Assembly (NCBI GenBank): GCA_000156115.1 | Contig: DS995276.1 | Span: forward strand, 2,132,226-2,196,225 | Length of the DNA stretch: 64,000 nucleotides | Origin: Rhodobacteraceae bacterium HTCC2083 | GTDB taxonomy: Bacteria > Pseudomonadota > Alphaproteobacteria > Rhodobacterales > Rhodobacteraceae | Reading direction: 5' to 3' | Shown here: positions 1-64,000 of the stretch, in pieces | How the letters are laid out: every line of letters starts with the position of its first letter | Numbering within the stretch: the stretch's first letter is position 1 | Program-made: the position numbers and the translations under genes | The notes under the pieces: generated by a model | Database searches by the model: none | What the model was told of the DNA's origin: nothing | What the model saw: only the letters and a program-made list of their open reading frames with translations

Positions 1-21
1 TTTTTACGAGCGCGGCCCAAC

Positions 22-1020
22 CTACCGACGAAGCCGCATTTTAGAGGCCGTCAGCCCGTATTCTTTTTTGATCGCCTCGTTCATTGAGCTGCTTGATCCA
101 AAGCCAGTAGCGATGGCGATTTCCATCATAGGCATTTGCGTGTCTTCCACCAACGCGCGCGCGCGCTTGGTGCGTAGCTGTTTGTAGAAACGGGCAGGTG
201 TCTGGTTGAAGATCTCTTTAAACATGCGCTCGAGATGGCGGGTAGAGACGCCGATGGTTTTGGCCAGCTCATAAATATTCAAAGGTAATTCGAGCGAGTC
301 TTCCATCGCTTTCACCGCGGACTTGACACGTGCATCTGATAGCGCAGGGAGTGCTGTAATATCGCGCGGTTGATCTGCATGCGGTGTGCGCACCATTGGC
401 AAGAGCAAACGATTGCTCAGCTCCGCAAGATCAGCGGTACTGAATTGCGATCCGATTAATGACAGGATCAGCTCCTCAGTCGCGCCTGTGCCTGCGGCTG
501 TGATCACGCCGCCGGATTTTTCCGACAGATTGGTGGTAAGGTTGGGATGATCGCCCGCTTCCATCAAGGACAGCACATCGCGCCAATGGGTCGTGACCTT
601 GCCCGTCGGGGACTTTGTGCGCTTGATGTAGGTGGTTGCTGCATCGGAGAGCAAAACGCAGGTGCGCGCGACGCGGGTCATTTGGCGCAAGCGGGGAAAC
701 CAGTCTGTGTCTGCACCGCTGAGGCCGCCCACAACGATCAAGGCGTCCGCCATTTCGTGGTCTTTCACTACGGGTTCGGCGCGGATAATCATGCCGCATA
801 GCCCTGTTAAAAGACCTGGAGTTTCTGACACGTAACGCCAATGAAAAACCGGACCGCCCAGCACCTCGTTGCCCATCCTGAGAGTGTTTACAATCGCGGC
901 GGCTTCGTATTCGGCAAACCCACGTCCGACGTATATTTCAAAGGTGTAAAGCGCGCCTCTGATAGATTCGCTGTGAGGCGTGTCACGCGCGTGTTTGGAT
1001 TTCATTTCAATACGCGACAC
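22..1020 (-). CDS. GlxA-family AraC-type transcriptional regulator
   Basis: 332-residue regulator with an N-terminal DJ-1/PfpI (glutamine-amidotransferase-like) domain at about residues 25-200 and a C-terminal double helix-turn-helix AraC domain at about 230-330. The TTHWRD and GGVITAAGTG stretches are typical of the GlxA family, and the C-terminal half has the usual AraC pattern ending in GFGSSSSMNEAIKK. The annotated start is GTG at 1020 with a weak GGTGGA upstream; ATG at 1005 is an alternative without a visible ribosome site. It lies 3' of the TRAP operon on the same strand, so it may be co-transcribed and may control that operon, but this is inference. The effector is unknown. Confidence 0.88.
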   Translation of the reverse strand: MSRIEMKSKHARDTPHSESIRGALYTFEIYVGRGFAEYEAAAIVNTLRMGNEVLGGPVFHWRYVSETPGLLTGLCGMIIRAEPVVKDHEMADALIVVGGLSGADTDWFPRLRQMTRVARTCVLLSDAATTYIKRTKSPTGKVTTHWRDVLSLMEAGDHPNLTTNLSEKSGGVITAAGTGATEELILSLIGSQFSTADLAELSNRLLLPMVRTPHADQPRDITALPALSDARVKSAVKAMEDSLELPLNIYELAKTIGVSTRHLERMFKEIFNQTPARFYKQLRTKRARALVEDTQMPMMEIAIATGFGSSSSMNEAIKKEYGLTASKMRLRR

Positions 1021-1040
1021 GATGGTTCCACCCTGGCCTC

Positions 1041-1057
1041 TGAAAGCTTAACTTTCA
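1041..1057. other. small inverted repeat upstream of the GlxA-type regulator gene
   Basis: TGAAAG and CTTTCA form a perfect 6-bp stem around a 5-nt loop in the short gap between dctM and the regulator gene. It could be a weak hairpin or an operator for autoregulation. There is no U-run, so it is not a clear terminator. Confidence 0.25.
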
Positions 1058-1091
1058 TGGAGCGAAATCGCGAAAGCGTCAAGAGAGAGCG

Positions 1092-2405
1092 CTACATCTG
1101 TGAGGGCAAGTAAAGAACCAAAGCAGGAAAGGCCAAAAGCAGGATGAGCCGGAGAATATCCACCATCCAGAACGGCGTGACCCCTTTGAAGATCGTGCCT
1201 GTCGACACATCGCCCACGACGCCCTTGAGCACGAAGACGTTCAATCCGACAGGGGGCGTGATCAGACTGATTTCAACGACAACAACGACGATAATACCGA
1301 ACCAGACGGGATCGAACCCGAGGCTGGTCACCAAGGGAAAGAAAATCGGTACGGTGAGCAAAAGCATCGACATGCTCTCGAAGATGCATCCCAAAACGAT
1401 GTAAATCACTAAGATTAGGCCCATCACAACCCACGGGCCAAGGTCAAGCGCGGTCACGAGGCCAAGCAATCCCTCTGGCAGGCCCGCCAGATTGACGAAG
1501 TTCGAAAAGATCCAAGCACCGATGAGAACCGCAAAGAGAGAGGCCGTTGTAAGCGTGGTTTCTTCTAGCACTTCGCGCATTGCGCGCCAGTTTAGACCAC
1601 CGCGTGCCAAGGCGATTAAAAAGGCCCCCGCAGCACCCATGCCTGCGGCTTCGGTCGGGGAGAACGCAAGATTAATCGGCCAGAAATCAAGCGCACCGTA
1701 AAGGTCGCCAATCACAAGTCCGAAAAGTAAAAGCACGGCCCACACTTGGCCCAGCGCGTGCACGCGTTCGCCCCATGTAGCGCGCGGTCCAGATGGGCCG
1801 GCGTCTGGATTGCGCGCGACTGTGATGCGCACGGCCACAAGATAGAGCAGGATGCCCAACATACCGGGAATGATGCCCGCGACGAATAATTTGCCAATCG
1901 AGGTTTCTGTTAGCAGGCCATAGATAACAAGGATCACAGACGGCGGGATGAGAATGCCAAGCGTGCCGCCTGCGGCGATGGATGCCGTCGAGAGACTATC
2001 CGCATAACCGTATTTACGCATCTCGGGCATAGCGACCTTTGACATGGTCGCCGCTGTCGCAAGTGAAGATCCGCAGATGGCAGCAAAACCACCGCAGGCA
2101 ACGATTGTTGCCATCGCAAGACCACCACGGAAATGACCGAGGAAAGAGTTGGAGACGTTATAAAGCTCTCGGCTGATCCCGCCTTTGTTAACGAAGAGGC
2201 CCATCAGAATGAAAAGTAGAATGACAGAAAGCCCGTAGTCCTGCGACGTGTCGATAAGGAGGCGCCCCACCATTGAAATTGCCGCGCGGTAACTGGTCTC
2301 GTGGGCAAGGCCGACCATGCCAACAAAACCCATCGCGAAGGCGATTGGGATGCGCAAAAGGACAAGGACGAAGACGGCTACAAAGCCGATGGCGGATTCA
2401 ACCAT
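1092..2405 (-). CDS. dctM: TRAP transporter large permease (DctM)
   Basis: 437-residue, highly hydrophobic protein of the DctM family, the ion-coupled transport subunit of tripartite ATP-independent periplasmic (TRAP) uptake systems in the inner membrane. About 11-12 membrane segments are visible, with family motifs such as CGGFAAICGSS near residue 105 and GGTLGILIPPS near 147. Length is normal for the family. The start overlaps the end of dctQ by 8 bases, showing translational coupling. The substrate is an organic acid or similar small solute and cannot be read from the permease. Confidence 0.95.
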   Translation of the reverse strand: MVESAIGFVAVFVLVLLRIPIAFAMGFVGMVGLAHETSYRAAISMVGRLLIDTSQDYGLSVILLFILMGLFVNKGGISRELYNVSNSFLGHFRGGLAMATIVACGGFAAICGSSLATAATMSKVAMPEMRKYGYADSLSTASIAAGGTLGILIPPSVILVIYGLLTETSIGKLFVAGIIPGMLGILLYLVAVRITVARNPDAGPSGPRATWGERVHALGQVWAVLLLFGLVIGDLYGALDFWPINLAFSPTEAAGMGAAGAFLIALARGGLNWRAMREVLEETTLTTASLFAVLIGAWIFSNFVNLAGLPEGLLGLVTALDLGPWVVMGLILVIYIVLGCIFESMSMLLLTVPIFFPLVTSLGFDPVWFGIIVVVVVEISLITPPVGLNVFVLKGVVGDVSTGTIFKGVTPFWMVDILRLILLLAFPALVLYLPSQM

Positions 2406-2904
2406 GATTGGGCCTCAGCTTGTCTGGTGCGAAAATGTGCAGCACTCCGCGCCCAATCAGGGCAACAGCGGTGATGTAGGTCATTATCGCAATAAAGTAG
2501 CTCACATAAAACGTCGGAATTTCAAGATACTCTGTGACATCGCCGTAGCCGCGCGCGCGTTCGGCCAGATCCACAACGCGGCCCGCAGGCCACCAAAGCA
2601 TCGCCGCACATCCAAGCGCGACCAAAGCATCGCGCCACCGCTCAAGATGAAAACGACGGAAGGGGCCATCGAGCAGATCAACAGCGATATGACCGCTACG
2701 TGCGGATAATACGGGGAGCGCGGCAAAGACGATTAAGGCTATGCCGATGCGGATCAATTCAGTCGCGGCCTCGATAGGCGCGTTGAAGATCGAACGCATC
2801 AAAACATCTGCGAAGGTAAGAACCATCAAAGCAAACAAGGCCACGGACGCCACAATCATCGGCACTTGCGAGAGCACTTTGAGAAGGCGAAGAACAGGCT
2901 GCAT
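2398..2904 (-). CDS. dctQ: TRAP transporter small permease (DctQ)
   Basis: 168-residue DctQ-type protein with four predicted membrane helices. It partners the large permease, which starts 8 bases inside the end of this gene. The family hallmark R-S-I-F-N after the first helix (VLMRSIFNAPIEAATEL) is present. It lies between dctP and dctM in the usual P-Q-M order. A hairpin in the gap upstream probably reduces its expression relative to dctP. Confidence 0.93.
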   Translation of the reverse strand: MQPVLRLLKVLSQVPMIVASVALFALMVLTFADVLMRSIFNAPIEAATELIRIGIALIVFAALPVLSARSGHIAVDLLDGPFRRFHLERWRDALVALGCAAMLWWPAGRVVDLAERARGYGDVTEYLEIPTFYVSYFIAIMTYITAVALIGRGVLHIFAPDKLRPNHG

Positions 2905-2929
2905 GAGTAGTCCTTGAACAAGAAAAGGT

Positions 2930-2965
2930 TACGTAAAACGGGCGCGCTTTTTTATCGGCGCACCC
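2930..2965 (-). terminator. hairpin between dctP and dctQ (attenuating terminator)
   Basis: On the minus strand GGGTGCGC and GCGCGCCC pair over 8 positions (one G-U) around a 10-nt A-rich loop and are followed by GTTTTAC. It lies just after the dctP stop and before dctQ. A partial terminator here would give more binding protein than permease, the usual need in binding-protein transporters. The short U-run makes termination uncertain; a 3' stabilising stem is the alternative. Confidence 0.5.
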
Positions 2966-2980
2966 ATGTTGGCCTAAAGA

Positions 2981-4000
2981 TTACATGCCGTACGCGGCGA
3001 TTTCTTTGACCATCATCTCGTAAGCGGCTTGACCGTCGACGCCTGCTTCCGTCAGCTCACCGATGATTTTTGCGCGCACTTTCTCTGCGATCGAAGCGAA
3101 GGCTGCCTGATCGTCTTCGCTGGCGGTGATAATTGTGTTGTCGCTCGCTTCCATGGTGGCTTTACGACCCGCTTCATCCGCTGTGTCCCAAACCGCGCCC
3201 ATCATGCGCGACGCTGCTTCGCCAAACACATTGCTCTCAAGGGATGTTTGCACTTCGGCTGGCAGGCTGTCGAACTTTTCTTGGCTCATGATCAAGGAGA
3301 AAGACCCGCGATACAAACCGCCCGGCATTTCATAGAGGTTTGGCGCAACTTCGGTCAGCTTGAAGCTGACACGCCCTTCAAGAGGCATTGCAACCGCATC
3401 CGCGGCACCACTATCGAGTGTCTCATAAACTTTTGGCGCGGGTACTTGAATACCCACGAGACCCAGTTCGGTACCAACATCCGCAGATACACCGCCCCCA
3501 AGGCGTGTCTTAAGGCCGTTAAGATCAGCCAGCTCCTTTACTTCTGTTGAAGAATGGATTTGACCCACGCCATGCGTGGTCAGCGCGATCACTTTCACGC
3601 CGCGATGCTCGTTGAGATCTTTCAACATCGCATCGTGAACCCGCCAATGCGCGACGGAGGATGCTTCCGCGTTACCTTCGTATCCGGGTATTTCAGCAAT
3701 CTTGGTCGAAACAAAACGACCGGGTGTGTAGCCGTGGAACAAAAACGCGATATCCGCAGCGCCATCAAGGATTAGATCCATTTGAGCGGGCGGGGAAGCG
3801 AGGCCGTTTTTGATTTCAGTCGTTACTTCGCCGTTCGTGGCCTCTGCCATCATCTCGCTGAGCTGTGTGAACATGCCCGTCACAACTGGGTGTGAGGGTG
3901 GCAACCAGTTGGAAATCGTAACTGTTTCTGCTGCGAACGCGCTTGTTGCTGCGGTTACAGCCAGCGCGGTGGACGCTAGAAAATTGGTGAGCTTACTCAT
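2981..4000 (-). CDS. dctP: TRAP transporter substrate-binding protein (DctP)
   Basis: 339-residue periplasmic solute receptor of the DctP family. It starts with a clear Sec signal peptide (MSKLTNFLASTALAVTAATS, cleavage near AFA/AE) followed by VTISNWLPPSHPV, typical of mature DctP. I chose the ATG at 4000 rather than the longer open frame to 4141 because GGGAGA lies about 7 bases upstream and the signal peptide begins there. The canonical arginine region (GLKTRLGGG near residue 190) is present. First gene of a dctPQM operon. Substrate unknown. Confidence 0.93.
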   Translation of the reverse strand: MSKLTNFLASTALAVTAATSAFAAETVTISNWLPPSHPVVTGMFTQLSEMMAEATNGEVTTEIKNGLASPPAQMDLILDGAADIAFLFHGYTPGRFVSTKIAEIPGYEGNAEASSVAHWRVHDAMLKDLNEHRGVKVIALTTHGVGQIHSSTEVKELADLNGLKTRLGGGVSADVGTELGLVGIQVPAPKVYETLDSGAADAVAMPLEGRVSFKLTEVAPNLYEMPGGLYRGSFSLIMSQEKFDSLPAEVQTSLESNVFGEAASRMMGAVWDTADEAGRKATMEASDNTIITASEDDQAAFASIAEKVRAKIIGELTEAGVDGQAAYEMMVKEIAAYGM

Positions 4001-4026
4001 GTGTTTTTCTCCCATTGTCGTTAAAT

Positions 4027-4041
4027 GACCATTGTCTGGTC
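4027..4041. promoter_or_regulatory. inverted repeat upstream of dctP (possible operator)
   Basis: GACCA-TTGTC-TGGTC is a perfect 5-bp inverted repeat 27 bases upstream of the dctP start. GntR-type regulators often bind sites with GGTC/GACC half-sites in such a position. The assignment is inference from position and symmetry only. Confidence 0.35.
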
Positions 4042-4126
4042 TATTTTGATGACGTGAACGCTGGGGGCATAATCGGCCTCTTTCAAACAATTTATTATCG
4101 TCTAGCAATCCAAGCGTACGCAATTT

Positions 4127-4140
4127 TGTATGAATATACA
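4127..4140. promoter_or_regulatory. TGTAT-N4-ATACA inverted repeat in the dctP-glpD divergent region
   Basis: Perfect 5-bp arms around GAAT in the AT-rich middle of the region between divergent dctP and glpD. A similar GTATAC-centred site lies upstream of the molybdenum hydroxylase operon (24658-24669). It could be an operator for either neighbour. The rest of the 4001-4269 gap shows no gene. Confidence 0.35.
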
Positions 4141-4269
4141 TATTTCAAGTCAGGCAATGGGTCCGAGCCATTTGTAACGTTTTGGATTAGCGAAACCTGT
4201 GTAGTGGTGATGACGAACTGATTGCGCTAAACCGACCCAATCTTCCGACTCGTCTATTGAGGTACCCAT

Positions 4270-5820
4270 ATGACCGTGGAAACAGATTTTGACCTGCTTA
4301 TTATTGGTGGAGGCATCAATGGTTGTGGCATTGCGCGTGATGCGGCGGGTCGAGGATTGCGTGTCGGACTGGCGGAAATGAATGATCTTGCGTCTGCCAC
4401 CTCCAGCGCGTCGACAAAGCTGTTTCATGGCGGACTGCGCTATTTGGAGTATTTCGAGATCCGGTTGGTGCGCGAAGCCTTGGTCGAGCGCGAAACGCTC
4501 TTGCGCGCGATGCCGCATATTTCTTGGCCCATGCGATTTGTATTGCCTTATCACAAAGACATGCGTTTTGAGAGTGCGACGCCAACCTCCAAGCTTCTCA
4601 GCTTTTTCATGCCTTGGATGAAAGGGCGCCGCCCATTGTGGCTGATCCGCTTTGGTCTGTTCCTTTATGACACGTTGGGTGGGCGAAAGATCCTGCCTGC
4701 GACCTCGACTGTTGATTTGCGCACCGGTGCCGAGGGTGCACCGCTACAGAAACGGTTTGCGAAAGCCTATGAATACTCGGACTGCTGGGTTGAGGATTCC
4801 CGCCTAGTGGTTCTGAACGCCCGCGATGCAGAGGCGCTGGGCGCTAAGATAATGGTGCGCACGAAAGTGATCGACGCGGTGCGCAGCGATGACCATTGGA
4901 CCGTAACGCTAGAAGACAACGACGGCCTGCGCGATGTGAGCGCGAAGATGATCGTGAACGCCGCTGGGCCTTGGGTTGGCGACGTCTTGAACGGCACGCT
5001 TGGCTTGAATAGCCGCGAAGGTGTGCGGTTGGTGCGAGGTTCGCATATCGTGGTGCCCAAGTTGTATGACCATGACAAATGCTACTTTTTCCAAGGCGAG
5101 GATGGCCGCATTATTTTCGCGATTCCATACGAGGATGATTTTACCCTGATCGGCACGACAGATGCGGATCATAACGACCTATCAGAGGTGCCGACCTGCA
5201 CTCCAGAAGAGCAGGACTACCTGTGCGCGTTTGCATCGAAATACTTTGAAACGCCTGTGACGCGGGATCAAATCGTGTGGACGTATTCTGGGGTGCGTCC
5301 GCTTTATGATGATGGGGCTGAAAACGCTTCTGCTTTGACACGTGATTATACGTTGAAGCTTGATACTAATGCGGCCCCTTTACTCAATATTTTTGGGGGT
5401 AAGATTACGACGTATCGCCGCTTGGCAGAAAGCGCCTTGGCGAAGATCGGCACGCAGTTTGACGGGCTAAGTGGCGATTGGACTGCGGGTGTTGCGATGC
5501 CCGGCGGGGACTTTAAGGTGGATGGCGTCGCGCCGATGATCGCAGATTTGCAGCGTGAATATACGTTTCTTACCGCGCGCTGGGCGCAGCGTTTGGTGCG
5601 GGCTTACGGCACAGACGCACGGATCATTCTGGGCGAGGCAAAGGGTGTCAGCGATCTGGGTGAGGACTTTGGCGCGACACTGACCGCTGCGGAACTCACA
5701 TGGCTGAAAACCCATGAATTTGCACGCAGCGCAGAGGATGTAATCTGGCGTCGTAGCAAGCTCGGCCTGCGTCTGTGTGACGATCAAATAGCGAAGATCG
5801 ATAGCTTTATGCGCAGCTAA
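4270..5820 (+). CDS. glpD: glycerol-3-phosphate dehydrogenase (FAD-dependent)
   Basis: 516-residue GlpD. It oxidises sn-glycerol 3-phosphate to dihydroxyacetone phosphate at the inner membrane and passes electrons to quinone. The N-terminal FAD-binding fingerprint LLIIGGGINGCGIARDA is at residues 9-25, followed by the family sequence TSSASTKLFHGGLRYLE. Length matches the family. GAGG lies 8 bases before the ATG. The stop overlaps the stop of the convergent transporter gene by two bases. No glp transport or kinase genes are adjacent. Confidence 0.95.
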   Translation: MTVETDFDLLIIGGGINGCGIARDAAGRGLRVGLAEMNDLASATSSASTKLFHGGLRYLEYFEIRLVREALVERETLLRAMPHISWPMRFVLPYHKDMRFESATPTSKLLSFFMPWMKGRRPLWLIRFGLFLYDTLGGRKILPATSTVDLRTGAEGAPLQKRFAKAYEYSDCWVEDSRLVVLNARDAEALGAKIMVRTKVIDAVRSDDHWTVTLEDNDGLRDVSAKMIVNAAGPWVGDVLNGTLGLNSREGVRLVRGSHIVVPKLYDHDKCYFFQGEDGRIIFAIPYEDDFTLIGTTDADHNDLSEVPTCTPEEQDYLCAFASKYFETPVTRDQIVWTYSGVRPLYDDGAENASALTRDYTLKLDTNAAPLLNIFGGKITTYRRLAESALAKIGTQFDGLSGDWTAGVAMPGGDFKVDGVAPMIADLQREYTFLTARWAQRLVRAYGTDARIILGEAKGVSDLGEDFGATLTAAELTWLKTHEFARSAEDVIWRRSKLGLRLCDDQIAKIDSFMRS

Positions 5821-6788
5821 CGGCGCATGTTGGTTGGGCGTGTGATACGTTTTGCCAACATGCGTTCGCGCAAAAAGACGAACAGTCCTGCGCCCATAAT
5901 CAAAACAATTCCAAGGGTGACAGCCAAATCCGGCAATTCCCCGAAGATGGCAAAGCCCCAAAGCACTGCAAGGGGAAGGCCGATGTATTCAAAAGGTGCG
6001 ACTGTTGCCGCGCTGCTGACTCGGTAGGCTTGGCCCAAGCAGTAACCGACGACAGCGGACAGAAATCCAAGCCCCAGCATGTAGGGCCAGTCCCCCGCCA
6101 GCGGCCATTGCCACGCACGCAGCAAAAAGATCACCGCGCCATTTTCTGCATCTACCGCATATCGCCCGTCACTGGCGACCATATAAAACCCGAGGGACAC
6201 GAAGATGAACGTCACTTGTATATAGATCGCGAGGGCCGAGGCTTTGCTGCTGACGCCTAGTTTGCGGGTCATGACTTGGTTGATCGCATAGGTCAGCGCG
6301 GCAACGATCGGCAATAACAGAACGATACGGTTTACATCTGTATCTGCTACGCTTTGCCACGGTCTTTGCATGATCAAAACTCCGATAAAGCCGACTAAGA
6401 CGGCCGACAATCGCATGGGGCCGACCTTTTCGCCTAAGACTGGGATGGACAAGAGCGTAATCATCAAAGGCGCTGCGAAGAAGAGTGCAGTTGTTTCCGC
6501 CAAGGGCAGCACCGCAATCGCAGCAAAAAACGACATGTTTGATATCACGACCATAAGTGCGCGCAACAGATGCAATCCCGGTGTCGAAGTTTTCAAAAGT
6601 CCCCAGCCGCCTTCCAGTTGCAGCAAGAAGATCGAGAATATCAAACCGATGGAGGAACGCGTAAACACCAGTTGGTGCAACGGATATCCGCCTGATAGCT
6701 GCTTGATCAGCACATCATTTATGGAGATTGCGATCATCCCAATCAGAATGAAAAGGATGCCGATTGTAGAGGTGTCGCGTGTTTCCAT
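5817..6788 (-). CDS. EamA/DMT-family transporter
   Basis: 323-residue inner-membrane protein of the drug/metabolite transporter superfamily with ten hydrophobic segments arranged as two EamA repeats (about residues 10-140 and 155-290). I chose the start [10 protein letters not shown] at 6788 rather than the open frame to 6890, because the extra N-terminus is arginine-rich, lacks a membrane segment, and would run into the region upstream of the divergent ABC gene. Convergent with glpD, stops overlapping. The exported substrate is unknown; many relatives export amino acids or metabolites. Confidence 0.88.
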
Positions 6789-6880
6789 ACTTGAGCGGTA
6801 TAGGCATCGCAGCATCAATGCCAGCCTGTTTGCGACTGCTGCACGAAGCATATAGGCAGTGCGTAACAACGGGGACGGCA

Positions 6881-7810
6881 ATGGCAGCAATTTTAAGTGT
6901 GCGCGATTTGGTCAAACGATACGACGGTGGCTTTGAAGCCCTCAGTGGTGTGACCTTGGACATTGAAAAGGGCGAAATCCTAGCCTTGCTTGGCCCCAAT
7001 GGCGCAGGGAAAACCACCCTGATTTCAACGATTTGTGGAATCACCGAAGGCACCAGTGGGTCCGTTACGGTCGGCGGCCATGACATTGTGAATGGCTATC
7101 GCGACTCGCGTCGTATGATCGGTTTGGTGCCACAAGAAATCAATCTTGAGCCGTTTGAGCGTGTGATTAACACAGTTCGCTTTTCACGCGGGCTGTTTGG
7201 AAAGCCGAAAAATGATGCATATCTGGAAAAGGTACTGCGTGAACTCTCCTTGTGGGACAAAAAAGACAGCCGCATCATGGAATTGTCAGGCGGTATGAAA
7301 CGCCGTGTGTTGATTGCAAAAGCGCTGAGCCACGAGCCGGAGGTGCTTTTTCTGGACGAACCGACCGCTGGCGTGGACGTTGAATTGCGCAAAGATATGT
7401 GGAAGATCGTGGCGGGTCTTAAGGCCAGCGGCACAACGATTATTCTGACCACCCACTACATTGAGGAAGCCGAAGCCATCGCGGATCGCATAGGTGTGAT
7501 CGCCAAGGGCGAGCTGCTCTTGGTTGAAGAAAAGCAGGCCTTGCTGACGCGGATGGGGCAAAAGCAACTGCAGATTGATTTGACGACAGCGATTGAAGCA
7601 GTTCCAGACGCACTGGCCGCATATAAACTGGAGCTGGTGGATACAGGGCGCGCGCTCTTGTATTCCTATGACACGCGAGGTGAACGTACCGGCATCACAA
7701 GCCTTTTGGCCGATCTTGCAAGTGCTGGCCTCACCATGCGTGATTTGCAAACCAAACAATCCAGTCTCGAAGATATTTTCGTGGGATTGGTTGCGGGGGA
7801 CGCAGCATGA
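6881..7810 (+). CDS. ABC-2 exporter ATP-binding protein
   Basis: 309-residue ABC ATPase. Walker [10 protein letters not shown] lies at residues 38-46, the signature LSGGMKRR and Walker [13 protein letters not shown] follow, and a C-terminal domain of about 90 residues fits the YadG/CcmA/NodI-like exporter ATPases. The start ATG at 6881 was preferred over an in-frame upstream Met because homology begins at [14 protein letters not shown] and GGGGA precedes it. It overlaps its permease by 4 bases (ATGA), so the two form one exporter. Substrate unknown. Confidence 0.93.
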
Positions 7811-8568
7811 ATTGGCAAGCTGTTCGATCCATTTATGTCTTTGAAATGGCCCGCTTCTTTCGCACTTTGATGCAAAGCTTCATTTCTCCGGTGATCTCCA
7901 CCTCGCTTTACTTTGTGGTTTTTGGAGCCGCGATTGGCAGCCGCATCGATCAAGTTGACGGCGTTAGCTATGGCGCGTTCATCGTGCCGGGACTGATTAT
8001 GTTAAGCGTGATGACCCAAGCGATTTCCAACGCCTCTTTTGGTATCTATTTCCCGAAATTCATCGGTACGATCTACGAATTACTGTCCGCCCCCGTGAAT
8101 TTTCTTGAGATTGTGATCGGCTATGTAGGCGCGGCCGCAACTAAAGCGCTGTTCATCGGGGTGGTGATCCTTGCAACCTCCGCCTTGTTCGTGGATCTGC
8201 AAATCCAGTACCCGTTCGCGATGATCGCCTTCATGTTGCTGACCTGTGTGAGTTTTGCGCTGTTCGGCTTTATCATAGGCATTTGGGCGCAGAATTTTGA
8301 GCAATTACAGCTTATTCCATTGCTGATTGTCACGCCTTTGGTCTTTCTTGGCGGATCGTTTTACTCGATTTCCATGCTGCCGCCCATCTGGCAAACGATC
8401 ACTTTGTTCAATCCCGTTGTCTATCTGATCTCGGGTTTCCGCTGGGCGTTTTTCGGCATGGCGGATGTACCAATCGGCCTGAGTTTACTGGCAATCGCGG
8501 GCTTCACGGCGCTCTGCTTGATCGCGGTTTGGAGGATATTCAAGACTGGTTGGCGGATCCGTAAGTGA
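7807..8568 (+). CDS. ABC-2 type exporter permease
   Basis: 253-residue integral membrane protein with six hydrophobic segments of the ABC-2 (YadH/NodJ-like) family. The region [16 protein letters not shown] near residue 170 is the conserved motif of this family. It pairs with the ATPase encoded immediately upstream, overlapping it by 4 bases. The protein would form a homodimeric channel in the inner membrane. No substrate can be inferred from neighbours. Confidence 0.92.
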
Positions 8569-8632
8569 GACAGTTCGCAATATATCGAATGCGCGTCTTG
8601 TTTCGCGCCAATGGGCAATCTACATCGGACAG

Positions 8633-9430
8633 ATGAAACGCTTTATTCCCTTCATGAAGTCCGAACCTGTGGTTGCTGTTGTGCGCTTGTCTGGTGCCAT
8701 CGGTATGAGCGGGCGCGGCGCGCTCAATGATCAATCTCTCGCGCCGGTGCTTGACAAAGCGTTCACGCGCGGCAAACCCGATGCGGTCGCTTTACAGATC
8801 AACTCCCCCGGTGGCAGTCCTGTTCAAAGTTCTCTGATCGGGGCGAGGATCCGACGCTTAGCGGATGAAAACGAAATTCCCGTTATCGCCTTTGTCGAGG
8901 ACGTTGCGGCCTCCGGTGGTTATTGGCTTGCGGCGGCGGCGGACGAAATTTATGCGGACGAAAGTTCGGTTCTGGGGTCCATTGGCGTGATCTCTGCAGG
9001 TTTTGGCGCGCATGTCTTTCTGGCCAAACAGGGCATCGAGCGACGAGTGTACACCGCGGGCAAATCCAAATCCATGATGGACCCGTTCACGCCTGAAACA
9101 GAAGAAGATGTGGCGCGTGTTAAAGGAATGCTCGAGCAAATTCACACCAATTTCATTCGATACGTGCAAAAACGCCGTGGAGAAAAGCTCGACAAGGGCA
9201 GTGAATTGTTCACCGGCGATATCTGGATTGGCGACGTGGCGAAAGATGTGGGCCTGATAGACGGAATCGCGCATTTGGTGCCCGCGATGAAAGCGCGTTT
9301 TGGTGATAAAGTGACCTTCAAGCGTTACGGGCCGAAACGTGGATTTATGAGCCGGATAGGCGCGCAAATCGCCACCGATGCTTTGGGTGGTATCGAAGAA
9401 CGCGCTGAATTTGCGCGGTTTGGTCTTTGA
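8633..9430 (+). CDS. S49-family peptidase (SppA-like)
   Basis: 265-residue serine peptidase of the SppA (signal peptide peptidase)/SohB group. Nucleophile Ser94 sits in VAASGGYWLA, and the general-base lysine is most likely Lys146 in AGKSKSMMDP, a 52-residue spacing like that of Bacillus SppA. LQINSPGGSP at 55-63 is the family's substrate-groove motif. No N-terminal membrane helix is obvious in this short form, so it may act at the inner face of the membrane. It is followed within two bases by a small zinc-ribbon-like protein gene. Confidence 0.92.
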   Translation: MKRFIPFMKSEPVVAVVRLSGAIGMSGRGALNDQSLAPVLDKAFTRGKPDAVALQINSPGGSPVQSSLIGARIRRLADENEIPVIAFVEDVAASGGYWLAAAADEIYADESSVLGSIGVISAGFGAHVFLAKQGIERRVYTAGKSKSMMDPFTPETEEDVARVKGMLEQIHTNFIRYVQKRRGEKLDKGSELFTGDIWIGDVAKDVGLIDGIAHLVPAMKARFGDKVTFKRYGPKRGFMSRIGAQIATDALGGIEERAEFARFGL

Positions 9431-9431
9431 C

Positions 9432-9599
9432 GTGATATTCAAGATCGTCACATTTTTTCTTGTGGGCATGGGCGTGTTGGCCATGTTTGGGAAGTTTACC
9501 TTCCCCGGGCAAAAACAATTGCAGAACGCTAAGTGCAAAAAGTGTGGTCGTTTCAAAATCGGACGCGGACCTTGTGCGTGTGGCAAGGGTAGGGGCTAA
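9432..9599 (+). CDS. small membrane protein with C-terminal zinc-ribbon-like motif
   Basis: 55-residue protein starting at GTG 9432, directly after the S49 peptidase stop. It has one membrane helix (IFKIVTFFLVGMGVLAMFG) and a cytoplasmic tail with CKKCGRFKIGRGPCACG, that is CxxC-x8-CxC, which may bind zinc. No function is known to me. Position between the peptidase and the antiporter, with gaps of 1 and 3 bases, indicates co-transcription. The small size and possible upstream start (in-frame Met at 9378 inside the peptidase gene) leave the exact N-terminus uncertain. Confidence 0.65.
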   Translation: MIFKIVTFFLVGMGVLAMFGKFTFPGQKQLQNAKCKKCGRFKIGRGPCACGKGRG

Positions 9600-9602
9600 C
9601 AC

Positions 9603-10559
9603 ATGGAAACATGGCTTTTGTGCGCATTGGGTTTGGTGATCTTGCTACTGGCAGGTGACGCCTTGGTGAAAGGCGCGGTCAACCTGAGTTTGCGCGTTGG
9701 CATTCCGGCCTTGATTGTAAGCCTTACGATAGTCGCGTTTGGAACCTCTGCGCCAGAGTTGCTGATCGCAATCAATTCGGTTCTGGAAAACAAGCCGGAC
9801 ATCGCGATGGGCAATGTTGTCGGTTCAAACACCGCAAATATTTTACTGGTTCTCGGCTTTCCTGCAGTTTTGGCGACATTGCACACGTCGGAATGCAATA
9901 CCCACAAGACCTATGTGTTCATGATGCTCGCGACAGTCCTGTTCATTGCGCTCGCCTTCACAGGCACATTCGGGACGTGGCAGGCTTTGGTACTTTTGGT
10001 AGCTTTGAGTTATGTTTTGTTCGATGCCTTCCGCGATGCGCATAAGCACAGAAAAGGTGCGGCTTTGGCGGCGAACGAGGACGAAGAAGAGGTTGAGGGC
10101 GCAGATCCCAATATGCCGTGGTGGCAGATCATCGTGTTCCTCTTGCTGGGCCTAATCGGTTTGCCACTGGGTGCTGATTTGTTGGTTGATAATGCATCGC
10201 TGATTGCGCGTGAATATGGGGTCAGTGAAACGGTCATTGGCCTCACGCTTGTGGCGCTGGGCACGTCTTTACCGGAACTTGCAACAACGACGATGGCGGC
10301 GTTGCGGCGTCAGGCAGATGTGGCGCTGGGCAATGTCATCGGATCGAACATGTTTAATCTCCTAGCCATCATCGGCGTTGCTGCCTTGATAGGCCCGATC
10401 CCCGTCGCACCAGAGTTTTTACGTTTCGATTTATGGGTGATGCTGGGCGCATCAGTCTTGCTGGTGCCCTTCGTCTTTTGGCGATGGAATATCACGCGCG
10501 CTTGGGGCATCGGCCTGTTCGTTGCCTATGCCGCCTACATCGGAATCGTGATTTTCTAA
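9603..10559 (+). CDS. calcium/sodium antiporter (YrbG/CaCA family)
   Basis: 318-residue inner-membrane antiporter of the CaCA superfamily. Two inverted alpha-repeats are visible: SLTIVAFGTSAPELLIA near residue 40 with GNVVGSNTANILLVLG, and LTLVALGTSLPELATT near 218 with GNVIGSNMFNLLAIIG. These carry the ion-coordinating residues. An acidic loop (EDEEEVEGADP) separates the halves. Start ATG at 9603 is preceded by AGGGGC. Last gene of a probable run beginning with the S49 peptidase gene. Exchanges Na+ for Ca2+ in relatives; specificity here is inferred. Confidence 0.93.
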   Translation: METWLLCALGLVILLLAGDALVKGAVNLSLRVGIPALIVSLTIVAFGTSAPELLIAINSVLENKPDIAMGNVVGSNTANILLVLGFPAVLATLHTSECNTHKTYVFMMLATVLFIALAFTGTFGTWQALVLLVALSYVLFDAFRDAHKHRKGAALAANEDEEEVEGADPNMPWWQIIVFLLLGLIGLPLGADLLVDNASLIAREYGVSETVIGLTLVALGTSLPELATTTMAALRRQADVALGNVIGSNMFNLLAIIGVAALIGPIPVAPEFLRFDLWVMLGASVLLVPFVFWRWNITRAWGIGLFVAYAAYIGIVIF

Positions 10560-10729
10560 ACCTTGAACGTGTTGAATGACACAAGCGAACGAGTTGCCTT
10601 GTGGCCAACTTGCTGAAAGTTTTGCACGCTAGCCCGGCAAATTATCACTTTCCTGTTATTAACTGAGTGTTTTCAATAATTTAACCGAAGTTAATATTTT
10701 TATGCAATGATATCAGCGCCTTGCAAAAG

Positions 10730-10746
10730 TGCCTAATTTTTAGGCA
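10730..10746. other. perfect hairpin TGCCTAA-TTT-TTAGGCA
   Basis: Seven-base perfect stem with a 3-base loop in the AT-rich part of the uvrC upstream region. No U-run follows on either strand, so a simple terminator is unlikely. It may be an operator or a cruciform-prone element. Confidence 0.4.
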
Positions 10747-10807
10747 GATAGTCGAAGTGGTCGAAAAACAAAGGGAATTTTCGTGTCAGGTCAAACTATC
10801 CGCAGAC

Positions 10808-10816
10808 TTATCCACA
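10808..10816 (+). promoter_or_regulatory. consensus DnaA box TTATCCACA
   Basis: Exact match to the strict 9-base DnaA box. It lies 78 bases before the uvrC start. A single box may titrate DnaA or mediate DnaA control of uvrC. A chance match is possible, and there is no cluster of boxes that would mark an origin. Confidence 0.4.
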
Positions 10817-10893
10817 GGAATCGTGGATGCCTTTTCTCTTGCTCTGACGCGAGTGTCATTGCAGCCATCTATGAAGAATCATATTCTTGACCC

Positions 10894-12771
10894 ATGAATG
10901 AATTTCTTAATCCCCAAAGTGATCAGGCACCCCGCGGTGCCGAGGTTATACAAGCTTATTTGAAGACGCTTGATAGTTCTCCCGGCGTGTATCGAATGCT
11001 GGATGAGCAAAGTCGTGTTCTTTACGTGGGCAAGGCGCGTAATTTGCGCGCGCGCGTCTCAAATTATGCGCGTCCAACTGGGCATTCGGGCCGTATCGCC
11101 ACGATGATCGCGCAAACTACAACCATGATGTTTCTGACGACAAAGACGGAAACAGAGGCGCTTTTGCTTGAGCAAAACCTGATCAAACAGCTTAAGCCCA
11201 AGTACAATGTCTTGTTGCGCGACGATAAGAGTTTCCCGAACATTTTGGTCAGTAAGAATCACGCGTATCCAATGATTTCCAAGCACCGCGGCGCGAAGAA
11301 GGCGAAGGGGGCATACTACGGGCCTTTCGCTTCTGCTGGCGCGGTGAACAGGACGTTGAATCAGTTGCAGCGCGCGTTTCAGTTACGTGATTGTAGTGAT
11401 TCCAGCTTTGATGTGCGCACGCGGCCCTGCTTGCAGCATCAGATCAAACGCTGTTCTGCACCCTGTGTGGGGAAGATATCGGAGGTGGATTACGCAGAAA
11501 CCGTGCGCGATGCGGAACGGTTTTTGGCGGGTAAATCAACGGAACTACAAGAGAAGCTAGCGGGCCAAATGGCGCAGGCATCGGAAGAGATGGAATTTGA
11601 GCGCGCAGCTGCGCTGCGTGATCGCATCAAAGCGCTGACACAGGTGCAAACTGCGCAAGGGATCAATCCACGTGGGGTGTCTGAGGCGGATGTGATCGCG
11701 CTGCACATGGAAGGGGGGCAGGCCTGTGTGCAAGTCTTCTTCATTCGCGCCAATCAGAATTGGGGCAACAAGGATTATTACCCGCGTTTGGCGGCTGATG
11801 TCGACGAGCCCGAAGTCTTGGAAGCGTTCATGGGTCAGTTCTACGACACCAAAGATCCGCCACGTCAAATCTTGCTCAGTCATGGTCTTTTGAACGAGGA
11901 CTTGATGGCGGACGCTTTGGCACAAAAGCTTGGCAGAAAGGTCGAGCTGATCGTGCCGCAACGGGGTGAGAAGGCTGAGATTATGGACGGCGCAGTGCGC
12001 AACGCACGCGAAAGCTTGGCGCGGAAAATGGCGGAGACGCAGGCGCAAAGTAAGCTTTTAAAGGGCTTGGCTGAGGCATTTGGCCTTGAGAAAGCGCCGC
12101 AGCGGATCGAGGTGTATGACAACTCGCATATCCAAGGTGCGCACGCGGTTGGAGGGATGATCGTTGCGGGTCCAGAAGGGTTCATCAAGAATGCCTACCG
12201 TAAATTTAACATCAAAGGCGATGATCTGACACCCGGCGACGATTTTGGCATGATGAAGGAAGTCATGACACGGCGCTTTAAGCGGTTGATTAAAGAAGAC
12301 CCCGATCGTGAAAAAGGTGATTGGCCAGACTTGCTTCTAATCGATGGCGGCGCGGGACAAGTGAGCGCTGTGCGTGAGATTATGGAAAGCTATGGTGTTG
12401 GCGATATCCCGATGGTTGGGGTCGCCAAGGGTGTGGATCGCGATGCGGGGAAGGAAGAATTCTACCGCACAGGTCAACGCCCGTTTGCGCTGCGCCACAA
12501 TGATCCTGTGCTCTATTTCATCCAACGCATGCGCGATGAGGTCCACCGATTTGCAATAGGCACGCATCGTGCGAAACGCTCCAAAATGATTGGTACAACG
12601 CCCCTTGATGATGTGCCAGGTGTCGGGGCAGGACGAAAGCGGGCGCTACTGGCGCACTTCGGGTCTGCAAAAGCTGTCGGGCGAGCTAATTTGGTCGATT
12701 TGAAAGCGGTGGATGGGATCTCGGCGGCTCTGGCGCAGGTGATCTATGATTATTTCCATGAGCGCGGTTGA
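10894..12771 (+). CDS. uvrC: excinuclease ABC subunit C
   Basis: 625-residue UvrC, the dual-incision nuclease of nucleotide excision repair. Domains in order: GIY-YIG nuclease (SPGVYRMLDEQ...VLYVGKARNLRARV, residues 29-60), a UvrB-interacting UVR motif near 225 (EEMEFERAAALRDRIKAL), the RNase H-like domain (VYDNSHIQG near 407, LLIDGGAGQ near 482), and a C-terminal helix-hairpin-helix pair (VPGVGAGRKRALL). Length is normal. The start ATG at 10894 has no good ribosome site, and a nearby alternative cannot be excluded. Transcribed alone ahead of a helicase gene. Confidence 0.95.
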   Translation: MNEFLNPQSDQAPRGAEVIQAYLKTLDSSPGVYRMLDEQSRVLYVGKARNLRARVSNYARPTGHSGRIATMIAQTTTMMFLTTKTETEALLLEQNLIKQLKPKYNVLLRDDKSFPNILVSKNHAYPMISKHRGAKKAKGAYYGPFASAGAVNRTLNQLQRAFQLRDCSDSSFDVRTRPCLQHQIKRCSAPCVGKISEVDYAETVRDAERFLAGKSTELQEKLAGQMAQASEEMEFERAAALRDRIKALTQVQTAQGINPRGVSEADVIALHMEGGQACVQVFFIRANQNWGNKDYYPRLAADVDEPEVLEAFMGQFYDTKDPPRQILLSHGLLNEDLMADALAQKLGRKVELIVPQRGEKAEIMDGAVRNARESLARKMAETQAQSKLLKGLAEAFGLEKAPQRIEVYDNSHIQGAHAVGGMIVAGPEGFIKNAYRKFNIKGDDLTPGDDFGMMKEVMTRRFKRLIKEDPDREKGDWPDLLLIDGGAGQVSAVREIMESYGVGDIPMVGVAKGVDRDAGKEEFYRTGQRPFALRHNDPVLYFIQRMRDEVHRFAIGTHRAKRSKMIGTTPLDDVPGVGAGRKRALLAHFGSAKAVGRANLVDLKAVDGISAALAQVIYDYFHERG

Positions 12772-12823
12772 TTTGATTGAATGCGCGGGAGCGCATGCTT
12801 GATGGGCCGCTAAAACGGCAGAA

Positions 12824-12868
12824 TGGGGCTTTGCCCCAAACCCCAAAGCTTATCTGGAAAGAAGAAGG
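12824..12868. repeat. intergenic repeat copy 1: GC hairpin plus AAGAAGAAGG tail
   Basis: TGGGGC-TTT-GCCCCA forms a perfect 6-bp hairpin at 12824-12838, followed by ACCCC, TATCTGG and AAAGAAGAAGG. The same layout, a G/C hairpin then a TAT-rich segment and an AAGAAG end, recurs at 48122-48183. I recall short modules of this type as common in Rhodobacterales intergenic DNA. It could also act as a stabilising 3' hairpin for uvrC mRNA. Confidence 0.5.
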
Positions 12869-12954
12869 TGCTGCGGTGCGGCATTTTGTTTGGGGGGTAT
12901 ACTTATTCCTTGAATGAGCCTATGCGCGGGGCTTGTTCGAACGGCAGGTATGCA

Positions 12955-15087
12955 ATGACTGATTTTGAAAACGTAATTCCGACTTTGAATGAGGCTTTGA
13001 AGGCGAAAGGCTATGAAACGTTAACACCGGTTCAAGTCGAAGTGTCTCAGCCCGAGTTTTTGGATCAAGACTTGCTTGTCTCCGCACAAACAGGTTCTGG
13101 TAAAACTGTTGCCTTCGGTCTAGCGATTGCGCCGACGATTTTGGAAGAGAACGGTCGATTTGAACGCGCGGCGACGCCATTGGCTTTGGTCATCGCGCCG
13201 ACGCGCGAATTGGCTTTGCAGGTTAAGCGTGAGTTCGATTGGCTGTTTGCGCCAACGGGTGTTGTGGTTGCCTCAACGGTCGGCGGCATGGACTCACGTA
13301 CAGAGCGTCGTGCGTTAGAGCGCGGTGCGCATATTGTTGTCGCAACGCCTGGCCGTTTACGCGATCACATTATGCGCGGTGCGATTGATCTTTCGGCATT
13401 GCGTGCGGTTGTTTTGGATGAGGCGGACGAGATGCTCGACATGGGTTTCTCTGAAGATCTGGAATATATTTTGGACGCCACACCAAGCGAGCGCCGCACT
13501 TTGATGTTCTCCGCGACCGTGCCGCGCGGCATTGCGAAACTAGCGCAAAAGTATCAACGCAAAGACACCAAGCGGGTTGAGACAATCGGCGAAGGGCCGC
13601 AGCACGCAGATATTACGTACCGCGCGATGACAGTCGCGCCCTCCGATACGGAAAACGCGATTATCAACACGTTGCGTTACTATGAGGCGCAAAACGCGAT
13701 TGTTTTTGCCAACACGCGTGCGATGGTCGCACGTTTGACTGCGCGTTTCTCGAACCGAGGGTTCTCGGTTGTCTCCCTTTCAGGTGAGTTGTCCCAGAAC
13801 GAGCGAACCCATGCTCTACAAGCCATGCGCGACGGGCGCGCGCGTGTTTGTGTGGCTACGGATGTGGCTGCGCGCGGAATTGACCTGCCGAACCTTGAGT
13901 TGGTGATTCACGCGGATTTGCCATCTAATGGTGAAACACTGCTACACCGCTCAGGTCGTACGGGTCGCGCGGGACGCAAAGGTATTTCCGCGCTGATCGT
14001 TCCGGGCCGGCAGAAATCCAAAGCGGAGCGTTTGTTGCGGTTTGCGAAACTGACAGCCGAGTGGTCAAATGCACCATCGGCTGATGACGTGAATGCGCGC
14101 GATGAAGAGCGCATGCTGAATGATCCGTCTTGGTCAGAGGCTTTGAGCGAAGATGAACAAAGCTTCGCGGGAAAGTTGCTGTCTCAGTATAAGCCAGAGC
14201 AGATCGCGGCGGCGTTCTTGCGTTTGCACCGCTCCAAGCATTCCGCACCGGAGCAATTGGGCGAAGTGACAGATACTCGCGGTAAGCGTGAGCCGCGCGA
14301 GCCACGCGCGCCGCGTGATTTTGGACCAAGCTCATGGTTCTCACTGTCTTTGGGTCGCAAGCACAAGGCAGAGCCACGTTGGTTGTTGCCGATGCTCTGC
14401 CGGAATGGAAACATCTCTAAGGATGATATCGGCGCGATCCGCGTGCAGTACCAAGAAACGTTTGTCGAAGTTCAAACTTCTGCCGTTGAACGCATGAAGA
14501 AAGAACTTGGCGAAGGCTTGGACCTTGAGCAGGGCGCGAAGCTGACCGAATTACCGGGCAAGCCTGATTTTGATGCCTCGCCAAATGGTCCGCCTGCGGA
14601 CGGGCCTGCGCGGCCACACCGTAAAGGCCTGCGTGAGGATCGCCCGCGGGGTGACAAGCCTCGCTACGACAAACCACGTCATGATGGACCGCGCGGCGAC
14701 AAGCCAAGCTATGATAAACCCCGCAGCGACAAGCCAAAGTTCAACAAGCCCAAGGGCAAGGCACCTTATAAAGCTGACAAGCCTGGTAAAAACGATCCGC
14801 GTCCATCCAAGCACACTGCGAAATCCGGCACGCCTAACAAATCCAAGCCTGCGCGCGCGCCTAGCGCTGTAGACACGGGTGCTGTCGCACATAAAACGGC
14901 GACGCCTAAGCCCAAATCACGCAAAGGTGCGATGGATCCATCCAAGCCTATGGGCGATCGCAAAGCAAGGGCCAAAGCAGCGGCAGGCAAGCCTAAAGGC
15001 GGCGAGAGCAAGCCCTACAAGGTGAAAACGCGTGCTGGCAAAGGGCCTGAGGCGCGACCGATGCGCAAATCACCTCGCAAGCCGTAG
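12955..15087 (+). CDS. DEAD-box ATP-dependent RNA helicase with DbpA-like C-terminal domain
   Basis: 710-residue helicase. Motifs in the core: AQTGSGKT (I, residues 44-51), PTRELA (Ia), TPGR (Ib), DEAD (II), SAT (III), ARGIDLP (V) and HRSGRTGRAG (VI). A DbpA/CsdA-type RNA-binding fold follows (about residues 450-535, RWLLPMLCRNGNISKDDIGA), then a basic disordered tail with repeated DKP units. I chose ATG at 12955 because homology starts at MTDFENVIPTL; the frame extends to 12823 through non-conserved sequence. Likely acts in ribosome assembly or cold adaptation, inferred from family. Confidence 0.93.
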   Translation: MTDFENVIPTLNEALKAKGYETLTPVQVEVSQPEFLDQDLLVSAQTGSGKTVAFGLAIAPTILEENGRFERAATPLALVIAPTRELALQVKREFDWLFAPTGVVVASTVGGMDSRTERRALERGAHIVVATPGRLRDHIMRGAIDLSALRAVVLDEADEMLDMGFSEDLEYILDATPSERRTLMFSATVPRGIAKLAQKYQRKDTKRVETIGEGPQHADITYRAMTVAPSDTENAIINTLRYYEAQNAIVFANTRAMVARLTARFSNRGFSVVSLSGELSQNERTHALQAMRDGRARVCVATDVAARGIDLPNLELVIHADLPSNGETLLHRSGRTGRAGRKGISALIVPGRQKSKAERLLRFAKLTAEWSNAPSADDVNARDEERMLNDPSWSEALSEDEQSFAGKLLSQYKPEQIAAAFLRLHRSKHSAPEQLGEVTDTRGKREPREPRAPRDFGPSSWFSLSLGRKHKAEPRWLLPMLCRNGNISKDDIGAIRVQYQETFVEVQTSAVERMKKELGEGLDLEQGAKLTELPGKPDFDASPNGPPADGPARPHRKGLREDRPRGDKPRYDKPRHDGPRGDKPSYDKPRSDKPKFNKPKGKAPYKADKPGKNDPRPSKHTAKSGTPNKSKPARAPSAVDTGAVAHKTATPKPKSRKGAMDPSKPMGDRKARAKAAAGKPKGGESKPYKVKTRAGKGPEARPMRKSPRKP

Positions 15088-15142
15088 CCTGTTGTTGCAA
15101 AGCGGGCTTGCGGGGGCTTATCTGCAGGCTTAGGTATTGAGG

Positions 15143-15808
15143 ATGACTTTGAATATCCCAAACTTACTGACGCTCCTGCGTCTCCTTGCGGCACCCGGTG
15201 TGGCCCTGATGTTTCTTTACTTCACACGCCCCTACGCGGATTGGTTTGCGCTGTGTTTGTTCGTGTTGGCGGCGTTAACGGATTGGCTTGATGGCTATCT
15301 CGCGCGGACGTGGAAACAGGAAAGCAAGCTTGGCGCGATGCTGGATCCGATTGCTGACAAAGCGATGGTGGTTATCGCGCTTATGGTGATCATCGGGTTT
15401 TCATCATGGTCGGCCTGGTTGGTCCTGCCTGCAACAATGATCTTGTTTCGCGAGGTTTTTGTGTCCGGCTTACGAGAATTCTTGGGGGATACTGCGGGAA
15501 CCCTGAAAGTCACCAAACTGGCAAAATGGAAAACTACTGCGCAGATGATTGCGATCTCAGTTCTCTTTAGTCAGGGTGTGTTTGAGCATTACCTCGGCAT
15601 GTCCGCGTGGGGGATGGATCAAGCGATGTTCGAGGCAATCCTAAGTGGCGAAGAAGAAGATGTACTCGGCCTTGGTTGGAAATACCAAGGGATGATTTGG
15701 TCTGGCCGTGTGGGTCTCTGGCTGTTGTGGCTTGCTGCGTTCTTAACCTTGATCACAGGTTGGGATTATTTCCGCAAAGCGCTGCCGCATTTGAAGGATG
15801 ACGGGTGA
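15143..15808 (+). CDS. pgsA: CDP-diacylglycerol--glycerol-3-phosphate 3-phosphatidyltransferase
   Basis: 221-residue membrane enzyme making phosphatidylglycerol phosphate, the first committed step of phosphatidylglycerol synthesis. The CDP-alcohol phosphotransferase signature D-G-x2-A-R-x8-G-x3-D-x3-D is visible as LTDWLDGYLAR then GAMLDPIADK (residues 47-73). Four to six hydrophobic segments span the inner membrane. Start taken as ATG 15143 (MTLNIPNLLTLLR); a TTG at 15137 is in frame. Its stop overlaps the moaD start. Length exceeds the E. coli enzyme through an insertion near residues 145-180. Confidence 0.94.
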   Translation: MTLNIPNLLTLLRLLAAPGVALMFLYFTRPYADWFALCLFVLAALTDWLDGYLARTWKQESKLGAMLDPIADKAMVVIALMVIIGFSSWSAWLVLPATMILFREVFVSGLREFLGDTAGTLKVTKLAKWKTTAQMIAISVLFSQGVFEHYLGMSAWGMDQAMFEAILSGEEEDVLGLGWKYQGMIWSGRVGLWLLWLAAFLTLITGWDYFRKALPHLKDDG

Positions 15809-16053
15809 TGAATGTCCTCTATTTTGCATGGGTGCGCGAACGGATTGGTGTGCCGAAGGAACAGATTGATACCTCGGCGGCAACTGTAATGGACTTGGTG
15901 GAAGAATTGCGCGCGCGCGAAGAACGCTATGCGTTGGCGTTCTCGGACATGTCGGCCCTTCGCGTTGCTGTTGATCAAGATCTGAGCGATTTCGATGCTT
16001 CTCTTGAGGGCGTGCGCGAGATCGCATTTTTCCCTCCGATGACAGGCGGCTGA
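15808..16053 (+). CDS. moaD: molybdopterin synthase sulfur carrier subunit MoaD
   Basis: 81-residue ubiquitin-fold protein ending in the diagnostic Gly-Gly (PPMTGG). The C-terminal glycine is thiocarboxylated and donates sulfur to make the dithiolene of molybdopterin. It pairs with MoaE, whose gene starts 4 bases after this stop. ATG 15808 overlaps the pgsA stop by one base; a GTG at 15805 is also possible. The cofactor is needed by the Mo enzymes in this window (ring hydroxylase and formate dehydrogenase), although those genes are distant. Confidence 0.94.
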   Translation: MNVLYFAWVRERIGVPKEQIDTSAATVMDLVEELRAREERYALAFSDMSALRVAVDQDLSDFDASLEGVREIAFFPPMTGG

Positions 16054-16057
16054 ATAC

Positions 16058-16501
16058 GTGAAGATCCTTGTCCAAGACGCTGCGTTTGATGCGGGTGCTG
16101 AGCTAAACGACTTCACAAAAGCGCAATCCAATATGGGTGCAGTCGTAAGTTTCACGGGGATTGTACGCGATCTGGACGCGGGTCTGAAACAGATGGATAT
16201 CGAGCACTATCCGGGCATGACCGAACGCGCTTTGGAAAAGATTGCAAGCGACGCGATGGGACGTTGGAACCTCGGTGATGTACTGGTGATCCACCGTTTC
16301 GGCGCGCTTAAACCCGAAGACGTCATCATGATGGTCGCCACTGCGTCCAAACATAGAAAAGATGCTTTTGAAGCCGCTGATTTCCTGATGGATTTCCTCA
16401 AATCGCGCGCGCCTTTCTGGAAGAAAGAACAAACCGGTGCAGCGCAGGATTGGGTCAACTCTAAGCAGGAAGATGAAGACGCGCTCACCCGTTGGGAATA
16501 G
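16058..16501 (+). CDS. moaE: molybdopterin synthase catalytic subunit MoaE
   Basis: 147-residue large subunit of molybdopterin synthase, which converts cyclic pyranopterin monophosphate to molybdopterin with sulfur from MoaD. Family features seen: VVSFTGIVRD near residue 29, LEHYPGM-type segment (IEHYPGMTERAL), HRFGALKPEDVIMMV, and the active-site lysine region APFWKKEQ near 127. Start is GTG at 16058. End of the pgsA-moaD-moaE operon. A 77-base gap with no obvious terminator separates it from the convergent coiled-coil gene. Confidence 0.95.
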   Translation: MKILVQDAAFDAGAELNDFTKAQSNMGAVVSFTGIVRDLDAGLKQMDIEHYPGMTERALEKIASDAMGRWNLGDVLVIHRFGALKPEDVIMMVATASKHRKDAFEAADFLMDFLKSRAPFWKKEQTGAAQDWVNSKQEDEDALTRWE

Positions 16502-16578
16502 ATCAACCTAACGCTTACCTGGTCCTAAAATACCTCGGGGAAGCGCAGCTTGCTGAGACGACGGCAACGCCCCAACCG

Positions 16579-16908
16579 TCACTGCGTCGGGTGCACCCGC
16601 TCAATATAGGCGCGCAATTCTTCCGCTTCATGGCGCGCATCGCGCAGACCTTCCATTGCGGCGTTCAATTCGGCTTCCGTCTGCGATATCTGGTTAGTCA
16701 ATTCTGCTTCGCGCTGTTGAAGATAGGTAATCGCCTGATCGCGGGTCTCCTCGGCCTCATGCAGCTCTTGCGCCATGCGCTCCAACTCACCCACGTCAGA
16801 TTTGGACACGCGCGTGAAACGATGGATGAGCCAGTTGGCGAACCATCCCATACAAAATGCGACAAATAGAATAATCGCTGTCGCGATGATGAACTCAGTT
16901 CTGCTCAT
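16579..16908 (-). CDS. small membrane-anchored coiled-coil protein
   Basis: 109-residue protein with one N-terminal membrane helix (RTEFIIATAIILFVAFCMGW) and a long heptad-rich coiled coil (about residues 35-100, rich in E, L, Q and A). I chose the start at 16908 because GAAGGGA lies upstream and the longer frame is only the shadow of the ompA-family gene. The gene overlaps the end of that gene by 14 bases, so the two are translated together. No domain of known function is recognised. A role in envelope organisation with its neighbour is inference. Confidence 0.75.
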   Translation of the reverse strand: MSRTEFIIATAIILFVAFCMGWFANWLIHRFTRVSKSDVGELERMAQELHEAEETRDQAITYLQQREAELTNQISQTEAELNAAMEGLRDARHEAEELRAYIERVHPTQ

Positions 16909-18805
16909 CGGATGTCCCTTCTTCGCTTGCCCGCTCGGCAACGTCTTGAGCGGTTTCCGCGGCTGCTTCAAGCGTTGTTGTAACTTCTTCAGGTGGCTCT
17001 GGTCGAATAAGTTTGAATTCAATACGACGATTTGCTTCGCGTCCAGCTTCTGTGCTGTTGTCGCCAATTGGGTTCTCTTCGCCATAGCCCTTCGCGACAT
17101 AACGCGACATAAGAACGCGACGCTCGCGTAGGGCAGTCAGGACGGCCTGCGCACGTGTTTGGCTCAGCTCTTGGTTCATCACTTCGCGACCTTGGCTATC
17201 CGTATATCCGCTGATTTCCATGCGCATATCGTCTGGGCATTTGATCAAGATTTCTGCCATATCATCTAGGATGCTTTCAGCGGAGGCATCAAGATTGCCG
17301 GAGCCAGGTTCGAAGGTGATTTTGCGGCCAGATTGGATTTCTGTGACTTGCACTTCACATTCGTCCGCTGTGGGTAGGCCAAGAACCGGATCCAGCTTTT
17401 TCTTATATGTCACCTCGATTGAGAGATCTTTGGAATCGCCAAGCTTCTCCAAAAGCAACCGCGTGATGTCCGACTTTGCGCTCGGGACACCTGTATCGCC
17501 GAACACGCGCACTTTTTCAGGCGTTACCGTGACTGAGCCATTTTTCAGCATTGAAAGCGTTTCAATTGCGGCCAGCACGCGAACTGACCAATCGCGTGGC
17601 AGGGACTCGTCTATGCGTGACGCTGTATACACTTCGCCAGATCCAAATCGCGCTTTCGCGTAGCTATCTGCGGTGTCGCGAACCAGTTTCGAATTAACGC
17701 GGCCGCGCAATTGTACTTGGCCCTCTGGACTAAGTGTTGCGATGAACTCGGGTGGGCCTTGGCTTGCGTCTGGTATGACGGGAAGCACAGTTTCAAGCGC
17801 GAAGACCTCGGGCAAACCAGTTTCCAATTCGCCCACAACGCGATCAAATAGTGACTGATCCGTGCCTTCATCTGCGACAAGTGTGATGTCTGCATCTGCG
17901 AATGTCACGGTCCCACCACCGAGTTCGCTGAGTTTGTCGATAGACAGGGCCGCTGCACGTGACCATTGTCTGGAGGGAACGCCAAGTCCCAAACGGCAAT
18001 CAGGTGCCGCGCTCATTCCAGCGCGGCGCGCAGCTGCAACAATGGTGTCAAGTGCGACTTCGGTATCCGCACTACATGCGTCAAAACGTGTACCATCCGC
18101 GGCGATAATGAAGCGTAGCGTAAACGGGCTAATAACGGGGCGCGGTGCGGAAATGTTGATCGCAAGGTTTACCTGCGATGATGCCGAGCGGATCAATTCC
18201 TGCTCAAACCTGCGTTTTTCCGCTTCGCTGTCAGACATCGCGGTGACAGACACGTTGCCCGCATCAATAGAAATCTTGGAGCGCGGAAGCAATCGGAGCG
18301 CCTTCATCCCCAATTCCATCGCAGCGGCCCAGCCTTCCGGGGCAGGGTATTTGGCACTTTCAAGAAGATCACTTACTTTCTCGTTCGGGACAAGCTTTGC
18401 CACATCTTCGCGCATTGTCTTGCTTGAGGCCGTCTCGGGGATGAGGCCAATCAAAGAAATGCCGCTATCGTTGCGCAGGATCTCGATTGAGAAACGTGGC
18501 GGGGCAAAGGCTTCGCGATCTGCGACTTCGGTTTGATCAATCACTCGCGCTGCGTCTACAATGCTGCCAGCGGTGCTGACAGCTTTGAAACGCTCAGCTT
18601 CGCTGGGCGCGGTTCCAATCAAGAAAACCTGCAAACCATTGGTGTCAGCATCCGCCCAGGTCAGGCTTTGCTTGTCCAATTCGCGCAAAACGGCGGTTCT
18701 TGAGGTGTCCTCGATGAGTGTGACTGCAAAGCCCGCTGCGACCAAACAGACCGCGCCGGCCCCAATAAATGTAGCCACAACAGTGATGTATGAGGACAAA
18801 CGCAT
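16895..18805 (-). CDS. OmpA-family protein with N-terminal anchor and BON-like repeats
   Basis: 636-residue envelope protein. An N-terminal hydrophobic segment (residues 5-30) acts as signal or anchor. The central 30-480 region consists of several divergent modules resembling BON domains. The C-terminal OmpA/MotB peptidoglycan-binding domain at about 490-605 shows FEPGSGNLD, ISGYTDSQG, LSQTRAQAV and ANRRIEFKL. The last 30 residues are acidic and low in complexity. It lies upstream of, and overlaps, the coiled-coil membrane protein gene. It probably tethers the envelope to peptidoglycan, but the exact role is unknown. Confidence 0.88.
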   Translation of the reverse strand: MRLSSYITVVATFIGAGAVCLVAAGFAVTLIEDTSRTAVLRELDKQSLTWADADTNGLQVFLIGTAPSEAERFKAVSTAGSIVDAARVIDQTEVADREAFAPPRFSIEILRNDSGISLIGLIPETASSKTMREDVAKLVPNEKVSDLLESAKYPAPEGWAAAMELGMKALRLLPRSKISIDAGNVSVTAMSDSEAEKRRFEQELIRSASSQVNLAINISAPRPVISPFTLRFIIAADGTRFDACSADTEVALDTIVAAARRAGMSAAPDCRLGLGVPSRQWSRAAALSIDKLSELGGGTVTFADADITLVADEGTDQSLFDRVVGELETGLPEVFALETVLPVIPDASQGPPEFIATLSPEGQVQLRGRVNSKLVRDTADSYAKARFGSGEVYTASRIDESLPRDWSVRVLAAIETLSMLKNGSVTVTPEKVRVFGDTGVPSAKSDITRLLLEKLGDSKDLSIEVTYKKKLDPVLGLPTADECEVQVTEIQSGRKITFEPGSGNLDASAESILDDMAEILIKCPDDMRMEISGYTDSQGREVMNQELSQTRAQAVLTALRERRVLMSRYVAKGYGEENPIGDNSTEAGREANRRIEFKLIRPEPPEEVTTTLEAAAETAQDVAERASEEGTSDEQN

Positions 18806-18862
18806 TGGCTTCCAGACTCTTCAACCCAGTTGGGTGATACGCGCTGCGGCTTCAGGTTTCAA

Positions 18863-19828
18863 TCAAAGCATTAACGCGATGGCGAAAAACAGCACAGGTA
18901 AAAGCCCCGCGTCGCGGTTCGAACGGAAAAGCGTGATCAATCCTTTTTGATCTGTCGGATTGAAGCTGCGCAATTGCCAATGCAGATGCCATCCAAAGGC
19001 CCACGTGCCACAAAGCGTCAAGATCAGCGCGAGCGTTGAGTGGGCTGCAACACTTTGCACAACGGCGAAGCAAAACAGGGTAAGGCTTGCGATAAGGAAG
19101 TACAAAAGCCACTGCGGCGTCGCGTCGCCAAACAAACGTGCGGTGCTTTTGATGCCAATCAGCGCATCATCTTCAGTGTCCTGATGCGCATAGATCGTGT
19201 CATAAAACAGCGTCCAGGCGATGCCCGCAGCGTATAGCGTGACAGCGGGCCACCCTAGTGATCCGCTATGTGCGGTCCACGCGAGCAACGCACCCCAATT
19301 GAACGCGAGGCCCAAGAAGACTTGTGGCCACCAAGTGAAGCGTTTGGCGAAGGGATAGACTAGCACAGGCAATAGCGACAAAACGCCAAGGCTAATCGCG
19401 GCCCAGTTGAAAGTGAGCAAAACCCCTAGCGAAATCACCGTTTGTAGTGCCATCCAGATCACTGCTTGGCGCACTGTGACTTGCCCCGATGGGATGGGAC
19501 GATTGCGCGTACGCTCGACCGCGCCGTCATAGTCTCGATCTGTGATGTCATTCCACGTACAGCCCGCACCACGCATTAAGGTTGCGCCGATCGCGCAACC
19601 GATGAAGATCCACGCGTCAAACCAATCGGCGTTTCCAGACCAAAGCATTGCCAGCATCAAGGCCCACCAACAGGGCAAGAGCAACAACCATGTGCCTATC
19701 GGGCGATCAAAACGGCTAAGGCGCAGGTAGGGACGCAGCCAGTCCGGCGCGGTGGTATCCACCCAATTGTCTTTGACCGCATCCGCAATCGTAACATCAC
19801 CCTCTGGTTCTTGTGGGGCACCTTGCAT
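18863..19828 (-). CDS. ubiA: 4-hydroxybenzoate octaprenyltransferase
   Basis: 321-residue membrane prenyltransferase that attaches the polyprenyl tail to 4-hydroxybenzoate in ubiquinone synthesis. Both Asp-rich motifs are present: NDITDRDYDGAVERTRNRP (around residues 92-110) and the second DTIYAHQDTEDD near 213. Eight to nine membrane segments are visible. Start ATG at 19828 faces the rsmE start only 12 bases away, so the promoters of the two genes must lie inside or overlap each other's 5' ends. Length is normal. Confidence 0.95.
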   Translation of the reverse strand: MQGAPQEPEGDVTIADAVKDNWVDTTAPDWLRPYLRLSRFDRPIGTWLLLLPCWWALMLAMLWSGNADWFDAWIFIGCAIGATLMRGAGCTWNDITDRDYDGAVERTRNRPIPSGQVTVRQAVIWMALQTVISLGVLLTFNWAAISLGVLSLLPVLVYPFAKRFTWWPQVFLGLAFNWGALLAWTAHSGSLGWPAVTLYAAGIAWTLFYDTIYAHQDTEDDALIGIKSTARLFGDATPQWLLYFLIASLTLFCFAVVQSVAAHSTLALILTLCGTWAFGWHLHWQLRSFNPTDQKGLITLFRSNRDAGLLPVLFFAIALML

Positions 19829-19840
19829 ATGTAGGGTTCC

Positions 19841-20563
19841 ATGACAGCTAAAACTCGCCTTTTTGTAGACCAGCCCTTGGCCGAGGGAAACTGCGTTTCG
19901 GTGTCACAAGCCCAAGCGCATTATCTTTTTGGGGTGATGCGCCTTGCCGTTGGAGGCGCGGTGTCGCTGTTTAATGGAAAAGACGGTGAATGGCGCTGTG
20001 AAATACTCGAGGCGGGCAAGCGCAAAGGTGTGCTGCGCTGCACGGTACAAACCAAGCCGCTGCAGATGCCCCCTGATCTATGGCTCTGCTTTGCGCCCAT
20101 CAAAAAGACACGCACAGATTTCATCGTTGAAAAAGCGACTGAAATGGGCGCGTCAAAGATTTGCCCTGTCCAGACCGAGTTCACCAATTCCGAGCGCATC
20201 AAACAAGAACGGTTGCAGGCGCATGCGGTTGAAGCGGCAGAGCAATGCGGTGGAACCTATGTGCCTGAAGTGATTGCTTTGAGCAAACTCAGTACGATGC
20301 TCGATCACTGGCCAGAAGAACGTCAGATTATGTTTTGCGATGAAACAGAGCTCGGCGTCGCCAGTTCGCTCGCCTCTGCTTCACGCGGTCCTTGGGCGAT
20401 CTTGATTGGCCCCGAGGGTGGTTTTTCCCCCGCTGAACGCAAACGTCTGCATTCTATGCCCGAAGCGCATGTTGTCAGCCTTGGCCCGCGCATCTTGCGT
20501 GCGGATACGGCAGCGGTCGCGGCGATGACGATCTGGCAGGCCGCTTTGGGGGATTGGGTGTGA
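19841..20563 (+). CDS. rsmE: 16S rRNA (uracil(1498)-N(3))-methyltransferase
   Basis: 240-residue SPOUT-class methyltransferase that methylates U1498 in 16S rRNA. The N-terminal PUA-like region (residues 1-70) is followed by the knotted SAM-binding domain, with PIKKTRTDFIVEKATEMGA near 88, IGPEGGFSPAER near 189 and LGPRILRADTAAVAA near 214, all hallmarks of RsmE. TAGGG lies before the ATG. Divergent from ubiA with a 12-base gap; its stop overlaps the start of the next gene (TGATG). Confidence 0.95.
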   Translation: MTAKTRLFVDQPLAEGNCVSVSQAQAHYLFGVMRLAVGGAVSLFNGKDGEWRCEILEAGKRKGVLRCTVQTKPLQMPPDLWLCFAPIKKTRTDFIVEKATEMGASKICPVQTEFTNSERIKQERLQAHAVEAAEQCGGTYVPEVIALSKLSTMLDHWPEERQIMFCDETELGVASSLASASRGPWAILIGPEGGFSPAERKRLHSMPEAHVVSLGPRILRADTAAVAAMTIWQAALGDWV

Positions 20564-21411
20564 TGCGCAAAGCCCAAGCCTGCGATCTTGGAGCGATAGA
20601 GCACCATCTCAAACAAAGCTTCGCGACGACGATGTTTCTGCGCAGCAATTTGCTAAACTACGGCATCGATGGGGCTTCGCGCTATTGCATGGATGTGTTT
20701 TTTGACGGCGAGGCAGGGATCGAAGGCGGTCTGTGTGCGATCACACGCAGCGGCTATTTGCTTGCCCATGTTGATCCGTCGCAACACCGCCTTTGGGTCG
20801 AATTTGCCCATGCGCTAAAAGGGCGCGAGGTTCTGGGCATGACGGGTGATCAAGAGCAGATCTCGGCATTGTTCAATGCGTTGGGCGCCGAAAACGCGGG
20901 GTTTAAGATTGATGATGTACAGCGGCTTTACGCGGTTTCCCTCGATCGAGTGCCTGTGTTCGACGATGTTGAATTGCGCGCGCCAGAGCCAGATATGATC
21001 GAGCAACTGTCGCATTGGCGCTTAGCTTCGAATATTGAAGCACTTGGAGAACGCGAAACGGTTAGTGCATTGGCTGAGGCGCGTGCGCAAATCAACCTCT
21101 TGCAAACCGAAGATCGTTTGCGCGTACTCTTGAGCAATGGCGAAGTCGTTGCGATGACAGCTCTCAACGCAACTCTGCCGGATTGCGTGCAAATTGGTGG
21201 TGTCTTTACGCCCCCTGCTGAACGATCCAAAGGCTATGCACGTCGTGCCGTCGCATTGCATCTCGCAGAGGCGCGTCGCAACGGTGTCGAAAAGGCCGTA
21301 CTTTTCGCGGCTAATCTCGCTGCCTGTCGCGCGTATGAAGCGATTGGGTTTGAGCAAGTGGGCCACAACCGCGTTGCGCTTTTTAGTAACCCATTCAAGG
21401 TGGACGCATGA
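20563..21411 (+). CDS. GNAT-family N-acetyltransferase
   Basis: 282-residue protein whose C-terminal half (about 150-275) is a GNAT acetyltransferase: the acetyl-CoA pyrophosphate loop appears as ERSKGYARRAV, followed by AANLAACRAYEAIGFEQVG. The N-terminal half is a divergent GNAT-like or regulatory segment with no clear motif. ATG 20563 overlaps the rsmE stop by one base, so translation is coupled. The acyl acceptor is unknown. Confidence 0.85.
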   Translation: MRKAQACDLGAIEHHLKQSFATTMFLRSNLLNYGIDGASRYCMDVFFDGEAGIEGGLCAITRSGYLLAHVDPSQHRLWVEFAHALKGREVLGMTGDQEQISALFNALGAENAGFKIDDVQRLYAVSLDRVPVFDDVELRAPEPDMIEQLSHWRLASNIEALGERETVSALAEARAQINLLQTEDRLRVLLSNGEVVAMTALNATLPDCVQIGGVFTPPAERSKGYARRAVALHLAEARRNGVEKAVLFAANLAACRAYEAIGFEQVGHNRVALFSNPFKVDA

Positions 21412-21935
21412 GTTTTGTACGTCCAGAAGTGCGCGCTGCATTGTGGCATTGGCGCGAGGTTTTGTTGGGGCTCGCTATCGCTGCCTTGGCAGGATTTTGG
21501 ACCTATAACGCCTTCGGGATCCTGCGTGTTCTTGCTTTGGTTTTGTTGGCCCTCGCGGTGCTTCTTATCCTGACAGGCATCCAAAGGGGGCGCTTTCGGG
21601 GACAAACGGGTGGGCAGGGCGTAGTGCAGGTGATTGAGGGTCAGGTGAGTTATTATGGCCCGCTGACAGGGGGCGCTGTTGCGATCTCTGAGCTGGCAGC
21701 GCTCAGCCTAGATGGGCGTGCCAAGCCTGCTCATTGGCTTTTGGTGCCCGACCAAGGCGCGACTTTACAAATCCCTGTCAGCGCTGCTGGCTCGGATGCG
21801 CTTTTTGATGCGTTCACGGGTCTTTCTGGCCTCAAGACCGAACATTTGTTGCGACTTAAGCAAGCAGAGGCACCCCGCCTTCAAGTGGTCTGGCGGCGCA
21901 AAGATGTGCAAGCGATGATCAATTCGCTGAATTAA
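21408..21935 (+). CDS. two-helix membrane protein of unknown function
   Basis: 175-residue protein with two adjacent hydrophobic segments (about residues 17-37 and 40-58) and a soluble C-terminal domain of about 110 residues. It resembles uncharacterised conserved proteins found after rsmE-type operons in Rhodobacterales, but I recognise no domain. It overlaps the GNAT gene by 4 bases (ATGA) and its stop overlaps the convergent MATE gene by 4 bases. The C-terminal domain has no catalytic motif that I can see. Confidence 0.75.
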   Translation: MSFVRPEVRAALWHWREVLLGLAIAALAGFWTYNAFGILRVLALVLLALAVLLILTGIQRGRFRGQTGGQGVVQVIEGQVSYYGPLTGGAVAISELAALSLDGRAKPAHWLLVPDQGATLQIPVSAAGSDALFDAFTGLSGLKTEHLLRLKQAEAPRLQVVWRRKDVQAMINSLN

Positions 21936-23299
21936 GCGCGCAACCCGCCGATCTTCTCTTTTGAAATGCGGATCGTGATCCAAAGTGCAATCGCCCAGCC
22001 CGAACTCACGGCCACGCCAATGCCGAGCCAGACGCCCCAAACATCCATTCTAAAGACCCCAATCAAGAGCCACACGAAAAAGGCGACACCAAAGCCTTGA
22101 CGATATAGACTGATCCAGAGCGTGTAGACTGGCTTTTTCAGCGCTTGCAGGAGCGAGTTGATCGCGAAAAGCATCATGTAGAGTGGGAACAGGAACCCAT
22201 CGACACGCAGGTAACTTTGGCCGATTGGAATGACCCGGGCATCTTCGGTGAACAACCCCATCGCGAATGCGCCGCCGAACCAAAGAACAGGGGCCGCGAG
22301 GGCGGTCATCAGAAAGCCAAGTTTCCAGCAAAACCAAACCGCTTCGCGCACTCTTGCGTGATCTTGCGCGCCGTAGTTTTGAGCCGCAATGGGCAGCAAG
22401 GCACCCGTCATGCCAAGCACTGGCAAAAGTAAAATCTGCTCAATCCGTAAGGCAATGCCATAGGCAGCAATCGCCTCCTCGCCAAACCCTTTCAGTGCGA
22501 ATTGCACCACAAAACCAGAGACAAACATCACCATCATTGCCGTTGTTGTGGGCAACATCTGCGCAAGGATATCTTTCACAATTGAAAGCTCTAACCGCAC
22601 ATGGCGCAGTTCCACGCCTCGCATGATTTGCAAACGCGAGACGGTCCAAAGGATCCAGATCATCACACCTGTTTGACTTAGTATTGTAGCCAGCGCGATT
22701 CCATTGAACCCAAGGCCGCCGATCACCCCTGGGATGCCATAAATAAATAGTGGATTAAGCCCGATATTGGCGAGAAAGGCGACCATCTGACCACGCTGTA
22801 GCGTCACGCTATCACCGTGCGCTTGCAAAATACCATTGGCGGAAAATGCAAGAATGAAACCGGGCAGGGCGGCGATCAGCCAGTAGAAATATCCCGTAGC
22901 CGCATCGCGATATGCGCCGGGCTCTGAGATCAGCGCAATCGCGCGGGGTCCGAACCAAACCGCGAAGATCATCAGCACAATCGTTGCAATAGTTGCGAAC
23001 GCTAAACCTTGCACAGCAAGACGGCGCGCCATGCGATCATCTTTCGCGCCGCGCGCGTTACCAACCAAAGCAGACATCGCAGACGACAGGCCAAACGCCA
23101 CTGCAATCAGCACGAAGAAAGCTTGGAAGCCGATCGCGAGACCTGCCTGCGCGTCGGTGCCGATTTGGCCCGCGAAATAGACGTCAACAACGTTGTAGAG
23201 CGTGGTGAACAACATGCCCAATGCTGCCGGAATAGCGAGCCTACGGAAATGCCCCGCGATAGAGCCGGTTGTCAGATCGTAGTCGCGCGCTGCTGCCAT
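21932..23299 (-). CDS. MATE-family multidrug efflux transporter
   Basis: 455-residue transporter with twelve hydrophobic segments in two homologous halves, of the MATE (NorM/DinF) family. It extrudes cationic drugs or metabolites in exchange for Na+ or H+. The N-terminal segment RRLAIPAALGMLFTTLYNVV and the LGMTGALLPIAAQNYGA motif near 285 are typical. Located between the convergent small membrane protein and the enamidase-like gene on the same strand, 86 bases downstream. It might export pathway intermediates, but nothing in the sequence shows that. Confidence 0.92.
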   Translation of the reverse strand: MAAARDYDLTTGSIAGHFRRLAIPAALGMLFTTLYNVVDVYFAGQIGTDAQAGLAIGFQAFFVLIAVAFGLSSAMSALVGNARGAKDDRMARRLAVQGLAFATIATIVLMIFAVWFGPRAIALISEPGAYRDAATGYFYWLIAALPGFILAFSANGILQAHGDSVTLQRGQMVAFLANIGLNPLFIYGIPGVIGGLGFNGIALATILSQTGVMIWILWTVSRLQIMRGVELRHVRLELSIVKDILAQMLPTTTAMMVMFVSGFVVQFALKGFGEEAIAAYGIALRIEQILLLPVLGMTGALLPIAAQNYGAQDHARVREAVWFCWKLGFLMTALAAPVLWFGGAFAMGLFTEDARVIPIGQSYLRVDGFLFPLYMMLFAINSLLQALKKPVYTLWISLYRQGFGVAFFVWLLIGVFRMDVWGVWLGIGVAVSSGWAIALWITIRISKEKIGGLRA

Positions 23300-23385
23300 G
23301 TGCTCGGTCCTGGTAGGTTACGTGTTCCTCTAGGTCCGCACTACGCAAGAATGTGTGCTGTGTAAAACTTTTACGTGAAGAAGCG

Positions 23386-24558
23386 CTAGACAACCTGCGG
23401 CAAACGATAAGCAGGGGGCGTGTTTCTGCTACGTCCAGAACAGACGGCACCGTCGATCACCGTCATGCCAACACCGGGGAGGTTTCCAAGTTGAACGCTT
23501 TCCAGAATGTTCTTGCCGGGTGCGTGCTGTGCCTGATCCATCAGCACAAAGTCCGCGCACATTCCTCTTTCTATAAGCCCCGTATCGAGGTTGCGTTGTC
23601 GTGATGTGTTGCCATTGCCAAAGCAAAAGGCGATTTCGGCAGGAACATTGCCAAAGGCGGATAGCATAGCGATCATTCGCAAAATTCCGAGCGGTTGCAC
23701 GCCGGAGCCTGCCGGACCGTCCGTGCCAAGGATCACTTGATCCAGTTTACCCAACTCACGCGCCGTGTTCACAGTCAAAACCGCAGCGCGTTCATTTCCG
23801 TTATGCACAATCTCAAACGCCGCTTTGCAGCTTTCGCAGAGGCAAATGATCTGATCGTCGGGCAGGGCCGAATGCCCCCCATTGATATGTCCAATCACAT
23901 CCGTACCGGTTTCCATCACCATATCAGCGTCGATCAAACCAGAGCCGGGAATCGATGGCCCGCCTGTGTGGATCGTACTTTGTATGCCGTATTTACGCGC
24001 CCAGCCGACCATTTGCTGCGCGGTTTTACCGTCTTTAACGGTACCAAGGCCGACTTCGCCCAGCAGGGTTACGCCCGCATCTGCGAGGTCTTTGAAATCT
24101 TGCTCGACCATCCCATGCTCAATAACGGGCGCTCCTGCGTGGACTTTCATGCCGGAAGGGCGGAAGTTTTCGTACCAACGCTGCGCCGCGATGGCCATGG
24201 CTTTTAGGCCGACAACATCCTTGGGACGCCCCGGCATATGGACTTCACCAGCCGAAATTAGGGTCGTTACTCCGCCATGCAGCGTGCTGTCGATCCAGTG
24301 TAGCTGCTGTTGGCGTGGGGTGTAATCGCCAATCACAGGATGGATATGGCTGTCGATCAAACCTGGTGCCAGCGTGACGCCATTTGCGTCGATGACCGTG
24401 TCTGCGCCCTCGAGGTTCATATCGGCCTCGCGACCCCACCCCGCGATTTTGCCAGCGTAGGCGATGATGCAATCAGCCTCGTAGATGGGCGCTTCCATCT
24501 TGCCCGATAGCATCAGGCCGATATTGCGAATGACAAGTTTCTGTGCGGAATCTGACAT
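23386..24558 (-). CDS. ena: enamidase-like amidohydrolase
   Basis: 390-residue metal-dependent amidohydrolase. It resembles the enamidase of Eubacterium barkeri, which opens 1,4,5,6-tetrahydro-6-oxonicotinate to 2-formylglutarate and ammonia. Shared features I recognise: SHIH (His71, His73), MPGRPKDVVGLKA, GEVGLGT (Glu168), IHTGG (His197), GHINGG (His224), GTDGPAGSG (Asp280) and the C-terminal SRNTPPAYR. Start chosen at 24558 because AAGGAG lies 6 bases before it; the frame extends 7 codons further. It is divergent from the molybdenum hydroxylase and reductase genes that would supply its substrate. Another cyclic enamide is possible. Confidence 0.82.
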   Translation of the reverse strand: MSDSAQKLVIRNIGLMLSGKMEAPIYEADCIIAYAGKIAGWGREADMNLEGADTVIDANGVTLAPGLIDSHIHPVIGDYTPRQQQLHWIDSTLHGGVTTLISAGEVHMPGRPKDVVGLKAMAIAAQRWYENFRPSGMKVHAGAPVIEHGMVEQDFKDLADAGVTLLGEVGLGTVKDGKTAQQMVGWARKYGIQSTIHTGGPSIPGSGLIDADMVMETGTDVIGHINGGHSALPDDQIICLCESCKAAFEIVHNGNERAAVLTVNTARELGKLDQVILGTDGPAGSGVQPLGILRMIAMLSAFGNVPAEIAFCFGNGNTSRQRNLDTGLIERGMCADFVLMDQAQHAPGKNILESVQLGNLPGVGMTVIDGAVCSGRSRNTPPAYRLPQVV

Positions 24559-24629
24559 GATCGCTCCTTTCGAATTCATCTGAACGCTAACAGATGCGGT
24601 GTTTCGATCAAGAGGGGGCAGGAAAGGAT

Positions 24630-24669
24630 TTGACAGAATCCTCGCCGCAATATTCTATTCGTATACAAA
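24630..24669. promoter_or_regulatory. divergent promoter/operator region with GTATAC palindrome
   Basis: Between the divergent enamidase-like and FAD-subunit genes. TTGACA at 24630-24635 is a good -35 for the plus strand, with a weak TATTCT -10 at 24651 (15-base spacing). TTCGTATACAAA at 24658-24669 is a near-palindrome centred on GTATAC, a form used by GntR-type regulators, and would overlap the start region. Not confirmed by any regulator gene next to it. Confidence 0.35.
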
Positions 24670-24687
24670 CAAGTTTTGAGGGCTGTT

Positions 24688-25518
24688 TTGGAATATCTAA
24701 CACCTATGTCGCTTGACGATGCCCTTGCCGCGCTGGACGCGGGTGAACTCAGCATTATCGCGGGGGGCACGGATTGGTATCCGGCTCAGGGCGAATGTCC
24801 GATCGAGTGCGATATTCTGGACGTGACGCGGATTGCGGCTCTGCGCGGCATTTCAAAAGCCAAAGACGGTTGGCGCATCGGCGCGGCCAGTACATGGAGC
24901 GATGTGATCGCAGCCGACTTGCCCGCAGCTTTCGATGGGTTGAAAGCTGCTGCGCGTGATGTTGGCTCAGTTCAAATCCAAAACGCAGGCACGATTGCGG
25001 GAAATCTCTGTAACGCGTCCCCCGCCGCGGATGGGGTGCCGCCTTTGCTTGCGCTCAAAGCGTTGGTTGAAATTTGCAGCGCGGAAGGGTGTCGCGTTGT
25101 GCCTTTGGGCACCTTCATTACTGGCGTGCGACGCGTGGCTTTGGACAAGGGCGAAATGGTGACTGCGGTGATAATCCCAGAAACCTCGGCAGCGCTCAAA
25201 AGTGCTTTCGTGAAATTGGGCGCGCGCAAATATCTGGTAATTTCCATCGCTATGGTTGCGGTGACATGCGCGTTGCGCGACGGCGTCTTGAGTGATGTAC
25301 GGATTGCGGTCGGATCCTGCTCCCCTGTGGCGAAGAGACTCTCAGCACTCGAGGCAGCTTTGGAAAATCAAACACTCGCGCAAACCGACGCGATACTTGC
25401 GGAGGCGTGTCTTTCTGCCTTAGCGCCTATCGATGACGTGCGCGGATCTAAAGAGTACCGCGTCGATGTGGTTGCCACTTTAATCGCACAAGCCCTGCGG
25501 GAGGCAAGCCATGGATAG
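24688..25518 (+). CDS. molybdenum hydroxylase FAD-binding subunit (CoxM/NdhF-like)
   Basis: 276-residue FAD subunit of a xanthine-dehydrogenase-family hydroxylase. It passes electrons from the Fe-S clusters to the acceptor. FAD-binding loops are visible as IIAGGTDWYP (residues 23-32) and GTIAGNLCNASPAADG (101-116). I chose TTG 24688 (EYLTPMSLDDAL) because GAGGG lies 5-6 bases upstream; a TTG at 24676 is in frame but lacks a ribosome site. It overlaps the next gene by 8 bases. With the neighbours it most likely hydroxylates a pyridine carboxylate at C6. Confidence 0.85.
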   Translation: MEYLTPMSLDDALAALDAGELSIIAGGTDWYPAQGECPIECDILDVTRIAALRGISKAKDGWRIGAASTWSDVIAADLPAAFDGLKAAARDVGSVQIQNAGTIAGNLCNASPAADGVPPLLALKALVEICSAEGCRVVPLGTFITGVRRVALDKGEMVTAVIIPETSAALKSAFVKLGARKYLVISIAMVAVTCALRDGVLSDVRIAVGSCSPVAKRLSALEAALENQTLAQTDAILAEACLSALAPIDDVRGSKEYRVDVVATLIAQALREASHG

Positions 25519-28240
25519 GCGAAGCGAGACCGAACTGATCGGATTTACTTTGAATGGCGACGCCGTTCAAAGTGCGTCACCTGGTAGCGCACGGCTCAGC
25601 GCGGTTTTGCGCGAAGAGTTAAACGCCAAAGACGTCAAGGTTGGCTGTAACGCGGGCGATTGTGGAGCCTGCACTGTCTTGATTGATGGGGCACCTGTAT
25701 GTGCCTGCCTTACGTCGACCGCTCAAGCCAAGGGCCGCGATGTCCAAACACTGCGCGGTGTGGCACCGGATATTCTCGCGCGTTTGCAACAGAGTTTCAC
25801 CGCGCATCAAGCTGCGCAATGCGGGATTTGTACGCCGGGTATGATTGTTAGCGCTGCGGCTTTGTTGCGAGACGTGCCCAGCCCCAACGTCGCACAAGTT
25901 CAAGATGCTTTGGGTGGCGTGTTGTGTCGCTGTACGGGGTATCGTAAAATTATTGATGCGGTTGTTGCGGTTGGTGCTGGTATTCCTGAGGTTGACGCTA
26001 CGGGGGCTATCGGTGACGCCATCGCGCGGATCGACGGACAAACCAAGGTCGATGGATCAGAGCGTTTTGGCGATGATGTTGCGCCAGATGGAGCTTTGGT
26101 GGCGCTTGTGATCCGTTCACCTTATCCGCACGCAGTGTTTGAGTTTGGTGATCTCGAAGCTGTACGCAAGATCGACGGGATCGAAGCGGTCCTAAGTGCA
26201 AAAGATGTCCCCGGCGACAATCTATTCGGTACAATTCCGGGTTTCATTGACCAACCAGTCTTTGCCGAAACCCAGGCGCGTTTTAAAGGCGAAGCCGTGG
26301 CCTTAGTGATCGGGGAGGCGGATACGATTGCGGCGTTCAGGATTGGTGATTTTCCAGTGACATGGACGCAATTGCCTGCGGTCCAAGACGTCACAGAGGC
26401 GCAAGCGAATGATGCGCCGCAGCTTCACACGGGCCATAAGAATAACTTAATGTGCGGCGGCTTCGTTGCCCATGGCGATATGGATGCGGGTCTCGCTGAG
26501 GCGGATATCGTTTTGAGTGGGAGCTTTGAGACATCCTTTGTCGAGCACGCCTATATCGAACCCGAAGCAGGTTATGCGGAAATGGTCGAGGGCCGTCTGC
26601 ACCTACATATCTGCACCCAAAGCCCTGTGATGAACCAAGAGGCGCTCGCCAACATTCTTGCGTGCGACGAAGATAATATCCGCATCGTTCCTACCGCTGT
26701 TGGCGGTGGCTTCGGCTCTAAGCTGGATCTGACAGTACATCCCTATGTTTGCCTTGGTGCGATGGTGACGGAGCGTCCCGTGCGAATGTGTTATTCGCGT
26801 GTGGAGAGCATGGCGACGTCAACCAAACGCCACCCCGGGCGGATCGAGATCAAAGGCGGAGTGCGCCATGATGGCACGCTGACGGGTCTGCGTTTTGTTG
26901 GGGATTTCAACACGGGTGCTTATGCCAGCTGGGGTCCGACAGTTGCCAATCGCGTACCTCTGCATGCTTCAGGCCCCTACAGGATACCGAACTATCGCGC
27001 TCAGTCGAAAGGAATTTACACCCATTGCCCGCCCTCTGGTGCGTTTCGTGGTTTTGGAGTCCCCCAATCGGCCATCGCACAAGAGAGCCTGTTCGATGAA
27101 CTCGCCGCAGCCGTCGGCATGGATGCGCTGGAGTTCCGCATTTTAAACGCGCTCGATAACGGTGTGCCAACCGTGTCTGGCCAAGTGTTCGAACAAGGGG
27201 TTGGCGTAAAGGCCTGCCTTGAAGCGCTGCGTCCTGCTTGGGAAAGCGGCAAAGCAGAGTGTGTTCAGTTCAACGCAAGCAGCCATAATCTAAAGCGCGG
27301 CGTGGGGATCGCTGCGGGCTGGTATGGCTGCGGGAATACCTCCATGGCGAACCCGTCGACGATCAAATGCGGATTACGTCCAGATGGTACGTTGGTCTTG
27401 CATCAGGGTGCGGTTGATATCGGCCAAGGCTCCAACACAGTGATTACACAGATCTTTGCGCAAGCGTTTGGCGTTGCGGTGGATCAAGTCGCGTTAGTCG
27501 GGGCGGATACTGACATCACTCCCGATGCTGGCAAAACATCCGCCTCGCGTCAGACGTTTGTCACTGGCAATGCAGCGAAACTTTCGGGTGAAAGCCTGCG
27601 TCGCCAAGTACTGACTTTGGTGAACGCAGCTGAGGATGACCAGATTGTGCTGGGGGATGGCAGCATCGAAATGAGCGGTGCGCACAAGATTGATCTTTCG
27701 CGCATGGACGTGGGCGAGGACGGTTATGTGATGCGTGCGGTGGCGAGTTATGATCCGCCTACAGAGCCGCTTGATGAGAATGGCCAAGGCGTGCCTTACG
27801 CGCAGTTCGGCTATGCCGCGCATCTCGTGGTCGTCGAAGTCAATACCAAGCTTGGCACGATCAACCCCATCAATATCGTGGCTGCGCATGATGTGGGCCA
27901 AGCGATCAATCCGTTGCTTGTTGAAGGACAGGTTCAAGGCGGTGTTGCGCAAGGGCTCGGCATGGCGCTGATGGAAGAATTTATTCCAGGTCGCACTGAC
28001 AATTTGCACGACTATTTGATCCCGACGATTGGCGATGTTCCCCCGATTGAGACGGTGATTGTCGAAGAGCCGGACGCGCATGGCCCGTTTGGGGCAAAGG
28101 GTTTGGGTGAGCACGCGCTTATTCCAACGGCTCCGGCCATATTGAACGCGGTAAACAACGCCACTGGCGTGCGTTTGCGCCATGTTCCCGCCTTGCCGCA
28201 CCGCGTGCGCGCTGCTTTGAAGGAGGCTGGGTATGAGTGA
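25511..28240 (+). CDS. fused 2Fe-2S / molybdopterin hydroxylase subunit (nicotinate-dehydrogenase-like)
   Basis: 909-residue fusion of the small Fe-S and large Mo subunits of the xanthine dehydrogenase family. The plant-type [2Fe-2S] domain has Cys46, 51, 54 and 66; the second [2Fe-2S] uses Cys104, 107, 139 and 141. The Mo domain follows from about residue 165, with GGGFGSK near 399 and the catalytic Glu867 in GAKGLGE. The substrate would be water-hydroxylated at a ring carbon. Reductase and enamidase neighbours suggest nicotinate or a relative rather than xanthine. It overlaps both flanking genes by 8 bases. No XdhC-like maturation factor is adjacent. Confidence 0.88.
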   Translation: MDRRSETELIGFTLNGDAVQSASPGSARLSAVLREELNAKDVKVGCNAGDCGACTVLIDGAPVCACLTSTAQAKGRDVQTLRGVAPDILARLQQSFTAHQAAQCGICTPGMIVSAAALLRDVPSPNVAQVQDALGGVLCRCTGYRKIIDAVVAVGAGIPEVDATGAIGDAIARIDGQTKVDGSERFGDDVAPDGALVALVIRSPYPHAVFEFGDLEAVRKIDGIEAVLSAKDVPGDNLFGTIPGFIDQPVFAETQARFKGEAVALVIGEADTIAAFRIGDFPVTWTQLPAVQDVTEAQANDAPQLHTGHKNNLMCGGFVAHGDMDAGLAEADIVLSGSFETSFVEHAYIEPEAGYAEMVEGRLHLHICTQSPVMNQEALANILACDEDNIRIVPTAVGGGFGSKLDLTVHPYVCLGAMVTERPVRMCYSRVESMATSTKRHPGRIEIKGGVRHDGTLTGLRFVGDFNTGAYASWGPTVANRVPLHASGPYRIPNYRAQSKGIYTHCPPSGAFRGFGVPQSAIAQESLFDELAAAVGMDALEFRILNALDNGVPTVSGQVFEQGVGVKACLEALRPAWESGKAECVQFNASSHNLKRGVGIAAGWYGCGNTSMANPSTIKCGLRPDGTLVLHQGAVDIGQGSNTVITQIFAQAFGVAVDQVALVGADTDITPDAGKTSASRQTFVTGNAAKLSGESLRRQVLTLVNAAEDDQIVLGDGSIEMSGAHKIDLSRMDVGEDGYVMRAVASYDPPTEPLDENGQGVPYAQFGYAAHLVVVEVNTKLGTINPINIVAAHDVGQAINPLLVEGQVQGGVAQGLGMALMEEFIPGRTDNLHDYLIPTIGDVPPIETVIVEEPDAHGPFGAKGLGEHALIPTAPAILNAVNNATGVRLRHVPALPHRVRAALKEAGYE

Positions 28241-29714
28241 AACGGCACGCGTGAAACCCGAGAAAATCCGCTGTGATGCTTGCCCCGTGATGTGTTTTAT
28301 CGCTGAAGGAAAAGCTGGGGCCTGTGATCGCTATGCCAATCATGCAGGTGAATTGGTGCGCCTCGATCCTTTAACAGTGATCGAGCGCGGCGCGCCTGCG
28401 GTAGCTTTTCTTGATCAAGGGGAGAACGCACAGGATTGGGATGGTGACATCCTTCAAGGCAAGCGCACGTTTGTGACTGCTGTCGGCGCAGGCACGACCT
28501 ATCCAGATTATAAACCTGCGCCCTTTATCGTCAGCCAAGAGGTCGATGGCGCGGACATGGTGACCGTCGTAACCGAAGGGATTTATTCCTACTGCGGCGT
28601 GAAAGTGAAAATCGATACGGATCGCTTCATCGGCCATGAACGTGCGGTCGTGCGGGTTAAAGGCGAGGCGATTGGCCATGTGATGACGTCTGAATATGGC
28701 TCCAAAATGCTGTCGCTTGGTGGGGTTGAGCACCTCACAGGGAGCACCAAAGCGGAAGGGCGCGTGACCTGTGATGCGCTGATGAACCTGTGCAATCGCG
28801 AAGCGGTGACGCTGCAAGTTGATGACGGCGCGGAGGTCGTTGTACAGGCGGGCCAAGCGCCGATCATCAACGATGTGCGTGAAAAACTGATGCGCGTTGG
28901 TTGTGGATCCGCCGCAATCGGGATGTTCGCCAAACAATGGGAGCCACATGTGGACGAAGTTATCGTTGTCGATGATCACATCACTGGCGTGTTGACGGAA
29001 CATGAAGCAGGCAAGCAACTTGATATGCGTCCCTCCGGCATCAAGATCCAAGGGCGTCGCTCTACCCCCGGCCGGTATTTTCAAGTTGCCGAGCCGGGCA
29101 CAGGGTGGGGTGGCACAGATGTGGAAGATCCGCTAACCATTCTGAAACCTGCGGATGCGAAAAAGGCTTGGGCGGGACTACGCCTTTTAATGGTCTCCAC
29201 TACGGGGGAGCAATGGGCCTATTACGAGCTGGATGAGGATCTCGTGCCCCAGCCTGCCGAAATTTCTGAGGCGCTTCGCATCAGCGCGGATCGGATTGCG
29301 GAAAATTGTGAGCCTTCCTTGTGTTCCGTGCTCTTTATGGGTGGTGCAGGGGGGTCTTTGCGCGCGGGGGTCACGGAAAACCCTGTACGCCTGACGCGAT
29401 CTGTGAAGGATGCGTTGACCTATGTGTCATGCGGCGGCGCAGAGGCTTATGTTTGGCCAGGAGGCGGGATCACTGTGATGGTGGATGTCATGGAGATGCC
29501 GACAAACTCCTTTGGCTATGTGCCAACACCAGCTCTGGTCGCTCCGATAGAGTTCACATTGCGCCGTGAGGATTACAGCGCGCTCGGCGGTCACATGGAA
29601 CATATCCAAGAAGTGGCCTCGGTGTTGACGCCCGAAGTGCGCAAGGTGAAGCCCATAGCGACCCAACCCGACCCTCATCAAGCGCATCGTAGCAAACGTG
29701 AAGGGCGTGGGTGA
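28233..29714 (+). CDS. hnr: 6-hydroxynicotinate reductase-like Fe-S flavoprotein
   Basis: 493-residue protein matching the 6-hydroxynicotinate reductase family. In Eubacterium barkeri this enzyme reduces 6-hydroxynicotinate to 1,4,5,6-tetrahydro-6-oxonicotinate and carries Fe-S clusters and a covalently bound flavin. The N-terminal cysteine set C14-x2-C17-x3-C21-x9-C31 (CDACPVMC...GAC) fits a [4Fe-4S] cluster; other Cys lie at 121, 180, 187, 224, 359, 364 and 400. The canonical ApbE target motif (S/T-G-A-S/T) is absent; the nearest match is LTGST at 168-172. Overlaps flanking genes by 8 bases and 1 base. Electron donor unknown. Confidence 0.85.
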   Translation: MSETARVKPEKIRCDACPVMCFIAEGKAGACDRYANHAGELVRLDPLTVIERGAPAVAFLDQGENAQDWDGDILQGKRTFVTAVGAGTTYPDYKPAPFIVSQEVDGADMVTVVTEGIYSYCGVKVKIDTDRFIGHERAVVRVKGEAIGHVMTSEYGSKMLSLGGVEHLTGSTKAEGRVTCDALMNLCNREAVTLQVDDGAEVVVQAGQAPIINDVREKLMRVGCGSAAIGMFAKQWEPHVDEVIVVDDHITGVLTEHEAGKQLDMRPSGIKIQGRRSTPGRYFQVAEPGTGWGGTDVEDPLTILKPADAKKAWAGLRLLMVSTTGEQWAYYELDEDLVPQPAEISEALRISADRIAENCEPSLCSVLFMGGAGGSLRAGVTENPVRLTRSVKDALTYVSCGGAEAYVWPGGGITVMVDVMEMPTNSFGYVPTPALVAPIEFTLRREDYSALGGHMEHIQEVASVLTPEVRKVKPIATQPDPHQAHRSKREGRG

Positions 29715-30544
29715 TGCAAGTTCAGCGCGCTCTGATTTCTGGGAATCGTTTGCACTTGCAGCATGGGCCGATTGATTTGGTCATTGGTGTTGATCGAGCG
29801 CGGGAGGCCGCATTTGACGCTGCAGAGGCGCGTTTGAACACGGTTCTCTCTGAGCTGATGTGCGAGATTTCGCTTTTGCGCCAATGCGACGGACCCGCAC
29901 CCAAAGGGGCGATTGCGCGCAAAATGTGGAACGCGGCTCAGGCGCATGAAGGCTTTGTCACACCCATGGCTGGCGTCGCTGGAGCTGTTGCGGAAACTGT
30001 TCTGGATGCAGTGTTAAGCGTCTCGGACTTGAGGCGCGCCTATGTGAACAACGGCGGCGATATCGCGCTTTATCTCAGGTCTGATGCGACTTTTGATGTC
30101 GCAATGGCAGGGACTGATGGTGCAGCACTTGGCAAAATTACGCTCGACGTGCACAGTAAAGTGCGCGGGATCGCGACAAGCGGGCAAGGCGGGCGAAGCC
30201 TGTCTTTCGGGATTGCGGACAGCGTCACTGTTTTGGCCGAAACTGCGAGCGCAGCGGACGTTGCCGCGACCCTGATTGCTAGCGCTGTTGATATTGTGGA
30301 TCATCCACAGATCGCTCGCGTGCCCGCGCAAACTGTATGCGATGATACTGATCTTGGGCAGCGCAGGGTTGTTGTGGGCGTTGGTGATCTAAGCGCGCAA
30401 GATATCGATCGCGCTTTGCAAAATGGTGAGCAATGCGCCCGGAACATGCAACGCCAAGGCCTTATCCGATCCGCAAGCTTGCATTTGCGCGGGCAAAGTA
30501 GACAAGTAGATCTGAACTCAGAAAAGGTGCTGGAACATGCCTGA
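29714..30544 (+). CDS. UPF0280 protein, ApbE superfamily
   Basis: 276-residue protein of the UPF0280 family, related to the flavin transferase ApbE. NNGGDIAL at residues 112-119 and GIATSG at 152-157 match the ApbE GGD and ATSG motifs, and a GIADSVTV segment then AADVAATL (about 166-187) matches the ApbE C-terminal part. The ApbE metal-ligand HHIxDP stretch is not seen. ATG 29714 overlaps the reductase stop by one base (GTG 29711 possible). Function of the family is not established; a role in covalent flavin attachment to the adjacent reductase is inference. Confidence 0.82.
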   Translation: MQVQRALISGNRLHLQHGPIDLVIGVDRAREAAFDAAEARLNTVLSELMCEISLLRQCDGPAPKGAIARKMWNAAQAHEGFVTPMAGVAGAVAETVLDAVLSVSDLRRAYVNNGGDIALYLRSDATFDVAMAGTDGAALGKITLDVHSKVRGIATSGQGGRSLSFGIADSVTVLAETASAADVAATLIASAVDIVDHPQIARVPAQTVCDDTDLGQRRVVVGVGDLSAQDIDRALQNGEQCARNMQRQGLIRSASLHLRGQSRQVDLNSEKVLEHA

Positions 30545-31121
30545 CGTCGTCGTGCGCAAGATCGCAACGGTTATTGAAGAAGTCTTTCACGAAGGCGGGC
30601 CACCCGCCAATGGGCCGCAAAAACGTGGGGCTGTTGTTGCGGTGATCGCCAATCCCTATGCAGGGGAATATGTCGAGGATATTCAACCCTTTATGGAGGA
30701 TCTGAAGCCGCTTGGCCTTGAGATGGCGCAAAAGCTGATTGATGCGCTGGGTGGTGATGCGTCTGTGATTGAAGGGTATGGTAAAGGCTCTATCGTCGGC
30801 ACCGCAGGCGAGTTGGAACATGGTGCGCTTTGGCATGCACCTGGGGGCTATGCGATGCGAGAGCTTTTGGGTGATGCGAAGGCGATTGTGCCCTCCACGA
30901 AGAAAGTGGGTGCTGCGGGCGTGCGTCTTGATGTGCCGATCACGCATATCAATGCCTCCTACGTGCGTGGGCATTTTGATGCGATGGAAGTTGGAATGAA
31001 CGACGCGCCGCGTGCCAATGAATTGGCCTTTGTTTTGGTGATGAGTACGGGTGCACGCGTCCATGACCGCGCGGGGGGCCTGGCTGCTAAAGATATTAAA
31101 GGGGAAGATGGTCTACGATGA
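30537..31121 (+). CDS. amino acid synthesis family protein (DUF1185), copy 1
   Basis: 194-residue soluble protein of the PF06684 'amino acid synthesis' (DUF1185) family, whose function is not established. Conserved blocks shared with copy 2: VIANPYAGEYVED, YGKGSIVG with GELEH, PSTKKVG, a LDVP-x2-H pair, YVRGHFD, and NDAPRANE. It overlaps UPF0280 by 8 bases and copy 2 by 4 bases, so it belongs to the same operon as the ring hydroxylase and reductase. It may catalyse a step after ring opening, but that is inference. No metal or nucleotide-binding motif is obvious. Confidence 0.85.
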   Translation: MPDVVVRKIATVIEEVFHEGGPPANGPQKRGAVVAVIANPYAGEYVEDIQPFMEDLKPLGLEMAQKLIDALGGDASVIEGYGKGSIVGTAGELEHGALWHAPGGYAMRELLGDAKAIVPSTKKVGAAGVRLDVPITHINASYVRGHFDAMEVGMNDAPRANELAFVLVMSTGARVHDRAGGLAAKDIKGEDGLR

Positions 31122-31702
31122 GTGCTGATATTCGCAAGCTCGCCGTTTGGGTTGAGGAAACACACCAAGAAGCAGGGCGTACTGTCGCGCCTGCGACTCG
31201 CAAAGCGGTAGCTGTCGCAGTCATCGCGAACCCGTTTGCGGGGAAATACGTCGAGGATCTCTCGCCTTTGATGGAGATTGGCGCAGAACTTGGTGAAATG
31301 TTGGGAAAACGGTGTGTAGAAGCGCTGGGCATCAGACCGGATCAAGCGGAAAGCTACGGCAAAGCTGCGATGGTTGGTGAGAACGGCGAGTTGGAACACG
31401 CGGCGGCGTTACTGCACCCGAAAATGGGTGCCCCATTACGCAATGAAGTAGAAAAAGGTGCGGCTTTGGTGCCGTCTTCAAAGAAAATGGGCGGACCGGG
31501 GCAGGACTTGGATGTGCCGCTAGGCCATAAAGATGCCGCCTATGTGCGCTCGCATTTTGATGGCGTCGAAGTGCGATTGAATGACGCGCCGCGTGCGCAT
31601 GAAATTTTGGTGGCGATTGCGGTGACAGATAGTGGACGTCCCCTGCCACGTGTTGGCGGTCTTGCGCATAGCGATGCGATTGGCAAAGACGGGCTGCGGT
31701 GA
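31118..31702 (+). CDS. amino acid synthesis family protein (DUF1185), copy 2
   Basis: 194-residue paralogue of the preceding gene with roughly 40-45 percent identity by eye. Shared blocks include VIANPFAGKYVED, YGKAAMVG with GELEH, PSSKKMG, LDVPLGH, YVRSHFD and NDAPRAHE. The divergent N-terminal half (positions 20-35) and the region near residue 100 suggest separate roles or a heteromer. Tandem arrangement with a 4-base overlap points to duplication in place. Last gene of the 24.7-31.7 kb operon; convergent with the marR gene 24 bases on. Function unknown. Confidence 0.83.
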   Translation: MSADIRKLAVWVEETHQEAGRTVAPATRKAVAVAVIANPFAGKYVEDLSPLMEIGAELGEMLGKRCVEALGIRPDQAESYGKAAMVGENGELEHAAALLHPKMGAPLRNEVEKGAALVPSSKKMGGPGQDLDVPLGHKDAAYVRSHFDGVEVRLNDAPRAHEILVAIAVTDSGRPLPRVGGLAHSDAIGKDGLR

Positions 31703-31726
31703 TGCCTTTTTTGGAAAACTACGCTC

Positions 31727-32152
31727 TCAGAGTTTGCCGAGCAGCGCTAAAAGGCGCTCAGCCTCGCGCGCACTTAGTTTTTTTGTGGTTTGCTGTGAAA
31801 TCAATTGGGCGCGCTTGACGGCACTTTCGCAAAGGCACGTCCTTGTTCTGTCAGCGAAATCTCTAGCCGCCGCAAATCTGTCTTTGAAGGCGTGCTTTGT
31901 ACCCAACATTTGCCGCGCAACCGATCGACCACGCCTTTGGTTGTCGCGGCATCCATCCCCAACCCGTCGCCCGAGGTGGTTTTGCGACAAAGACCCATCA
32001 AAATAGAGCCGCGCGAGGATAGCGAATTGCGTTGGGGTCGCCTCTGGCATGTGTTCTGCAAACAGCTCTAAGTGTTTTTGATTGGCCAAGCGCAGTCGAA
32101 AGCCGATCTGGTCCTCGAGCCTGTACGTACTTTCCAGCTTGTCCTGAGCCAT
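31727..32152 (-). CDS. MarR-family regulator with two apparent compensating frameshifts
   Basis: The open 141-codon frame matches MarR at its ends only. Residues 1-62 (ending SLSQNHLGR) and 110-141 (AVKRAQLISQQTTKKL) are MarR-like, but residues 63-109 are not. The missing piece, MDAATTKGVVDRLRG to LTEQGRAFAK (recognition helix and wing), is encoded in another frame over about 31829-31960. One extra base near 31960-31972 and one missing base near 31824-31829 would restore a normal 141-residue protein. Either sequencing error or a degraded regulator. Divergent from the Rieske/importer operon, which it would normally control. Confidence 0.72.
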   Translation of the reverse strand: MAQDKLESTYRLEDQIGFRLRLANQKHLELFAEHMPEATPTQFAILARLYFDGSLSQNHLGRRVGDGCRDNQRRGRSVARQMLGTKHAFKDRFAAARDFADRTRTCLCESAVKRAQLISQQTTKKLSAREAERLLALLGKL

Positions 32153-32195
32153 TCACATTCCTCATCCTGATATTGCAACGATAAGCGCGCATAAT

Positions 32196-32213
32196 TTGTT
32201 TGACAACGAACAA
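32196..32213. promoter_or_regulatory. candidate MarR operator TTGTT-N8-AACAA
   Basis: Inverted repeat in the gap between the divergent marR and Rieske genes, about 50 bases upstream of each start. MarR proteins bind palindromes of about this size between divergent genes. A TTGACA at 32199-32204 may serve as a -35 for the plus-strand operon, so binding would block transcription. No good -10 is visible. Confidence 0.4.
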
Positions 32214-32265
32214 GTTTTTGGTGCCAGATTGGGATGTCTGCCAAGACCGAAGGGGAAGTCTCGAT

Positions 32266-33333
32266 ATGCCGTTTGTGCGCAACGCGTGGTACGTGGCCGG
32301 TTGGTCTAAAGATTTCGGCGAAGACTTGCGCGCGATTACCATCACAGAGCAAAACTTGGTGATGTTTCGCTCCACTGACGGCCAGATTGTTGCGCTGGAG
32401 GATCGCTGTCCACATCGGCTCTTGCCGCTCTCTAAGGGTAAGCGCATTGGTGATACGGTGCAATGCGGCTATCACGGCATGACTTTCGGAACGGACGGCA
32501 AATGCGTGCGGGTTCCGGGGCAAGATAACTTGCCCGCGTCTGCCTATGTGGAGACATTTCCCGTCCATGAGGCGCATGGGATCGTCTGGATTTGGCCCGG
32601 CGAAGCGGCGCTTGCTGCGGACACACCAGTGTTTGATTTGCCCGAGTTCAGCGACCCGAATTGGCATGCGCATCACGGCGACGGGCTCCATCTCAACGCT
32701 AATTATCTGAACGTGGCTGAGAACCTTGTTGATCCCGCGCATGTAAGTTTTGTGCACCCCACGACGCTTGGAAGTGCGGCTTCTGAGAACGTTCCTGTGC
32801 ATGTGTCGACCTCTGGGGATCAGATCGTTGCGTGGCGTTGGATCAAAGATTCAGCACCGGTTGGATTTTTCCAGAGCTTCGGTGATTTCACGGGTAATGT
32901 GGATCGCTGGCACTACTACTATTTGCACCTTCCCAGCACAGCTGTAATTGATTTCGGCAGTGCCGCGGTTGAGGCGAAGCTCGAAGAGGATGAGCGCGAT
33001 AAAGGCGTGCGCATCTTTGCTCTGCACTTTGTTACACCAGTGACTGAGGACTACACGATTGATCACTGGATGCACCTGCGCAACACGGCGGTTGGTGACG
33101 AAGACGCCTCTGCGAATATGGACAAGATGTTTCGCATCGCCTTTGCCGAGGACAAAGAGGTGTTAGAGGCCATCCATATCGAAGAACAGCGCCCGCAAAA
33201 GCGCAAACCCATCAGAATTGCCATCGACAAGGGACCTAATGTGTATCGCAAAAGAATACGCGACCTTGTGGAGGCGGAGGCGACCGAAGATCTCGGTGCG
33301 CCGCTACATCCGACCTTTGTGCAGCACGACTAA
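32266..33333 (+). CDS. Rieske non-heme iron oxygenase, alpha subunit (VanA-like)
   Basis: 355-residue oxygenase. The Rieske [2Fe-2S] ligands are Cys48, His50 (CPHR) and Cys67, His70 (CGYH). The mononuclear iron facial triad is His159 and His164 with an acidic ligand outside this segment, and Asp156 is the bridging residue (DPAHVSFVH). The sequence is closest in feel to vanillate demethylase and related demethylating Rieske enzymes, so O- or N-demethylation is plausible. Start at ATG 32266 (MPFVRNAWYV), with AGGGGA 10 bases upstream; the frame runs to 32200. No reductase/ferredoxin partner is adjacent. Probably co-transcribed with the importer 39 bases downstream. Confidence 0.88.
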   Translation: MPFVRNAWYVAGWSKDFGEDLRAITITEQNLVMFRSTDGQIVALEDRCPHRLLPLSKGKRIGDTVQCGYHGMTFGTDGKCVRVPGQDNLPASAYVETFPVHEAHGIVWIWPGEAALAADTPVFDLPEFSDPNWHAHHGDGLHLNANYLNVAENLVDPAHVSFVHPTTLGSAASENVPVHVSTSGDQIVAWRWIKDSAPVGFFQSFGDFTGNVDRWHYYYLHLPSTAVIDFGSAAVEAKLEEDERDKGVRIFALHFVTPVTEDYTIDHWMHLRNTAVGDEDASANMDKMFRIAFAEDKEVLEAIHIEEQRPQKRKPIRIAIDKGPNVYRKRIRDLVEAEATEDLGAPLHPTFVQHD

Positions 33334-33372
33334 CGCTGCCACGGTTGGACCCAACGACAGAGAGGAAAAGAC

Positions 33373-34581
33373 ATGAAAAGAAAGACATTTTTGAAGAGCC
33401 TTGTCGGCGCAGCTGCGATTGCTGCGGTTGGCTTGCCTGCACTTGCGGAAGACACGATCAAGATTGGTGAGATCAACCACTACAAGCGTCTCGCTGCGTT
33501 TGCGGGGCCTTACAAGCTTGGTATCGAGATGGCGCTGGAAGAGGTTAACGCCGCTGGTGGTGTGTTGGGCAAGCCGCTTGAATTCATCTTCCGCGATGAC
33601 CAAGGAAAGCCGGGCGAAGCGGTGAAAATCGCTGAAGAACTGATGACGCGCGAAGGCGCTGTGATGCTCACGGGCACGATCCTGTCTAATGTGGGTTTGG
33701 CGATTAGTTCGCTCGCGGCGGAGAAGAAGTACGTCTATCTTGCGTCCGAGCCGCTCGCAGATGCGATCACTTGGTCTAAGGGCAATGACTATACGTTCCG
33801 TTTGCGCTCTTCCACATATATGCAAGCAGCGATGTTGGCTGAGGAAGCCGCAAAGACTGATGCAATCCGCTATGCAACCATTGCGCCGAACTACGCGTAC
33901 GGCAAAGACGCGGTCGCTGCGTTTAAGAAAGCTTTGACCAAGCTTAAGCCCGAAGTGGAGTTTGTGGCAGAGCAGTGGCCCGCGTTGTTCAAGATCGACG
34001 CAGGTGCAGAAGCGCAAGCGATTGAGCGAGCAAAGCCAGATGCGATCTACAACGTAACCTTTGGTGGTGATCTTGCGAAGTTTGTTCGGGAGGGCGGCAC
34101 ACGTGGGCTCTTTGAAGGGCGTAATGTCTATGGCCTTTTATCTGGTGAGCCTGAATATATGGATCCACTTGGTGATGAAGCACCTGAGGGCTGGATTGTG
34201 ACAGGCTACCCTTGGTCCGAAATCACTGAAGGATCGGGCAAAGTTTTCGTTGATGCGTATATGGCGAAATACGACGATCACCCGCGCATCGGATCGTTGG
34301 TGGGCTACATGACGGTGCAATCTATCGTGGCTGTTCTTGAAAAAGCAGGCTCTACCGACAGTGAAGCGATCCGCGCCGCGTTTGCAGATCTTCCTGTAAG
34401 CACGCCCGTTGGTGACATAAAGTTCCGCTCGCAAGATCATCAAGCGACGATGGGCGCATACGTTGGCACAATCGCTTTGAAAGATGACAAAGGCACGTTG
34501 GAAAGCTGGGTCTATAAGGATGGCGCTGATTACACGCTGTCTGACGAGGAAGTCATGAAATTGCGCGGTTCTGGTAACTAA
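33373..34581 (+). CDS. branched-chain-type ABC transporter substrate-binding protein
   Basis: 402-residue periplasmic receptor of the LivJ/LivK type (type I fold). A signal peptide is visible (KRKTFLKSLVGAAAIAAVGLP, cleavage at ALA/ED) followed by IKIGEINHYKRLAAFAGPYK. The ribosome site AGAGAGGAAAAG is strong. First gene of the importer that continues with a fused permease and two ATPases, behind the Rieske gene. Members of this family also bind aromatic acids, so a pyridine carboxylate or methylated derivative is plausible here; this is inference from context. Confidence 0.92.
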   Translation: MKRKTFLKSLVGAAAIAAVGLPALAEDTIKIGEINHYKRLAAFAGPYKLGIEMALEEVNAAGGVLGKPLEFIFRDDQGKPGEAVKIAEELMTREGAVMLTGTILSNVGLAISSLAAEKKYVYLASEPLADAITWSKGNDYTFRLRSSTYMQAAMLAEEAAKTDAIRYATIAPNYAYGKDAVAAFKKALTKLKPEVEFVAEQWPALFKIDAGAEAQAIERAKPDAIYNVTFGGDLAKFVREGGTRGLFEGRNVYGLLSGEPEYMDPLGDEAPEGWIVTGYPWSEITEGSGKVFVDAYMAKYDDHPRIGSLVGYMTVQSIVAVLEKAGSTDSEAIRAAFADLPVSTPVGDIKFRSQDHQATMGAYVGTIALKDDKGTLESWVYKDGADYTLSDEEVMKLRGSGN

Positions 34582-34609
34582 GCGCACGAACTTTTTAAAA
34601 AACTCTTCA

Positions 34610-34642
34610 CGCGGCCCACATATGTGTGGGCCGTGGTTTCTT
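34610..34642 (+). terminator. hairpin between binding-protein and permease genes
   Basis: CGGCCCACA and TGTGGGCCG form a perfect 9-bp stem around TATG (34612-34633), followed by TGGTTTCTTATTT. It lies about 30 bases after the binding-protein stop. It should act as a partial terminator or mRNA stabiliser, giving more receptor than permease. Confidence 0.6.
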
Positions 34643-34661
34643 ATTTCCTAAAGGTTAAGTC

Positions 34662-36521
34662 ATGGGTCTCTTTATCGCGCAAATCCTTACAGGGCTCGCC
34701 AATGCGAGTGCGCTGTTCATGGTCGCCTCTGGTCTTTCGCTGATTTTTGGTGTCACGCGCATCGTGAATTTCGCGCATGGCTCTTTTTATATGTTGGGCG
34801 CGTATGTCGGCTATTCCTTCATGCAGGTTTTGCCCGGTGCTTGGGGTTTTTGGACATCAATTTTGCTTGCGGGGCTTATCGTTGGACTTATCGGGATCGT
34901 CGTGGAAATGCTGGTCTTGCGGCCCGTCTATAAAGCGCCTGAGCTCTTCCAACTCGTCGCCACATTCGGTGTGATCCTTGTGATCCAAGATCTTACGCTG
35001 CTCGTTTGGGGGGCAGATGATTTCTTGGGCCCGCGCGCGCCGGGCCTTAAGGGCATCATTCGGATCATGGGGGAGCCCATCCCAAAATACGATCTCGCGC
35101 TGATTGCTTTGACGCCCTTTGTCGCCTTCGCTTTGTGGTGGTTGATCACTAAAACGCGCACAGGGATTCTGGTTCGCGCAGCCACGCAAGATCGCGAAAT
35201 GGTCGGCGCGTTGGGCGTGAACCAAGCGTGGTTGTTCACAGGTGTTTTCTTTCTGGGTTGCGCTCTTGCGGGTCTTGGCGGCGCGGTACAATTGCCCAAA
35301 GGTGGTGCTGATTTGTTAATGGATTTCAATATTCTCAGCGCGATTTTCGTGGTCGTGGTGATTGGCGGCATGGGGAGTTTGCCCGGCGCATATGTGGCTG
35401 CTGTTTTGATTTCTGTTCTCAATGTGTTTGGGGTGAATTACCTGCCGCAATCCACGCTTGCTTTGATGTTCGTTGTTATGGTCGTCGTGCTGATTTTCCG
35501 CCCGTTCGGCTTGTTTGGGCGCGAAGAAGTTGCGGGTGAGCATGGCCAAGTCGGCGAACCTGAACGTCCTATCAAACCCGCAGGGCAGAGCGCACGGATG
35601 ATCGTGATGCTGGGGTTGGGTCTGCTGGCACTTTTGCCGCTGGTGGGCGATAGTTTCATTCAAGTTCTTATCACTGACATCGCGATTTTCTGTCTCTTCG
35701 CCGCATCTTTGCATTTTCTCTTGGGGCTTGGTGGACTTGTCTCATTTGGGCATGCAGCATACTTCGGCGGCGGCGCTTATGCAGCGGCGCTACTTGTAAC
35801 GTACGCAGGCACGCCGATGGAGCTAGCGCTGATCCTTGCTCCGCTTGCGGCGGGTCTCACGGCCATCATTTTCGGCTGGGTCTGTCTGCGCCTGACCGGC
35901 GTTTATTTCGCAATGCTAACGCTTGCCTTTGCGCAGCTTCTTTGGTCGCTGGTCTTCCAATGGGGCGATTTCACAGGCGGTGACGATGGCCTTGTGGATA
36001 TTTGGCCGTCTGAGTGGGCGTCGGGGACGACGACATTCTATTACCTCGCGCTGGTGCTCTGCATCGGTGGGATCATCATACTGCGCCATACCGCGCATTC
36101 GCCTTTCGGCTACGCGTTACGCGGCGCGCGGGACTCGGCACGCCAAGCAGAAGCGACGGGCATCAACACCAAGCATGTGCAATGGGTTGCTTTCGGTTTC
36201 GCAGGGGCGATGGCGGGGATCGCGGGAGGGCTGTTTGTCTTCTCCAAAGGGTCAATCTTCCCAAATGAATTAGAAATCGCGCGCAGTTTTGATGCGTTGA
36301 TTGTCGTTTTCCTTGGTGGGGTTAAAACGCTCGCAGGGGGCGTCGTAGGTGGGGCAGCGCTAGAGGGTGCAAAAGACTACATCACGCGCTTCGAATACTG
36401 GCGCTTGCTCTTGGGCTTGCTCATCATCTTTGTCGTGATTCTTGCACCGGACGGCATTGCAGGAACTTTGCGCAAATGGGCCGAGAAGATTGGCCTTATG
36501 AAGCGGGAGGATCGAGTATGA
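34662..36521 (+). CDS. fused branched-chain-type ABC permease (LivH-LivM)
   Basis: 619-residue fusion of the two permease subunits normally encoded apart. Residues about 1-290 are LivH-like (GLSLIFGVTRIVNFAHGSFYM) and about 315-610 LivM-like (HFLLGLGGLVSFGHAAYFGG, GVYFAMLTLAFAQL). A charged linker near residues 285-310 joins the halves. The ATPase contact loops (EAA-like) are visible in both. It overlaps the first ATPase gene by 4 bases. Together with the two ATPases it forms one inner-membrane importer. Confidence 0.92.
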   Translation: MGLFIAQILTGLANASALFMVASGLSLIFGVTRIVNFAHGSFYMLGAYVGYSFMQVLPGAWGFWTSILLAGLIVGLIGIVVEMLVLRPVYKAPELFQLVATFGVILVIQDLTLLVWGADDFLGPRAPGLKGIIRIMGEPIPKYDLALIALTPFVAFALWWLITKTRTGILVRAATQDREMVGALGVNQAWLFTGVFFLGCALAGLGGAVQLPKGGADLLMDFNILSAIFVVVVIGGMGSLPGAYVAAVLISVLNVFGVNYLPQSTLALMFVVMVVVLIFRPFGLFGREEVAGEHGQVGEPERPIKPAGQSARMIVMLGLGLLALLPLVGDSFIQVLITDIAIFCLFAASLHFLLGLGGLVSFGHAAYFGGGAYAAALLVTYAGTPMELALILAPLAAGLTAIIFGWVCLRLTGVYFAMLTLAFAQLLWSLVFQWGDFTGGDDGLVDIWPSEWASGTTTFYYLALVLCIGGIIILRHTAHSPFGYALRGARDSARQAEATGINTKHVQWVAFGFAGAMAGIAGGLFVFSKGSIFPNELEIARSFDALIVVFLGGVKTLAGGVVGGAALEGAKDYITRFEYWRLLLGLLIIFVVILAPDGIAGTLRKWAEKIGLMKREDRV

Positions 36522-37297
36522 GTGCGGTTCTTGAGGTCAAAGGATTGAGCAAAGCGTTTGGCGCAATTCAAGCGGTAGATGATGTTTCGTTTGAGCTTCA
36601 AAAAGGCGAGTTGCTGGCGCTGATCGGTCCGAATGGTGCAGGCAAAAGCACGTGTTTTAATATGCTTATGGGGCAACTCAAATCGTCTGCTGGGACGGTG
36701 ACCTTGAACGGCAGAGACCTTAAGGGATTGAAACCACGCCAGATTTGGCGGCTTGGGGTCGGGCGCACGTTTCAGATTACGGGGACGTATGCGTCGATGA
36801 CAGTGATCGAGAATGTGCAGATGGCGCTGATCTCGCATCATAAGAAGATCTATTCACTTTTGCCCCGCGCGTATCAGATGTACCGCGATGAGGCGATGGG
36901 ATTGCTCGAGCTCGTGGGGATGGCGGATCAATCGGAACGTCACTGCGCGGTGCTCGCGTATGGTGATCTCAAGCGCCTCGAACTGGCGATTGCGCTAGCG
37001 CACAATCCGACGCTTTTATTGATGGATGAACCCACCGCCGGCATGGCCCCCGCCGAGCGGATTGCGCTGATGCAGCTCACTGCTGATATCGTGGATAGTC
37101 GCGGCGTGAGCGTTTTGTTTACAGAGCATGACATGGACGTCGTTTTCGCCCATGCGCACCGTGTTATGGTCCTTAATCGTGGTGCTTTGATCGCGAATGG
37201 TTCTGTCGATGACATCCGCAATGACGACCGTGTGCGAGAGGTTTATCTTGGTGGCGGCACGCTCTTTAAGCACGACGGGGAGAGCGCACATGCTTGA
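36518..37297 (+). CDS. branched-chain-type ABC ATPase (LivG-like)
   Basis: 259-residue ATPase. Walker A GPNGAGKST lies at residues 37-45, and Walker B LLLMDEPTAGMAP follows. The signature appears as LAYGDLKRLE, a common LivG-type variant. The C-terminal tail shows the family's VREVYLG ending. Start at ATG 36518, with GGGAGG 6 bases upstream and a 4-base overlap with the permease; a longer frame from 36476 is not used. Energises the importer with the second ATPase. Confidence 0.93.
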   Translation: MSAVLEVKGLSKAFGAIQAVDDVSFELQKGELLALIGPNGAGKSTCFNMLMGQLKSSAGTVTLNGRDLKGLKPRQIWRLGVGRTFQITGTYASMTVIENVQMALISHHKKIYSLLPRAYQMYRDEAMGLLELVGMADQSERHCAVLAYGDLKRLELAIALAHNPTLLLMDEPTAGMAPAERIALMQLTADIVDSRGVSVLFTEHDMDVVFAHAHRVMVLNRGALIANGSVDDIRNDDRVREVYLGGGTLFKHDGESAHA

Positions 37298-37991
37298 AAT
37301 CAAAGGCGTGAACAGTTTCTACGGCAAGGCGCATGTTTTGAATGACCTGAGCTTTGATGTCGAACGTGGGCAAGTGGTAGCGCTCTTGGGACGCAATGGG
37401 GCGGGCAAAACGACGACGATGAAATCTGTGATGCAGCTTGTTGTGCCGCAAACGGGGTCGGTGACGTACCAAAGCGCTGACATTACGCGTATGCCACCGC
37501 ATAAAGTCGCGAAGATGGGCCTGGGTTATGTCCCTGAAGAGAGGCGCATTTTCACCGACCTAACCGTGATGGAGAACCTTGAAGTCGGGCGTCAGCCCGA
37601 GCGCGAGGGGACGGTTACATGGTCCGAAGATATGCTGTTTGATATGTTCCCCAACCTGGCGGAGAGACGCACCAATCGGGGCAAAGAGTTATCGGGAGGC
37701 GAGCAACAAATGCTGACTATTGCGCGTACGTTGATGGGCAACCCAAGCCTCATTCTTCTGGATGAGCCGTCCGAGGGTATTGCGCCCGTGATTGTCGAAG
37801 AAATGGCACGGGTCATTTTGCGTCTTAAAAAAGACGGGTTGACGGTGCTTTTGTCTGAGCAAAACTTACACTTTGCGCAGGCCGTCGCCGACCGTGTTGT
37901 GATCATTGAAAGTGGTACGGCGAAATACAAAGGCACCCTTGCGGAACTGAACGCGCAGCCAGAGGTGCGCGACACTTATCTTTCGGTTTGA
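37290..37991 (+). CDS. branched-chain-type ABC ATPase (LivF-like)
   Basis: 233-residue ATPase, the LivF partner. Walker A GRNGAGKTT lies at residues 34-42, signature LSGGEQQML and Walker B LILLDEPSEGIAP follow, and the short C-terminus is typical of LivF. The start ATG at 37290 lies within the end of livG (8-base overlap) after GGGGAGAG. Last gene of the importer. No terminator hairpin with a U-run follows. Confidence 0.93.
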   Translation: MLEIKGVNSFYGKAHVLNDLSFDVERGQVVALLGRNGAGKTTTMKSVMQLVVPQTGSVTYQSADITRMPPHKVAKMGLGYVPEERRIFTDLTVMENLEVGRQPEREGTVTWSEDMLFDMFPNLAERRTNRGKELSGGEQQMLTIARTLMGNPSLILLDEPSEGIAPVIVEEMARVILRLKKDGLTVLLSEQNLHFAQAVADRVVIIESGTAKYKGTLAELNAQPEVRDTYLSV

Positions 37992-38138
37992 AGCACTTTC
38001 AACACCTTGTCGCCGAGCGATCACGAAATTTCGAGCGGCTCTTTAAACGCCAATATTCGCACCTATCTTCATTGTCAGAGACGCCAAACTTGGAACCTTT
38101 GGTATCCCTTGACTGTCCCTCGTTCCACACTTTGCGCC

Positions 38139-38187
38139 CCGGGTGTCCCTCCCGCGGGCGTATTTTTCTTTTGAAATCTGCTTAGAA
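38139..38187. repeat. intergenic repeat with CCCGCGGG palindrome and TATTTTTC
   Basis: GGGTGTCCCT then the 8-base palindrome CCCGCGGG (38151-38158), followed by CGTATTTTTC and TTTTGAAA. It resembles intergenic modules that I recall in Rhodobacterales genomes (a CCCGCGGG core then a TATTTTT run). It is a likely relative of the elements at 12824 and 48122, though the match is loose. It lies between livF and the CoA-binding gene. The remainder of the gap holds nothing clear. Confidence 0.4.
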
Positions 38188-38204
38188 TTAGCGTGAATAC
38201 TCAC

Positions 38205-38672
38205 ATGACATATCCTGACGCCTTCCTAACAGACATTCTCAACCGTACCAAAGTGGTCGCCGTCGTGGGCGTGTCTACCAACCCAGTGCGTCCCAGCTAC
38301 TATGTGGCGCGCTATCTCGGCCTCAAGGGATATACGGTCATCCCTGTGAACCCGGTCTATGCAGGGGGCCAATTGTTCGGGCAAATAATCCGTGCAGATT
38401 TGAGCGAGATAGATGAACCCATTGATATGGTAGATATTTTTCGTCGCTCTGAACATGTTCCTGCGATTGTGGATGAAGCATTGGAGCATCTTCCCAATCT
38501 CAAAACAATCTGGATGCAAATTGGTGTGGAGCACGCCGAAGCCACGGCCAAGGCTGAAGCGATTGGATTGGATGTTGTGCAAAATCGTTGCCCAAAAATC
38601 GAATATCAGCGACTGTTTGGTGAATTACGCATGGGTGGCTTTGCCACGGGCGTCATTTCTTCCAAGCTATAA
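38205..38672 (+). CDS. CoA-binding protein
   Basis: 155-residue protein with a succinyl-CoA-synthetase-like CoA/nucleotide-binding Rossmann fold (YccU/CoA_binding_2 family). The loop VAVVGVSTNPVRPSYYVARYL lies near residue 17, with VIPVNPVYAG and VDIFRRSEHVPAIVDEAL following. The start ATG 38205 (MTYPDAFLTD) is chosen by homology; GTG 38193 is an in-frame alternative and neither has a good ribosome site. The cellular role of the family is not settled. Upstream of ftsH but separated by 150 bases holding a promoter-like sequence. Confidence 0.85.
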   Translation: MTYPDAFLTDILNRTKVVAVVGVSTNPVRPSYYVARYLGLKGYTVIPVNPVYAGGQLFGQIIRADLSEIDEPIDMVDIFRRSEHVPAIVDEALEHLPNLKTIWMQIGVEHAEATAKAEAIGLDVVQNRCPKIEYQRLFGELRMGGFATGVISSKL

Positions 38673-38696
38673 TCCGCCCATTTTTCGCTGAAACTC

Positions 38697-38723
38697 CCTT
38701 GAAACAGTGAATTGAGCAATTTA
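38697..38723 (+). promoter_or_regulatory. possible heat-shock (sigma-32) promoter for ftsH
   Basis: CCTTGAAA followed about 14 bases later by CAATTTA resembles the alphaproteobacterial sigma-32 pattern (CTTG then C-Y-T-A-T-x-T). It lies 126 bases upstream of the ftsH start. ftsH is heat-shock induced in many alphaproteobacteria. The -10 match is weak. Confidence 0.3.
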
Positions 38724-38738
38724 GCTGCCCGCGTTTCA

Positions 38739-38766
38739 TTGAACATCACCGCGATGTGACTATTTT
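38739..38766 (+). promoter_or_regulatory. sigma-70-like promoter upstream of ftsH
   Basis: TTGAAC at 38739-38744 and TATTTT at 38761-38766 with a 16-base spacer, 57 bases upstream of the ftsH start. Good fit to a housekeeping promoter. Both boxes are within the only long non-coding space before ftsH. Confidence 0.45.
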
Positions 38767-38822
38767 AGTTTCAAAGGCGACGTGCTAGGGCACGCGTCAA
38801 AGATATATCAAGGAGAGTGTCG

Positions 38823-40736
38823 TTGGGTAACGCACGCAATATCGCCTTTTGGGTCGTTCTGTTCCTTCTGGTTTTGGCTTTGTTCAATCTGTTCAGTGGC
38901 AATAACGCCAATCTTCAGAGTCGCGAGCTAAGCTATTCTGAGTTTGTATCTTCCGTAAACGGAGGCGGTGTGAGCAATGTGACGTTGGACGGCGAACGCA
39001 TTCGGTTCCGTGGATCCGATGGTGCCGACTACGTAACGATCAAGCCGGCGGACGCTAATGTCTCTGAGTTTCTAATCGAGCAAAATGTCGCGGTCCGCGC
39101 AGAGCAGCAAGAACAGTCCGGCTTTCAGACATTTATTCTCTCGCTTCTGCCTTTCCTTTTGTTAATCGGCGTGTGGGTCTATTTCATGAACCGTATGCAG
39201 GGTGGCGGCAAAGGTGGCGCGATGGGCTTTGGCAAATCCAAGGCGAAGATGCTTACACAGAAAGAGGGTCGTGTGACCTTTGACGATGTGGCGGGCATTG
39301 ATGAAGCCAAGGAAGAGCTCGAAGAGATCGTTGAGTTCCTGCGCAATCCCCAGAAGTTCTCGCGTCTTGGCGGCAAGATCCCGAAAGGGGCTTTGCTAGA
39401 GGGCCCTCCCGGAACAGGTAAAACGCTACTTGCGCGTGCAATTGCAGGTGAAGCGGGTGTACCGTTCTTTACAATCTCTGGTTCCGACTTCGTTGAGATG
39501 TTCGTTGGTGTGGGTGCATCCCGCGTGCGTGATATGTTTGAGCAGGCGAAAAAGAACGCGCCTTGCATTGTATTTATCGACGAAATCGACGCGGTAGGTC
39601 GCCATCGTGGCGCTGGCTATGGCGGTGGTAATGATGAGCGTGAGCAAACGTTGAACCAACTTCTCGTTGAGATGGACGGTTTTGAAGCCAATGAAGGCGT
39701 GATCATCATTGCGGCGACGAACCGTAAAGATGTGCTTGATCCCGCTTTGCTGCGTCCAGGTCGTTTTGACCGTCAGGTGACTGTGGGCAATCCAGATATC
39801 AAAGGTCGCGAGAAAATCTTGCACGTGCATGCGCGCAAAACGCCCCTTGGTCCTGACGTCGATCTGCGCATCATTGCGCGTGGTACTCCAGGTTTCTCCG
39901 GTGCCGATCTTGCGAACCTTGTGAACGAAGCGGCGCTAGGTGCAGCGCGCGTTGGCCGCCGTTTTGTGGCAATGGAAGATTTTGAGAGCGCAAAAGACAA
40001 GATCATGATGGGTGCTGAACGTCGTTCTATGGTCATGACAGATGATCAGAAAGAGATGACGGCCTATCACGAGGCAGGTCACGCGTTGGTGGGAATAATG
40101 CTGCCGAAGTGCGATCCGGTTTACAAGGCGACGATTATTCCACGTGGCGGTGCGCTTGGTATGGTGATGAGCTTGCCTGAAATGGATCGCCTCAACATGT
40201 TCAAAGATGAATGCCACCAGCGTTTGGCCATGACCATGGCGGGTAAAGCGGCTGAAATCTGGAAATACGGTCCAGAAGCCGTCTCCAACGGGCCTGCGGG
40301 CGACATTATGCAAGCGTCGGCTTTGGCGCGTGCGATGGTGCTGCGTTGGGGCATGTCAGAGAAGGTCGGTAACATCGACTATTCTGAAGCTGCGGATGGT
40401 TATTCTGGTAGCACGGGCGGTTTCTCGGTCTCTGCGAACACTAAAGAGATGATCGAGGAAGAGGTCCAGAAGTTCATTCAGGACGGTTACGAGTGGGCCG
40501 TGAAGATCATCACCGAGAATGAGACAGAGTTTGAACGTCTCGCGCAAGGTCTGCTTGAGTATGAAACGCTCACGGGTGATGAAATAAAACGTGTGATGAA
40601 TGGTGATGCGCCAACATCTGGACCGGATGAAGACGACACCCCAGATCAAGGGTCTGCACCTAGTGTGACAGCCATCCCGAAGACCAAACCGCGGGCCAAG
40701 CCCTCGGGCGGGATGGAACCTGAACCCTCTGCATAA
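38823..40736 (+). CDS. ftsH: ATP-dependent zinc metalloprotease FtsH
   Basis: 637-residue membrane protease. Two N-terminal helices (about 8-24 and 103-121) flank a periplasmic domain. The AAA+ domain has GPPGTGKT (194-201), FIDEIDAVG (251-259) and the second-region RPGRFDR. The zinc site is HEAGH (416-420). Start taken as TTG 38823 ([10 protein letters not shown]), since AAGGAG lies 7 bases upstream; the GTG at 38817 would leave no spacer. Degrades misassembled membrane and regulatory proteins such as heat-shock sigma factor. Followed by a terminator. Confidence 0.95.
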
Positions 40737-40742
40737 GTGTTA

Positions 40743-40774
40743 AAACCCCGGCCAAGCGTCGGGGTTCTTCTTTT
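40743..40774 (+). terminator. rho-independent terminator of ftsH
   Basis: AACCCCG at 40744-40750 pairs with CGGGGTT at 40760-40766 around a 9-base loop and is followed by CTTCTTTT. It lies 8 bases after the ftsH stop. Confidence 0.8.
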
Positions 40775-40879
40775 GGGGTGGAGTGCACGGGTGCCGTTGA
40801 TCCCAGCTATCACATATTCTGGATTGATTGCCTGCGGTCTCTGCGCCAAAACAGAGCAAGACACACAAAGGAGAGCGTC

Positions 40880-41464
40880 ATGCCTGCCCTGAAACCCACC
40901 GACTACTTTGCAACTGTGCTCTGGCTCGGGTCGGTGAAAGACAGCGAAGCGGATTTACGTTCTGATCCTACTACTGATATGCCGCTCACTTTCGCGGGCT
41001 ATGCGGCAGAAGGTCATGCAACGCTGACGCGTCCTTCATGCAGTCGCGTTAAACAACAGTATCCGCGATATACAGAGATCAAAAATACCCGCCAGCTTTC
41101 GATTATCTCCCAAGAAGAGCTGGATCTTATCGCCGCTGATATGGGTCTTGAAGCCCTCGCGCCACATTTGATAGGTGCCTCGGTTGTGATCGAGGGCATC
41201 CCAGATTGGAGCCATGTGCCCCCTTCCTCCCGCCTCGTGGGCGAGGGTGGCCCTGGTCTGATCATCGACATGGAAAACAGACCCTGCCATCTGCCCGTAC
41301 CATTTATCGAGGCTGAAAATCCAGGCCTTGGCAAAAGCTTCAAAACCGCTGCGAAAGGGCGTCGCGGTGTCACCGCTTCGGTTGAGCAGGAAGGCGTTTT
41401 GCAGATCGGAATACGCTTGCGTTTGCACATCCCAGATCAGCCCAGCTGGGCAATGCTCGATTAG
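40880..41464 (+). CDS. MOSC domain-containing protein
   Basis: 195-residue protein with MOSC-type features: TRPSCSRVKQQYPRYTEIKN at residues 52-70, then RQLSIISQEEL, an EGIPDWSHVPPSSRL stretch and GRRGVTASVEQEG near the C-terminus. The domain is found in molybdenum cofactor sulfurases and related enzymes, and Cys residues such as that in NRPCHLP (near 137) may bind metal or sulfur. Start ATG 40880 follows AAAGGAGAG; the longer frame from 40778 runs through the terminator region and is rejected. It might be linked to the Mo enzymes downstream; the family's precise function is unknown. Confidence 0.82.
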   Translation: MPALKPTDYFATVLWLGSVKDSEADLRSDPTTDMPLTFAGYAAEGHATLTRPSCSRVKQQYPRYTEIKNTRQLSIISQEELDLIAADMGLEALAPHLIGASVVIEGIPDWSHVPPSSRLVGEGGPGLIIDMENRPCHLPVPFIEAENPGLGKSFKTAAKGRRGVTASVEQEGVLQIGIRLRLHIPDQPSWAMLD

Positions 41465-41475
41465 CGACATCCAGA

Positions 41476-41496
41476 GCTGCATTTGAGACATGCAGC
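41476..41496 (+). other. stem-loop GCTGCAT-N7-ATGCAGC after the MOSC gene
   Basis: Perfect 7-bp stem with a 7-base loop starting 12 bases after the MOSC stop. No U-run follows, so termination is uncertain; an operator for the formate dehydrogenase operon is the alternative. Confidence 0.35.
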
Positions 41497-41626
41497 CCCA
41501 TACGCGACTCACTATACACCGCTTTTTCGTCATTTCCTGTCTTAAATCGGCGATTGTATGCGACTGTATGGCGTAGGAATGATCCAACGAATCCAGCATG
41601 TTTAATGCTGCTTAGGGGGATCACTT

Positions 41627-43312
41627 ATGGCGCTCGACGATCGCAAAGGCGTTTGGAAATCTGGCAAAGGCAAGGGACGGCACACGCCGAAAGGTCGCCA
41701 GTTGGAGGACCAGGCTTGGGAAGACGTCAAAGTTCTTCTTGCAAGTCGCCCGCGTCGCTCAGACCTGCTGATCGAATTTCTCCATTTGATCCAAGACGCT
41801 TACGGTCATCTGAGCGCGGCGCATTTGCGCGCGTTGGCCGAAGAACTTCGCCTGTCGATGGCGGAAGTCTACGAGGTCGCAACATTCTACGCGCACTTTG
41901 ATGTGGTGAAAGAGGGCGAGACACCTCCGCCTGCTTTGACGATCCGCGTGTGTGATTCTCTGTCTTGCGAATTGGCGGGTGCACAAGCGTTAAAATCGGC
42001 TTTGGAAGGTAGTTTGGACGCTTCTGAAGTGCGCGTTTTGCGCGCTCCGTGCATGGGCCGCTGCGATACTGCACCTGTCTTGGAACTTGGCCATCACCAC
42101 ATTGACCACGCCACACCTGAGAAGGTCGAAGCGGCGATTGCTGCGAACCATACCCACGCGGATATTCCAGCCTACGAGGATTTTGCAGCCTATGAGGCGG
42201 CGGGCGGGTATACCTCTCTCAAAGAGCTACGCGCTAATGGCGATTGGGCGCAGGTCCAAGACAAAGTTCTCGACGCTGGTCTTCGTGGCCTTGGTGGCGC
42301 GGGTTTTCCGTCCGGTAAAAAATGGGGCTTCGTGCGCGCCAATGAGGGCACGCGTTACCTGGCCGTGAACGGCGACGAGGGCGAGCCAGGCACGTTCAAA
42401 GACCGTTATTACTTGGAACGCACGCCGCATCTTTTCCTCGAAGGCATGCTCATTGCTGCTTGGGCTGTCGAGGCGGATACCTGCTTTATCTACATGCGCG
42501 ATGAATATCCGGCAGTGCTGCATATTTTGGCCGAAGAGATCGCGAAGCTGGAAAATGCCGGCATTGTCGAGAAAGGCTTCATTGATCTGCGGCGTGGCGC
42601 GGGCGCGTATATCTGCGGCGAAGAAAGCGCGATGATCGAGAGTATTGAGGGTAAGCGGGGTCTGCCGCGTCATCGTCCGCCGTTTGTGGCGCAGGTTGGG
42701 ATTTTCAATAAACCAACGCTCGTGCACAACGTTGAAACGCTGCTTTGGGTCACACGTATCGTGCGCGAAGGGCCGGAAGTTCTTAGCTCTATTGAAAAGA
42801 ATGGCCGCAAAGGTCTGCGTTCTTATTCAATCTCTGGACGTGTCAATGATCCAGGTGTGCATTTGCTCCCCGCTGGCTCTACGATCATGGATTTGATTGA
42901 TGCTGCTGGTGGTATGCTAGAGGGTCACAGCTTCAAAGCCTACCAGCCGGGTGGTCCGTCAGCTGGTTTGCTGCCAGCTTCAATCAACGATGTTCCAATG
43001 GACTTCGACACACTCCAGCCGCTTGGCACGTTTATCGGCTCTGCTGCGGTAGTGATCCTGTCTGACAAAGACAGCGCACGTGGCGCGGCGCTTAATATGC
43101 TGCGCTTTTTCGAGGATGAAAGTTGCGGTCAATGCACGCCATGCCGCGTTGGTTGCGAGAAAGCGGTCAAGCTGATGCAAGCAGACAAGTGGGATCAGCC
43201 GCTGCTTGAAGAGCTGTGCTCAGCGATGGGCGATGCGTCGATTTGTGGTCTGGGGCAAGCAGCTCCGAACCCGATCCGCATGACCATGAAACACTTCGCG
43301 GATGAAGTATAA
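41627..43312 (+). CDS. formate dehydrogenase beta subunit, fused NuoE/NuoF-type (FdsG-FdsB)
   Basis: 561-residue fusion of the NuoE-like [2Fe-2S] module (Cys in CDSLSCELAG and PCMGRCDTAPV) and the NuoF-like NADH/FMN and [4Fe-4S] module (LRGLGGAGFPSGKKWG, CGQCTPCRVGC). It transfers electrons from the formate-oxidising subunit to NAD+. AGGGGG lies before ATG 41627. It overlaps the cupin gene by one base. The alpha subunit gene follows after the cupin. A fused FdsG-FdsB is seen in Rhodobacterales, in contrast to separate genes elsewhere. Confidence 0.93.
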   Translation: MALDDRKGVWKSGKGKGRHTPKGRQLEDQAWEDVKVLLASRPRRSDLLIEFLHLIQDAYGHLSAAHLRALAEELRLSMAEVYEVATFYAHFDVVKEGETPPPALTIRVCDSLSCELAGAQALKSALEGSLDASEVRVLRAPCMGRCDTAPVLELGHHHIDHATPEKVEAAIAANHTHADIPAYEDFAAYEAAGGYTSLKELRANGDWAQVQDKVLDAGLRGLGGAGFPSGKKWGFVRANEGTRYLAVNGDEGEPGTFKDRYYLERTPHLFLEGMLIAAWAVEADTCFIYMRDEYPAVLHILAEEIAKLENAGIVEKGFIDLRRGAGAYICGEESAMIESIEGKRGLPRHRPPFVAQVGIFNKPTLVHNVETLLWVTRIVREGPEVLSSIEKNGRKGLRSYSISGRVNDPGVHLLPAGSTIMDLIDAAGGMLEGHSFKAYQPGGPSAGLLPASINDVPMDFDTLQPLGTFIGSAAVVILSDKDSARGAALNMLRFFEDESCGQCTPCRVGCEKAVKLMQADKWDQPLLEELCSAMGDASICGLGQAAPNPIRMTMKHFADEV

Positions 43313-43596
43313 TGGGCAGCGCAACCGCAACAGTCCAAGTCGATGACGCGCGCATGCGGGTCACGGAATGGACGTTAGAGCCGGATGCAGACACTGGCTT
43401 TCACACGCATGGCATGGACTACGTCGTTGTGCCGATGACCTCTGGCACGCTGACCATCGCGGATGCGGACGGCAATGAGACCACGAGCCAATTGGTGGCC
43501 GGTCAAGCTTATTCCCGCGCGGCGGGTGTGGCGCACAATGTGATTAATCGAAGCGATGCGAAAATCGTCTTTGTCGAAGTGGAGTCTAAAGCATGA
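43312..43596 (+). CDS. small cupin-domain protein in the formate dehydrogenase operon
   Basis: 94-residue single cupin barrel: motif 1 near residues 24-40 with G-F-H-T-H-G-M (His27, His29), and motif 2 near 62-80 (YSRAAGVAHNVINR). Two His ligands of the metal site and a later His are visible. It overlaps the beta gene by one base and the alpha gene by four, so it is made with the enzyme. No catalytic function is known to me; it may assist assembly or regulate. Genes at this place in other formate dehydrogenase operons differ. Confidence 0.8.
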   Translation: MGSATATVQVDDARMRVTEWTLEPDADTGFHTHGMDYVVVPMTSGTLTIADADGNETTSQLVAGQAYSRAAGVAHNVINRSDAKIVFVEVESKA

Positions 43597-46370
43597 GCGA
43601 TCAAATCACTTTCACGATGGACGGCGAAGAGGTCACAGCCGACAAGGGCATGACTATTTGGGAAGTCGCCAATGGTCGTGACCTTATTATTCCGCATCTG
43701 TGCCACAAGCCCCAACCCGGCTATCGCCCCGATGGCAATTGCCGCGCGTGCATGGTCGAGGTCGAGGGCGAGCGCACATTGGTTGCCTCCTGCATTCGTG
43801 AAGCCAATGAGGGCATGGTCGTCACCACCAATTCGAACCGCGCGGAAAGCGCGCGCAAGATGGTTGTGGAAATGCTGCTCGCGGATCAGCCAGAGCGTGA
43901 TGTATCACACGACAAATCCTCTCATCTTTGGGATATGGCGGAAGCGAATGGGATAGACCAAAGCCGTTTCCCCAAGCTCGAAGAGGGTCACATCCCACTG
44001 CTCGATGACAGTCATGTTGCGATGTCCGTGAGCCTTGATGCTTGCATCCAATGCGGCCTCTGCGTGCGCGCTTGCCGCGAAGTGCAAGTCAACGATGTGA
44101 TCGGCATGTCCGGTCGCGGGCAGAACGCTTATCCGACCTTCGATCTTGCCGATCCGATGGGCGATAGCACTTGCGTTGCTTGCGGTGAATGTGTGCAGGC
44201 GTGCCCAACAGGCGCTCTGATGCCGTCTACGGTTGTTGATGAAAACCAAGTTGGGGATCGCGCTGATTTCGACACTGAAACCGAAAGTGTCTGCCCGTTC
44301 TGCGGCGTCGGCTGTAAGGTTTCGCTTAAGGTTAAAGATGGCAAGGTTAAGTATATCGATGGTATCAACGGCCCCGCGAATGAAGGTCGCTTGTGTGTCA
44401 AAGGACGCTTTGGGTTTGACTATATTCACCATGAGCATCGCCTAACCAAGCCTCTAATCCGTCGCGATGATGCGCCCGCGAAGGGGTTGAATGTGGACCC
44501 CGGCGATGTGCTCACGCACTTCCGCGAAGCGAGTTGGGAAGAGGCGATGGCACATGCTGCTGGCGGACTTGCAAAGCTACGCCAAGCACATGGTGGTCAG
44601 TCTGTTGCCGGTTTTGGCTCTGCGAAATGCACCAACGAAGAAGCGTATTTATTCCAAAAGCTGATCCGCCAAGGCTTCCAGCACAACAATGTCGATCATT
44701 GCACGCGTTTATGCCACGCATCGTCTGTTGCAGCGCTGATTGAAAATGTTGGCTCGGGTGCGGTGACCGCGACGTTTAACGAGATTGAAAACTCGGACGT
44801 TGCCATCGTCATCGGTGCCAACCCTGTGGAAAACCACCCCGTCGCAGCGACCTATTTCAAACAGTTTACCAAGAACGGCGGCAAGCTGATTGTCATGGAT
44901 CCGCGTGGGCAGGGTCTAAAGCGTCACGCAAGCCATATGCTGCAATTCCGCCCTGGCGCGGATGTGAGTATGCTTAACGCGATCATGCATGTAATCGTCG
45001 AAGAAGAGCTTTACGATCAACAATATATCGACGCTTACACCGAGAATTGGGAGGCGGAGAAAGAGCACCTTAAGGCCTTCACGCCCGAAGCGATGGAACC
45101 GATTTGCGGCATTGCACCTGATGTGATCCGCGATGTTGCGCGCACTTTTGCGGGTGCCAAAGCGGGGATGATTTTCTGGGGTATGGGTGTGTCTCAGCAC
45201 ATTCACGGGACGGATAATTCGCGCTGCCTGATCAGCCTTGCGCTAATGACGGGCCAGGTTGGTCGTTCAGGCGCTGGTCTTCACCCGCTACGCGGTCAGA
45301 ACAACGTACAAGGTGCCTCCGATGCGGGTCTTGTTCCGATGTTCGTTCCCGATTATCGCTCTGTCGAGGATAACGCGGTGCGTGAAGACATCTTTGGCGT
45401 TTGGGGCCGCGATGAGGATTGGTCGAACAAGCGTGGTTTGACCGTGACTGAGATCGTCGATCAAGCTTATGCGGGCAACATCAAGGGCATGTATATTCAA
45501 GGTGAAAATCCTGCCATGTCTGACCCTGATGTTGAGCACGCGCGCGATGCATTCGCAAAATTAGAGCATCTCGTTGTGCAGGATATCTTTCTCACCGAGA
45601 CCGCCTGTTTCGCGGATGTGATCCTACCAGCCTCTGCGCTTTATGAAAAGAATGGCACCGTTTCCAACACCAATCGCCAAGTTCAGCGCGTGCGCCCTGC
45701 GGTGACCCCGCCCGGTGAAGCGCGAGAGGATTGGGCGATTACTGTTGAGCTTGCGCAGCGATTGGGTCTCGATTGGGACTATACCGATGCGAGCCAAGTT
45801 TTCGCAGAGATGAAGCAAGTGATGAAGTCGCTCGACAACATCACGTGGGAACGTCTGAATACGGAAACGGTCACTTACCCATCTCTTAGCCCGACAGATC
45901 CGGGCCAAGCGGTTGTGTTTGGGGATGGTTTCCCGCGCGCAGAAGGGCGTGCGAAGTTTACCCCTGCGGCTGTGATTGCACCGGATGAAGCACCGGATAC
46001 TGAATATCCGATGATCATGACCACGGGTCGTCAACTAGAGCATTGGCACACAGGGTCGATGACTCGCCGCGCTATGGTTCTGGATTCGGTCGAGCCTGAG
46101 GCGAATTGCTCGCTCCACCCCAAAACACTGCGTGCGCTTGGTGTTGAACCAGGCGGCATGGTGCGCCTGACAACACGTCGAGGCAGCATCGACATCATGG
46201 CCCGCGCAGATCGCGCAGTGTCAGAGGATATGGTGTTCGTGCCCTTCGCCTATGTTGAAGCGTCGGCGAATGTGCTGACCAATCCGGCCATCGATCCATA
46301 CGGGAAAATTCCCGAATTCAAATTCTCGGCGGTGCGCGTCGAGGCAGTTCAAAGCATCGCTGCAGAATAA
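43593..46370 (+). CDS. formate dehydrogenase alpha subunit (molybdenum, FdsA-like)
   Basis: 925-residue molybdopterin oxidoreductase converting formate to CO2. N-terminal [2Fe-2S] domain (Cys37, 48, 51 and 67 region), two [4Fe-4S] ferredoxin clusters (CIQCGLCVRAC, CVACGECVQAC), the further [4Fe-4S] of the catalytic domain (CPFCGVGC), and the bis-MGD catalytic domain. The active-site Mo ligand is Cys374 in CTRLCHASS, so it is a Cys rather than Sec enzyme. It overlaps the cupin gene by 4 bases. Followed by fhs. Accessory fdsC/fdsD-type genes are not seen nearby. Confidence 0.94.
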   Translation: MSDQITFTMDGEEVTADKGMTIWEVANGRDLIIPHLCHKPQPGYRPDGNCRACMVEVEGERTLVASCIREANEGMVVTTNSNRAESARKMVVEMLLADQPERDVSHDKSSHLWDMAEANGIDQSRFPKLEEGHIPLLDDSHVAMSVSLDACIQCGLCVRACREVQVNDVIGMSGRGQNAYPTFDLADPMGDSTCVACGECVQACPTGALMPSTVVDENQVGDRADFDTETESVCPFCGVGCKVSLKVKDGKVKYIDGINGPANEGRLCVKGRFGFDYIHHEHRLTKPLIRRDDAPAKGLNVDPGDVLTHFREASWEEAMAHAAGGLAKLRQAHGGQSVAGFGSAKCTNEEAYLFQKLIRQGFQHNNVDHCTRLCHASSVAALIENVGSGAVTATFNEIENSDVAIVIGANPVENHPVAATYFKQFTKNGGKLIVMDPRGQGLKRHASHMLQFRPGADVSMLNAIMHVIVEEELYDQQYIDAYTENWEAEKEHLKAFTPEAMEPICGIAPDVIRDVARTFAGAKAGMIFWGMGVSQHIHGTDNSRCLISLALMTGQVGRSGAGLHPLRGQNNVQGASDAGLVPMFVPDYRSVEDNAVREDIFGVWGRDEDWSNKRGLTVTEIVDQAYAGNIKGMYIQGENPAMSDPDVEHARDAFAKLEHLVVQDIFLTETACFADVILPASALYEKNGTVSNTNRQVQRVRPAVTPPGEAREDWAITVELAQRLGLDWDYTDASQVFAEMKQVMKSLDNITWERLNTETVTYPSLSPTDPGQAVVFGDGFPRAEGRAKFTPAAVIAPDEAPDTEYPMIMTTGRQLEHWHTGSMTRRAMVLDSVEPEANCSLHPKTLRALGVEPGGMVRLTTRRGSIDIMARADRAVSEDMVFVPFAYVEASANVLTNPAIDPYGKIPEFKFSAVRVEAVQSIAAE

Positions 46371-46403
46371 GCAGCCCCAATTTCTCAACAGGAAGTAAGA
46401 CAC

Positions 46404-48080
46404 ATGGGTTATAAATCAGACATCGAAATTGCGCGCGAAGCCGATAAAAAGCAGATCCAAGAAATTGGTATAAAGCTGGGTATCGAGAGCAAAGATCTGC
46501 TGCCTTACGGCCACGACAAAGCAAAGGTCTCTCAGGAGTTTATTAACTCTGTTCAGGGCAATAAAAACGGCAAGCTGGTGCTTGTGACCGCGATCAACCC
46601 GACACCTGCGGGCGAGGGTAAGACAACAACGACTGTTGGTCTTGGCGACGGTCTGAACCGCATCGGTAAAAAGGCGGCTGTTTGCATCCGTGAAGCGTCC
46701 TTGGGACCAAACTTCGGCATGAAGGGTGGGGCTGCGGGCGGTGGTTATGCTCAGGTTGTTCCGATGGAAGACATGAACCTGCATTTCACAGGCGATTTCC
46801 ATGCGATCACATCCGCGCATTCGCTGCTCTCCGCGATGCTCGACAACCACATCTATTGGGGCAATGAATGCGACATCGATATTCGTCGCGTCCAGTGGAA
46901 GCGCGTTGTGGACATGAATGACCGTGCGCTGCGTCAAATCACAGCGTCCCTTGGTGGCGTCGCGAACGGCTTCCCACGTGAAGCGGGTTTCGACATCACT
47001 GTTGCATCTGAAGTTATGGCGATCCTTTGCTTGGCGAAGGACTTGAAAGACCTCGAGAAACGTTTGGGCGACATGATCGTGGCGTACCGCCGCGATCGTA
47101 GCCCTGTTTTCTGCCGCGATATCAAGGCGGAAGGCGCGATGACTGTTTTGCTGAAAGACGCGATGCAGCCGAACCTTGTGCAGACTTTGGAAAACAACCC
47201 TGCTTTTGTACACGGCGGCCCATTCGCGAACATCGCGCATGGCTGTAACTCTGTGATTGCGACGACAACGGCACTTAAGATTGCTGATTTCGTTGTGACC
47301 GAAGCAGGCTTTGGCGCGGACCTAGGCGCTGAGAAATTCATGAACATCAAGTGCCGCAAAGCGGGTCTTTCCCCTGATTGCGTCGTGCTGGTTGCGACTG
47401 TGCGCGCGATGAAGATGAACGGCGGCGTTGCGAAAGCAGACCTTGGTGCCGAAAACGTAGATGCGGTGAATGAAGGTTGTGCAAACCTTGGCCGTCACAT
47501 TGGCAACCTCAAATCCTTCGGCGTGCCTGTCGTTGTGGCGATCAACCACTTCGTGACTGACACAGACGCAGAAGTGCAGGCGGTTAAGGACTATGTGGCA
47601 ACACAAGGGTCTGAGGCTATCTTGTCGCGTCATTGGGAACTTGGTTCTGAAGGCTCTGCAGATCTCGCGACACGCGTTGCTGAAATTGCTGAGAGCGGTG
47701 AGAGCAAATTTGCACCGATCTACGAAGATGACATGCCACTGATGTCCAAGATCGAGACAATTGCGAAGAAAATCTACCATGCGGATGATGTGATTGCGGA
47801 TACGAAAATCCGTGATCAACTGAAGCTATGGGAAGAGCAGGGCTATGGTAACCTGCCGATTTGTATGGCGAAAACGCAATACAGCTTTTCAACTGATCCG
47901 TCTTTGCGCGGCGCACCTACAGGTCATTCTGTGCCTGTGCGTGAAGTGCGTTTGTCAGCGGGCGCGGGTTTCGTGGTTGTTGTCTGCGGTGAAATCATGA
48001 CGATGCCGGGTCTGCCTCGTGTACCGTCCGCTGAGAATATCCACCTCAATGACGATGGCCAGATTGAAGGCTTGTTCTAA
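46404..48080 (+). CDS. fhs: formate--tetrahydrofolate ligase
   Basis: 558-residue synthetase that makes 10-formyl-THF from formate, ATP and THF. The nucleotide loop [14 protein letters not shown] lies near residues 64-77, and family blocks such as [19 protein letters not shown] and [13 protein letters not shown] follow. The ribosome site GGAAGT lies 8 bases before the ATG. It is 34 bases after formate dehydrogenase and before folD, so it works in C1 flux together with them. In Roseobacters this enzyme can run toward formate during methyl-group oxidation. Confidence 0.96.
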
Positions 48081-48121
48081 ACAAAATGCGCGGTGCATGA
48101 CTGTGTGCGCCGCGCAAATTT

Positions 48122-48183
48122 AGGGGGCGCGGCCCCCTTCCATCGATGATGGACTCCTCAGAGATATTTTCGGACCAAAGAAG
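48122..48183. repeat. intergenic repeat copy 3: GC hairpin plus GATATTTT and AAGAAGG tail
   Basis: AGGGGGC-GCG-GCCCCCT is a perfect 7-bp hairpin (48122-48138), followed by GACTCCTCAGAGATATTTTC and CCAAAGAAGGA. The terminal AAGAAGGA serves as the folD ribosome site (about 10 bases before ATG 48193). The layout matches the element at 12824-12868. The hairpin may also protect the fhs message end. Confidence 0.55.
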
Positions 48184-48192
48184 GACCACAGC

Positions 48193-49083
48193 ATGAGCGC
48201 TCAAATTATTGATGGCAAGGCATTTGCCGCCAAGGTACGTGGCCAAGTGGGCGAGCATGTTGCCGCTTTGAAAGCCGATCATGGGATCACACCCGGTTTG
48301 GCGGTCGTGTTGGTTGGCGAAGATCCTGCGTCGCAGGTTTACGTGCGGTCCAAGGGTAAAATGACCAACGAAGTGGGCATGAAAAGCGTCGAGCACAAGC
48401 TTGATGAGGCGACATCAGAGGCAGATTTGCTTGCGTTGATCGAGCAGTTAAACAATGATGCCACAATTCATGGTATTTTGGTTCAATTGCCGCTGCCAAA
48501 ACATCTTGATGAAGATTTGGTGATCAATTCCATCAATCCTGCGAAGGATGTGGATGGGTTTCATATTTCGAACGTTGGTTTGCTGGGCACAGGTCAGAAG
48601 AGCATGGTGCCGTGCACGCCGCTTGGCTGCTTAATGATGCTGCGTGATCATCATGGATCTCTATCTGGCATGGATGCGGTTGTGATTGGTCGCTCCAACA
48701 TCGTGGGCAAACCGATGGCGCAGCTTTTGCTGGGTGATAGCTGCACGGTCACGATTGCACACTCACGTACAAAGGATTTGCCAGAGGTTGTCGGGCGGGC
48801 AGACATTGTTGTCGCGGCCGTTGGTCGCCCTGAAATGGTGCCCGGTGAGTGGATCAAGAAGGGTGCAACCGTGATTGATGTGGGCATCAATCGGATCGAA
48901 CGCGACGGGAAGATCAAGCTAGTTGGCGATGTTGATTTCGCATCATGCTCTGCGGTTGCAGGTGCCATTACACCAGTTCCGGGCGGTGTTGGTCCAATGA
49001 CCATCGCATGTTTGTTGGCAAATACTGTGACCGCGTGCTGCCGCGCAAACGGGTTGGCAGAGCCTGAAGGGCTTACTGCGTAA
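48193..49083 (+). CDS. folD: bifunctional methylene-THF dehydrogenase/methenyl-THF cyclohydrolase
   Basis: 296-residue FolD interconverting methylene-, methenyl- and formyl-tetrahydrofolate with NADP(H). Family motifs: [14 protein letters not shown] near residue 50, [16 protein letters not shown] near 94, [15 protein letters not shown] near 165 and [15 protein letters not shown] near 262. The active-site lysine region KGKMTNEVG is intact. AAGGA ends 7 bases before ATG. Together with fhs and formate dehydrogenase it makes a complete route from methylene-THF to CO2. Followed by a terminator. Confidence 0.96.
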
Positions 49084-49124
49084 GTCACTTTTTGATGGGC
49101 AATTCGTCTATTTTCGCAAGTATT

Positions 49125-49157
49125 GAAGCCGCGCTCTTTGGGTGCGGCTTTTCATTT
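49125..49157 (+). terminator. rho-independent terminator of folD
   Basis: AAGCCGC at 49126-49132 and GCGGCTT at 49144-49150 pair around an 11-base loop, followed by TTTCATTT. The stem starts 43 bases after the folD stop. The rest of the gap up to 49364 contains no gene. Confidence 0.75.
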
Positions 49158-49364
49158 ACGGGCCCTAAAAAGCGCAGAAAAAATTTCTCTTCCCCGAAGG
49201 GTTGAAAGGTGGCTATGATTGCGCAACCAGAGGGTGTAGTGGGCCCTTTCCGAAGGCGGACAATAAGTGTTTTTTCGAATTCGATCATATAGATATCAAC
49301 GATTGATATGGGAAAAAATGCTGTTTTCTCCCATGCAATTTGCTGAGAGCATGCAAGAAAACTG

Positions 49365-50264
49365 ATGGGAAGGACTTCGCGAGGAAAAAAAGATTTGGAC
49401 ACGGCGCGCAAAGCCCGGCCTAACCCAATGCCGAAAGTGTTTTCTGCTTTGCAGGTGGCACTGAGCCGCGCATTTCATTGGCGTACACTTGTGATTTGGT
49501 TTGGGTGTTCGCTGCTCGCGACCTACAGCGGTCCATTTGGGACATATGGCGATCCCTCGGTTCTGCATTCGCTCTTGATATGGATGGTCTTAATCGGTTC
49601 TTCGATCGTCACTGTTTATGTTCTTAATGCGCTCAATGAATTGTTCTTGGCCAAGCTTTCTTCGTTTATACGTATAGTTGTTTTCATAGGTGTGTCGGCA
49701 ATTGCGACCGGGTCACTCGTGCATTTTTTGCTGATTTACGTCTTCGCGCATACGTCAGATCCGATCCTTTCGAGGGGTGAGTTGTCCTCCTACTCGCTTG
49801 CTGTAATCAGCTTTATTCACATTGTGCGGTTGATCTTGCCTTTTTCCGTAACTGACCAAATCAGCAACAAAGGTGCGAGTGAAGGGGAGCTTTCCTCTGC
49901 GTCACTGCCGCCCCACAGTCGTTTGGCGAAGCGGCTGGACATTCCTGCCGGTGTGCGCATCTCGCAAATTACAGCAAACGGCCATTTCGTCAGTGTTGAA
50001 ACCAGTGAAGATGTATATCGGACGCGTATGCGGTTTTCTGATGCTGTCGCAGAGCTTGACGGCATTTATGGTTTGACGGTGCACCGTTCACATTGGGTTC
50101 ATAGAAATTCCATTGTTGGCTGGGTGCCCCGCGCGAAAAAACCATATGTCCTGCTCAATAATGATCGCAGTGTTCCGATTAGCAAAACCTATCTCGCCAC
50201 TGTGAAAAACGCAGGTCTTACTATTCTTGATCCAGAAGACGTGGAGGTAGAACAGTCGCTATAA
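49365..50264 (+). CDS. membrane-bound LytTR-type DNA-binding protein
   Basis: 299-residue protein with about four hydrophobic segments (residues 42-58, 65-84, 100-124 and 145-160) and a C-terminal LytTR DNA-binding domain (about 185-295; ISQITANGHFVSVETSEDVY and VHRSHWVHRNSIVGW are typical). A regulator anchored in the inner membrane without a receiver domain. Start at ATG 49365 lacks a good ribosome site; Met at 49428 is an alternative. Its stop overlaps the convergent pdeM stop by 6 bases. Signal and target unknown. Confidence 0.85.
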   Translation: MGRTSRGKKDLDTARKARPNPMPKVFSALQVALSRAFHWRTLVIWFGCSLLATYSGPFGTYGDPSVLHSLLIWMVLIGSSIVTVYVLNALNELFLAKLSSFIRIVVFIGVSAIATGSLVHFLLIYVFAHTSDPILSRGELSSYSLAVISFIHIVRLILPFSVTDQISNKGASEGELSSASLPPHSRLAKRLDIPAGVRISQITANGHFVSVETSEDVYRTRMRFSDAVAELDGIYGLTVHRSHWVHRNSIVGWVPRAKKPYVLLNNDRSVPISKTYLATVKNAGLTILDPEDVEVEQSL

Positions 50265-50936
50265 TCTTGTTTTCGAACGCGGAATTGGAAGGGCTTTCGC
50301 GCCAGTTAAAATGCAAATCGCATTGGTTGCCAAGAGCGTAGACATAGGCGACGCATTGACGTTCAAGCCACCTGTGTAGGTGCCGTAAGCTGGCAAAATG
50401 ACCCGATGCGCATCCGTCGCGAAGCAGCGGCGGATGATAGCGCGGTTGCCTGCGCGTACCGTTGCTTTAGGATGATAGTGGCCTGATACTTCGCCCCCCG
50501 TAGCTGTTTCCCCGAGCGCGATGTGGCGGAAAACGATTGGTCCAATTGCGACCTCATGCATATGAGTGCCACCCAAATTAAGCGGCCCGGGATCGTGGTT
50601 TCCTTCAATCCAAATCCAGTTCACCCCTGCCTGAAGTCGTATAATCCATTCGCGCGCACGTGGGTCCAGATCGTCGCTGGCTCCGACGCGATCAAAGCTG
50701 TCGCCTAGACAGATCACAGCCTTTGGGCGCTGCTCTGCAATATCTTGATCAAGCCTTAAGAGTGTGTCGTATACCTCATAAGGCGGTAGTACGCTGGCAC
50801 CATGAAGGGCATATCGGCTAGCCTTTCCAAAGTGCAAATCCGAAACGCACAGCAGTCTTTGGGCGGGCCAGAACAAGGCTCCGGAGGGCAGAGCAAGAAA
50901 ATCTTCATTGCAGAATGTAAACGCGTGGCTGCTCAT
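50259..50936 (-). CDS. pdeM: ligase-associated DNA damage response endonuclease PdeM
   Basis: 225-residue calcineurin-like phosphoesterase. Metal-site motifs in order: DLHFGKASRYAL, GDSFDR, GNHDPG and a C-terminal GHYHPKATVR. The PdeM family works with a DNA ligase, an Lhr-type helicase and an exonuclease in a proposed DNA damage response module. The helicase gene is the immediate upstream neighbour on this strand (9-base gap). No ligase or exonuclease gene of the module is in the window. The nuclease role comes from the family, not from the sequence. Confidence 0.9.
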   Translation of the reverse strand: MSSHAFTFCNEDFLALPSGALFWPAQRLLCVSDLHFGKASRYALHGASVLPPYEVYDTLLRLDQDIAEQRPKAVICLGDSFDRVGASDDLDPRAREWIIRLQAGVNWIWIEGNHDPGPLNLGGTHMHEVAIGPIVFRHIALGETATGGEVSGHYHPKATVRAGNRAIIRRCFATDAHRVILPAYGTYTGGLNVNASPMSTLLATNAICILTGAKALPIPRSKTRL

Positions 50937-50945
50937 TTAATGCCT

Positions 50946-53351
50946 CTAGCCTAAGCCTGCCGCGGCCATCAATGCGGCGGTTTCAGCTGCGAGCAAGCGT
51001 TCCTCAGCCGCGCCCTTGATCGGCACGCGACCCATTTCCAAGAACATTGGAGCCGCCAAAGGTGTGACGCGCGGTAGGGTCATGAAATCAATGCGACCTC
51101 GGGTGTCATCCAACATCAAACGGATGCGTCCAAAATCAACCAAACCGCGCATTGCTTCCTGTCGTGTGATGCGGAGCAGCAGATGTTCGGGGTCGTATTT
51201 GTGCAATGTGTCATACAGAATATCGGAACTGAACGTGGCTTGTCGTCCGTTCTTGCGTTGCGAGGGAAGGTTACGTTCGATCAAGCCCGCTATCGTGGCA
51301 GAGGCGCGAAAGGTCCGTTTTATTAGAGCATTGCCAGCGAGCCACTGCTCCAAACCATGTTCTATTGTGTTGGGGTTCATCAAGGCTTCAGGATCAGTGA
51401 TCGGGTTAAGGCCCCAGAATAGCGTCGCATAATCCGTGGCGACAAATCCAAGCGGATCATAACCAAGCTGTTCCATCTGTTTGGAGAGTAACAGCCCAAG
51501 CGTTTGCTGTGCATTGCGACCTGCAAACCCGTAGACGACAGTGTGATGGCGATCCTCGTGGGGGAAAGTTTCGATCAGCAATCGACCGGGACGCGGCAGG
51601 ATACTGGCCCCGCGTTGAAGCGTGAGCCAATCCGCAGTATGTGCTGGAAGCTCCGGCCACGCTTCTTGTTGAAACATGCGTAAAATACGCTGATTGAGCT
51701 GGGTCGAGGTTGCAAACTTGGTGCCCGCGAACGTCGCTATTTTCGGCTTTTTGTCAGCGCGGCGAGTGACTTCGACAGTCATTTCGCGCAATCCCTCATA
51801 GCGCACAATCTGGCCACCTATTAGAAACGTGTCGCCTTGGGTCAGGGAGGCGGCAAAGTTCTCCTCAACTTCACCGAGCGGCTTGCCGCCGCGGCTTTTC
51901 TTCAGGCGGACTTTTAAAGTGTCGGTGTCTTGGATCGTGCCAATGTTCATGCGAATACGCTGCGCGGCGCGGGGGTCACGCAAAATCCATTTGCCATCAG
52001 GACGCTGTAGCAAGCGTTTCCATTTGTCATAGGCGCGCAGCGCATAGCCGCCAGTGGCACAGAACTCAAAACAATCGTCAAAGCTGGCGCGGGTGACCTC
52101 GCAATAAGCGCCAACGCTTTTGATTTCGCGGTAAAGTGTGTCGGGATCGAGCGGGCCGGCACAAGCGCGGATCAAAATGTGCTGGCACAGAACATCTAAA
52201 GGGCCAGGGCCACGGGGATCACCGTCTAGTTCATGTTCTTTCACGGCCTGTAAAGCGGCGACGCATTCCACCGCCTCAAAGCGATTGGCAGGTACAAGCA
52301 GAGCTTTGGAAGGGGCATTGTAGCGGTGGTTTGCGCGACCAATCCGTTGCACGAGGCGTTTGACGTTCTTTGGCGCACCGATCTGAATGACGAGATCAAC
52401 GTCACCCCAATCAATCCCGAGATCAAGCGAGCCTGTGCAGACAATTCCTGCCAGTTTACCGCGGACCATTGCCGCTTCGACCCGCTCTCGCTGAACGCGA
52501 TCTAACGATCCGTGGTGAATGCCGATGGGTAAGCCGTCGTCATTGGCGAGCCAGAGGTTGTGAAAGAAGATTTCAGCCTGCGCGCGCGTGTTGTGGAAAA
52601 TGAGTGTGGTTTTATGTCGCTTGATCTGATCAAGAACTGCGGGAATCGCATAGGCGGCACCGCCGCCAGCCCATGGCGGTGGTTCGGCGATTTGCAGCAT
52701 CGAGATATCAGGATCAGGGCCAGGATCTGCCATGACGATATCGCAAGGATCCGGATGACGCGCGAGGTATTTGGCGATGGCGGCGGGATCTTCCACGGTC
52801 GCGGATAGACCAACGCGGCGCAATCCGTCACACATGTTCTGAATCGCGGATAGGGCGAGCATGAGTTGATCCCCACGTTTGCTATCCGCAAGCGCGTGGA
52901 TTTCGTCGATGACAATGCGTTTCAGACCTTTGAAAATGCGCGGCGCGTCTTCGTAGGAGGCGAGCAGTGCGAGGCTTTCAGGGGTAGTCAGGAGGATGTG
53001 AGGAGGATCAGCGCGTTGGCGTTTTTTGCGGCTCGCAGGTGTATCGCCTGTGCGATCCTCAATGCGAATAGGCAGGTTGATGTCTTCGACAGGGCGGCGC
53101 AAATTGCGTTTGATGTCAGAGGCTAGTGCTTTGAGCGGAGAGACATAAAGCGTGTGTAACCCCTCATGTGGTCCTTCAGCCAATTCGTTCAATGTTGGCA
53201 AGAATCCCGCCATGGTTTTACCGCCGCCTGTTGGGGCGATGAGCAAAGTCGCAGGATTATCCGCGCACCTAAGCATGTTGCTTTGATGTGGATGGATTGA
53301 CCAGCCTTGTGCGGTGAACCAATTTGCGATCAAAGGGTGAACAGGTGACAT
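50946..53351 (-). CDS. ligase-associated DEXH-box DNA helicase (Lhr-type)
   Basis: 801-residue superfamily 2 helicase of the Lhr group. Walker A APTGGGKTMAG lies near residue 39 and the DEXH box appears as IDEIHALADSKRG near 148, followed by SAT-like LSATVEDP. The C-terminal half includes the Lhr winged-helix and beta-rich domains. Some 50-60 residues longer domains seen in long Lhr proteins are absent. It is upstream of pdeM on the same strand and probably co-transcribed, so it belongs to the ligase-associated repair module. Confidence 0.9.
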   Translation of the reverse strand: MSPVHPLIANWFTAQGWSIHPHQSNMLRCADNPATLLIAPTGGGKTMAGFLPTLNELAEGPHEGLHTLYVSPLKALASDIKRNLRRPVEDINLPIRIEDRTGDTPASRKKRQRADPPHILLTTPESLALLASYEDAPRIFKGLKRIVIDEIHALADSKRGDQLMLALSAIQNMCDGLRRVGLSATVEDPAAIAKYLARHPDPCDIVMADPGPDPDISMLQIAEPPPWAGGGAAYAIPAVLDQIKRHKTTLIFHNTRAQAEIFFHNLWLANDDGLPIGIHHGSLDRVQRERVEAAMVRGKLAGIVCTGSLDLGIDWGDVDLVIQIGAPKNVKRLVQRIGRANHRYNAPSKALLVPANRFEAVECVAALQAVKEHELDGDPRGPGPLDVLCQHILIRACAGPLDPDTLYREIKSVGAYCEVTRASFDDCFEFCATGGYALRAYDKWKRLLQRPDGKWILRDPRAAQRIRMNIGTIQDTDTLKVRLKKSRGGKPLGEVEENFAASLTQGDTFLIGGQIVRYEGLREMTVEVTRRADKKPKIATFAGTKFATSTQLNQRILRMFQQEAWPELPAHTADWLTLQRGASILPRPGRLLIETFPHEDRHHTVVYGFAGRNAQQTLGLLLSKQMEQLGYDPLGFVATDYATLFWGLNPITDPEALMNPNTIEHGLEQWLAGNALIKRTFRASATIAGLIERNLPSQRKNGRQATFSSDILYDTLHKYDPEHLLLRITRQEAMRGLVDFGRIRLMLDDTRGRIDFMTLPRVTPLAAPMFLEMGRVPIKGAAEERLLAAETAALMAAAGLG

Positions 53352-53390
53352 CCTTTGGACATATCGCGTTTAGGACTGGTTGCAAGTCAC

Positions 53391-53412
53391 CTTACGCGCT
53401 GCAGCACGTAAG
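53391..53412 (-). other. 22-base hairpin between the AAA ATPase and helicase genes
   Basis: On the minus strand CTTACGTGC-TGCA-GCGCGTAAG, a 9-bp stem with one G-U pair, 11 bases after the ATPase stop. There is no U-run, so a terminator is not certain; it may be a processing or protective stem at the end of the tad transcript. Confidence 0.4.
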
Positions 53413-53423
53413 ACCACAGCGCG

Positions 53424-54731
53424 TTACTTCGCGATTTCTTCGTCTTTCACGAACATATTCGCCCATGCGCGGTCGATCAGTTCGGGGGTCATCTGGTTTG
53501 GAATTCCCTCAAATTCACAAATAGCAATCATCTGATCGATCAGAAATACTGGCTGATAATTCGCATAAGTGTTGTCGATCGTTGGATATTTGCTTTGCAG
53601 TAAATAGATCAACGCATCCTCGGCTAAGGGAATACCCTTTTTGTTGGCGACCAATGCGAAGATCTTGAGGAAGTTTTCCTGATTGGGGCCATCAATTTTG
53701 ATCTTGTAAAAAATCCTGCGCAAGGCGGCTTGGTCGAAGATTTTATTCGGATGGAAGTTGGTCGAGAAGATCACCAACGTGTCGAAAGGCACTTCAAATT
53801 TTTCACCAGATTGTAGCGCGAGAATATCCTTGGCTTCTTCCAATGGAACGATCCAGCGGTTGACCAAAGATTGTGGTGGTTCTGCCTGACGACCAAGGTC
53901 GTCTACGATGAAAATTCCGCCCGTTGATTTCAATTGCAAAGGGGCCTGATAGGTCCGCGCTGTCGGGTTATAGACAAGGTCGAGCATGTCGAGTGATAAC
54001 TCACCCCCTGTATTTACGGTCGGGCGCTGACACTTTACGTAGCGCGTATCAAACAAGGTGCGTCGTCGCAGTTGGTTGGGATCATCGACCTGCTCCTCGA
54101 CCGCGCTATGCACGATGGGATCGTAAACGGTGATCACTTGCCCCGCGTATTCAATCGCACGTGGCACGTAAATTTTGTCGCCAAGCGCGTCGCGAATTCC
54201 GTTTGAAATTGAGGACTTACCATTACCTGGAGGGCCATACATCAAAATCGAGCGACCAGAGCTAACGGCGGGTCCAAGGTTTCCAAGCAGATCATCGGGT
54301 AGGATCAGATGACCCATAGCGTCAGTCAATTGGCCACGCGTAATCATAATATTGCGAATGGATTGGCGTTTCACTTGCTCGCGGTAGACATCCAAAGGCA
54401 CGGGCATCGCACCGAAGTATTCGGACTGTTGCAGCGCGTCCATGGTACGTGCTTTGCCTGCATCGGTGAGCTGAAATCCCATTTCACCACCATTGTTGGC
54501 GTTCAAGGTTCCTGTCGCTTCAAGCAGCTTTTGTTCGCGCGACAGATCAATCAGCTCTTGGGTGACCTGCAATGGCAAACAGATTGCGCGTGCGACTTCA
54601 CTGGCGGTGTCCACGTTCTTGCGAAACATCGTTTTCAACATGATGTCGCGCATCATGACGATCGAAAGTTTCATTTGCGCCATGCCCTTAGGGGGTGGAG
54701 GTGCCATCACTGCGCTGGTTTGCATGTTCAT
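53424..54731 (-). CDS. AAA ATPase at the end of the tad locus
   Basis: 435-residue ATPase with a winged-helix-like N-terminal region (about 38-92) and an AAA+ core from about 150. Walker A GPPGNGKSS lies at residues 166-174, Walker B GGIFIVDDLGR follows near 280 and the sensor LVIFSTN is near 322. Start ATG 54731 has AAGGGGC upstream. It is the last gene on the minus strand of the Tad block, 85 bases from cpaA. I do not know its function; a link to Tad pilus assembly or regulation is inferred only from position. Confidence 0.82.
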   Translation of the reverse strand: MNMQTSAVMAPPPPKGMAQMKLSIVMMRDIMLKTMFRKNVDTASEVARAICLPLQVTQELIDLSREQKLLEATGTLNANNGGEMGFQLTDAGKARTMDALQQSEYFGAMPVPLDVYREQVKRQSIRNIMITRGQLTDAMGHLILPDDLLGNLGPAVSSGRSILMYGPPGNGKSSISNGIRDALGDKIYVPRAIEYAGQVITVYDPIVHSAVEEQVDDPNQLRRRTLFDTRYVKCQRPTVNTGGELSLDMLDLVYNPTARTYQAPLQLKSTGGIFIVDDLGRQAEPPQSLVNRWIVPLEEAKDILALQSGEKFEVPFDTLVIFSTNFHPNKIFDQAALRRIFYKIKIDGPNQENFLKIFALVANKKGIPLAEDALIYLLQSKYPTIDNTYANYQPVFLIDQMIAICEFEGIPNQMTPELIDRAWANMFVKDEEIAK

Positions 54732-54816
54732 TGTTTTGCCCCTTAGATTGCTCGCGTTGAAAAAAACCTATCAACGGAGTTTGGGCAAATTGTGGCGGGT
54801 TATGGGCTAGCGTTTG

Positions 54817-55323
54817 TTAGACGCCGAAGTGCACGCTTAGGATCAGGTAGATCGCCAAAGTGCCGCCCAAGGAGAGGCCCATTGGAAATTCCCAAGTACG
54901 CTCCCAGCTGTCCCATTTAGGTGCCAGCTTGGTCATTTTGGTCTTCGCGGTAAGGCGATGTGTTAAGAATGCGGCAAGGATATTAGCGGCAAAAAGTGCG
55001 AGGACAAATCTGAAATCACTTGAGTGAATAAAGGGGGCTGCGGCGGCTGCGAATTTAGCGTCGCCGGCGCCGATCATGCCAACAGCGTTCATCAAGAAAC
55101 CGATCACAAGCACGACAAGTAACCCAAAGAACCCCCAAAGATAGACACTGAAGGGGAGTGTAAGAATGCCGATAACGACATACACACCAAACATCGCGAG
55201 GACGCACCAGTTCGGGATCCGCATCGCGCGCATGTCTGACCATGCCACCAAAAAGCAGATAGGTAGCAAAAAGGGCAGGGACCATAGCGCGAAACTGGCT
55301 GGGTTGCTTAACTCAAGTAGCAT
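54817..55323 (-). CDS. cpaA: prepilin peptidase (CpaA/TadV)
   Basis: 168-residue aspartic membrane peptidase of the A24 family that processes Flp prepilin and TadE/F pseudopilins. The two catalytic aspartates are in AWSDMRAMRIPN (near residue 30) and the GxGD motif GAGDAKFA (near 86). Five to six hydrophobic segments are seen. This is the short TadV form lacking the methyltransferase domain. Starts 12 bases after the TPR lipoprotein stop. Confidence 0.9.
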   Translation of the reverse strand: MLLELSNPASFALWSLPFLLPICFLVAWSDMRAMRIPNWCVLAMFGVYVVIGILTLPFSVYLWGFFGLLVVLVIGFLMNAVGMIGAGDAKFAAAAAPFIHSSDFRFVLALFAANILAAFLTHRLTAKTKMTKLAPKWDSWERTWEFPMGLSLGGTLAIYLILSVHFGV

Positions 55324-55334
55324 CGACGCCGCTC

Positions 55335-56183
55335 TTAATTGACTTCAAGCGCACGAAGCGACCGAACTGCAGCTTCAAAATGCTGCGGATGCGTTTCAAT
55401 CGCGTCGCGCAACAGGGCTTTGGCGGTTTCTACGTCACCTTGCTTGACGGCGGACAGTCCGAGCGTATGCAACAGTTGTGCGCGTTCCGATTGATCCATG
55501 GGGATGACTGGCAGTTCATAGTTGCGCTGCGCACCGCGCGCGAGAACGAGGTTGTTCTTGGCCGTGAACAATTTTTGATCCTGACGGATGGCATCGCCAA
55601 ACAGGCGCTCTGCGGATTTAAATTCACCGCGTGTCAATTTGGAATAGCCCCAGTTGTTCATCACACCTGCCGGCTTGGTGGTGAGCCCGGCGGCAGTCTC
55701 ATAAAAGCTGTCTGCCTTTTTCCATTCGCGGTTGCTGTCAGCAATCATCGCTTCAAGACGGTAGCGTTTGTAGGTTTCATGAGTGGGCGGGATGCGATCC
55801 AGAACCGCTTCCGCTTCTTTCCACTGATTGGCACGAATATGCGCATCCGCAAGATCGACGCGGTCTACATCAGTTGCATCGGGATGGCGTGTCACAGTCT
55901 GCCACGCGCTGACCGCTTCGGGTGCGCGTTTGGCACGCACAAGCGAGCTAGCAAGACCACGTTGGTGGTCTATGCGATCGGGGGCGTCACCCAGCGCGCG
56001 CTGAAAATACGAGACGGACTCGTTGGGATCAGCGACTGTCAGCATGACGTCGTTCAAATTGGTTGCATCAATTACGTTTACACCCGCAACTGACCGTTCC
56101 ACGCTTCCGCCGTCAGATTTGTTACACGCTGCTGTCGCAACGGCCCCAAACATGCATAGCGAAAAAAGGAAAGGATGGCGCAT
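55335..56183 (-). CDS. TPR-repeat lipoprotein of the tad locus
   Basis: 282-residue lipoprotein. The signal peptide ends in a lipobox ATAAC with the lipidated residue Cys20. TPR-like repeats follow: residues about 55-90, 95-130 and 175-250 show repeated A-L-x8-P patterns. Members of this group (TadD-like) are outer-membrane lipoproteins needed for Tad assembly. It is downstream of a second, smaller TPR lipoprotein gene and upstream of cpaA. I cannot tell which of the two TPR proteins is the true TadD. Confidence 0.85.
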   Translation of the reverse strand: MRHPFLFSLCMFGAVATAACNKSDGGSVERSVAGVNVIDATNLNDVMLTVADPNESVSYFQRALGDAPDRIDHQRGLASSLVRAKRAPEAVSAWQTVTRHPDATDVDRVDLADAHIRANQWKEAEAVLDRIPPTHETYKRYRLEAMIADSNREWKKADSFYETAAGLTTKPAGVMNNWGYSKLTRGEFKSAERLFGDAIRQDQKLFTAKNNLVLARGAQRNYELPVIPMDQSERAQLLHTLGLSAVKQGDVETAKALLRDAIETHPQHFEAAVRSLRALEVN

Positions 56184-56219
56184 ATTTGTGCGTCCTTATA
56201 CTGCTCTTGCCTCTGTTCG

Positions 56220-56807
56220 TCATGGTGTCTTACGGATTAAGAAGTCACTCGAACCCCGTCGCACCAATTTATAATCTTGCTCTTGAGGAGTAGCATAGTC
56301 AACATTTTCCAATTTTGCGAGCGCAATTGTTAAATTCTCGCGGATTGAGTCACTTCTGCCATTGTCGAGCGCGAAGGCACGTTTGAAAACTTCGGTGGCT
56401 TCGGCGGTTTTGCCCCGCTCCATCAAGACAACGCCCAGATTATTATAGTCTTCTGGGGTCGTGTCCTCTGCCTCTGTGGCGCGCCGCAAGAGCGTTTCAG
56501 CCTGTCCCAAACGCCCCAAACCAAGGTTGGCGGAGGCCATTGCAGAGATGATTTCGGTCGTCAAACCTTGATCTGCGGCGGCCAAGCGGAAGGATTTCAA
56601 CGCCAGCTCATGTTCGCCCGCAGCAGTTAAACGGTGACCGACGATCAACGGATCTTCGCCTTGGCCATTGCGTTTTAGGGAAGGGGCGTAGGGTGAGGCC
56701 TTGGACGTATTGCTCAAAGACGTGCCAAGGCCACCCGAAGAACAGGCGGCCAAAGCGAAGCTGCTGAGGAGGCAAAGCAGGGCAAATGCCCACCGCGATT
56801 GCGCCAT
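56220..56807 (-). CDS. tadD: TadD-like TPR lipoprotein
   Basis: 195-residue lipoprotein with lipobox LAAC and lipidated Cys22. Three tetratricopeptide repeats span about residues 55-160 (RLTAAGEHELALKSFRLAA, NLGVVLMERGKTAEATEVF). It matches the size and layout of TadD, thought to be a pilotin-like partner of the secretin. Located directly after tadC (17-base gap) in the reverse-oriented tad block. The other TPR gene lies 36 bases downstream. Confidence 0.87.
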   Translation of the reverse strand: MAQSRWAFALLCLLSSFALAACSSGGLGTSLSNTSKASPYAPSLKRNGQGEDPLIVGHRLTAAGEHELALKSFRLAAADQGLTTEIISAMASANLGLGRLGQAETLLRRATEAEDTTPEDYNNLGVVLMERGKTAEATEVFKRAFALDNGRSDSIRENLTIALAKLENVDYATPQEQDYKLVRRGSSDFLIRKTP

Positions 56808-56823
56808 GTGAAAGTGCCTTGTG

Positions 56824-57795
56824 CTACATATTGCCTAATTCTGTGATGCCGACGACTGAGGGCCCAACGAGGATGATCAACAGCGGCGGAACCGTTAACA
56901 TCATTGTGGCGAGTGTCATCTTGGTTGGCAACTTGTTTGCTTTCTCTTCGGCGCGCATCACGCGTTTGTCACGCATTTCACCTGCATATACCCGCAAGGC
57001 TTCGGCGATAGAGGTACCAAAGCTGGTCGATTGGATCAAAACGGTCACGAAGCTCGCCACGTCTTGTACGCCGCAGCGCTCTGACATGTCATTGAGAACA
57101 GCGATTTTGTCCTTACCCGCTTTCATTTCTTGCGCGACGATCTCGTACTCATCAGCCAAGAAGGGGTAGGAATGATGCAGTTCAGCCGCAACGCGCACGA
57201 TGGATTGATCGAGCGATTGACCAGCTTCAACGCAAACCAGCATCATATCAAGACTGTCAGGAAAGCCGCTTTCGATCTGCTCTTTGCGCGTGTCGATGCG
57301 GCGTGTGATCCAGTATTTCGGTAAGAAATAACCAGCTCCACCCGGGCCAAGCACATACATCAGCATCTGCTGCGTCGTTGCGTTTTCGCCGCTGATCACA
57401 AAGGTGTAATAGAGCAGGCCGATGACGAGAAAGATCACACCGAGGATCATCTGCATCAGGTGGAACAAGCGCACAGCATCTTTGTCGCGGTATCCCGCTT
57501 GGATCAATTTCAAACGAATGGCGGAGTATTCTGCCTCGTCCTTAGGCTCGAGCAGCTTGGCGTATTTCCCGAGTTGCTTGTTGCCTTTCGCAGCGCGTAA
57601 ACGTTGACGGTCTTCACCAGCGGCTTTGCCTTGCATCTGCTCCTTGAGTTTGTCGAGTGGATCGACCTCTTTGGACATGATGAAAGGCACCGCCAGCAAG
57701 GCAAGCATTCCGCCGAGAACCACAAGCAGGACCAATTGTGCGTTCGGCCCGAAGGTTGCGAACATCATGTCCATGAAGTTGTTGAAGAAATTCAT
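56824..57795 (-). CDS. tadC: Tad inner-membrane protein TadC (T2SS F family)
   Basis: 323-residue inner-membrane platform protein of the type II secretion F family. A T2SSF domain lies at about residues 165-300 with four hydrophobic segments in the protein. It pairs with TadB, encoded just upstream with an 11-base gap, to anchor the ATPase TadA in pilus extrusion and retraction. Length and position fit TadC. Confidence 0.92.
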   Translation of the reverse strand: MNFFNNFMDMMFATFGPNAQLVLLVVLGGMLALLAVPFIMSKEVDPLDKLKEQMQGKAAGEDRQRLRAAKGNKQLGKYAKLLEPKDEAEYSAIRLKLIQAGYRDKDAVRLFHLMQMILGVIFLVIGLLYYTFVISGENATTQQMLMYVLGPGGAGYFLPKYWITRRIDTRKEQIESGFPDSLDMMLVCVEAGQSLDQSIVRVAAELHHSYPFLADEYEIVAQEMKAGKDKIAVLNDMSERCGVQDVASFVTVLIQSTSFGTSIAEALRVYAGEMRDKRVMRAEEKANKLPTKMTLATMMLTVPPLLIILVGPSVVGITELGNM

Positions 57796-57805
57796 AACTC
57801 TGGCC

Positions 57806-58774
57806 CTAAACTTTGATGTTAACGAGGATGCGCATCACGATCAGGTTCACACCCAAGAACGCAGCCACAAGGAAACACGCGGGGATAAACCACTCATGAT
57901 CGAGCACGGGGTCGTAGTAGTTCGGGTCACCCAGCTGGATTGCGACAAGCGCCATCAAGGGAAAACTGGACAGAAATTTCCCGGACCATTGCGCTTCTGC
58001 AGTAATCGCCTTCACACGGCGGAATAGACGGAAGCGTGCGCGAATGACCTGCGCCAGGCCCGCAAGAATTTCCGCGAGGTTACCACCTGATTGCTGCTGG
58101 ATCGTCACGGCCACGGCCAAGAACCGAAGGTCTTGATTATCAAGGCGCTCTGCCATTGCTTTCAAAGCTTCACCGACATCTCGGCCATAGGCACTTTCAT
58201 CCGCAATCACGCCCATTTCAGAGGCGAGGGGGTCCTGCACCTCTTTCGCAACGATCTGAACTGCAGAGGAAAATGGATGACCCACGCGCAGAGATCGCAC
58301 CATAAGTTCAACCGCATCTGGCAACTGCTCTTCCAGCATAGACATGCGTTTTTTCGCTTTATGGCTGATCCACATGAATACACCACCCACGCCAATACCG
58401 ACGGAAGCAATGATGCGCACACCGATGCTTGTTTGTGTTCCAATCGTTAAGCCGAGGAAGGCGAAAACACAGACCATACCCATGATTCCGATTAACTGCT
58501 GGGGCGTAAAAGCAATCGCGGCCTTGTTGGCCTTGTCGGAGAGCATGGAATAAAGTGGAATTGAGCGACCGTTGATATGTTGGTTCATCTCCTTGCGGAG
58601 CTTATCTAACACTTCTTCGCGGTTGCCGCCTTTCTCAAGCATCTCAAGACGGCGATTTACCTTGTTGTTAAGCGAGATCGAGCGGCCAAACACCACCAGA
58701 TACACACCCTCAACAAGCACCAGCACCCCGATAAAGACAAGAGCGTAGATAATTGGTTCAGCAGTAAGGCTCAT
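57806..58774 (-). CDS. tadB: Tad inner-membrane protein TadB (T2SS F family)
   Basis: 322-residue inner-membrane protein with a T2SSF domain at about residues 155-285 (LPDAVELMVRSLRVGHPFSS). N-terminal and C-terminal membrane helices are visible. It sits between cpaF (6-base gap) and tadC, the usual order. It is the partner of TadC in the assembly platform. Confidence 0.92.
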   Translation of the reverse strand: MSLTAEPIIYALVFIGVLVLVEGVYLVVFGRSISLNNKVNRRLEMLEKGGNREEVLDKLRKEMNQHINGRSIPLYSMLSDKANKAAIAFTPQQLIGIMGMVCVFAFLGLTIGTQTSIGVRIIASVGIGVGGVFMWISHKAKKRMSMLEEQLPDAVELMVRSLRVGHPFSSAVQIVAKEVQDPLASEMGVIADESAYGRDVGEALKAMAERLDNQDLRFLAVAVTIQQQSGGNLAEILAGLAQVIRARFRLFRRVKAITAEAQWSGKFLSSFPLMALVAIQLGDPNYYDPVLDHEWFIPACFLVAAFLGVNLIVMRILVNIKV

Positions 58775-58779
58775 ATCGA

Positions 58780-60243
58780 TTACCCGTCTAACTTTGTTGG
58801 CTCATAGATTGAGGTTGGCAGATCATATCCCCACATGCGGAAGCGCTCTGCATAGTGGCTACGCACGCCAGTCGCGGTGAAATGACCGATAATTTTGTTC
58901 TCTGGCGTGAGTCCAACGCGCTGGAAACGGAAGAGTTCCTGCATGGAAATGACTTCACCCTCCATGCCTGTGATCTCTGTGATCGAGGTCATGCGACGCG
59001 ATCCATCCTGAAGACGCGAGGCTTGAACGATTAAGTTCACAGCAGATGAAATCTGACTACGCATCGCTTTAAGTGGCATTTCGATACCCGACATCGCGAT
59101 CATATTTTCCAAACGCGACACACCATCGCGTGCAGAGTTGGCGTGGATCGTCGTCATAGATCCATCGTGACCCGTGTTCATCGCTTGCAACATGTCGATG
59201 ACTTCTTCGCCACGCGTCTCACCCACGATGATGCGATCTGGTCGCATACGAAGGGCGTTTTTCAAACAGTCGCGCGGAGATACTTCGCCTTTGCCTTCAA
59301 CGTTTGGTGGACGGCTTTCCATCCGGCCCACGTGCGTTTGCTGGAGCTGAAGTTCCGCAGTGTCTTCGATCGTTAGAATGCGTTCAGCGTTGTCAATGAA
59401 GGACGAAAGCGCGTTTAGCGTTGTTGTTTTACCGGAACCAGTACCGCCGGAGACGATAATATTCAGGCGCGTGGCCACAGCCGCTTGTAGATAAGCGGCC
59501 ATCTCTTCAGAGAAGGCACCAAAATCAACAAGATCGTCGATGCCAAGCTTGTCTTTCTTAAACTTACGAATGGACACAAGGCTGCCATCCACCGCAACAG
59601 GCGGAACCATGGCGTTGAAACGCGAACCATCTGTAAGACGCGCGTCAACGTATGGGTTACTTTCGTCAACGCGACGACCCACGGCGGAAACGATTTTGTC
59701 GATGATGCGCAAAAGGTGCTTTTCGTCTTTGAAAGTCACATCGCTGAGGGTCAACTTGCCGTGCTTTTCGATGAAGATCTGCTTGGGACCGTTGACGAGA
59801 ATATCGTTCACGTCATCGTCTTTCAGAAGCGTTTCAAGCGGGCCAAGGCCAGTGACTTCGTCGAACAAATCCTGGCTAAGCGCCGTGCGATCTTCGCGGT
59901 TTAGCACGATGCCTTTTTCTTGCAGAACTTCTGCGGCGATCGAGTTAATTTCGACGCGCAATTCTTGCTCTGACGCAGTTTCAAGTGCGGCAAGGTTGAG
60001 GTTGTCCAACAACTCGCGGTGTAGCTCGAGCTTAATCTCGCTCATGCGATCTTTGCGTTTCTTTTCCTTATCAGCCGACACGCTTTGCGCAGGCGTTGTT
60101 GGCGCGGGGCGGCGCATGGTTGCGGCCGCTGGTGACTCCATCGCCTCAATGTTCGCGACCGGCGTTTTTGCGGCTTCAGTTTCACTGGTTGCGGAGACTG
60201 GGGCAAGCGCGGCGGCCTCTGGCTTTTTGTATCTGGAAAACAT
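58780..60243 (-). CDS. cpaF: Tad secretion ATPase CpaF/TadA
   Basis: 487-residue secretion ATPase that powers Flp pilus assembly. Walker A GGTGSGKT lies at residues 266-273, the Asp box [13 protein letters not shown] at 288-300, and Walker B and the His box ([20 protein letters not shown]) at about 340-360. An N-terminal Ala/Pro-rich stretch (10-60) precedes the conserved region. It lies 14 bases downstream of cpaE. Confidence 0.94.
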
Positions 60244-60257
60244 TCCTGATCGTCTCC

Positions 60258-61505
60258 TTAAGCGGCGGTTTCAGTTTGCTGGCTTAGCTCGTTGAGCGAG
60301 GCCGCAAGTTTTGTGATTTCTTTACGAAGCGGGTTTTTCGGAGCTGTCTTGGCCAAAGTTTGTCCATGATCGGCACCGTTCACGACAGGTTTTCCGCCAT
60401 CAGGCAACTGCACCTCAATGGTGATGCCAAGGCTTTCTTCCAAACGCTTCACGCGCGTTTTGCCGTTCAGATCCGTAAACTTTGGCGCACGGTTCAAAAC
60501 AAAACGCAGCTTTTCAAACGGTAGGTTCTCTGATTGCAACGCGCGCTTCATGCGAAGGGCATTCTGGGCAGAGCGCATGTCCATTTCCAACGTCGCAAAG
60601 TAGATCTGCGATGCATTCAAAACGGTCTCGGTCCACTGCACCAAGGTGGTTGGCATATCGACGATCACATAGTCAAACCGCGATTTTGCAAGATCTAGTA
60701 TCACGCTGATGTCTTCGGGGCGGATCATGTCCAAAGGAATGACGTCCGCTGGTGATGTCAGCGCATGCAATTCTTCTTCGTGGACGAGCAAGGCTTGGTA
60801 AAAGCTTTCGTCATCCATGTGTTCTGTGTCAGTCAACAGTTCGAACACCGCGTCGCGACGTTGTAGGTCTAGGAATGTCGACACAGATCCGAACTGCAAA
60901 TCTAAATCCAAGATACACACCTTAGGTGCGCTGTCTTTGCTCAGCGTTGCAAGTTCCCAGGCGAGGTTCACTGCCAAAGTTGTGGCACCTGTGCCACCCG
61001 CAAGTCCGTGGACTGCGATCACTCTGCCATTTCGCGATTCGCCAGAATGCGGTGCGCTTGCTGGATGAGCTTGTGCTGCGATTGTGGCAATGGGTGCGGG
61101 TTTGCGTAACCGCTCAACAGCGTTGCGTAATTCGTTTTCGGGAAGCGGGTAAGGGATGAATTCATCGGCTCCTCCACGCAAAAGTTGATGCAAAGAGGCC
61201 GGCGTTACGTCTTCTGCAATCAGGATAACTTTGATCTCGCGGGATTTGGCGACTTGGATCACTCGCTCGAGCAGGCCGAGGTCTTCTTCGTCTTCATAGT
61301 CAATGGCCAGTGCCACGAACTCCATGCCTTTAGGCTCTAATTGCTCAAGAAACGCCATGGAATCAGCAAAGCTGAGATCACCCCAAGCTTCGCCCATCAC
61401 GGCTTCCATATCTTCGATCAAAAGATCGAAGTTTTGTACATCGCGGCTAATCGTACATGCCCGAAGCGGGCTGTCGTCTACATGAATGTCGTCATTGCCT
61501 GACAT
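60258..61505 (-). CDS. cpaE: pilus assembly protein CpaE/TadZ
   Basis: 415-residue protein with a receiver-like N-terminal domain (about 10-130) and a ParA/MinD-like ATPase domain from about 160. The Walker-A-like segment is LAGGTGATT (168-176), which lacks the usual lysine, a feature of TadZ-type proteins. It localises the Tad machine in the cell. ATG 61505 has AGGA about 8 bases upstream and is preferred over the longer frame from 61556. First gene of its transcription unit, behind the terminator at 61655-61688. Confidence 0.9.
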   Translation of the reverse strand: MSGNDDIHVDDSPLRACTISRDVQNFDLLIEDMEAVMGEAWGDLSFADSMAFLEQLEPKGMEFVALAIDYEDEEDLGLLERVIQVAKSREIKVILIAEDVTPASLHQLLRGGADEFIPYPLPENELRNAVERLRKPAPIATIAAQAHPASAPHSGESRNGRVIAVHGLAGGTGATTLAVNLAWELATLSKDSAPKVCILDLDLQFGSVSTFLDLQRRDAVFELLTDTEHMDDESFYQALLVHEEELHALTSPADVIPLDMIRPEDISVILDLAKSRFDYVIVDMPTTLVQWTETVLNASQIYFATLEMDMRSAQNALRMKRALQSENLPFEKLRFVLNRAPKFTDLNGKTRVKRLEESLGITIEVQLPDGGKPVVNGADHGQTLAKTAPKNPLRKEITKLAASLNELSQQTETAA

Positions 61506-61654
61506 GGTCTTATTCCTGCTTGGCGAAATGGCTTGGCGTGCTCGACACGGTCCCATTCGCTCTTTTTTTCACAAAGGGCACACTTACTCTTCACAGGCAG
61601 TAATCGTCTTCAATCTAGGCAACATTAGGGCCGAATGAGCGCGATTGTGCGAAT

Positions 61655-61688
61655 ACAAAAAACAAGCGGGCCGATTTCTCGACCCGCT
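61655..61688 (-). terminator. rho-independent terminator between the OmpA lipoprotein gene and cpaE
   Basis: On the minus strand AGCGGGTCGA-GAAA-TCGGCCCGCT forms a 10-bp stem (one G-U) with a GAAA tetraloop (61665-61688), followed by TGTTTTTTG. It lies 29 bases after the OmpA-lipoprotein stop. It separates cpaC-ompA from cpaE and the rest of the locus. Confidence 0.85.
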
Positions 61689-61716
61689 CGCATGCTTTGA
61701 AGCTTGTGAAAGTGAC

Positions 61717-62376
61717 TTAGTTCGGAACGCGTGGGTTCACTGCAGATATAGCGGTTCCGCTAGCAACATACTCGCGATACACGATTTGCGCATATTGGCC
61801 GTCCATCACAGTCGGGTGCCCACCAACGAATCCACTGACTTCGGTGACTGTGCGACGATTGCGGCGCTCGCGACCCTCGCTGACGATAAGCGGTTGCTCC
61901 TCGCCAAACGACGAGACCGCTTCAAGGCGTGATTTTCCAATGCCGTTTGCAGCAAGGAAATTAACCACCGCATAGGCGCGTTGAAGCCCCAATGATTTGT
62001 TGGAAGCATTGCCGCCAACTGCATCCGCATGTCCATAGACGCGGAAGCGCACTTCGGGGAACTGGCGGATCCACGCGGCTTGCTCGCGCAGAGTATCGTG
62101 CGCACCGGCATCGAGCTGGGCGCTGCCAAAGGCAAAATTCACAGTTGTCAGCACTTCATTCGCGAACCGCGCGGACAAATCATAGGCGTATTGCTTTTCG
62201 CCGCTCATGATCTGCGTGTTGTTCATTGTCGCATTGCCAAAGGTGCCAGAATTCAACAGCGATCCGGCTTCTGTACCGAAAGAGCTGTAGACAGGATCAC
62301 CCGATGAGCAGGCTGACAGCAAAGCCGCAGAGCTTACGATAAGAGCGGCGTATGTGTGAGAGGTGCACTTTGCCAT
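61717..62376 (-). CDS. OmpA-family lipoprotein of the tad locus
   Basis: 219-residue lipoprotein. The signal sequence ends in the lipobox LLSAC with lipidated Cys23. The OmpA/MotB domain covers about residues 80-190 (VRFRVYGHADAVGGN, LGLQRAYAVVNFL, RRNRRTVTEV). It should anchor the outer-membrane pilus secretin to peptidoglycan. It is two bases downstream of cpaC on the same strand, so the two are translated together. Some Tad loci have such a protein in place of RcpB. Confidence 0.88.
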   Translation of the reverse strand: MAKCTSHTYAALIVSSAALLSACSSGDPVYSSFGTEAGSLLNSGTFGNATMNNTQIMSGEKQYAYDLSARFANEVLTTVNFAFGSAQLDAGAHDTLREQAAWIRQFPEVRFRVYGHADAVGGNASNKSLGLQRAYAVVNFLAANGIGKSRLEAVSSFGEEQPLIVSEGRERRNRRTVTEVSGFVGGHPTVMDGQYAQIVYREYVASGTAISAVNPRVPN

Positions 62377-62378
62377 GT

Positions 62379-63803
62379 TTAGTCCATTACGTATCCGTAT
62401 GATCCGGTGAAGTCTTGTCGTGCAACTTCCGCCGCCGCACCCTTCTTAGGACGACGAGAGTCTCCTGTCACGCGCCCAAATAGGAATAGATCCTTTTCTG
62501 TTGGCGGGCTAATACGATCTGTAGGCAATGCAAGCGCTTCGCCACGTGTCGGAGTGACCAGATGCGGGGTTACGATGATAACGAGCTCTGACTGCTCTCG
62601 CTTATAGTCTGCGCTGCGAAAGAGAGCACCAAGAACCGGAATGTCGCCGAGCCAGGGCACCTGACCGGAAAGATCGGTGAAGTCATCCTGCAAAAGACCT
62701 GCAATTGCAAAGCTTTCGCCGTCGCGCATTTCAACCGTCGTCGAAGTGCGTCGCACTTTAAGGCCGCTGATCGCAAAACCGTCGCTGACAATGCCGTTTG
62801 CGGCATCAAGGGAACTAACCTCAGCATTCAGTTCGAGGTTAATGACCTTGTCATCCAAAACGCGCGGAATGAAGGCTAGTTGAACACCGAAAGGTTTGAA
62901 CTGGATCTGTACACCACTGCTGCTTTGCACTGGAATAGGGTATTCTCCACCCGCAAGAAATTTGGCTTCTTGACCGGACAGGGCTGTCAGGTTTGGTTCT
63001 GCCAAAGTGCGCACCATTCCCTTGCTTTCAAGGGCTTCAAGCAGAATGCCAACTTCAAGACCGCCCGCGTTAAATCCGAAAAGCGTCGCGCCATTGTTTG
63101 CATTATTGGCCGGGGCTGTGCCTGCAATTGCAGCGCTGGAGGCCGCGCCGGATGCGAGCGTGTTTGTGCCGCCTCTGACACTAAGGTTTCCACCTAGGGC
63201 ACTGCCTCCCAAAGCGAGCGAAGAGCTCAGAGACTTAGAAACTGAGCGCTGCATCTCGGCAAAACGGACTTTCAACATGACCTGTTGAACACCGCTGACT
63301 GATAGAAGGTTCGTGACGCGCTCCGGCGCATAGCGCTGTGCGAGATCCATCGCGCGATCAACCTTGCCCGCACTGGAGACCGTGCCGGACAAAACGATAC
63401 CATCGTTCGCGGTGCGCACTTCGATTTTTTCGCCGGGTAGAATTTGACGCAGGCGTTCTTTAAATTCGCTAACATCTGCGGACACACGCACGTCGACGTT
63501 TGTGATCAAACGGCCTGCATCATCCAAAAGGGTGAGCGTCGTAAGACCTGGTGATTTGCCCAAAACATAAACCGTACGATCCGACAGGGTCGAGATGTCA
63601 GCAATCGACGGGTTGGCAATGCTGAGTTCCGCGAAGGGAACATCGCTTTCCACAACCACCGCGCGGTTCATCGGAATGGGCAGTGTTGAGCTGCTACCAG
63701 ACCGCACAATGCGCAGTGTGTCAGCATGCGCCGGTGCGACGGATGCCGTGAATAAAACAGCGCAGCCCAAAAAGGCCGCTCTCAGGGTATTTAACTTTTT
63801 CAT
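62379..63803 (-). CDS. cpaC: Tad pilus outer-membrane secretin CpaC/RcpA
   Basis: 474-residue secretin forming the outer-membrane pilus pore. A signal peptide (LNTLRAAFLGCAVLFTASVA, cleavage near AHA) is followed by the N-terminal pilus domain with a SIADISTLSDRTVYVLGK stretch, a BON-like segment near 105-175, and the secretin domain from about 220 (VGILLEALESKGMVRTLAEP). A Ser/Ala/Gly-rich insertion lies near 200-240. Start ATG 63803 has GAGGAG 9 bases upstream, so the frame to 63998 is not used. Confidence 0.93.
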   Translation of the reverse strand: MKKLNTLRAAFLGCAVLFTASVAPAHADTLRIVRSGSSSTLPIPMNRAVVVESDVPFAELSIANPSIADISTLSDRTVYVLGKSPGLTTLTLLDDAGRLITNVDVRVSADVSEFKERLRQILPGEKIEVRTANDGIVLSGTVSSAGKVDRAMDLAQRYAPERVTNLLSVSGVQQVMLKVRFAEMQRSVSKSLSSSLALGGSALGGNLSVRGGTNTLASGAASSAAIAGTAPANNANNGATLFGFNAGGLEVGILLEALESKGMVRTLAEPNLTALSGQEAKFLAGGEYPIPVQSSSGVQIQFKPFGVQLAFIPRVLDDKVINLELNAEVSSLDAANGIVSDGFAISGLKVRRTSTTVEMRDGESFAIAGLLQDDFTDLSGQVPWLGDIPVLGALFRSADYKREQSELVIIVTPHLVTPTRGEALALPTDRISPPTEKDLFLFGRVTGDSRRPKKGAAAEVARQDFTGSYGYVMD

Positions 63804-63941
63804 TGTGATCTGCTCCTCGATCACGCCTCGGGTGCAGGTCTTTTGCCCGCTTTTGAAGAAACATGGGCCAGTTTGGTTTTTATTGCAAGAATCAATGGGT
63901 TCTGACGTGTCGTTGCTGTGTGTCTTTGGCAACAGGGGCGC

Positions 63942-63972
63942 AAATAGAAAGGGCACCGCCGCAGCGATGCCC
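63942..63972 (-). terminator. terminator-like hairpin upstream of cpaC
   Basis: On the minus strand GGGCATCGC and GCGGTGCCC (63951-63972) form a 9-bp stem with one G-U pair around TGCG, followed by TTTCTATTT. It is probably the terminator of the gene that lies beyond the right edge. A TGA at 63995-63997 could be that gene's stop. The 63804-63941 stretch would then hold the cpaC promoter, though none is clear. Confidence 0.6.
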
Positions 63973-64000
63973 CTCATTTTGGATGTCGATTTTGTCACGA

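Follow-up and report, generated by a model that had tools for sequence, protein, structure and literature searches.

Introduction

Nicotinate is fermented by Eubacterium barkeri, whose later steps lead from hydroxymethylglutarate to pyruvate and propionate. A reductive nicotinate route was also reported decades ago in the aerobic Azorhizobium caulinodans, where it proceeds via glutarate, and Bradyrhizobium japonicum, Rhodopseudomonas palustris and strain SG-6C share a conserved nicotinate cluster, according to passages of one report (PMC3511419); part of another likewise lists A. caulinodans for the reductive route (PMC9304392). The surprise expressed in a preliminary description of the present DNA, that such a route should be encoded in an aerobic alphaproteobacterium, is not supported by these sources.

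Here, a window of 64,000 nucleotides from Rhodobacteraceae bacterium HTCC2083 is compared with those systems, the aerobic and marine lifestyle of the host being inferred from its kinship, since by its Hnr protein it is a Planktotalea or a near relative (Rhodobacteraceae). The locus very probably encodes every step in the first half of reductive nicotinate breakdown, with carbon then passing most likely via glutarate. A molybdenum hydroxylase of the Ndh type would convert nicotinate into 6-hydroxynicotinate, the Fe-S flavoenzyme 6-hydroxynicotinate reductase (Hnr) would reduce the latter to 1,4,5,6-tetrahydro-6-oxonicotinate, and a binuclear-metal enamidase would hydrolyse this cyclic enamide, giving 2-formylglutarate and ammonia. 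The analysis shows which genes these are, that their active-site residues are conserved, how they are ordered and with which others they co-occur, while the substrate, the order of reactions and any role of the Rieske enzyme, UPF0280 or DUF1185 are what we infer.

Enamidase and molybdenum hydroxylase

The enamidase-like, hydroxylase and reductase-like genes named in the preliminary description are all present in the ORF list of the window at the positions it gave, and their assignment to nicotinate steps of the E. barkeri type is borne out, for the first two by matches to solved structures and for the reductase by way of SG-6C. The enamidase gene (23386..24558, minus strand) belongs to an ORF spanning 23386-24579, the start at 24558 being preferred because GGAG directly precedes its ATG. 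Its product, an amidohydrolase predicted to open the ring of 1,4,5,6-tetrahydro-6-oxonicotinate, was found in a search of solved structures to align in full length with the E. barkeri enamidase (2VUN; 43% identity, ungapped, 383 residues, E = 7e-104), candidate metal and acidic residues being kept, as the earlier proposal of homology had anticipated. H78, H80, H204, H231, E175 and D287 are invariant in an alignment of 47 rows (window, 2VUN and 45 relatives), and we take them to be, respectively, the HxH pair, two further histidines, the glutamate and the aspartate of the metal centre. Of the motifs that the preliminary description ascribed to the E. barkeri enzyme, 2VUN has GEVGLGT and SRNTPP unchanged, whereas it reads FPGRPKD in place of MPGRPKD.

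A point against the nicotinate reading is that, in a sample of 398 genomes, the enamidase is present at ≥60% identity in just 18 of the 32 that bear Hnr. In some relatives where it is missing, a caprolactamase-like HyuA/HyuB pair adjoins Hnr, scoring 491 and 306 bits against NF050156 and NF050157 (caprolactamase CapAB), below the cut-offs of 1000. Should this pair replace the enamidase, the ring in question could be opened in two different ways.

The NdhF-like FAD subunit of nicotinate dehydrogenase (24688..25518, plus strand) starts at either 24676 or 24688, the latter being favoured because GAGGG precedes its TTG, and displays PF00941 and PF03450, both over cut-off. The next gene (25511..28240, plus strand) codes for a fused NdhS-NdhL-NdhM-like subunit with predicted [2Fe-2S] and molybdopterin sites. 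When the two molybdenum halves of this chain were searched apart against solved structures, E. barkeri nicotinate dehydrogenase led for each of them by at least 57 bits, with 273.7 bits for 3hrd_A (runner-up 152.7) and 213.8 bits for 3hrd_B (runner-up 156.3). With the whole fused chain as query, aldehyde oxidoreductases outscored nicotinate dehydrogenase, which does not come first because its subunits are separate. This whole-chain score, together with the NCBIfam names of the subunit (xanthine dehydrogenase, aldehyde oxidoreductase and similar, all under their cut-offs), would suit a generic xanthine/aldehyde-oxidase cluster next to an unrelated amidohydrolase, the nicotinate reading then being an annotation echo. 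Such an explanation is extremely improbable considering that nicotinate dehydrogenase ranks first for the separate halves, that the enamidase match is full-length and ungapped, and that the association with Hnr recurs across many loci; the matches to 2VUN, 3hrd_A and 3hrd_B largely refute it despite the whole-chain score.

Y605 of the fused subunit aligns with Tyr13 of NdhM, which a passage on the E. barkeri enzyme describes as modelled on the ring nitrogen of nicotinate (PMC5746545), and WYG is found in 59 of 60 relatives; this tyrosine is nonetheless not specific, because it also occurs in the Desulfovibrio aldehyde oxidoreductase (1dgj). In favour of the nicotinate reading, a molybdenum hydroxylase with cytochrome c domains elsewhere substitutes for Ndh near the same Hnr; 76 long loci comprise 56 with Ndh only, 14 with the cytochrome type only, two with both and four with neither.

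6-Hydroxynicotinate reductase

Judged by its identities of 61-97% to family members, the product of the third gene (28233..29714, plus strand) is a member of the strongly conserved Hnr family. Hnr is present in 32 of the 398 genomes of the phylum-wide sample, the other 31 matches being 61-78% identical to the window protein and one of them split in two pieces; a separate comparison gave one broken copy at 53% identity. The identities in this sample and the E value of the enamidase match rule out a chance resemblance. Among the best 80 of at least 588 relatives in genome contigs, to which examination was confined, the window protein is 97% identical to Hnr of Planktotalea sp. HE327_NSB060 and 67-70% identical to that of four Bradyrhizobium loci, and E. 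barkeri does not appear. The identification as Hnr runs through SG-6C, a nicotinate degrader whose homologue shares 42% identity with the E. barkeri reductase, as stated in part of PMC3511419, combined with the similarity of the window protein to Bradyrhizobium Hnr.

No Pfam or NCBIfam match was obtained for Hnr at E 0.001, nor any meaningful PDB match, and its AlphaFold model (mean pLDDT 74) yielded no Foldseek match at E < 0.001. Weak GcvT-like Foldseek matches (prob 0.25-0.35 for three of these) and a weak Pfam match to GCV_T_C (E 0.12) do not count as evidence. Eight cysteines, including an N-terminal CxxCxxxCx9C, are invariant in 50 Hnr sequences. Eight would be too few for three clusters ligated by cysteine only, as in E. 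barkeri Hnr, which may count against the nicotinate reading.

UPF0280, DUF1185 and MarR-like proteins

The preliminary description was silent on the genes for UPF0280, two DUF1185 proteins, a MarR-like protein, a Rieske oxygenase and a Liv-type transporter. UPF0280 (29711..30544, plus strand) scores 326 bits against NF003322 (cut-off 290), and its gene comes right after hnr in most loci. Within the 398-genome sample, the 32 genomes in which it exceeds this cut-off are exactly those with Hnr, and the other 366 give no match above it. UPF0280 and both DUF1185 proteins belong to the regular complement of the nicotinate unit.

Foldseek matches of the UPF0280 structure model (m707da65e34fc, pLDDT 94) include 2o34 and ApbE/FmnB, the latter at ranks 3-11 with E values of 5e-5 to 9e-4 and prob 0.99-1.00, but with query TM-scores of just 0.36-0.45 and rmsd of 10-12 Å; the model points to an ApbE-like fold, with modest TM-scores. 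A profile comparison also aligns the protein with Ftp of E. coli (P=7e-5, probability 64%), and PF02424 gives no match even at E up to 10. The catalytic triad of ApbE is given as Ser-His-Asp in passages of two papers (PMC12052999, PMC8906456). Its serine and aspartate correspond to S157 and D183, kept in 63/63 UPF0280 sequences, while the position aligned with the histidine is occupied by L (42), M (13), F (5), R (2) or C (1); in the alignment to ApbE the catalytic histidine and its loop are missing, leaving the triad incomplete.

An ApbE-type attachment motif, which we take to be DxxTG followed by A-T, was also sought in Hnr, where D248-T251-G252 provides a near match followed by V-L, and was rejected. 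With its exact co-occurrence and its ApbE-like fold devoid of the catalytic histidine, UPF0280 is proposed as a partner that loads the cofactor of Hnr, and it would bind FAD and help to mount the flavin on the reductase. A narrower and rather doubtful version is that UPF0280 might be an enzyme dedicated to attaching or loading the flavin of Hnr, an ApbE-fold protein from which the usual histidine has disappeared and which serves one cytosolic client. It draws on four points: (i) E. barkeri Hnr carries a covalently bound flavin, (ii) the UPF0280 gene directly follows hnr in most loci, (iii) both co-occur exactly in the sampled genomes, and (iv) there is no ordinary ApbE in this genome. If true, this would provide a function for a function-less family and a second kind of flavin transferase; the strict pairing of an ApbE-fold protein with an Fe-S flavoenzyme lends itself to a direct test for a new flavin-attachment factor.

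The DUF1185 (PF06684) proteins are encoded by two copies on the plus strand, at 30537..31121 (233 bits) and 31118..31702 (249 bits), the second matching the solved structure 2qtp at E=5e-101. A function of DUF1185 in amino-acid metabolism has been suggested from neighbouring Liv transporters in part of PMC2954203; the Liv transporter next to DUF1185 here may instead be the pathway's own. The MarR-like regulator (31727..32152, minus strand) is a weak assignment, having no Pfam match and 27 bits against NF041230, far under the cut-off of 230; ORF clustering places a homologue in the neighbourhood of 32 of 80 named loci.

Rieske oxygenase, transporter and substrate

A Rieske oxygenase with a VanA_C domain (32200..33333, plus strand; PF00355 and PF19112) precedes a Liv-type ABC transporter (33373..37991 as ORF limits, plus strand), composed of a binding protein with PF13458 (33373-34581) and, as named from sequence, a fused permease (34662-36521) and two ATPases (36476-37297 and 37197-37991). 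Oxygenase and transporter possibly constitute an optional supply or front-end module of the nicotinate unit, with trigonelline as a possible substrate. Trigonelline (N-methylnicotinate) would then be the main natural substrate, imported by the transporter and relieved of its N-methyl group by the Rieske enzyme before the nicotinate unit continues, a reading that adds to the nicotinate pathway without replacing it and to which we give slightly less than an even chance.

The VanA_C domain is consistent with it, as is the nearest solved structure being a demethylase (dicamba O-demethylase, 140 bits; the methylxanthine N-demethylase NdmA is lower, at 71 bits), although the 22 solved matches also include saxitoxin-pathway and carbazole oxygenases, making the class too broad to give the substrate. 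Rieske orthologues (61-96%) were detected in 12 of 98 loci, all 12 directly before the binding protein gene, and Bradyrhizobium Hnr loci encode a transporter related to this one at 51-61%. Against this reading, no orthologue was seen in the other 86 loci, some of them short, the window has neither a reductase nor a ferredoxin gene next to the oxygenase, and a literature search, as far as its listings extend, gave no paper linking Rieske enzymes, trigonelline and nicotinate breakdown. In the four Bradyrhizobium Hnr loci compared, the Rieske gene was not seen in the surrounding 10 kb or so. Such a front end would link trigonelline, a marine osmolyte, to the nicotinate pathway.

Picolinate and homarine (N-methylpicolinate) had been proposed as substrates beside nicotinate and trigonelline. 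That paralogues of the nicotinate enzymes act here on such another pyridine carboxylate would be favoured by the ubiquity of homarine in the sea, as described in part of PMC13390433, and by the Rieske gene, the one gene of the locus that backs it. It is nevertheless quite unlikely, since the best matches of both enamidase and hydroxylase are nicotinate enzymes, Hnr is near that of Bradyrhizobium, whose kin SG-6C degrades nicotinate, and the same source ties homarine breakdown to Mgd and not to window genes. Homarine was rejected as leading substrate, nicotinate, possibly derived from trigonelline, fitting better.

Fate of the ring-opening product

After ring opening, the Azorhizobium route would most likely be followed, with decarboxylation of 2-formylglutarate and oxidation to glutarate, and then glutaryl-CoA and acetyl-CoA as in the known course past glutarate. 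A glutaryl-CoA dehydrogenase is encoded in this genome, its support being weakened by the fact that lysine and tryptophan breakdown also use this enzyme. A class III CoA-transferase beside it was not found in this genome, the one acyl-CoA dehydrogenase that adjoins such a transferase being another protein. The preliminary description regarded the product fate as open, the enzymes handling 2-formylglutarate being absent; the question is partly answered, since Azorhizobium goes via glutarate and the dehydrogenase is present, so that the E. barkeri enzymes are not expected here.

Comparison with known systems

The cluster of A. caulinodans ORS571, Bradyrhizobium and SG-6C resembles the present one in its aerobic hosts and in the route through tetrahydro-oxonicotinate and glutarate, as far as passages of PMC3511419 describe it, while many rhizobial and Bradyrhizobium loci carry the cytochrome c type of molybdenum hydroxylase and the window carries the Ndh type. 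With the E. barkeri fermentation cluster the homology covers the first three enzymes (the reductase by way of SG-6C), although its nicotinate dehydrogenase has separate subunits and the NdhS, NdhL and NdhM parts are fused here in one chain; the later fermentation steps are not expected in this host. UPF0280 shares the predicted fold, serine and aspartate of the ApbE/FmnB flavin transferases (PF02424), differing in lacking the family match, the histidine and its loop. Caprolactamase CapAB is resembled by the HyuA/HyuB pair of enamidase-less Hnr loci, but with sub-cut-off scores, and the pair is missing from the window. The core pathway is already known, and its occurrence in marine Rhodobacteraceae mainly extends the known map; UPF0280, the caprolactamase-like pair and the Rieske front end are less expected, and it is this accessory set that would matter.

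Composition of the gene cluster

The cluster comprises an enamidase gene (23386-24558, minus strand), a nicotinate dehydrogenase-type molybdenum hydroxylase (Ndh) encoded by an FAD subunit (24688-25518) and a fused chain (25511-28240), and the gene of 6-hydroxynicotinate reductase (hnr, 28233-29714), all at the positions assigned to them in the preliminary description, with ribosome-binding sequences supporting the enamidase start at 24558 and the FAD-subunit start at 24688. Close downstream of hnr lie a UPF0280 gene (29711-30544) and then two DUF1185 (PF06684) genes (30537-31702), and beyond an opposite-strand MarR-like gene come a Rieske oxygenase (32200-33333) and a Liv-type ABC transporter (33373-37991); from the FAD subunit onwards all genes except the MarR-like one are on the plus strand. 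The containing assembly, G000, amounts to 4.02 Mb in 5 contigs.

Enzymes of the unit

Among all solved structures, the window enamidase shows a sole strong match, the E. barkeri enamidase 2VUN (E = 7e-104), with 166/383 identical residues over an ungapped alignment of residues 14-396, which confirms the similarity initially proposed; three further matches remain at E ~1e-4. Of the three motifs named in the preliminary description, 2VUN has GEVGLGT and SRNTPP unchanged, but it reads FPGRPKD for MPGRPKD. When the window protein, 2VUN, and 45 relatives were aligned (47 rows), 92 window residues were invariant, including H78, H80, H204, H231, E175, and D287, which we take to be metal ligands as in the amidohydrolase family.

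Searching with the whole fused molybdenum chain retrieved aldehyde oxidoreductases as top solved matches (385 and 372 bits), with 4-hydroxybenzoyl-CoA reductase at 314 bits and the nicotinate dehydrogenase large subunit at 273. E. barkeri nicotinate dehydrogenase has its subunits as separate chains, whereas the [2Fe-2S] and molybdopterin parts are fused in the window, and the two molybdopterin halves were also searched individually against solved structures: one half gave the E. barkeri chain 3hrd_A on top (273.7 bits; next, 152.7) and the other gave 3hrd_B (213.8 bits; next, 156.3). In the available text of PMC5746545, Tyr13 of the medium subunit of the E. barkeri enzyme binds the nicotinate ring nitrogen in a model. 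Y605 of the window chain aligns with it, within a WYG present in 59/60 relatives, although it is on its own no proof of nicotinate specificity, since the aldehyde oxidoreductase 1dgj has the same Tyr.

Neither Pfam nor NCBIfam gave window Hnr a match at E 0.001; solved structures offered no meaningful match either (best E 0.43), and a structure search with an AlphaFold model of middling quality (pLDDT 74) found no reliable fold match. The protein shares 62-97% identity with 21 relatives picked for alignment, 64-82% with 49 sequences from the named loci (the best 80 of at least 588 by closeness to window Hnr), and 67-70% with the Bradyrhizobium Hnr of four loci (L120-L122, L125), with 8 cysteines invariant across 50 sequences. 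Its nearest named relative, among those best 80 of at least 588, is from Planktotalea sp. HE327_NSB060 (97%). The SG-6C homologue is described as 42% identical to E. barkeri Hnr (PMC3511419, in the part available). A ferredoxin-NADP reductase-like gene may provide the route by which Hnr receives electrons, such clustered ORFs occurring in 20/80 named loci (best 80 of at least 588). One near the cluster, L078:20377-21183, matches PF00970/PF00175 and reaches 132 bits with NF008178, below its cut-off.

Variation of the unit across genomes

To the best 80 of at least 588 loci, 18 extra stretches were added, 14 of them chosen because their genomes lack an enamidase at >=60%, giving 98 loci. UPF0280 is found in 94/98 and at least one DUF1185 gene in 89/98 of these. 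The four genomes without UPF0280 in the stretch also encode it, as seen in a genome search with a fifth genome as positive control: in L093 just beyond the stretch on the same contig, in L103 with surroundings that overlap the stretch over a short length, and in L099 and L123 with surroundings that do not overlap it, the L123 copy reading through one stop. For the 73 named loci (among the best 80 of at least 588) with UPF0280 after hnr, its start lies at most 200 bases from the hnr stop, and by script-chosen starts both genes overlap in 32 of them; in L102 and L115, UPF0280 is upstream of hnr and set apart.

In Granulosicoccus and kin (L093, L102), which are gammaproteobacteria, the same genes are arranged differently, with DUF1185, Rieske, or UPF0280 genes upstream of ndhF-ndhLMS-hnr; this is a hint that the set has passed between classes. 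After the unit, Roseovarius aestuarii (L059:15410-21358) carries a TAXI TRAP transporter, a NadC-type phosphoribosyltransferase, and an ORF that combines guanylate kinase and glycosyltransferase domains. A further DUF1185-like protein, recognized by eye in the window's own genome (G000:C5:231363-231965, equal to L143:5864-6466), adjoins a CoA-transferase match and an alpha/beta-hydrolase-like ORF; DUF1185 is therefore probably not limited to nicotinate use.

Hydroxylase type, with Ndh scored via its FAD subunit, was compared in the 76 loci of at least 19 kb drawn from the 98 (best 80 of at least 588, plus 18): 56 carry Ndh only, 14 a cytochrome c type only, 2 both, and 4 neither. Many of the 14 in which a molybdenum hydroxylase with cytochrome c domains replaces Ndh (L121:5722-9252 and others) are rhizobial or Bradyrhizobium. 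The Azorhizobium nicotinate hydroxylase is membrane-linked, and a cytochrome c-domain hydroxylase fits such an enzyme.

Ring opening also varies. Of 58 long named loci (from the best 80 of at least 588), 43 have the enamidase, 7 have HyuA/HyuB instead, none has both, and 8 have neither (Fisher P 2e-5, kinship uncorrected). With the 18 added stretches, most of them picked for absence of enamidase, the figures for 76 loci are 45, 12, 0, and 19, HyuA alone being present in 3 of these 19. One such pair lies near Hnr-UPF0280-DUF1185 at L104:13860-17689, and others are in L100, L101, L112, L113, L119, L126, L175, L178, L181, L182, and L185. The pair resembles caprolactamase, its two members scoring 491 and 306 bits, short of the cut-offs of 1000, and it probably provides an alternative means of opening the reduced ring, which would proceed by ATP-dependent lactam opening in place of the enamidase.

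UPF0280 as a putative partner of Hnr

UPF0280 is the most interesting lead from the cluster. Among 398 genomes of the phylum, Hnr occurs in 32 and UPF0280 above cut-off in 32, the two lists being identical; two more genomes show weak UPF0280 matches (20-22 bits), far under the cut-off. The UPF0280 group at large may serve other functions, since two control-set methanogens have members below the cut-off.

The window UPF0280 model is confident (pLDDT 94). Its top solved-structure match is the uncharacterised protein 2o34, and the flavin transferases FmnB and ApbE occupy ranks 3-11 (E 5e-5 to 9e-4, probability 0.99-1.00); the query TM-scores, however, reach only 0.36-0.45, at an rmsd of 10-12 Å. 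When profiles were compared, E. coli Ftp matched with P = 7e-5 and a probability of 64%. S157 and D183, invariant in 63/63 sequences, align with the triad Ser and Asp of Ftp, whereas the triad-His position holds L, M, or F in 60/63 and the His loop is deleted. The available portions of PMC12052999 and PMC8906456 describe this triad, and the latter reports that the His-to-Ala mutant loses activity. The missing His counts against an ordinary ApbE mechanism for UPF0280.

Alhapel et al. (2006) reportedly found the flavin in Hnr to be covalently bound. The ordinary ApbE family, PF02424, has no match in the G000 genome; this absence is not general among Hnr genomes, because 5/8 others tested do match, one over a short piece only. 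It is possible that UPF0280 attaches flavin; in our reading it would be an FAD-binding relative of ApbE serving Hnr. The term UPF0280 occurs in no paper listed by our literature searches.

The Rieske module

A Rieske match is present in 13/98 loci (best 80 of at least 588, plus 18). Twelve are 61-96% identical to the window protein and immediately upstream of the binding protein; the thirteenth, in L087, has 36% identity and no matching binding protein within the stretch. The nearest solved relative of the window oxygenase is a demethylase, and, because the pathway starts from nicotinate, the simplest upstream substrate would be trigonelline (N-methylnicotinate). A literature search with most subscription journals outside its scope found no report of a Rieske enzyme of this kind leading from trigonelline to nicotinate breakdown. 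Homarine breakdown is linked to Mgd in the available text of PMC13390433.

Comparison with the known nicotinate route

The Azorhizobium nicotinate route is said to have been worked out by Kitts et al. in 1989 and 1992, and Alhapel et al. (2006) reportedly traced the first three pathway genes to nine Proteobacteria. Glutaryl-CoA dehydrogenase is also used in lysine breakdown. A G000 protein, chosen by its motifs among 17 acyl-CoA dehydrogenase matches, matches such enzymes (3gnc, 626 bits; 1sir, 562 bits), its top match being 4w9u, named acyl-CoA dehydrogenase (707 bits). Its presence fits the Azorhizobium route, which continues via glutarate (PMC3511419, in the part available). The same text places ring reduction to 1,4,5,6-tetrahydro-6-oxonicotinate first in E. 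barkeri and later in aerobic Azorhizobium caulinodans, reports a conserved gene cluster that A. caulinodans shares with other proteobacteria, including B. japonicum, R. palustris, and SG-6C, and states that SG-6C degrades nicotinate; PMC9304392, as available, likewise attributes the reductive step to E. barkeri and A. caulinodans. The nicotinate-type interpretation advanced in the preliminary description was right in substance, but the route and its presence in aerobic alphaproteobacteria were already known (PMC3511419, PMC9304392, in the parts available), so that no novelty attaches to it there. The window cluster is a further instance of this known kind and carries an optional Rieske front end.
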